Shown here: in pieces, positions 1-22,329 of the stretch | Layout of the letters: the number at the start of each line of letters is the position of its first letter | Position numbering within the stretch: the first letter of the stretch is position 1 | Position numbers and translations under genes: made by a program | Virus record (IMG/VR): IMGVR_UViG_3300037237_000077 | Span: 1 to 22,329 of that record | Direction: 5' to 3' (one strand) | DNA: 22,329 nt | Origin: a virus | Notes under the pieces: generated by a model | Told to the model about the DNA's origin: nothing | The model's input: only the letters and a program-made list of their open reading frames with translations | Databases searched by the model: none

Positions 1-2684
1 GCAGCCATATTCGTTAGCACATTTACATAGGGAGTCCACGGAGTAGAAGTAGCACCTGTGCCAGTGCGTGGCCAGCAAGCATCAGTATAGCCGCTGGCAA
101 ACGTTCCGTACCAGTCGTTCTGTAAGCCTTCGTGGATAAACGGCCCCGCTCCAGGTCCCCAGTGTTGTTGAGCGAAGGGGAGTAAATTAGTCCAATTTCC
201 ATTAGCTAAACATGCGTACTGCCCAGAACCCTGCTGCCCAGTTGGACTACTCTCGCCGCCTTCCTGAAAGTCCTTCGGCCCCGTGTACTGCTGGAAGATA
301 GCAAAGATATCGCCACACGTGGGTTGGCCTGTCAGGTAATTCGTAAGGTCGCTGATGTTGACACAGGTTGTTCTTAGCCCAACTCCATTAGCGAAGTGAA
401 CTGCAGCCTCCTTGTCTGCGAGGTCACAGTTATTCCCGCCGCTGGGCGTACGCGTGTTCCCGACGCAATTCACGTTGCCCATCGGAACGATCGGAGCAGG
501 GAAAGCCGTAGCAATCGTGGCGTCTTGCGTCGCATTCATGCTGACCCAAGAAGTCTCCAAAGCCTCAACCGTCCCGCCCGGTACTAGCGCCTGCTGCTGG
601 GCCGAGCACTGCGGGAAGTTCTCGCCACCCTTCTGGTAGCCAAACACGAAACTAAAAATCGATCCGTGATAGCTTGCAGCCTTTAGGTGTGCGATGACTG
701 CGGCGATGAAGATATTCCATCGCGTTGCGGCCTCGGTATTGAACATCACAGGCACGCCACTATGGTTTGTACTCGCTGCAACACAGGTATTCGTTGGAGG
801 GCTGCTATTTCCGGTATAGCTCGAACAGAAGCATGTGTTCTGACCCACTGTATTCAGCACATAGTCTGGTGTAAATATGTTTGGCGATAGATCAGATGCT
901 GGAGCAAAGACTGGTTCCATCAAGGCATTTGGATACGCCGCGAGCATCACGCCAATTTCATTGTCCAAGGCCGTCCACGAGTAAAGTCCGGCTGTCGTAT
1001 TGCTTTCAATCGTGTTCCAACCTACAGTGAATACAAACAACTTGAGTCCACCATTTACAGCAGCTGTTAAATTCGTGCTTGCGCCTGTCGTGGGCGTTGG
1101 GTACATGCCCTGTGTCACATTCTGAAACGATACGGATGCTGTATATGGGTAAGCACCGATGTCCCAGTTACCGGAAGCAAGACGGTGTGTGCAAGCTCCA
1201 TTACAGCCATAGTTGGAACCGAAGTTAGCTGGAGCCCCTGTAAGTAGCCCAACAATTCCCAAGCTTGTGAGGTTCACACCGGCACCAATGGCAGAGCTCC
1301 CTGGACTGAGCATGTACTTTCCGGTCAGACTCGGGTTAGTGATAGTGGTATGCGCGTCTTGGCTTGTCCCAGAGCGCCATGCAGCCAGCGTGTTGCAGGT
1401 ATGATTGCAGCCGGAAGGATAGATCGCGATACCGTTTCCACCGCCGTTGCCAGTCTGCGTGATGTTGTACCAATCGTTGTAGTCACTGGCTGATACAGTT
1501 CCAGCAGCGTAGTTAACTGCAATCTCGCAGTTCCGAATGATGTTGTTCTTTACAACTCCGCCCGTCGATCCAGTGTCATTGTTGACTTGGATTGCTCCAT
1601 TCGCTCCGATGCTGTTGCAGTCAATCATATTGTTTACGATTGTCGAGCCGCCGCCTGTGGAGATTAAACCATTGCCGTTATAGTCTATAGTTCGACCCTG
1701 CACAATCAGATTGTTGTAAATCTGGCACTTAACTGTGCCGCCGTTGCCTTGTGTGAAGATGAATGCTGTTGCAGCCGAGCCACTGTCGCCATGAAATTTG
1801 TTGCTATAAATCTGGCAATTCGTAATCGGAGTTGTCCCGCTGTTGGTGTAAGCGAAGGTGCCATCGTGGTGATCTCCGCTAGCATCCCAATTCGAAAATG
1901 AGTAGATGTCATTGAATGCGATTGTTTCTTGATCGCAGAGCGCTGTCCCTGATCCATTCCCGCCAACCCCAATGCCCCAATTAATATTATAGATTTTGTT
2001 CTTAGTGAATGTATCGAGGACTGTCGTCGTGCCGCAGTTGTCCATGATCCCAGTGTTCGTATCATGGATCGTGTTGCCGGATACTGTGATGTGATCATGC
2101 GCACCACTGAGATAAATAGCTACGTCCCAATTCGTCGAAATGTCTGTGCAAGTCGTGGCATTCGTGACCACACACAGATTTGAAATGGTGAAGTTTTCAA
2201 CTGTGACATTGCTTGCACCAATGACAGCAACGGCAGTGCTAGATGTGTGATTCGCAAGTGTCGAGCCGTTGGCTGTATTTTGGATCGTGGCATTCGTTCC
2301 ATTGAAGGTGATATATGCGTGACCGTTATCAATAATCGCGCCAGCTGTATTCCCGCCATAGCCCCAGACTGGGCTCGTGAACACTGTTCCAAAGTCGAAC
2401 GTGACTAGAATGGGGCTGCCGCTTGATCCGCCGCCCTGAGCACTGAGCATCGTACTGCCTGTGGTGCCTGTAAACGTGCCGCAGACCAGAACTTGGGTTC
2501 CGTTACCAATCTTGCCTGTCGTGTTTCCCCAGTTCGTCGATGTGTTGAACTGAGTAGGCGTAAGGATGGTGACTGAGCCTCCGGTACAGTTACCAGTAGC
2601 TGTACCAGCGGGAGTGACCTGAATATTAGCCACCTGCCCGAAAACTGCAAGCGAAAGAATGAGAATAACTAGAAAATATTTCAT
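1..2684 (-). CDS. Secreted-type beta-helix plus TIM-barrel-like protein, 3' truncated at the window edge
   Basis: I read this frame codon by codon and found no stop from the ATG at 2684 to position 3, giving 894 residues with the C-terminus beyond the left edge. Residues 1-17 (MKYFLVILILSLAVFGQ) look like a Sec signal peptide. Residues about 20-515 resemble a right-handed parallel beta-helix with NTIHDTNTGIMDNCG, NKIYNINWGIGVGGNG, NNLIVQGRTIDYNG and NNMIDCNSIGANGAI rungs, as in pectate-lyase-like proteins. Residues about 520 onward resemble a glycoside hydrolase barrel: GGLKLFVFTVGWNTIES, then LYSWTALDNEIGVMLAAYPN, FSFVFGYQKGGENFPQC and FIHEGLQNDWYGTF. Cys pairs are frequent (GCNHTC, YGCNGAC). 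The start directly follows the fibre stop, with no clear ribosome binding site. It could be a tailspike or an exported depolymerase. Confidence 0.7.
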   Translation of the reverse strand, partial: MKYFLVILILSLAVFGQVANIQVTPAGTATGNCTGGSVTILTPTQFNTSTNWGNTTGKIGNGTQVLVCGTFTGTTGSTMLSAQGGGSSGSPILVTFDFGTVFTSPVWGYGGNTAGAIIDNGHAYITFNGTNATIQNTANGSTLANHTSSTAVAVIGASNVTVENFTISNLCVVTNATTCTDISTNWDVAIYLSGAHDHITVSGNTIHDTNTGIMDNCGTTTVLDTFTKNKIYNINWGIGVGGNGSGTALCDQETIAFNDIYSFSNWDASGDHHDGTFAYTNSGTTPITNCQIYSNKFHGDSGSAATAFIFTQGNGGTVKCQIYNNLIVQGRTIDYNGNGLISTGGGSTIVNNMIDCNSIGANGAIQVNNDTGSTGGVVKNNIIRNCEIAVNYAAGTVSASDYNDWYNITQTGNGGGNGIAIYPSGCNHTCNTLAAWRSGTSQDAHTTITNPSLTGKYMLSPGSSAIGAGVNLTSLGIVGLLTGAPANFGSNYGCNGACTHRLASGNWDIGAYPYTASVSFQNVTQGMYPTPTTGASTNLTAAVNGGLKLFVFTVGWNTIESNTTAGLYSWTALDNEIGVMLAAYPNALMEPVFAPASDLSPNIFTPDYVLNTVGQNTCFCSSYTGNSSPPTNTCVAASTNHSGVPVMFNTEAATRWNIFIAAVIAHLKAASYHGSIFSFVFGYQKGGENFPQCSAQQQALVPGGTVEALETSWVSMNATQDATIATAFPAPIVPMGNVNCVGNTRTPSGGNNCDLADKEAAVHFANGVGLRTTCVNISDLTNYLTGQPTCGDIFAIFQQYTGPKDFQEGGESSPTGQQGSGQYACLANGNWTNLLPFAQQHWGPGAGPFIHEGLQNDWYGTFASGYTDACWPRTGTGATSTPWTPYVNVLTNMA

Positions 2685-5600
2685 TTAATTAGATGTGCAA
2701 AGGATATCGTAAGTTAAACCAGAAGTCGCCACATGGGTAATTGTGATCTGATTCGTTGTTTTGGCGGACACGTAACTCGTGGAGTAATTTGTCGCTGCCA
2801 AAGCATTCGTTGGGCTGAACTGGCAGTGCCCGCTCGAAGTCATCCCAGTCACCGTGACAGTATTGCTGGTGGCTGCAGTTGTTGTTAATGATGCGACGAT
2901 CGGAATATTTGCAGTTCCGACAGGTAGAGAAGGAAGAATCTGAAGATTCTGCTCTGACCCTGCGCTAAAGGTAGGCGCTGATCCATACCCAGTTCCGCCA
3001 AAGTCAATTACGATTCCGCCAGTAGCCGCAGGGATTTCGTTCGGATAAGTTCCCGTCATGACAAAGTGACATTGTGCAGGAGTCGTCGGGGATCCGCCAG
3101 AAGCCGAGCATGGTGGTGCATTCGCATAGCCCAATGAACTTGATGCAGTGCCTTGGCTGTAGCTTGTTGTGCTCGTGACGACGCCGGAGGTTAGCACGCC
3201 TGTCGCACTCGGTCCCGTTGCGACTATCGTTGTCTGCCAAATACCAGCAGCAGGTGCATTCGGGACGACCGTACTGAATCCGCTTGATACGTTCTCGGGT
3301 TGCTGCCAGCCAAATCCGTTCGTAATCGGCTGCTGCGCGAGGCCTTGACTACCACCGATTAAACCACCGCCAGGCCCCGAAGATGTTAGACTATTCGCTT
3401 GGAAGCCATTGCTTCCGCCATAATTTCCAGTGTTACTGACATCTGTGAAGTTGCTGGCTGTAATATTTCCACCACTAGTTTCTGAGGTCAGCGCTCCAGT
3501 TGTAGGCGTGGACAAATGCAGACTGGCTACAGTCGCGACTCCCGCAGTCGTCACAGTCGTATCGCCGGAAATTGTTTGAGGAATGTATGCAGTAGCCCCA
3601 GAGTTCATCACAGGGAATTGTGCCGAGGTTCCAAGAACAGGACCGCTCCCAGCGTTCGCAAGTACGAACGCATCAGTCGCGAGCAAGGTAGAGTTGTCGC
3701 CGCCTGTTTGCGTTGTTCCGGTCACGCCATTCGGAAGGGCTGGAGTGCCTGAGAGGTTTGCAGCCGTTCCCGTAGTATTTTGGTTTAAAGTAGCAACTCG
3801 TGCAGCAGCTAATGTGCCGCTCGTGATATTCGTCGCAACAGTAGTATCAGTGGTCGCACTAGCCGCCAGCCCGCTCACGTCAGCAGCAGCAGGTTGGGAC
3901 TGAAGTGGTACTCCAGAGTTGCTGATAGAGTAAATCCAGGTATGGGTCAGCGAAGGAATTGACTCGATGCCTCCGAGCGTCGTGGTGCTGGGAACTGGTA
4001 GTCGCGCGGCAGGGAGAGTTCCGCTCGAAATATTCGTCGCTACTGTGGCATCTACAGAGCAACTAGAAACGGAGTTGCTCAAATCTCCGCAAGTAGGCTG
4101 CGCTTGGTGCGGCAGGCCGGACGTATCGATATAAGTAATCCAATTATGAGCTGCGCTCGTAATGGAGTTCACGCCGCCGATTGCGCCCGCGCTCGCAGCA
4201 TTCAAATTGTGGATGACATTATTCGATGATTGAACTGCTGTGATGCCTGTACCGCTGATGATGTTCGGGGTAGTGATGACAGAGCCACCATTCACCGTCA
4301 ATGTACTACCGCCTGCATTTGCTAGGACGAACGCGTCTGTGGCGAGCTTCGTGGTGTTGTCGCCCGTGGTCTGAGTCGTGGCCGTCGTACCGCTCGGCAG
4401 CGCCGGCGTACCTGAAAGATTAGAAGCCGTGCCAGTCGTACTTTGATTGAGCGTTGGGAAGTCCGCTGCAACAGCGATGCTGGGCACTCCCGAGGTGGTC
4501 GTGTTCTTTAAAATGCCTGTCGCTAAGCTACTGAGAATCGTTCCATTCAACCCTTTGATTATCAATACACCGCCAGAGCTAAACGTTCCATCGCCACTCA
4601 TGGCAACACTCTGGATGGTAGTACTTGAGGCCCATAGAGCTATCTGGCCGCTGGTAATTGTGCCTGAGTAGGAAACATTGCCCCCGCCTGCGGGCGTGCC
4701 GCAGTTGGCTCCCCCTGAAACAGTCACGCCCGTTGCGAACTGCCCCCCAGGACACTGACTTGGAGTTGCTGCAAGAGCCGTTGCCGTACCAGCTAGACCT
4801 GTCGTACTTTGGTTCAATGTTGGGATGTCTGATGCAAGGACTGCTCGCCACAACCCGACACCACTCGCGCCATTCGGCGCAGCGTAGAAAAACTTCGCCG
4901 TCTGGGTTCCAGACAGGCCGACAGCAGTACCGGTCGTACTTTGATTCAGGGTCGGGATTCTGGCTGCTGCCAAGGTTCCGGTTGTGATGTTCCCGGCATT
5001 GGTCGTGTCGATGGTCGCAGAATTTGCCAAACCGTTACTGCCTGCAACTAAAGTTCCAAGACTTGCTCGTGGGATAGGGAAAGTAATTCCAGAGTCTCCG
5101 AGGGTTCGGCCATTTACGCCTACAAAAACAGGAATACCGTTATTCGTGCTTACGCTAGGCCCACTGACATTCCCCGCATTTGTACCGTATCCTTGAGCAT
5201 TCACCCATGCAGTGTTCGCAATCTTGCTCGAACTATCGACAGTGGGAGGTGTTGGAGACGTTGGTGTACCTGTCAGGTTCGGACTTGCCAAGGGTGCATA
5301 GGCTTGTCCTTTCACGAATGCGTCTGTGGCAATCGCAGTAGAGCTATCAGTCAATAACTGAGTAGGTGCATTCGGCGTGCCTGTAAGCGAAGGATTCAAA
5401 ATTGGCGCTCGTAGTGTCAATGCTGTGGAGAGGTCTGTTTGATTCGTTATATCCCCTGTAATTCCTCCCCATGCAGCACTTCCTCCCGTGCCCCCAGCTA
5501 CGCAGTCTGGACGGCCTCCAGCGCTATAACCCTGTACAACCTGTCCAGTGATGCAGTCTCCCGCGAAGATACCGCCGAGGGTATAGGGAGTTGGGAAGGG

Positions 5601-6056
5601 TAAGCGAGCGATCGCTACGCCAAGAATATTGGGAACATAGATATCAAAGTTGCAACTTCCGCTCGGGCACCAGTAGGATGCAGGCCCGGTACTCGCTGGT
5701 TGTACGCACTGATACCCAGACGATTGACTTCCGCCTAATACAATCTGATTTGCGGAGTTCTTGATTGTAGTACTGAAGCAGATGTTCGCGGGGTTCGTCA
5801 GAGTCGTATCGGCTACTTGGCAAGGTTGTCCGATTACGCCATTCGTCACCGTACAAATGGTGGGTCCAGTGATCTGTGAACCGCCTCCGCCAGCCTGATA
5901 GCTGATCGAGTTCCCATTGCTGTCCGTAGCTTGAAAAATGATTGTACCAGATGGTAGGAGTCCACTAGAGCCATTGTAGATGCTCGTGCTCGTGACGGGC
6001 ATAAAAGCTTGCCCGAATGCAATGTTGGAGAGTAATAGTAAAAGAAGTTTTCGCAT
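2685..6056 (-). CDS. Long repeat-rich tail fibre with signal-peptide-like N-terminus
   Basis: The product is 1123 aa from the ATG at 6056, which forms TAATG with the previous stop; an ATG at 6080 adds eight residues before MRKLLLLLLSNIAFGQAF but lies inside the previous gene. The hydrophobic start looks like a Sec signal peptide (cleavage near AFG-Q). Residues about 25-165 are a Cys-containing beta domain (ISYQAGGGGSQITG...SYWCPSGSCNFDIYV). Then come fibre repeats: two LTGTPxxPT...DSS..IA(T/N).A(F/W)V units, four TLNQxTTG units, and two long blocks ending LATDAFVLANAG. A GGI/GGV...HTWI/HNWI...QP unit also occurs twice. The last 200 residues are strand-rich. It is probably a homotrimeric fibre. 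The stop abuts the start of the last gene (TAAATG). Confidence 0.7.
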   Translation of the reverse strand: MRKLLLLLLSNIAFGQAFMPVTSTSIYNGSSGLLPSGTIIFQATDSNGNSISYQAGGGGSQITGPTICTVTNGVIGQPCQVADTTLTNPANICFSTTIKNSANQIVLGGSQSSGYQCVQPASTGPASYWCPSGSCNFDIYVPNILGVAIARLPFPTPYTLGGIFAGDCITGQVVQGYSAGGRPDCVAGGTGGSAAWGGITGDITNQTDLSTALTLRAPILNPSLTGTPNAPTQLLTDSSTAIATDAFVKGQAYAPLASPNLTGTPTSPTPPTVDSSSKIANTAWVNAQGYGTNAGNVSGPSVSTNNGIPVFVGVNGRTLGDSGITFPIPRASLGTLVAGSNGLANSATIDTTNAGNITTGTLAAARIPTLNQSTTGTAVGLSGTQTAKFFYAAPNGASGVGLWRAVLASDIPTLNQSTTGLAGTATALAATPSQCPGGQFATGVTVSGGANCGTPAGGGNVSYSGTITSGQIALWASSTTIQSVAMSGDGTFSSGGVLIIKGLNGTILSSLATGILKNTTTSGVPSIAVAADFPTLNQSTTGTASNLSGTPALPSGTTATTQTTGDNTTKLATDAFVLANAGGSTLTVNGGSVITTPNIISGTGITAVQSSNNVIHNLNAASAGAIGGVNSITSAAHNWITYIDTSGLPHQAQPTCGDLSNSVSSCSVDATVATNISSGTLPAARLPVPSTTTLGGIESIPSLTHTWIYSISNSGVPLQSQPAAADVSGLAASATTDTTVATNITSGTLAAARVATLNQNTTGTAANLSGTPALPNGVTGTTQTGGDNSTLLATDAFVLANAGSGPVLGTSAQFPVMNSGATAYIPQTISGDTTVTTAGVATVASLHLSTPTTGALTSETSGGNITASNFTDVSNTGNYGGSNGFQANSLTSSGPGGGLIGGSQGLAQQPITNGFGWQQPENVSSGFSTVVPNAPAAGIWQTTIVATGPSATGVLTSGVVTSTTSYSQGTASSSLGYANAPPCSASGGSPTTPAQCHFVMTGTYPNEIPAATGGIVIDFGGTGYGSAPTFSAGSEQNLQILPSLPVGTANIPIVASLTTTAATSNTVTVTGMTSSGHCQFSPTNALAATNYSTSYVSAKTTNQITITHVATSGLTYDILCTSN
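3650..4458 (-). repeat. Paired long repeat blocks within the long fibre gene
   Basis: Two copies of about 145 bases, near 4311-4458 and 3650-3797, encode the same block: TLNQ(S/N)TTGTA(S/A)NLSG, TPALP(S/N)G, TTQT(T/G)GDN(T/S)T, LATDAFVLANAG. Two further TLNQSTTG units without the block lie near 4801-4824 and 4932-4957. The protein match is close, but the DNA is diverged at third positions, so the duplication is old or under protein-level selection. Confidence 0.75.
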
Positions 6057-6370
6057 TATTTCAACCCCACTGCAATCCACTGGTAAGTGACACCAGAAGT
6101 GTTCAACGTAAAACCAGTCGTTGTGATGCCGGCGATGTTGACAGAACCCCCGACTCCTGTAGCCACGACGTAAGGAGCACTGCTGAATGCTTCGGGGAAG
6201 GTTACGCTAGTCCCACCCCCACTTCCGTACTGAATCAGTATTCCGCCTGCAACTCCTATGGTGTAATTTTGATTTTTAACATAGGCAGTAGTTGCTAATT
6301 TCAGTGAGCTGTCTGCTGATACTGGAGTCGGGGCAGTTGGTGTCCCGGTAAAAGTTGGGCTGTTTAGCAG
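5195..6370 (-). repeat. TGTP-type fibre repeat shared by two adjacent genes
   Basis: The motif SPxxTGTPxxPTxxxxDSSxxxAxxAxV occurs in the small fibre (about 6268-6370) and twice near the start of the long fibre (about 5300-5400 and 5195-5290). Adjacent genes sharing such units could exchange segments. The motif itself is common in phage fibres. Confidence 0.65.
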
Positions 6371-6646
6371 GGCGTAAATCGCCATGTCTGCCTGCGTCAT
6401 GATGTTGCCTAAGACCGCAGTCAGCGTGCTCAGGCTAGTATCCATCACAGTGTAGCCTTTGATGACTAAGGCTGCGGCCAAGGCTGCGACGAATGTGCTG
6501 GACTGATACCAGACCTTGTTCAACCACAGAGAAGGTAGTGCTTGATTGGTGACGATTCCACCAGTGCGTGTGGTATCCGCAGCATAGGTAGCATCGCTCT
6601 CTTGGTTCGCCTCGCCTGGATTATGCTGCAAGAAATTTGTGGACAT
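6056..6646 (-). CDS. Small tail fibre protein (gp53-like C-terminus)
   Basis: The product is 196 aa from an ATG at 6646, with GGGAG about 5 bases upstream and beginning right after the previous TAA. The N-terminal half is helical (LNKVWYQSSTFVAALAAALV). It contains SPTFTGTPTAPTPVSADSSL followed by KLATTAYVKNQNYT, a repeat shared with the next gene. The C-terminus (VTFPEAFSSAPYVVATGVGG, then GFTLNTSGVTYQWIAVG) matches the gp53-like putative fibre C-terminal domain, a trimeric receptor-binding tip. There is no signal peptide, unlike its two large neighbours. It ends in TAATG with the next gene. Confidence 0.75.
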   Translation of the reverse strand: MSTNFLQHNPGEANQESDATYAADTTRTGGIVTNQALPSLWLNKVWYQSSTFVAALAAALVIKGYTVMDTSLSTLTAVLGNIMTQADMAIYALLNSPTFTGTPTAPTPVSADSSLKLATTAYVKNQNYTIGVAGGILIQYGSGGGTSVTFPEAFSSAPYVVATGVGGSVNIAGITTTGFTLNTSGVTYQWIAVGLK

Positions 6647-6655
6647 TAGTCTCCC

Positions 6656-7510
6656 TTACGACGCGTGGCCGAGGTCTGCCCCAGCAATGTACGGACTATT
6701 AAGATCTGCTCCGAAGATTGGCAGTGTAGAGAATGTGTGAGTGTACTCGACAGTTTCAGGACGCGGAACAATCATTCCGTTCAAGATCATGTCTTGAATT
6801 AATGCTGAGAACGAGCCGGATAGGATAATCGTCGCTGTCATGTTCTGGTTGTCGATGACGTAGATTACGCCACCGGGAAACAGCTGCTGCCAACTCGTCC
6901 ACAGTGATCCAATCTGTCCATTCCACTGGTTCTGGATAATTTTTGCCTTGATCAAGATGCGGTAGTTGAAGTCATTCAGTACGGCGCTGACGCTTGCAGT
7001 AATAGGTTCACCAAAAGAGTGTGGTTTCGTAAACACAGCCACAGGATCACCAGATAAAAATTCGGTAATTACGACACTCTCTAGGTCACCCCCAGTACCT
7101 ACTTCTATACTCTGTTCCACCGACATACCTGCAATGGAAGCCGTTTGAAATACAGTAGGAGAGTTGATTGTAGTAATTGGAGTGCTCAGAGTCGTATTTA
7201 CTTGCGTCGGATTGAATGGCAGTATTCTACCAACTCCGACAATCTGTCCAAGAATATCGAGCTGCACCCCGACTGCCGCGTTGACATCGAAATAGTTGTA
7301 CATGACGCTCGCCAGAGCGCCAGCATCGATGAATGGCTGGATAAGAACTGTGAGCCACGCCTGCAAGTTGGGGGCATTCGTGCCTTTGTACTCGCTTGTG
7401 AGCAGTTGTAGGTAGTAACTACTCGGTGGCATAACGCCTGCGCCAGCCAAGCCTCCAAAAGGCCCGCTGCCAAATGCGCCGCTACCGAATGATCCAGGCG
7501 AAGTGCTCAT
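6656..7510 (-). CDS. DUF2612 baseplate/fibre-associated protein (gpI-like role)
   Basis: The product is 284 aa, ATG in an ATGA overlap with the tailspike stop. The segments YYLQLLTSEYKGTNAPNLQA, then DAGALASVMYNYFDVNAAVG and VQLDILGQIVGVGR are the DUF2612 signature, and LNDFNYRILIKAKIIQNQWN, GQIGSLWTSWQQLFPGG is its second conserved block. By position these proteins take the place of P2 gpI and help attach fibres to the baseplate. The N-terminus is Gly/Ser-rich (GSFGSGAFGSGPFGGLAGAG). The C-terminus GADLNSPYIAGADLGHAS is a short repeat. The TAA lies just before the GGGAG of the next gene. Confidence 0.8.
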   Translation of the reverse strand: MSTSPGSFGSGAFGSGPFGGLAGAGVMPPSSYYLQLLTSEYKGTNAPNLQAWLTVLIQPFIDAGALASVMYNYFDVNAAVGVQLDILGQIVGVGRILPFNPTQVNTTLSTPITTINSPTVFQTASIAGMSVEQSIEVGTGGDLESVVITEFLSGDPVAVFTKPHSFGEPITASVSAVLNDFNYRILIKAKIIQNQWNGQIGSLWTSWQQLFPGGVIYVIDNQNMTATIILSGSFSALIQDMILNGMIVPRPETVEYTHTFSTLPIFGADLNSPYIAGADLGHAS

Positions 7511-9318
7511 AAGCCGCAGTGCATGACTACTGTGTAAGTTTCGCTCGCAGCAGGGGTGAACGCCGTTCCGCCGCTCAAGGTAGCTGTGAAAGTAGTTTGG
7601 GTAGTAGACTGTGCTGTTTGTTTAAAGATGAGGTTGCCACCAGTTCCTGTCACCCCTGCTACTTGCAGGTTGCACACAGGTGCGCTCGGAAATGCTGTGG
7701 GGAAAACTATCTGTACAGTTGGAGCCGCTGCGAACGAAGCAGAACCAGAGGTAATAGCAAACTCGTTAAACTGGGTGTACTGAGTAGTCGGTCCCGCGAG
7801 AGCCGTGGACGCGCCGGTGCCCCATCCGGTCGGCAATGTGATATTTCCGATTGTCTGTGTAGCACCTTGGTTCGCGACTGAGAGGCCAGAGGTAGCGGTA
7901 CCTGACACATTAAAATTACTAACAACGTCGAACCCACTGATCGTACCGCCGCTATATGTCGCCTCAAAGCCAGCATTCCACGTGCCTGAGCGGCACGGTA
8001 TATTGTAATATCCACTTCCTTTAAATGCGACATAGGGACCACAGTAAAACTGGCCTCCAGTCCCGGAGTTAGCAATGAGAGCACTGATAGTCTGATTGGT
8101 GCCGACCTCCAATAGCATGCCAGGGTCTATGTCTATTTTAGTGGTGCTGCTATCTACCTGAAGAGCGCCGCCCGTTGTCAACGAATGCGTGACATCAGTC
8201 CAGGAGAACTCGCCTCCGGCTCCGATCTGAATCTCGGTTTGCAGACCGATGGTGTTGGCTAAAATCTGAGGGCCCGAGCATGTTTCCATGTGAACAGCGT
8301 TAAGAATTAAGTGCCCACCATTGAAAGAAATCTGCCCTGTGCCGAGGCTGTTTGGGCATCCCGAGGCATTGTTCGAGCCCCAGTAATCCATGCTGAGATG
8401 GTCAAAACTCAGCGTAGATCCGTACCCATTCGGGCAAGATACAGCCAGCCCCGTGTTGCCTCCGCCAGACGCAAAATGCGTCCCGATCCAGGCCATGTTC
8501 TCTTCGCCGGTAATCCCACTGGCGCACGTCACGCCGTTCTCAGCGTCCGAATACCCGCCCATGATCGTGCCAACCAACCATGTTTCCTGGAAAACATTAT
8601 TTCCCAACTTATACTGCGTGCCGAAATGTTGGACATCGACGTTGTAGAAAACGTCGTAAAAGTCAGAAGCGCTAGATGAAATGACTGTATTCGTCGGATC
8701 ACCACCAAGCCAAATTCCGTATGGTGTATTACTCAAACCGCTCCCGATCAAAGTTAGATTGCTGATTCCCCTGCGTGCATATGTACCTGGGTAGCTCGGG
8801 TTGAGGGATGCTGTGTTCGCAGCAATGATGGCTGGCGAGGGAAGGCTGGCTACCGTGATCACGCTGTTTTGGCCTTCGATTGTGACCCATTGAGGCTTAA
8901 TCACTGTCGTAGTTAAAGCGTAAGTGCCTGTGACTATGGCGCACACGCCGGGCTGGGTTGGCGAATATGTGGCAATGCAAGCGTTCAACTGGCTGCCGAT
9001 ATCGCCAGCGCCCCACGCTGTTGTTCCGGTTCCCACGAAACGAACGGAATTAACATTAGAACTGGTTACAGAAGCAGCATTAAGTGTTGAGCCTGTTCCC
9101 GTAACTGAGAGAATTCCGGTCGTCAGTAATCCATTAATTGTTAAATTTGGTAATGATGTAGTGCCGCTCAATAAGTTATCAAGAGAGTAAAAATTGTAGT
9201 CGATCAGCGGCCCCCACGTGTTGATGTTTCCACCGGGCAGTGGAACATTGAAATTCAAGTTCGGCGTAATCTGTGCGCACGCCATACCGCAGAGAAGAAT
9301 TAATATCAGTTTTCTCAT
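7507..9318 (-). CDS. Tailspike/fibre with signal-peptide-like N-terminus and beta-helix
   Basis: The product is 603 aa, starting in an ATGA overlap with the J gene, so the start is secure. The first 17 residues (MRKLILILLCGMACAQI) look like a Sec signal peptide with an ACA-Q cleavage site. Residues about 20-52 (NLNFNVPLPGGNINTWGPLI, then DYNFYSLDNLLSG) are a phage-fibre N-terminal motif. From about residue 100, GAGDIGSQLNACIATYSPTQ and the following strands resemble a pectate-lyase-type parallel beta-helix running to about residue 400. The C-terminus has FPTAFPSAPVCNLQVAGVTG, seen in receptor-binding ends of fibres. It could act as a depolymerase or receptor binder; I do not see a catalytic pair I can name. 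The signal peptide is unusual for a virion protein. Confidence 0.7.
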   Translation of the reverse strand: MRKLILILLCGMACAQITPNLNFNVPLPGGNINTWGPLIDYNFYSLDNLLSGTTSLPNLTINGLLTTGILSVTGTGSTLNAASVTSSNVNSVRFVGTGTTAWGAGDIGSQLNACIATYSPTQPGVCAIVTGTYALTTTVIKPQWVTIEGQNSVITVASLPSPAIIAANTASLNPSYPGTYARRGISNLTLIGSGLSNTPYGIWLGGDPTNTVISSSASDFYDVFYNVDVQHFGTQYKLGNNVFQETWLVGTIMGGYSDAENGVTCASGITGEENMAWIGTHFASGGGNTGLAVSCPNGYGSTLSFDHLSMDYWGSNNASGCPNSLGTGQISFNGGHLILNAVHMETCSGPQILANTIGLQTEIQIGAGGEFSWTDVTHSLTTGGALQVDSSTTKIDIDPGMLLEVGTNQTISALIANSGTGGQFYCGPYVAFKGSGYYNIPCRSGTWNAGFEATYSGGTISGFDVVSNFNVSGTATSGLSVANQGATQTIGNITLPTGWGTGASTALAGPTTQYTQFNEFAITSGSASFAAAPTVQIVFPTAFPSAPVCNLQVAGVTGTGGNLIFKQTAQSTTQTTFTATLSGGTAFTPAASETYTVVMHCGL

Positions 9319-10547
9319 ATTGAGTTCACCACAACGTTCGCCGTCACCCCTTCAGATACTTGATAAAAGTCCAGCGCCAAATCCGCCGTCGTCGTGAACG
9401 AGCCGCCACTGAGCGACAGGTAAAGAGTTCCTATGCGAACGATCGGTAAAGATGGATTCGTGTTCACCGACATTGCTATGTACATCAGCGAAGACCAATT
9501 CACGCTCTCTCCAATCTGAAGGCTGTTGAGATATGCGACCAGAGCACTTTGAATTGCAGTGATCGTGGCGGCAGTTCCCCCGGCCAAAAGATGAGCGTTG
9601 ACGATCACATGAATCGCGGTTTCGGTTGGACGTGCGAAGTTAATCGGAATCGTGATTCCAGAGTTCGGATCCGTCACGCTTACCGTGACCAACGTGCCGC
9701 CTGTGCTGCCGTTCGTATTTGGTCCAATGCCTCGGTTATTGTAAATAGCTGTTGCCACAGCTAAGTTTGTTCCACCTTCCACCACGCAGCTCAAGGAGTG
9801 AGCAGGATTGCCCCAGTCATCAGTTCCGCCTGTGAAGTTTTCAATGCTAGTAGTTCCTTGAGACGAGAGTGTGGTTCCATTGTTGATGCGAGTCACGCCA
9901 GGCACTGCTAAGATACTGGCGATAGTTCCAGCCAACAGCGTCTCAGAAGGAAGCTCAGTGCTGATCGCCTGTCTAGTGCGAAGTTGCGAATCAGTTTCAA
10001 TAGGTTCGCCTACATTTGGTAGATTGCTACCATTCGATACGCTCGTCCACCCTCCAACAGCCGTGCTAATGACTGTGATTTGATTCGCACCAACTGTGAT
10101 AGCCCCAGTCTGCTGTGCTGTGGCTGTCGTGTTTATCAGTCCACCGCCGCCGATGGTCACTGACGCAGGAAGATTCCAGAGATTACCATTTATATCTGCG
10201 ACTATGCCACCTACGATGATCGTTCCCACTACTCCGCCCAATGTCACAGTACAAGTAGAATTAGTCGCTGGAAGGCGTGTCATCCCATTTAGTGCAACAA
10301 TGGCATCGAGCGCGGATCTGATCGCAGTCGTAGGTGAAAACGCATTGTACGCCAACTGAAGGCAGTTCAGGTAGTCAGCTGCCGCAAGCGCCCAAATTGC
10401 CAAAAATTGCTCGTCCGCAGCACTGTTGTCTAGATTTACAGATTGTCCATAGGTCGATAGAAAATTAGATGTGTAGTACGCAAGGATGTCGTTGTAGCTG
10501 GGAATCGACAATCCAGCTGGACCGATACTTGGCGGTAAGTAGCTCAT
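9315..10547 (-). CDS. Baseplate J-like wedge protein
   Basis: The product is 410 aa from an ATG at 10547. Features of the baseplate J family are clear: an N-terminal helical segment (YNDILAYYTSNFLSTYGQSV, then NLDNSAADEQFLAIWALAAA), a beta domain beginning RLPATNSTCTVTLGGVVGTI, the EPIETDSQLRTRQAIST motif, VPGVTRINNGTTLSSQGTTS, and the SLSCVVEGGTNLAVATAIYN-RGIGPNTNGS segment typical of J proteins. Six or more copies form the ring around the hub to which fibres attach. The stop overlaps the next gene as ATGA. Everything from here to the left edge is adhesin-like apart from the DUF2612 gene. Confidence 0.85.
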   Translation of the reverse strand: MSYLPPSIGPAGLSIPSYNDILAYYTSNFLSTYGQSVNLDNSAADEQFLAIWALAAADYLNCLQLAYNAFSPTTAIRSALDAIVALNGMTRLPATNSTCTVTLGGVVGTIIVGGIVADINGNLWNLPASVTIGGGGLINTTATAQQTGAITVGANQITVISTAVGGWTSVSNGSNLPNVGEPIETDSQLRTRQAISTELPSETLLAGTIASILAVPGVTRINNGTTLSSQGTTSIENFTGGTDDWGNPAHSLSCVVEGGTNLAVATAIYNNRGIGPNTNGSTGGTLVTVSVTDPNSGITIPINFARPTETAIHVIVNAHLLAGGTAATITAIQSALVAYLNSLQIGESVNWSSLMYIAMSVNTNPSLPIVRIGTLYLSLSGGSFTTTADLALDFYQVSEGVTANVVVNSI

Positions 10548-10548
10548 T

Positions 10549-10944
10549 TTAAGTCAATGCCCCAGATGGCGGTTGAGGATAATTCGACAGCACCATCGTC
10601 CCAAATTGCGTGCTGATCTGTGCAGAGTATGTGAACTGCCGCGTGATCGAATTGAATCCAGTTTGCACATTGTTGACCGTGATGATAAATGGTGAGCCTA
10701 AAATACGCTGCGTAATCAGCACTGCGATTTGCTCTTGAGATGAGGTGCTAGCTGATTGTCCGAGGATACTCTGCCACAGTGGAAGCCCGTCAAGAGTATT
10801 AGCCCACCACTCACCCTGAAACATTTGTAGTCTGCAAAGGACGATCTGCGCCACGGCTGCTTGATCAGAGATATAGTTATCTTGGCCAGCGCCCCAGAGA
10901 GGATCATTGTTCGGACCAAGTTGGCGGACTGTGATGACGCTCAT
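10549..10944 (-). CDS. Baseplate wedge protein, gpW/gp25-like
   Basis: The product is 131 aa, starting in an ATGA overlap with the spike stop. The pattern NYISDQAAVAQIVLCRLQMF, then QGEWWANTLDGLPLWQSILG, then SSQEQIAVLITQRILGSPFI is the signature of small gp25/DUF2634-type wedge proteins, which lock sheath, tube and J-like wedges together and start contraction. The C-terminus FTYSAQISTQFGTMVLSNYP is a beta hairpin as expected. It is followed after one base by the gpJ-like gene, the usual partner. Confidence 0.8.
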   Translation of the reverse strand: MSVITVRQLGPNNDPLWGAGQDNYISDQAAVAQIVLCRLQMFQGEWWANTLDGLPLWQSILGQSASTSSQEQIAVLITQRILGSPFIITVNNVQTGFNSITRQFTYSAQISTQFGTMVLSNYPQPPSGALT

Positions 10945-11621
10945 ACCGGTGGCCCAGAAATACCAGTTCCGACTGTGATCCCATTGTGCTCGTGAGTCGA
11001 AAAAACTTTCCCTCCAAGGGTCGTAGCACCTGAGACAGTGAGCGTGCCATTGATGCTGACAGGCCCATTTAGATCAATGATGGTGGACGCAATAATCCGC
11101 ACTGTACCGTTCGCATCAAGCTCGACAACGCTAGTGCCATCATCAGTTCGTATCTGTAAAGTACTAGGCGAGTAGTTGGGAATTATTCGACTGGCTTGAG
11201 AGCATAAACCAAAGATCGCAATGCCGTCTGATAACGAATGTCGTCGCTGAATTCCTTGCGTGTTGCTCGTCCCGCCTGCTGACCACCAGCCATCGATGCA
11301 GTAGTCTGAGAACACGACAAGGCATTCATCTCCGACTGCAATGGGTAGAGTGATCGAAAACCCACCTCCACGGTACACGGCGATCGGCACATCTCCAAGA
11401 GGTTTGATTGCCGTAGGAGTTGGAACACCCTTCAGCATCGGATTTTCCATGATCGCCACTTGTACGGTTACCGTCTGATTCGACGCCACTTTTGAGATAT
11501 CGGTCACGATACAGGGAATCGAGCATCGCAAGTCCGCTGCAAATTGCCAAAACTGCTCGTAAATCGCAGCCTGCGGTACACCGAGCAGAGTAAGTAAGTT
11601 GACGAATCCTGGAGAACTCAT
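10941..11621 (-). CDS. Baseplate spike (gp138/gpV-like, OB fold plus iron-tip motif)
   Basis: The product is 226 aa from an ATG at 11621 that makes an ATGA overlap with the hub stop. An upstream ATG at 11639 would add six residues but overlaps the hub gene more, so I do not prefer it. Residues about 32-140 form the Gp138 N-terminal OB-like domain: RCSIPCIVTDISKVASNQTV, VPIAVYRGGGFSITLPIAVG, DECLVVFSDYCIDGWW and RRHSLSDGIAIFGL. Residues about 155-205 are a short repeated beta-helical stalk (VSINGTLTVSGATTLGGKV). The end FSTHEHNGITVGTGISGPPV carries a His-x-His (210, 212), the metal-binding tip of membrane-piercing spikes such as P2 gpV. Three copies would sit below the hub. Confidence 0.85.
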   Translation of the reverse strand: MSSPGFVNLLTLLGVPQAAIYEQFWQFAADLRCSIPCIVTDISKVASNQTVTVQVAIMENPMLKGVPTPTAIKPLGDVPIAVYRGGGFSITLPIAVGDECLVVFSDYCIDGWWSAGGTSNTQGIQRRHSLSDGIAIFGLCSQASRIIPNYSPSTLQIRTDDGTSVVELDANGTVRIIASTIIDLNGPVSINGTLTVSGATTLGGKVFSTHEHNGITVGTGISGPPV

Positions 11622-12691
11622 TGGCTTGTTCCGGTCCACTGCTGGGCCATCACTAAGCCCTCAGAAGTGAGTGCGAGTTTATCCTTCGCCAACAATGCAC
11701 CCGTCACGTCCACGTACCATTCTTGTCCACGTGTGTCGCCAGTGAACTTTGCCCCGATAATTGCATAGATGCCATCCTGCGAAAGGATTCCAGGCAAGAC
11801 TCCGAGTTGGCGAATGTACTGCCTGACCTGAGAATTTTGAATGGAGATACACTTCATCGGCTTCGTAACTTCGATGTTCGGATTTAGCAGGAGCCTGCAG
11901 TTCACTCCAAACTGCGTCTGCTGTGGAGTTCCGACGATCACAGCATTCGCCTCAGGGTTGTTTCCCGGCATACAGACAATTGGATTCTTGGCATTTACCG
12001 TGATGTCGGAGTCATCCACCTTGCCTACATTTAATAAGCCTTTACCTTGAAGCCAGAAGCTCATGCCGTTGTCCCGCGAAATATCTCGTAAGTGCTGTTT
12101 CGGCGTTCCAAAGAAGGTTTGCGATCGAGCCGCAGTCTTAGTAAGAGTGGTTGAAATCGTTCCCACTGAAATTGGATGGAATGAGTTTTTGGCGATAGTC
12201 TGAACTATCTGCTCTTGCGTGTAAAGAAGAGCTGCAAAACTTTCATTGATCAGATTCTGGTCGAGATTCACTAGCGACACGACGCAATTCAGCGTAATCT
12301 TGAAGTCAACCTGATTTTCTCGCTCGAACAATGGCTGTAAGACAAAACCGTTGAAGATCTCTCCATAGGCTCCATTTTGATATCCAGCCGAAAGGATGAC
12401 TTGCATATTTTGCGTAATCGGCGGAGCTGCTGTGCCTACTGTAGGTGCCGGAGGAGTGTTGCCAGAGCGGCCCTGTGTGACAATGAACTCCGTTACCTGC
12501 TCATTCATATTATAAATACAGATATTGGCGAACCACCAACCTTGCCACGCGTGTGTCTCGATATCAAATGTCACCCGCAATGACTCAGCATTGTTATTTG
12601 GATCAGGCAGCGTAATTAGTGTCTGTCCGCCGCTATCAGCTGGGCCGATGATTTGGAGTTGCCACTTTCGCAGAAATAGATTATCGCTCAC
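11618..12691 (-). CDS. Baseplate hub protein (gp27 / Pam3 gp19-like)
   Basis: The product is 357 aa from a GTG at 12691 that overlaps the previous TGA as GTGA. A TTG at 12706 would add five residues but lies deeper in the upstream gene, so I prefer the GTG. The sequence SDNLFLRKWQLQIIGPADSG, then LRVTFDIETHAWQGWWFANI, CIYNMNEQ, and IFNGFVLQPLFERENQVDFK is the layered beta-barrel text of phage hub proteins. FFGTPKQHLRDISRDNGMSF is the helix that precedes the second barrel. Three copies would form the base of the tube and carry the spike. Length and position agree with Pam3-like hubs. The stop overlaps the spike start as ATGA. Confidence 0.8.
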   Translation of the reverse strand: MSDNLFLRKWQLQIIGPADSGGQTLITLPDPNNNAESLRVTFDIETHAWQGWWFANICIYNMNEQVTEFIVTQGRSGNTPPAPTVGTAAPPITQNMQVILSAGYQNGAYGEIFNGFVLQPLFERENQVDFKITLNCVVSLVNLDQNLINESFAALLYTQEQIVQTIAKNSFHPISVGTISTTLTKTAARSQTFFGTPKQHLRDISRDNGMSFWLQGKGLLNVGKVDDSDITVNAKNPIVCMPGNNPEANAVIVGTPQQTQFGVNCRLLLNPNIEVTKPMKCISIQNSQVRQYIRQLGVLPGILSQDGIYAIIGAKFTGDTRGQEWYVDVTGALLAKDKLALTSEGLVMAQQWTGTSQ

Positions 12692-14424
12692 GCGTTGTCG
12701 CCCCAAGCAAGAATAAAATCACTCCCAAGATTCGTGTTGTCAGGGTAGTTCCCAGCAGTGCCAGAAATATTCAGTACGAAAATGCTGCCAATCTGCAAGT
12801 ACCCGTACTGCTGCAAAATATTCAGACCTGTAATCATCGGAAGAGAATCGAGCAACAGCACTCCCTGAGAGTTATAGATCGTCATCACCCAGTAACCGGC
12901 GATTGCATTGTAACGTAAAGCGACGAGAAATGTTTGCACTCCACCATTGACAGACACAGATACCTTCCATGTCTGATTCGGAAAAGTATCTAGTGGAACT
13001 ACTTGCAAGCTGTCGATAACTTCCAAGCTGATCGGCAGCATCGAAGGGCCAGCTAAGATTGGCGTTGAAACAGGCGCTGTCCCTCCACCACCGCCACCGC
13101 CTCCAGGCGCAACCGGAGGTATGTAGGATGCAGAACTATACTGACTTCGAATACACGGTTTTCCAACAGCTATCACGTAAATTGAGTACTCAGAGGCCAG
13201 CCATCCAGTGATGGATGCTAGATTAAAACTCTTACTTCCTCCAACGGCCTGCGACCATAAAATAGCTGCATTGACTCCGTCGGGCGACGCTAAAATTAGG
13301 TATTCTGAGATAGTCGTCTCATCGCCTGTGCCACCGCTTACGCTCCAATTCAAAGTACTACCAGTCACCGATGCCACCACAGCGATATTATTTTGGATGG
13401 CACTTTCTATTTCTGAACCTTCCTCCCAATCATCCCAGGTAGGAACTTGAATGCCGACCGCGTTAGAGCATAAATTCGAGTTGATCAGCGCGGCCTGCGT
13501 CAACCAGCACTTACCATTGTCGCGTGGCATGTACTTACCCTTCGACCATGCCGTCGTCCCCGTCAGCATCCCGTTGAATCCAGCAGAGATGCACTGCATA
13601 GCACCCTTTGCGTTTCCATTTACATCGCCGTAGTAAGCGAGGGCCGCAGTGGAGTTGTAGGGATCACTCATATTCACGCCGCTGGAATATGGTTGCACCC
13701 AGTCATAGCATCCATCAACCCATGAGTTAACTAAGCAGCCTGGACCTTGAAACATCCAGTACATCGAAATTCCCATCACAGACCGTACTGTCGTATAGTT
13801 CACACCCCCGACACCAGGTCCCCAGAACATCAGAACGGGATTTCCGCCTTGCTTCGTGTAGTTCGCATCCGAGAGATACTGAGATTGGACGTAATTTGCC
13901 TGTGTTTGGAGCGTCGCAGTAGATGTATAAGCTCCAGTATCGATCATAATTGTGTAAGTCAGACCGAATCCTGGATTACTAGAAAGAAAGGTTTGAATAA
14001 GAAGTGCTACAGAATTTGTGTAATCACTCAACCCATACCAGTCGATGATAACGCCGTCGAAGCCGCGTGCCTTCACATCATTCAACATGGCTGATACCCA
14101 GCCTGTAGAGTCGCAATTCACCCCAATATCGATGTGACCACCACCACCGCCACTGTGGAACCACGGAGTCAAGTGGGCATACCACTTTCCAGAATAACTG
14201 GGTATTAAGGTCTTAATACTGACTGGCGAAACATGGCACGGTGTGATGGCGTTTAGGCTAAGATCGTACTGTGTTGGATCCACTGAAATTGTGCTACCAG
14301 TATTATTCACCCATGTCGATGTGCCGAAGTTAGCTGCAAAGTCGGTTTCGTTGTAAGCAGAATTTGCCGAGGTATTATGCCCTAGCTCGTTCGCTATCGT
14401 TGTCGTAAGTACTAGGAGGGACAT
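12688..14424 (-). CDS. Glycoside hydrolase-Fn3-baseplate plug fusion
   Basis: The product is 578 aa in one uninterrupted frame. Residues about 80-345 resemble a GH71/GH99-type TIM barrel: WYAHLTPWFH (81-90), then DVKARGFDGVIIDWYGLSD with candidate acid D128, then PTWDDWEEGSEIE (328-340) near the end of the barrel, like the TWNDYxEGTxIE motif of those families. Residues about 350-435 look like an Fn3 domain (WSVSGGTGDETTISEYLILA). An eight-Gly linker (441-448) follows. Residues 462-578 match the Pam3 gp18-type plug domain (DUF6983): TWKVSVSVNGGVQTFLVALR, YWVMTIYNSQGVLLLDSLP and LGSDFILAWGD. The position between the Dit-like and hub genes is where the plug gene lies in Pam3. Substrate is unknown; GH71 and GH99 act on alpha-glucans and mannans. 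The start has no clear ribosome binding site and is probably coupled through TAATG. Confidence 0.75.
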   Translation of the reverse strand: MSLLVLTTTIANELGHNTSANSAYNETDFAANFGTSTWVNNTGSTISVDPTQYDLSLNAITPCHVSPVSIKTLIPSYSGKWYAHLTPWFHSGGGGGHIDIGVNCDSTGWVSAMLNDVKARGFDGVIIDWYGLSDYTNSVALLIQTFLSSNPGFGLTYTIMIDTGAYTSTATLQTQANYVQSQYLSDANYTKQGGNPVLMFWGPGVGGVNYTTVRSVMGISMYWMFQGPGCLVNSWVDGCYDWVQPYSSGVNMSDPYNSTAALAYYGDVNGNAKGAMQCISAGFNGMLTGTTAWSKGKYMPRDNGKCWLTQAALINSNLCSNAVGIQVPTWDDWEEGSEIESAIQNNIAVVASVTGSTLNWSVSGGTGDETTISEYLILASPDGVNAAILWSQAVGGSKSFNLASITGWLASEYSIYVIAVGKPCIRSQYSSASYIPPVAPGGGGGGGGTAPVSTPILAGPSMLPISLEVIDSLQVVPLDTFPNQTWKVSVSVNGGVQTFLVALRYNAIAGYWVMTIYNSQGVLLLDSLPMITGLNILQQYGYLQIGSIFVLNISGTAGNYPDNTNLGSDFILAWGDNA

Positions 14425-15116
14425 TATGGAGTAGTAGTTGGGAAACTTCCCATGCTGTTCAGCAAGTTCTGCGTCGTCGGATCGAGCGTCGTTGTGGACT
14501 TCGTACCCTCGTTCGTCGCTCCAGTCTGATCAGGACGCTGACTCTGGGTCGTCACGCTCACCGTGGCGGAAATGATCTGGCGCATGTAGATTGAACAGCG
14601 CAGGGCGAACGGTGTGCGCGGGTCATCGACGGCACGAATATCTGTGATGACCATGTTCTGGTAGTTGTCAAGATGAGTTGCGAGCGTAATCGTCACTCGT
14701 GCCGCCTGGATCTGCTTAAATGTTTGGTATGCAAACACAGACTTCGACGATGCTCCAGAGTACTGACCCGCCACATAACTCTCCATCGCATCAGACATGC
14801 CGATTTCGAGCATCACCATCGCAGGCCGCAAGTAGGCGTGGTCAACAATCGCAGGTCCGACTTGTACAGGGTGCTCTGTGCAAACTAATTCCTGCGTATG
14901 CTCTACACGAAAAACTGCATCTAAGAAGTACGTCGTAGGCGAAGATGGCGTGTCGGATGAAGCATTATTCGTTTGCGCAGTAGTCGACGGCAACGTACAC
15001 GTCAAACTGGTTTTCTGAGGTTTACCATACTGCGGAGGACGGAATGGTCCACCAGAACTCGGAATAGGGGGATTATTAGCACTCAACTGCGAAATAACGA
15101 AGCCCGCGAGACTCAC
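14424..15116 (-). CDS. Dit-like baseplate/tail protein (N-terminal Dit-like domain)
   Basis: The product is 230 aa from the GTG at 15116 (a longer reading from GTG 15125 adds three residues). After a Pro/Ser-rich leader, the segment EHTQELVCTEHPVQVGPAIV, then DHAYLRPAMVMLEIGMSDAM, has the E...EHPVxxGxxIxDHAxxxPxxxxLEI pattern I associate with Dit-like phage tail protein N-terminal domains. The following FKQIQAARVTITLATHLDNY and MVITDIRAVDDPRTPFALRC complete the beta fold, and MRQIISATV is the usual last strand. The tail after it is Thr/Gln-rich and probably disordered. Such proteins attach the tube end to the hub. The gene ends in TAATG with the plug fusion. Confidence 0.7.
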   Translation of the reverse strand: MSLAGFVISQLSANNPPIPSSGGPFRPPQYGKPQKTSLTCTLPSTTAQTNNASSDTPSSPTTYFLDAVFRVEHTQELVCTEHPVQVGPAIVDHAYLRPAMVMLEIGMSDAMESYVAGQYSGASSKSVFAYQTFKQIQAARVTITLATHLDNYQNMVITDIRAVDDPRTPFALRCSIYMRQIISATVSVTTQSQRPDQTGATNEGTKSTTTLDPTTQNLLNSMGSFPTTTP

Positions 15117-16525
15117 TTTTGCCACCCTTGCGCGTGCGCGAAGTTTACGCCAGCCTGCAACTTGGCAGCTTGCGAGATTGCATCTAGTACTGACTTCTTG
15201 ATCTGATCAGGCGAAGTCTTTGTCTCCGCGATGTGGATGCCGCCGACATTCACGGTCATCGTGATTGGGCGTGTATCGCTACTCCCCGATCCAAGAAACT
15301 GTTTCTGCTTAAGGTACCGCTGGTAGACATCTGCTCCATAGATGTCGGCTTTTAGCCCAGTTCCATTGTAGTAGGCAAAAGCCTTTTGCTGATCGCCGCC
15401 ATACTTCCGTAGTCCTTCACGGTAGCGGTACAAGCCAGCTTGGATGTTCTCATTTAAGTCTGAAAGATTATCAAAGCCCTCAGCCATGCCAGTCTCAGGG
15501 CGAACTTGAAACATGCCAATTTCACCGACTTTACCCATCTTCGCCTTCGGGTTCGTACCACTTTCTTTGTCTGCAATGGCAAGTGCCCCAGCAGGGTCAA
15601 CGTGCATCTGACGTGCCCACTGCACAATCAAGTCCTTGACAGAATTTCCGGTCGTAGCATTAGCTCCAGAGCGCCAATCGGCTTTGCCCGCCCACCAGGC
15701 TTTTTTCTGGTCATCAGTCCACGAACCACCGCCTTTAGGACCAACCAGAATACTGTTCTCTGCAATATCCCCAGCTGTATCGCCAGCTAATTCTCTGACC
15801 TTGTGCTTGCTCTCCAACCACGCGACGAACATTTTCACGTCTGCAAAGAAGGCCATCGACTCTTTAGCTGCCCACTTGATGGCAGGCACCAGCACATCAG
15901 AAAACTCCTTCGAGATTCTTACAAACCCCTGTGGGGACTCGAACCAGTCTACAAAACCTTTAAGTCTAACTTCCAGAGACTCAGAGTTACCGAATAACTT
16001 GTTCATCACATCTTCAGTCAGGCGCATCGCAAAGATTCTAAGTGCAGGCTCCATGCGCGTGAACTGGAAGCCGATGTCCCTGATTTTCCGAAAGACTCGC
16101 TCTCCACCATCCTCACCCAGATAGCGAAACATCTTGTCTTGATCGATGATCAGCTGATGATAGCGCTCGGCCAATTCTGGCGGACCCCAGATGATTTCTT
16201 CGAGCGAGTAACCGAGGGCGTCTGTGGCGATCTTCAGCTTACGAGCTGCGTCCGTGCCCATGTACATACGGCGAGCATACAGTTGAAACGACAAGTCCTG
16301 CTTTGCGACGGAGGACACGAGACCTACAGTAGCACCAGCCACGGCAGCTGCAGCCGCAACGAACGCTGTACCGACTTCTGCAAATGCAATTGCTGCTCCA
16401 CCTGCAAATTTTGCAACTTCCACAGCATCTCGCTTCAATACATCCGAAAATTTCCGAGATGAGGTTTCGTCTACTGCGTACCCAAGCTTGACGAGATAAC
16501 TGCGAATTGTAGTGAAGTCAGCCAC
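15113..16525 (-). CDS. Short tape measure protein with a lytic transglycosylase (SLT) domain
   Basis: The product is 470 aa from a GTG at 16525. The N-terminus (IRSYLVKLGYAVDETSSRKF) is typical of tape measure proteins, and residues about 38-72 form an Ala/Val-rich hydrophobic segment that could enter the inner membrane. The middle is helical (VLVPAIKWAAKESMAFFADV). Residues about 295-405 are an SLT domain: ALAIADKESG carries the likely catalytic Glu at 321, followed by GEIGMFQVRPETG, NIQAGLYRYREGLRKYGGD and AFAYYNGTG, the expected GxFQ and AYNxG-type motifs. The protein would set tail length, cross the envelope and cut peptidoglycan. At the usual rough scale for tape measures, 470 residues implies a short tail. 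The start overlaps the end of the chaperone extension; the stop overlaps the next GTG. Confidence 0.85.
   Translation of the reverse strand: MADFTTIRSYLVKLGYAVDETSSRKFSDVLKRDAVEVAKFAGGAAIAFAEVGTAFVAAAAAVAGATVGLVSSVAKQDLSFQLYARRMYMGTDAARKLKIATDALGYSLEEIIWGPPELAERYHQLIIDQDKMFRYLGEDGGERVFRKIRDIGFQFTRMEPALRIFAMRLTEDVMNKLFGNSESLEVRLKGFVDWFESPQGFVRISKEFSDVLVPAIKWAAKESMAFFADVKMFVAWLESKHKVRELAGDTAGDIAENSILVGPKGGGSWTDDQKKAWWAGKADWRSGANATTGNSVKDLIVQWARQMHVDPAGALAIADKESGTNPKAKMGKVGEIGMFQVRPETGMAEGFDNLSDLNENIQAGLYRYREGLRKYGGDQQKAFAYYNGTGLKADIYGADVYQRYLKQKQFLGSGSSDTRPITMTVNVGGIHIAETKTSPDQIKKSVLDAISQAAKLQAGVNFAHAQGWQK
15125..15129 (-). promoter_or_regulatory. Ribosome binding site that decides the start of the Dit-like gene
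   Basis: AAGGG on the minus strand lies 8 bases before a GTG at 15116. An earlier in-frame GTG at 15125 would directly abut this site, too close to use. The 15116 GTG also forms a GTGA overlap with the tape measure stop, so it is the better start. Confidence 0.6.
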
Positions 16526-17131
16526 GACGGAGTCGTTCTTCTGCTATCTGCCTAGCTTCATCTTGTAAATCAAGTGCTTCATGCACTTCAAGAAGTTGAA
16601 GAAAATCATAGGTACCGTCAAACGTCTCATGCTGTCGCCAGAGTCCAGCTAGGACTGGACGCCAGAGGAAGCCGTCGAAGTCGGTGAGCTGAGTGCCTTG
16701 TCCAGACTCGGTAACAGGCTTCTCATCGTCGTCAACGCACCGGGTCCGAAAAAAGGTTTGAGGTTGAAGGTGAGAACAGCAATAAGTAGAGCGGTACCTG
16801 TTACTAAATCAGGTTCGCCTCCAGTGAAGCGGCCTGTGCCGTCCTGCATCAGCAGAGGCATCGGAATCTGCTTTTCGCCGACCTGTCTATATTGACTCAC
16901 TGTCATAAAGCACTTCGATTGTAGTAACTCGAATACAGAAGGCGATAATTCTTTAAGCACGTAGGAGAACATCAAGCCTAGTTCAAGTTCTCCATCTTTC
17001 TCGCTCATCAGATTTAGTAAACCGCGAGTCAGAAACTGAGATACCATCCAACTTCCGTCTCGTGCCGTCATGCGTCTCAACTGATAAGTTGAATCTCCAA
17101 TTATCAAGTCTTCTGTGCTGGGATAGGTCAC
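16518..17131 (-). CDS. Tail assembly chaperone, -1 frameshift extended form
   Basis: Residues 1-128 are read in the frame of the short form. At TTTTTTC (16754-16748) a -1 slip would continue from CGG at 16748 to TGA at 16520-16518, adding 76 residues for a 204-aa protein. The added part contains RTRCVDDDEKPVTESGQGTQ, then LTDFDGFLWRPVLAGLWRQH and an acidic helix FLQLLEVHEALDLQDEARQ ending in RLRRG. It has protein-like composition, no good start codon of its own, and ends 8 bases inside the tape measure gene. This mirrors lambda gpGT and P2 E+E', where the extended form bridges tape measure and tube subunits. Frameshifting is inferred from sequence; the open extension and heptamer are seen directly. 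Confidence 0.8.
16649..17131 (-). CDS. Tail assembly chaperone, short (unshifted) form
   Basis: The product is 160 aa from a GTG at 17131, with AAAGGA about 6 bases upstream, ending at TAG 16651-16649. The N-terminus (STEDLIIGDSTYQLRRMTAR) and the helical middle (FSYVLKELSPSVFELLQSKC) fit a small cytosolic protein that binds the tape measure during tail assembly. The position between tube and tape measure is that of lambda G/GT and P2 E/E'. The last 32 residues of this frame (GPGALTTMRSLLPSLDKALS onward) are low complexity, consistent with termination after the frameshift point. The -1 frame continues as a well-formed protein, described as a separate entry. Confidence 0.75.
   Translation of the reverse strand: MTYPSTEDLIIGDSTYQLRRMTARDGSWMVSQFLTRGLLNLMSEKDGELELGLMFSYVLKELSPSVFELLQSKCFMTVSQYRQVGEKQIPMPLLMQDGTGRFTGGEPDLVTGTALLIAVLTFNLKPFFGPGALTTMRSLLPSLDKALSSPTSTASSGVQS
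16705..16746 (-). promoter_or_regulatory. Candidate stem-loop downstream of the slippery site
   Basis: On the minus strand, GACCCGGT (16746-16739) can pair with ACCGAGTC (16712-16705), giving 7 of 8 pairs and a 26-base loop. A G-U pair can be added outside. The stem begins only one base after the heptamer, closer than the usual 5-9 base spacer, so it may partly open at the ribosome entry site or may not be the active stimulator. It was found by eye only. Confidence 0.4.
16748..16754 (-). promoter_or_regulatory. Programmed -1 frameshift slippery heptamer T TTT TTC
   Basis: In the chaperone frame the codons read CCT TTT TTC GGA, so the heptamer is in the X XXY YYZ register and both tRNAs can re-pair after a one-base backward slip. 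P2-type chaperone genes use a closely similar run of T. The -1 frame downstream is open for 76 codons, while the zero frame ends at 16649. Confidence 0.85.
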
Positions 17132-17143
17132 GGTGGTCCTTTC

Positions 17144-17587
17144 TTACTGATTTTCGATATTGCAGGCAAGAAGCTGCCAGCTCAAACGCACACCTTGTGG
17201 GCCGTACGTCTTGTCTGGAATCTTTGTCGGCGCGACACCTGTCAACTGATGAGATGAGCCATCGGTTTTACTGACGAGGCTGACCGCCGCTCCGAACCAT
17301 TGGCTGACGTCGCCATTGTCGCGAGCTTGTTTTAACAGGTTATACCAAGCAAGCAAATACCGATGTAGTGCACTGGTTTGCTGTACTTGAATTGTCATCG
17401 CACCTGACTGACCTGCGAGTGCACTCGGCATGATCAAGCCATCAGCAGCCGTGTCCAACACACTTTGCTCTGTGTGCATATTAATGATGAACTCGCCTAC
17501 GCCAATCTGACCGGCGAACGAGAAAGGGCCATTTACCGAGGACATACCTCCCGATACATCCTTAAAACTATAAGTAGAACTTTGCAT
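17144..17587 (-). CDS. Tail tube protein (DUF3277 / KPP10 ORF10-like)
   Basis: The product is 147 aa, a normal size for tail tube monomers. The N-terminus YSFKDVSGGMSSVNGPFSFA, followed by a charged IGVGEFIINMHTEQS strand, matches the DUF3277 structural protein family, whose members form the inner tube of Pam3- and KPP10-like tails. HRYLLAWYNLLKQARDNGD fits the single helix of the tube fold, and the C-terminus GPQGVRLSWQLLACNIENQ ends in a beta strand. It sits directly after the sheath and before the chaperone, the canonical order. It starts at an ATG with a GAGGG site. Confidence 0.85.
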   Translation of the reverse strand: MQSSTYSFKDVSGGMSSVNGPFSFAGQIGVGEFIINMHTEQSVLDTAADGLIMPSALAGQSGAMTIQVQQTSALHRYLLAWYNLLKQARDNGDVSQWFGAAVSLVSKTDGSSHQLTGVAPTKIPDKTYGPQGVRLSWQLLACNIENQ

Positions 17588-17592
17588 GTTAT

Positions 17593-17597
17593 CCCTC
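17593..17597 (-). promoter_or_regulatory. Shine-Dalgarno site of the tube gene
   Basis: On the minus strand the site reads GAGGG within GAGAGAGGGATAAC, 5 bases before the tube ATG at 17587. It occupies most of the 15-base gap after the sheath stop (TAG, 17605-17603). Confidence 0.65.
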
Positions 17598-17602
17598 TCT
17601 CA

Positions 17603-19000
17603 CTACTGGATGTAAATGCCCATCACGACCGAGTGAACTGCGCCAGCTTCGTTGATCGCAAAGTAAATTGGCATAGCTTGCCGTGCAGCCTTTGCAGCGG
17701 GTGTTTGAGTGTTGTAGGGCGGAGACAGCGCCAAAAAACCAGACGGTAAGGGATTACCAGTCGCCAATCCTGTTCCGTTCGAGCCAACAAGAAGATTCGG
17801 TCCTTCCCACGTTCCTGGTGCTAAGTATCCGCTTACGACAGCTGCAGCACCAGCCTGATTTACTGCATGCAGCAAGAGCGTCTGGCCTGGATCTGTTTGC
17901 GGTACGCTGGGCAGCGATGTCAGTACATTCATAATGTTATAGGCGCAGGCTGCTCCGAGAATGTCTCGATTGAGCACCTGATCGATGAATGTTCCCGTAA
18001 CAGGCGTGGTGCCCTGCTCCAGAATTACGTAGGCATTGACGTAACCCACATAAACGTTGATGTTATTGCCTTCAATAGCTGCAATTTGCGTCGTCGTCAG
18101 AGGTTCTGGAACGATCCCAGTCAGCACCTTGAACTTCATCGTGAAGTAGCTGTTGGCGAGCCCAGTATTCAAACCCATCATCACGCCCATCGCAGCGGCG
18201 CAAGAGTACTGATTTGCCGCGAAGGTTGAAGTCTGCCCAAAATCTCCAAAGACTCTGGTATAGCTTGCAGCCTTCATCGTTGCCCCAATATTACCCGCCT
18301 GATTGTTTAGCACGGCAACATCTGAGGTCGTGTAAAAGTATGCTCCGACCGGCTGCATAGATTGTACGTAAGCAGCGATCGCCAAATGGTCTGCATCGAT
18401 CGCAGTCGTGCACATCACAGCCCACCAAAGTGAGCTGGCTGCACGGCACGCTGTAATAGCGACCAGCGGAGTCTCGCCTACGAGCGTGATATCCACCTGT
18501 GCTCCGCTTCCAGTCCCGCCCGTAGTAGCAAGACCATTAGCGACCGAATATCCTGTACCATCTGTGACCAGACTGACTCCGGTTACTGTACCGGAACCGC
18601 CAATGGTCGTGACTCGAACGGTGCCAGCGCTCGCCCCGCCCTGCACGACCGTAAGAATATCTCCGACGAGATATCCGGTACCTTCTGACGCGGCATGGAC
18701 TTGGACCGTCGCAATCGAGGTTGCATCCTGCCTTCCAATCTGCAACTGCGTCGGAATAGGTGTCTGGCTGAAGTAGAGTTGAGCCGCAATATACTCGGGA
18801 CTGGAAGGACTGAAGCCGTCTGTCAGCATTCCCGCCGTTCCGGTATAAGTTCGAATGCGCGAGTTTGCACCGACCGAGGGAATGACCGCGCTATTCCCCA
18901 CAATCAGCCCAACATTATACCGCGGCGACACTGCGGACTGTGGCGTAACGTAGACGGAGATATTGACAATCGGATTCAAAGATAATGCAGGACTAGACAT
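17603..19000 (-). CDS. Contractile tail sheath protein (DUF3383-like)
   Basis: The product is 465 aa from an ATG with a strong GAGGAG site. The N-terminus (NPIVNISVYVTPQSAVSPRY, then NVGLIVGNSAVIP) and the C-terminal text (NQAGAAAVVSGYLAPGTWEG, then PIYFAINEAGAVHSVVMGIYIQ) are characteristic of the DUF3383 sheath family of KPP10- and Pam3-like myophages. The sheath polymerises around the tube and contracts at infection. The conserved core includes WWAVMCTTAIDADHLAIAAY and the DILGAACAYNIMNVLTSLP segment. Residues about 98-174 form an inserted beta domain with two EGTGY/DGTGY-type half repeats, probably displayed on the outside of the sheath. The gene is followed after 15 bases by the tube gene, the standard order. 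Confidence 0.85.
   Translation of the reverse strand: MSSPALSLNPIVNISVYVTPQSAVSPRYNVGLIVGNSAVIPSVGANSRIRTYTGTAGMLTDGFSPSSPEYIAAQLYFSQTPIPTQLQIGRQDATSIATVQVHAASEGTGYLVGDILTVVQGGASAGTVRVTTIGGSGTVTGVSLVTDGTGYSVANGLATTGGTGSGAQVDITLVGETPLVAITACRAASSLWWAVMCTTAIDADHLAIAAYVQSMQPVGAYFYTTSDVAVLNNQAGNIGATMKAASYTRVFGDFGQTSTFAANQYSCAAAMGVMMGLNTGLANSYFTMKFKVLTGIVPEPLTTTQIAAIEGNNINVYVGYVNAYVILEQGTTPVTGTFIDQVLNRDILGAACAYNIMNVLTSLPSVPQTDPGQTLLLHAVNQAGAAAVVSGYLAPGTWEGPNLLVGSNGTGLATGNPLPSGFLALSPPYNTQTPAAKAARQAMPIYFAINEAGAVHSVVMGIYIQ
18479..18709 (-). other. Inserted GTGY-type beta domain within the sheath
   Basis: This stretch encodes residues about 98-174 of the sheath. It has the pattern EGTGYLVGDILTVVQGGASA, then a TVRVTTIGGSGTVTGVSLV segment, then DGTGYSVANGLATTGGTGSG and AQVDITLVG. 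Such two-part Gly/Thr-rich units are seen in fibres and other phage surface proteins as small beta sandwiches. The flanking sequence (PTQLQIGRQDA before, AITACRAASSLWWAVM after) looks like continuous sheath core, which is why I read this as an insertion. The boundaries are approximate. Confidence 0.6.
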
Positions 19001-19002
19001 GG

Positions 19003-19713
19003 TTAACTCTCCTCGATAGTTACGTCGGAAATTACTCCGTTGAGATTTTCTGTAATAAGTTCGACACTGATGACCGTCTGGCCGCTCACGTCGAATGTTT
19101 CAATCACATTCTCATTGAACTTGGCATTGAAAAAGACTTGCTCCCACCACTGGCCGTCGAAGTAATCGGGCACCCGCTGGGGTTCTGACGGGTCTGTGAT
19201 GAAGTACAGTTGAGCGCCCGCAAACTGGTCGTGCACATCCTGATCAAACATCCGACTACGAAGTTTTCGCGCATTGTCGAAGCTATTCGGTCCTACGACA
19301 CACCAATGAATTTCCCATACTCGCGTGTACTGTGTGGTCTTGGTAGTAGTAGAAACTGAATCACCACTATTCCCGTAATCGCCTTCTTCGTATCCACCCT
19401 CACCGTATCCGCCAGCCAAGCCATCTCCGCCGCCATATCCACCCTCACCGTATCCACCTTCGCCATAACCACCAGCACTCGTAACGACCGTTTTGTACAT
19501 CACATCTCGAATGCGATTGTAAAGATCATCCACGGTCACACAGCGCAGGAAAGTGATATCATCATTCACCCGGTAACCAGGTTGTCCTTGTTGTGGCCAA
19601 TCGATGCGTACGAAGGTTGCACTAGCATCTGTAATAGGTAATCCAAGCGACTTCATCGTGATCTGCTGCACGAGAGCCTGAATTTGATTCGGAACTAAAG
19701 GAGCAGTTGCCAT
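19003..19713 (-). CDS. Neck/tail terminator protein (LIC_12616 / Pam3 gp12-like)
   Basis: The product is 236 aa from an ATG immediately after the TAA of the preceding gene. The motif VRIDWPQQGQPGYRVNDD followed by TFLRCVTVDDLYNRIRD, and a later YTRVWEIHWCVVGPNSFDNAR, match my memory of the LIC_12616 family of phage neck terminators. These cap the tail tube and form the interface to the head. The C-terminal half keeps the usual pattern, with a charged RSRMFDQDVHDQF helix and a WWEQVFFNAKFNE strand. Residues about 81-113 are an unusual low-complexity insertion of GGYGEGGYGE-type repeats. The position just before the sheath gene fits the role. The last codons (GAG GAG AGT TAA) also supply the ribosome binding site of the sheath gene. 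Confidence 0.75.
   Translation of the reverse strand: MATAPLVPNQIQALVQQITMKSLGLPITDASATFVRIDWPQQGQPGYRVNDDITFLRCVTVDDLYNRIRDVMYKTVVTSAGGYGEGGYGEGGYGGGDGLAGGYGEGGYEEGDYGNSGDSVSTTTKTTQYTRVWEIHWCVVGPNSFDNARKLRSRMFDQDVHDQFAGAQLYFITDPSEPQRVPDYFDGQWWEQVFFNAKFNENVIETFDVSGQTVISVELITENLNGVISDVTIEES
19009..19014 (-). promoter_or_regulatory. Shine-Dalgarno site of the sheath gene
   Basis: On the minus strand the site reads GAGGAG, 8 bases before the sheath ATG at 19000. It lies inside the last two Glu codons of the terminator gene, just before its TAA. It is one of the strongest ribosome binding sites in the window, as expected for a protein made in many copies. Confidence 0.75.
19375..19473 (-). repeat. 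Gly-Tyr-Glu low-complexity repeat tract inside the terminator gene
   Basis: This stretch encodes four or five GGYGEGGY-like units (residues about 81-113 of the terminator protein). At the DNA level the 20-base string at 19391-19410 (tatccaccct plus caccgtatcc) recurs exactly at 19436-19455, 45 bases or 15 codons away, so copy number could change in frame by slippage or recombination. The tract separates an N-terminal DDLYNRIRD region from the YTRVWEIHW strand and probably forms a flexible exposed loop. Confidence 0.75.
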
Positions 19714-22329
19714 TTAGATTGTACTTGCCGGTGGAGCAATGTGCTGAATTGGCGTCAAGGGCACCGCCCCACAATCTACCGCTATCCCACCACTACCTTG
19801 CACGCATCCAGCCGTGCCACCTGCCCATGCACTAGGATCAAGCATAATCATGCCCTCGCGTATCCACGCATTGAGCAGACCGGCAGCGTAGGTGTGCGGA
19901 GATGGGCAGGACGGGAATAACAACCCAGCACACTGGCTATCGTAGGTCGTATTCGCCAGCACAGCCGTCTGCATCCACGCGAAGTATGCTTCTTCCCAGA
20001 AGGGGGCGGAGCCTTCATAGGGATTACTGGCGTCGAAGGCTAGTACTGGAAGGTTAGTAGCTGCGGTCGTGAAACTTTGCAAGGCTCGGAAGTACATCGT
20101 CCGGCCCCCGTAAACAGATGGATCAGAGTATGGGTATACCTGCCCCGCCGTCACAGTTACTCCAGTATTCGTTGAAGATAGCACCGTAGCCTGAGCACCG
20201 TAACAGGCTGACAGGGACGCAGTGCTGGCACAGTATGAATTCATAATGCCTTCAGGGAAGGCATATTCAACATCGAAAAATGGGATTGACCGATTCGTCT
20301 CCACCATTATCGGAAACCGATTATAGGAGTGGTCCGTACCAAGCGTGCCGATATAATTCAAGCCCGTGAACTGCTGCCAGTAATTTTGATAGTTGAATGC
20401 AGCATTCCCTCCGAGATAAGTAATATACGTTGAACTAGCCCCACAACTCGCGCCTGCCTCGAACTCAGCGATACTATTCCCGGAAGTCACAGTCTGCGTA
20501 CCGCTTCCTGCGCTTCCTGCCGTCACTGTTGTCGAAGTTCCTGGAGTAGCGGATACTTCAAATTGGCTTCCTGACAGACCCTCGGCAACTACATAATAAA
20601 TAGTACTGGTGGAGAAATTCGTAGGCAAAGACCCAGTCGTATAGAACTGCACAGACTGGCCTACTACAAAAGAGTTGGTCGCACTGATGACTGCGGAACT
20701 ATTGGTAAATGTAGAACTAATCGGCGCAGAAACCGGAACTGCGTTTGCCCAAAGGTTTGAGTCAACAGAAGGCACCGTCCCCGAGGGCGCATCCGTGGTA
20801 TGACACGCCAGTGCGCCTGATGCAAAGTTCTTTCCGCTATCACCTAGTGTGGCATTAGGAGCGGCGCTAAAAACAGTATTTGCGCGAAACAAAATTGACA
20901 AGGACGTGCCGATTGTTGGATCAATGACTCCGCAAAGAGGCCACGCCGTACCATAGCCGTTGTATCCTGGCAGGTCGACGTTCCCAGTGCAGGTATATGA
21001 ATTTGTCCTACCTCCAGTCCCGCCTATCGTCGTAGCGAACTCTGCAAGGAAGGGGGATGAACTACCCAATCCGCCCATTACGTTATTTTTCACGCTATAA
21101 CTGGTCGCGGTATTACCGATCGTCGTATTGAGGAATTTACAAAGTACGAAGTGCGTATTGCTAGCTGTAGAATTAGCAACTAGATCTGCCCAACAAAGGC
21201 TATTACTCAAGTTAGGCGGCAAGATTGAGTAGTAGTTTGGAGGCGTATTGCCTGTTACCCAGAAATTCTGATCGATAAAAATCTGATCGTAAGAACCGCC
21301 GTCTGGATTGAGAAAACCGCCCCCAGCGCACGTTGCACCAGCACAAGATGCGTAGCCGTTATAAAGGAAAGCATTTTTCCATACCACACTACCGTCGTTA
21401 GCATTAGAGAACGCATTAACTGGACCATCAGCCACCAGCCCAGTAATTGAATAGCTACCGGCGCCTTGGTTAGCCCCTGATCCACCTAGACGCAAACATC
21501 CAGATAAAGATGAGCCAGATGTCGCAGTACATCCGAGCAAACTTAATCCATTGATGATGATGTTGTTCGCGTCAGTCGTGGACGTGATCGAAAATTGCAC
21601 ATTGCCGCTATTGGTGAAAGTAACATTCGTCCACGTTGCCCCACCGTTGGCCGTAGTCGTACCAGAAGAGTAACAGTAAGCAACGGGTACGGTGCCGTTC
21701 GTGGTCCCGCCAATGCTCTTGAAGTCAACGTAGGTGAATGTTCCGTATCCAACATTAGCTGGGCATAACGATCCAGTCACAAAGTTTATAGCTCCAGAGA
21801 GACAGGAGCCGGCAGTCGTACAAGCTCCCGATTTCCGCGTTGAGGCGTAATAGGAATCGCCCTGCCAAGTGATGTGCGACCCAGACGTGCCGACCATCGA
21901 ATAGGAACTGGCACCAGATGTTCCGTCCAGCCATACCCATGTGTAGGCGGCAGTGGTAGGCGCCCCGGCCCATGAGGAATCGTGTTGAATCGTGCAGCCA
22001 GCCCCGGCAGTCATAATATTCGCTTGGCCTGTAGCAGAATTCACCGGACCCGAGTAGATAATTGTGCTGGAATTAGAACAGGTCAGACCACCTCCACCTA
22101 CCCCCGTCACGGAAATGGCGTAGGTAGTTTGATTGGCTGGGGAATTCCCTGCCGAACACGTCTCGGGTGAAGAAATTCCACAAGTCACTGTGAAGGTTGA
22201 AGGGATGACAACTTGGTCCCCTAAACTTGTCGTATCGGTACTGCCAGGATATGTAACGTGAATGCCCAATGCCGCAGACGTCCCCCAAGTCGTTGCAGCA
22301 GTCCACTCACCGCTCTGCACAGCAGTAAA
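19714..22329 (-). CDS. Large beta-helix-like surface/adhesin protein, 5' truncated at the window edge
   Basis: The frame is open from the right edge to a TAA at 19716-19714, giving 871 residues with the true N-terminus missing. The first in-frame GTG (22320) lies inside a conserved-looking stretch, FTAVQSGEWTAATTWG, a typical early motif of parallel beta-helix proteins (QSGxW...TWG followed by GDxVxI-like text), so it is probably not the start. The middle is rich in Gly, Ser, Thr and Asn, with short beta-strand-like units. Around 20725-20475 there is a domain of the FTNxSxVISATxxFVxGQSVxFYTTG...YYVVA...FEVSATPG type that recurs in phage structural proteins. The last 200 or so residues are richer in aromatic and charged residues (FWEEAYFAWMQT). 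Many Cys pairs are present, for example SGACTTAGSC and YASCAGATCAG. The stop abuts the terminator start (TAAATG). It could be a head or neck fibre, a tailspike or a secreted protein. I do not recognise a specific family. Confidence 0.6.
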   Translation of the reverse strand, partial: FTAVQSGEWTAATTWGTSAALGIHVTYPGSTDTTSLGDQVVIPSTFTVTCGISSPETCSAGNSPANQTTYAISVTGVGGGGLTCSNSSTIIYSGPVNSATGQANIMTAGAGCTIQHDSSWAGAPTTAAYTWVWLDGTSGASSYSMVGTSGSHITWQGDSYYASTRKSGACTTAGSCLSGAINFVTGSLCPANVGYGTFTYVDFKSIGGTTNGTVPVAYCYSSGTTTANGGATWTNVTFTNSGNVQFSITSTTDANNIIINGLSLLGCTATSGSSLSGCLRLGGSGANQGAGSYSITGLVADGPVNAFSNANDGSVVWKNAFLYNGYASCAGATCAGGGFLNPDGGSYDQIFIDQNFWVTGNTPPNYYSILPPNLSNSLCWADLVANSTASNTHFVLCKFLNTTIGNTATSYSVKNNVMGGLGSSSPFLAEFATTIGGTGGRTNSYTCTGNVDLPGYNGYGTAWPLCGVIDPTIGTSLSILFRANTVFSAAPNATLGDSGKNFASGALACHTTDAPSGTVPSVDSNLWANAVPVSAPISSTFTNSSAVISATNSFVVGQSVQFYTTGSLPTNFSTSTIYYVVAEGLSGSQFEVSATPGTSTTVTAGSAGSGTQTVTSGNSIAEFEAGASCGASSTYITYLGGNAAFNYQNYWQQFTGLNYIGTLGTDHSYNRFPIMVETNRSIPFFDVEYAFPEGIMNSYCASTASLSACYGAQATVLSSTNTGVTVTAGQVYPYSDPSVYGGRTMYFRALQSFTTAATNLPVLAFDASNPYEGSAPFWEEAYFAWMQTAVLANTTYDSQCAGLLFPSCPSPHTYAAGLLNAWIREGMIMLDPSAWAGGTAGCVQGSGGIAVDCGAVPLTPIQHIAPPASTI

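Follow-up and report, generated by a model that had tools for sequence, protein, structure and literature searches.

A contractile-tail phage encodes, among its tail genes, three fibre or spike proteins that are predicted to carry Sec leaders, and such leaders recur across a family of related phage fibres. We propose that these leadered proteins are virion fibres that are exported, disulfide-bonded, and docked on the tail at lysis, and we put the probability of this reading at roughly 0.6. In tailed phages, folding and attachment of the tail fibres are assumed to take place in the reducing cytoplasm. If our proposal is true, then in a large group of soil phages the tail fibres seem to be made outside the cytoplasm, and phage assembly, lysis timing, and superinfection would have to be rethought. 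It would also explain the disulfide-rich fibres, which would be useful in acidic soil, and it would give a simple sequence signal for the receptor-binding proteins of uncultured Acidobacteriota phages. Our searches of the open-access PMC literature, most of them directed at leadered or exported tail fibres, turned up no paper that treats tail fibres with Sec leaders as a class among tailed phages; the nearest precedents are exported endolysins and exported bacterial fibres.

Leaders among the tail genes of the window

The tail genes in the window (the whole virus record that we analysed, 22,329 bp) belong to a contractile-tail phage and are all encoded on the minus strand. Their order is sheath, tube, tape measure (with a transglycosylase domain), plug, baseplate J, a DUF2612 tail protein, and then fibres. 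Neither the baseplate J-like wedge protein (9315..10547) nor the DUF2612 tail protein (6656..7510, no cysteines) has a leader, and a leadered 603-aa protein sits between them. Its predicted leader (MRKLILILLCGMACA, followed by Gln; 9274..9318) precedes a mature protein (7507..9273) whose N-terminus carries the fibre motif TPNLNFNVP..W..N.NF..LD, and leadered homologues of the same N-terminus are found at L008:1781, at L064:899, and in Tunturi_2 gp13. Beyond the DUF2612 protein is a small tail fibre (196 aa; 6056..6646) with a Gp53-like C-terminus and matches to several tail fibre PHROGs. As a preliminary description of this DNA had stated, this small fibre is leaderless; it also has no cysteines.

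The 1123-aa fibre follows the small fibre. It consists of a predicted leader (MRKLLLLLLSNIAFG, followed by Gln; 6012..6056), an N-terminal domain with three cysteine pairs (5606..6011), and a shaft and distal part with phage tail-fibre repeats (2685..5605; PHROG tail fibre families 22682, 7032, and 4209). The 894+-aa protein comes next, with a leader predicted from the scan described below and from its start junction (MKYFLVILILSLAVFG, followed by Gln; 2637..2684) and a mature part that is cut off by the contig edge (3..2636). The 1123-aa protein is assigned as a tail fibre by its PHROG match and its slot, while the 603-aa and 894-aa proteins are assigned by position and motif only, as neither has a Pfam or PHROG match. 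The 603-aa protein and an 871+-aa protein at the right edge had no relatives among viral contigs, annotated phages searched with the 894-aa and 871-aa proteins returned no match or a single short one, and a single-sequence AF2 model of the 603-aa protein reached a pLDDT of just 37.

To score the leaders, we used a rule-based scan for Sec/signal peptidase I leaders (a positive n-region, an uncharged hydrophobic core of eight residues, and small residues at -3 and -1). The N-termini of the three proteins are as previously described, and we confirmed their start junctions (ATGA at 9318, TAATG at 6056, and TAAATG at 2684). The scan accepts the 603-aa and 894-aa leaders and narrowly rejects the 1123-aa leader, in which an Asn breaks the eight-residue core; by this rule it is the weakest leader of its family. 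Relatives of the 1123-aa protein in the same slot (L003, L008, L064, L065, L066, and L068) pass the scan. As a control, we scanned 12 head and tail-region proteins of lambda, and the only positive was the outer-membrane protein Lom.

Other accounts of these N-termini were considered and rejected. An annotation artefact is contradicted by the agreement between start junctions and relatives. The proteins are not bacterial lipoproteins, as they have no lipobox and +1 is Gln instead of Cys. A dual start with a leaderless isoform would need a start codon near the cleavage site, and the family has no conserved one. Separately, two related lipoprotein-like phage genes lie downstream of the fibres at L003:17202 and L064:10538 (LLMSGCGDWESQASS and LMAGCGDWEAQASS).

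All three window leaders have Gln at +1. Gln at +1 is typical of the phage leaders, and it is also the second commonest +1 residue among the leader-like sequences of an acidobacterial genome (16 of 59); in this the phage leaders are similar to leaders of the presumed hosts. This bears on whether the leader might stay uncleaved, as an inner-membrane signal-anchor that would hold the fibres until depolarisation in the manner of SAR endolysins. Holin-triggered release of exported phage proteins has precedent (PMC6116005), and the cleavage site is weak in some leaders. Against an anchor, leaders that have otherwise diverged still retain a small-x-small cleavage site, which Gln usually follows, and the frequency of Gln at +1 in the acidobacterial genome argues the same way. 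We consider the anchor improbable.

One further feature of the window is the plug (12688-14424), whose residues 475-576 form a Pam3-like baseplate plug and which has an extra N-terminal domain of about 470 aa that looks glycosidase-like by eye. The extra domain is absent from relatives such as L002, L003, and L065. A 722-aa homologue in L006 is directly followed by a leadered 553-aa protein.

A family of N-terminal domains behind the leader

Directly after the leader of the 1123-aa protein is a domain of about 130 aa that is absent from Pfam and PHROGs. We reached its relatives by way of relatives of the baseplate J protein: in those phages, the gene after the small fibre encodes a different leader followed by a conserved domain. 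Domain scans then found 14 and later 46 viral loci, plus one contig of a Granulicella MAG (Granulicella belongs to the Acidobacteriota), and 6 of 396 Acidobacteriota genomes contained the domain by an HMM search. A search of annotated phages with the domain gave no match. The preliminary description had proposed looking for the same leaders in related phage fibres, and related fibres are indeed leadered: the scan detects a leader at 58 of the 59 loci, and at the remaining one (L025) a leader is visible although its start is unclear, which speaks against chance. Counted as distinct relatives, 52 of 58 have a Sec leader and the other six are leaderless. The leader sequences differ while their n-, h-, and c-regions are kept.

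The domain occurs in three gene contexts. In myophages it follows the small fibre, in siphophages it lies beside the tape measure, and in a third group it sits between the portal and the prohead protease. The myophage relatives that extend as far as the gene following the small fibre (L002, L003, L008, L064, L065, L066, and L068) are all leadered there. Within the portal-prohead protease interval, L049 has four leadered fibre-like genes in a row (6995-11239), which is odd for tail fibres. Many of these phages have, after the fibre with this domain, a conserved leadered protein of about 150 aa (QSAQQTPIAYD..GGLDCVSK..), for example at L013:6877, L030:2789, L036:8031, and L039:6825. An Acidobacteriota chromosome (G250; L071 and L076-L078) has a leaderless fibre with this domain at 2.30 Mb; another copy, which looks interrupted, lies at 2.35 Mb. 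We also noticed a weak HMM match (E = 5e-5) at L075:1357 to a chromosomal protein that resembles TonB-dependent receptors and has a carboxypeptidase-regulatory-like N-terminus; this match was probably caused by similarity of the leader and strands.

An AF2 model of the domain is beta-rich and confident (pLDDT 81). Its best structural match, computed with VIA as the only aligner, is the N-terminal domain of the short tail fibre of A-1(L) (8kec_b; Z = 10.4, rmsd 1.9 over 95 residues), and the next-best match has Z = 6.6. Foldseek alone found no significant match in the PDB or BFVD, and profile searches of PDB sequences found no sequence-level match between the domain and the A-1(L) fibre. From its modelled length, chain 8kec_b would be gp33 rather than gp34. 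Residues 2-110 of gp33 form a ring that anchors the short tail fibres to the baseplate (PMC10966104), so the model suggests that our domain resembles a baseplate-docking domain. The genetic setting of gp33 is also similar, as the fibre genes of this Anabaena myophage (PDB 8KEC, PMC10966104) follow the baseplate wedge genes. Unlike the 1123-aa fibre, gp33 has no leader and no cysteine.

We also compared the domain with the N-terminal domain of the lambda side tail fibre (PF08400). Leaderless members of our family have a weak similarity to it by hhalign (probability 46%, E = 2e-4), but the full family profile has none, no family member matched PF08400 in Pfam at E up to 1, and lambda Stf has no leader.

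Other N-terminal types likewise occur with and without leaders. A second type, with the motif TPNL..NVP..W..N.NF..LD of the 603-aa protein, is leadered in the window, L008, L064, and Tunturi_2 gp13, and is leaderless in L068:5127 (in the same slot) and Tunturi_4 gp112. A third type has the motif GxPLxGGxLxTYxAGTTTP. It lacks a leader in DSL-LC05, whose recorded host is gammaproteobacterial, and in phages that infect Xanthomonas, Rhodoferax, and Vibrio. The third type has both a leader and a CxxC (GPCAGC or APCVGC) in L126, L127, and L129, and the CxxC position is GG or FG (NPLAGG or similar) in the four phages of other hosts just listed.

Cysteine pairs and loss of the leader

The preliminary description had pointed to cysteines in the 1123-aa, 894+-aa, and right-edge proteins, which we confirmed, and had overlooked that the 603-aa protein is cysteine-rich as well. 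The mature counts are 10 (603 aa), 16 (1123 aa), 24 (894+ aa, partial), and 24 (871+ aa, partial), and all are even. Judging from its 24 cysteines, the right-edge protein (19714..22329, minus strand) is probably another exported protein; its N-terminus, and with it the leader region, lies beyond the contig. More broadly, among complete phage proteins clustered at 40% identity, mature leadered proteins of at least 250 aa have even rather than odd cysteine counts by 19 to 3, versus 69 to 71 for non-leadered phage proteins, and their cysteine density is nearly twice as high.

Within the family, the cysteines form three pairs that are all-or-none among the leadered members. Of the 58 distinct domains, 10 have pair A and 48 lack it altogether. 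For pair B, 48 domains have it and 3 lack it altogether, and a broken form (Gly plus Cys) occurs in the six leaderless members only. For pair C, 46 have it and 11 lack it altogether (one truncated sequence was excluded for pairs B and C). At least one intact pair was found in 50 of 51 leadered members versus none of the six leaderless ones (Fisher P = 2e-7, with no correction for kinship). For loci retrieved with the A3 scan patterns, which include cysteines (TNPANIC and WCxxxxCN), the presence of pair C is in part imposed by the search. The cysteine-free A5 scan gave the same contrast: pair B was intact in all of its leadered finds (L085-L093 and L095) and in no leaderless one.

The leaderless members form a single clade within the leadered siphophage fibres, which corresponds to one change on the tree (support 96/72). 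They lie between tape-measure and distal-tail genes that are homologous to those of the leadered L093; for most of them, identity to L093 is about 30-33% in the tape measure and 49-61% in the distal tail. Because these flanking genes are homologous, the same slot appears to be filled with or without export. Loss of the leader thus seems to have gone together with breaking of a disulfide; as a point against our reading, this link depends on a single evolutionary event. Overall, we regard disulfide formation in the leadered fibres as well supported by these sequence patterns.

These results also bear on whether the leaders could be functionless relics of captured bacterial secreted genes, with fibres that fold in the cytoplasm. 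Their resemblance to host leaders would fit a relic. A relic should decay, though, and the leaders persist over wide divergence and in different phage types; furthermore, the cysteine pairs are tied to the presence of the leader. We give the relic explanation very little credence, and the same linkage led us to reject capture of a functionless moron.

Hosts, proposed docking at lysis, and secreted alternatives

The viruses with leadered fibres are soil viruses, and those of their hosts that could be traced are Acidobacteriota. The host of the window phage is most likely a member of the Acidobacteriota. For this very phage, we infer the host, since a search of 396 Acidobacteriota genomes with its sheath protein gave one weak match. 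Cultured phages of this phylum have a similar arrangement. The podophages Tunturi_1 and Tunturi_2, which infect Tunturiibacter psychrotolerans (Acidobacteriota), each have five leadered fibre-like proteins (gp12, gp13, gp14, gp16, and gp17), and none of their head and tail-core proteins that we tested has a leader. The siphophage Tunturi_4 has two leadered proteins, gp113 and gp114. The fibres of Tunturi_1, Tunturi_2, and Tunturi_4 are thus leadered and cysteine-rich like those of the window, but the isolation paper makes no mention of signal peptides, and its main text has no virion proteomics (PMC11924767). We found no leadered fibre in Tunturi_3 and none among nine genes examined from the first 50 kb of Tunturi_5. 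As these phages share the host genus, export is not required there. The cultured Tunturi phages and their hosts make the export model testable now.

We propose the following route for the window phage. The 603-aa, 1123-aa, and 894+-aa proteins would serve this contractile-tail phage as tail fibres or tailspikes and would be made as Sec precursors. The precursors would reach the periplasm, where signal peptidase I would cut them, usually just before Gln, and the mature fibres would fold there and form disulfide bonds. Once the envelope is opened by holin, endolysin, and spanin, virions freed from the cytoplasm would encounter the oxidised trimers, which would dock on the baseplate via the N-terminal domain. 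The family-wide leaders, the linked cysteine pairs, and the even cysteine counts strongly support export, as far as it can be predicted from sequence. Docking after lysis we infer from the identity of the domain and from the sharing of slots. Late attachment of fibres and spikes, even in vitro, is known for the long fibres of T4 and for the P22 tailspike, which makes docking at lysis feasible.

Several points count against docking. Attachment after lysis would have to be fast, and up to five leadered proteins per phage are many for one baseplate. Also, the leadered proteins with the N-terminal domain between the portal and the prohead protease (L013, L017, and L049) would equally fit an exported accessory protein. 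The main alternative use of export is that the leadered proteins are not virion parts at all and are instead depolymerases or decoys, secreted or held at the surface, that remove or cover receptors and polysaccharide while infection proceeds and so aid release and block re-adsorption or superinfection. Tunturi_2 gp14 and gp17 have beta-helix or pectate-lyase-like parts, as might be expected of depolymerases, and the number of leadered proteins per phage and the location of some of them in the head-gene region would fit this as well. There is also a bacterial parallel: the MAT fibres of Bdellovibrio (PMC10769870) have a signal peptide, a conserved beta-rich domain of about 130 aa, a phage-like trimeric fibre, and varied tips. 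However, it is a predatory bacterium that encodes those fibres and uses them on its own surface, and the likeness is one of architecture, by published description only. A secreted enzyme would have no need of N-termini of virion-docking types, and leaderless versions occupy the same tail-gene slot. We therefore consider secreted depolymerases or decoys rather unlikely.

Exported, late-docking virion fibres remain our preferred reading. Among the export options that the preliminary description had listed, fibres added late fit best, because the leaders precede virion-docking N-termini of which leaderless forms also fill the same slot; released depolymerases or decoys keep the lesser probability just given, and an uncleaved membrane anchor is disfavoured. 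Phage late proteins are sent through Sec before lysis in other systems, such as fOg44 Lys44 and the SAR endolysins (PMC6116005), but those are lysis enzymes and not virion fibres. A broader picture, on which we are evenly divided, is that tailed phages of the Acidobacteriota make heads and tails in the cytoplasm and oxidise receptor-binding fibres in the periplasm, with the two meeting at lysis, and that standard docking modules switch route by gain or loss of a leader and cysteines.

Finally, collagen-like GPQ/GPT repeats follow the leadered N-terminal domain in L015, L019, and L022. If a leadered domain means export, then by this reading these collagen-like fibres would be exported as well.

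Follow-up and report, generated by a model that had tools for sequence, protein, structure and literature searches.

Baseplate plugs of known structure are enzyme-free proteins of 106-139 residues, whereas the plug encoded in the 22,329-nucleotide stretch of viral DNA analysed here (the window) carries 440 more residues at its N-terminus. In its plug domain and its slot between Dit and hub, this protein resembles Pam3 gp18 (PF22479; PDB 7yfz), P1 gp26 and the six-fold adaptors, or 'BH1a'. An earlier note on this DNA had read the additional part as a GH71/GH99-like glycoside hydrolase, placed by the plug at the very centre of a contractile baseplate. Whether the two parts belong to one protein, what the N-terminal part is, and where on the virion it would be carried are the questions raised by this locus.

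The plug fusion and its baseplate operon

The source record is a partial 22-kb IMG/VR viral contig from a metagenome. As had been claimed, the fusion occupies a single open frame encoding 578 residues; its strand, not given before, is minus (Table 1). The gene order also agreed with the earlier reading, with Dit upstream, the hub downstream and overlapping junctions at both ends. The operon runs in the order tape measure, Dit, plug (fusion), hub, spike, W and J, and the gene called as the tape measure has a weak phrog_12506 match across its start (E 0.0046). One base is shared at the Dit/fusion junction (TAATG) and four at the fusion/hub junction (GTGA), indicating that the fusion gene is part of a tightly coupled baseplate operon. 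The GTGA overlap further suggests that the true hub start is the GTG at 12691.

Table 1. Features of the plug fusion and of the surrounding tail genes, in window coordinates.
Feature	Position	Strand	Basis
Plug fusion gene, 578 aa, ATG start, TGA stop	12688..14424	-	ATG at 14424; sole match in its own record
(beta/alpha)8-type barrel, GH71/GH99-related, no signal peptide, residues 1-343	13396..14424	-	profiles, model
Catalytic motif WDDWEEGSEIE with GH71-type dyad D332-x-x-E335, residues 330-340	13405..13437	-	A4 alignment
Beta-sandwich of the enzyme module, residues 344-435	13120..13395	-	plug-less homologues; model strands
Eight-Gly linker, residues 441-448	13081..13104	-	sequence
Pam3_gp18 (PF22479) baseplate plug domain, residues 475-576	12697..13002	-	profile match
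Contractile tail sheath	17603..19000	-	phrog_205, E 2e-78
Probable short tape measure protein with SLT lytic transglycosylase domain	15113..16525	-	PF01464; gene position
Dit-like tail protein	14424..15125	-	PF21821; 1-nt overlap with fusion start
Baseplate hub, E217 gp41 / phrog_196 type	11618..12706	-	Pfam and PHROGs matches
Baseplate spike, PF18352 domain	10941..11639	-	profile match
Baseplate wedge, gp25/W type	10549..10944	-	phrog_120
Baseplate wedge, J type	9315..10547	-	PF04865, phrog_6

The proposed assignment of the C-terminus to the plug family was borne out by a PF22479 match of 57.5 bits (cut-off 24.2; E 2.1e-15; profile positions 3-100 of 101) and by a match to phrog_349. The plug profile also matched the six chains of Pam3 gp18 in 7yfz and further baseplate chains present in six copies. 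The fused plug is the only PF22479 plug within the partial record. By plug, the nearest annotated phage is Agathobaculum AB434P3 (37%); this phage and those of Klebsiella, Yersinia and Burkholderia have a stand-alone plug of 100-121 aa in the same slot, 3' of a Dit-like gene and, wherever the next gene was resolved, before the hub. A circularly permuted plug in the window protein was considered and rejected, as the domain is complete and in normal order. In a separate plug clade (L250-L262; e.g. L254:2974-3408), a C-terminal extension of about 50 residues is conserved in length.

The exact fusion is known from a single metagenome contig, so that an assembly chimera or an unresolved frameshift, with enzyme and plug separate in the real phage, had to be weighed. 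This appears extremely unlikely, because the frame is unbroken, GC and GC3 are homogeneous (0.486 and 0.498 in the barrel, 0.462 and 0.530 in the plug, with neighbouring genes alike), and the same architecture occurs with other domains on other contigs. In addition, the overlaps on both sides are intact, which puts the enzyme exactly at the start of the plug gene. The fusion gene contains no sign of either a frameshift or a chimera.

Elsewhere in the window, three large minus-strand genes (3-2684, 2685-6080 and 7507-9318) have signal-peptide-like starts (MKYFLVILILSLAVFGQ, MRKLLLLLLSNIAFGQ and MRKLILILLCGMACAQ), which would not be expected of virion proteins that assemble in the cytoplasm. One of the three matches a PHROGs tail fibre family and two are without family match.

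The N-terminal module as a predicted, divergent GH71/GH99-type hydrolase

As a lone sequence, residues 1-440 gave no significant family match, Pfam GH71 (PF03659) included, and scans for close relatives with one query at a time (whole protein, barrel, plug, hub) found none. Because single queries were fruitless, we turned to a degenerate active-site DNA pattern and then to profiles. The pattern led to phage relatives and from these to an alignment (A3), whose profile found 202 stretches in bacterial genomes. The 80 that were kept come mostly from Acidobacteriota, along with Verrucomicrobiota, Myxococcota and Burkholderiaceae. A family alignment of 66 rows (A4) includes 54 members that match GH71 in Pfam and 42 that match GH99, the window member itself matching neither. 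Against known structures, the A4 profile matched GH99 endo-alpha-mannosidases (E 1.4e-8) in an alignment that spans the catalytic motif.

AlphaFold run without an alignment gave a model that was not usable (pLDDT 36), and with A4 it gave one of pLDDT 88 and pTM 0.89. This predicted structure has the GH71 layout, a (beta/alpha)8 barrel followed by a C-terminal beta-sandwich. Foldseek placed Agn1 (GH71) first (1.4e-10), GH99 second (2.5e-10) and AnGH71C next. In a viral structure library, zero phage proteins matched the whole barrel at E <=0.001; the best full-length matches were to viruses of eukaryotes, and phage matches covered about 90 columns only. Thus, the GH71/GH99 relationship that had been proposed holds up in the family profile, in the Pfam matches of the homologues and in the fold comparison, and a hydrolase fold is modelled; a profile search with the N-terminal part by itself, as first suggested, recovers no family, whereas its family profile recovers GH99 structures and most of its homologues match GH71. 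Profiles and model together point to a sequence-divergent GH71/GH99-type hydrolase. It is probably an alpha-glucan or alpha-mannan hydrolase, and its substrate may be alpha-1,3-glucan-like.

The catalytic motif is conserved: all 66 homologues have W330, D332, E334, E335, G336 and E340. The catalytic dyad is D-x-x-E in GH71 and E-x-x-E in GH99 (PMC12394665), and the Asp in first position gives the window enzyme a dyad of the GH71 kind; the GH99 form was not seen, since all 66 rows have this Asp. The window protein thus shares with the inverting GH71 alpha-1,3-glucanases (Agn1, 8yfh; AnGH71C, 9fnf) the barrel and beta-sandwich, the D-x-x-E dyad and the top fold match, but it differs from them in its low identity (about 11%, below Pfam recognition), in lacking a signal peptide and a conserved Lys, and in being part of a phage baseplate protein. 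With the GH99 endo-alpha-mannosidases (4acy, 4ad1) it shares the fold and the location of the catalytic motif, but not the Glu at the first dyad position.

The missing Lys corresponds to position 281, where 60 of the 66 homologues have Lys but the window protein and L124, its closest relative, have Ala. We infer that this column is equivalent to Lys233 of AnGH71C. The conserved GH71 Lys above the dyad is thus without a counterpart in the window protein, and the specificity or rate of the enzyme may differ. The loss of this near-invariant residue could also mean that the barrel is an adhesin or a stabilising domain, which binds a surface glycan as a plug-fixed receptor-binding part and is not an enzyme. 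In keeping with such a role, the domains on other plug fusions (propeller, NHL or BACON) are ones that usually serve in binding. However, the dyad and every other invariant residue are kept, and the Ala also occurs in L124, an intact secreted protein of one domain, so that we regard an adhesin as rather unlikely.

The region between barrel and linker had been described as an Fn3-like domain joining enzyme to plug. Weak fn3 matches were found in 2 of 66 homologues. The region is probably no spacer: it travels with the barrel in plug-less homologues of the A4 family, such as L124. In GH71 enzymes a C-terminal beta-sandwich packs against the barrel (PMC12394665), and on these two grounds we assign the region to the enzyme module. 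The linker of eight Gly residues is present as reported, and is encoded by four different Gly codons, so it is not a nucleotide homopolymer.

Signal-peptide-like starts were found in 77 of 87 homologues by a simple hydrophobicity rule. The closest relative, L124, is a Verrucomicrobiia protein of 462 aa with about 41% identity over the whole module; its signal peptide is visible by eye and scores just below the rule. In a quick tree with long branches, the window barrel pairs with L124 (SH-aLRT 99), adjoining a phage sequence, L115 (97), and other phage copies are scattered in several positions. The simplest reading is that phages have repeatedly captured a secreted bacterial enzyme, the export signal being lost when it became part of a virion. 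These results suggest that phages and Acidobacteriota harbour a new branch of the GH71/GH99 clan that has diverged in sequence.

Members of the family also occur in other viral settings. The phage contig L028/L115 has the same enzyme family in a virion-type gene, but in a different tail protein and without a plug: the module is inserted in a 1324-aa podovirus-type tail protein (L028:8445-12419), with terminase, portal and capsid genes adjoining. On a 49.6-kb viral contig, two GH71-like modules lie in tandem in one frame (L117:4857-7265), and the gene beside it encodes a papain-like peptidase.

Plug fusions on other contigs and in bacterial genomes

The earlier note knew the plug as a small stand-alone protein. 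We checked each plug frame in about 155 plug-bearing viral contigs. Most long 'extensions' of the frame in GC-rich contigs were rejected as shadows of the overlapping Dit gene. Genuine N-terminal fusions were found on three other contigs, none with a GH71-like module. The first encodes two tandem proteins, one with NHL/propeller and plug, the other with a BACON domain, further sequence and plug (L234/L294); the second has a propeller-like region, recognised by eye without a Pfam match, and a plug that is circularly permuted by the order of its HMM segments (L264); the third has a domain of about 120 aa and a plug (L205). Thus, the plug is not exclusively a stand-alone protein, but the domains it carries on these contigs differ from the one in the window.

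Two of these loci have further peculiarities. On L294 (the same contig as L234, IMGVR_UViG_3300010371_000807; 291-5200), both tandem plugs end before the last strand, and the strand that they lack, NNLNLGKDFLLLWGD, is encoded at the start of the next ORF, which begins in an ATGA overlap, possibly as a split plug or a frameshift. In L264:3-1319, the C-terminal part of the plug comes first, after the propeller-like region and a Pro-rich linker, and the W wedge gene comes next.

In 1,182 bacterial genomes (396 Acidobacteriota, 388 Verrucomicrobiota and 398 Pseudomonadota), every PF22479 match above the cut-off was a short plug and none was fused; one sub-cut-off partial match fell in a 308-aa frame. 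The phage records inspected likewise contained no fused plug, no locus carrying the GH71-like family had a significant plug match, and a second copy of the exact fusion was not found. In the literature searched, the coverage of which was incomplete, neither a plug-enzyme fusion nor a phage GH71 was described. Far from being common among plug homologues, the fusion is therefore rare, although as an architecture not unique, and the plug seems occasionally to carry cargo at its N-terminus. A core part of the contractile baseplate thus tolerates large N-terminal cargo, which phages have used to carry a predicted polysaccharide hydrolase.

Proposed position on the baseplate and role

In papers on related machines, the plug, or BH1a, holds the trimeric hub to the external wedges as a six-fold 'glue' or 'binding agent', and it is reported to leave the baseplate upon contraction (PMC11915804, PMC12810830). 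Similarly, the adaptor gp33 of E217 is lost at contraction (PMC10329688). We apply these descriptions to PF22479 on the basis of the Pam3 comparison in the P1 paper and of the six gp18 chains. From the published location, the enzyme would sit in a ring round the hub and not in the axis. Thus, the baseplate slot proposed earlier holds, but the 'very centre' claims too much, as published structures place the plug between hub and wedges in six-fold arrangement and not in the central channel. Release upon contraction, also proposed, is plausible from reports on the plugs of related phages. The six copies, the hub-wedge position and the release are transferred by analogy from this literature.

We consider it probable that the fusion is a virion protein in which an enzyme captured onto the plug is displayed on the baseplate and shed at contraction. 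In the mechanism that we propose, a secreted enzyme from the GH71/GH99 clan that hydrolyses alpha-glycans, of a type common among Acidobacteriota and also present in a Verrucomicrobiota MAG, would have lost its signal peptide and been joined via the Gly linker to the plug N-terminus. In a soil-type phage whose contractile tail ends in a simple baseplate of the Pam3 type, the product would be built into the virion, where the plug domain would set up to six copies into the hub-wedge gap, if six 45-kDa domains fit round the hub, with the enzyme parts probably facing outward or downward. The enzymes might then cut back exopolysaccharide or capsule where the phage lands, before or while the plug detaches; when the tail contracts, the plugs would be shed and the enzymes would leave with them at the cell surface. 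Presence in the virion, copy number, timing and benefit to infection are all presumed in this scheme.

It is also conceivable that the virion enzyme has a late role after contraction, in the envelope (periplasm), like the hub lysozymes. Baseplate hydrolases elsewhere mostly target peptidoglycan (A-1(L) hub, PMC10966104), and the neighbouring hub in Gram-positive relatives bears an M23 domain. Such a role is nevertheless very unlikely here, because enzymes of the GH71/GH99 clan cut alpha-glucans and mannans and not peptidoglycan, the adjacent tape measure-type gene already encodes an SLT transglycosylase, and plugs remain outside the tube.

The proposed display on a plug that is shed also sets the protein apart from known virion hydrolases. 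In the hub enzymes (A-1(L) gp15; M23-hub fusions, for example in Agathobaculum phage AB434P3), a hydrolase is likewise part of a core baseplate protein, but it sits on the hub, at three copies per trimer, and those with a known target cut peptidoglycan. Tailspike and tail-fibre depolymerases are virion-borne polysaccharide enzymes, as we presume the window protein to be; however, the window protein has no trimeric beta-helix, and is mounted on a plug that other phages shed at contraction. The suggestion of a delivery route different from that of tailspikes is supported. Virion-associated polysaccharide hydrolases were already known, and it is the structural position on the plug that is new, being found nowhere in the literature searched. 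The fusion makes it a testable question whether plug enzymes are active before contraction or are freed by it. More tentatively, and we would not yet favour this, the plug might be a general cargo carrier, especially in soil phages, holding varied domains in six copies round the hub and shedding them at contraction. If so, it would form an effector ring that can detach, a device different from spikes, fibres and hub enzymes.

Other baseplate proteins of the group carry hydrolases as well. In Gram-positive-type relatives, the hub has an N-terminal M23 peptidase-like part (L003:1448-4466 and L004:1804-3741; PF01551 in L003); in L003, Dit is also extended at its C-terminus, by a part resembling a 3D domain.
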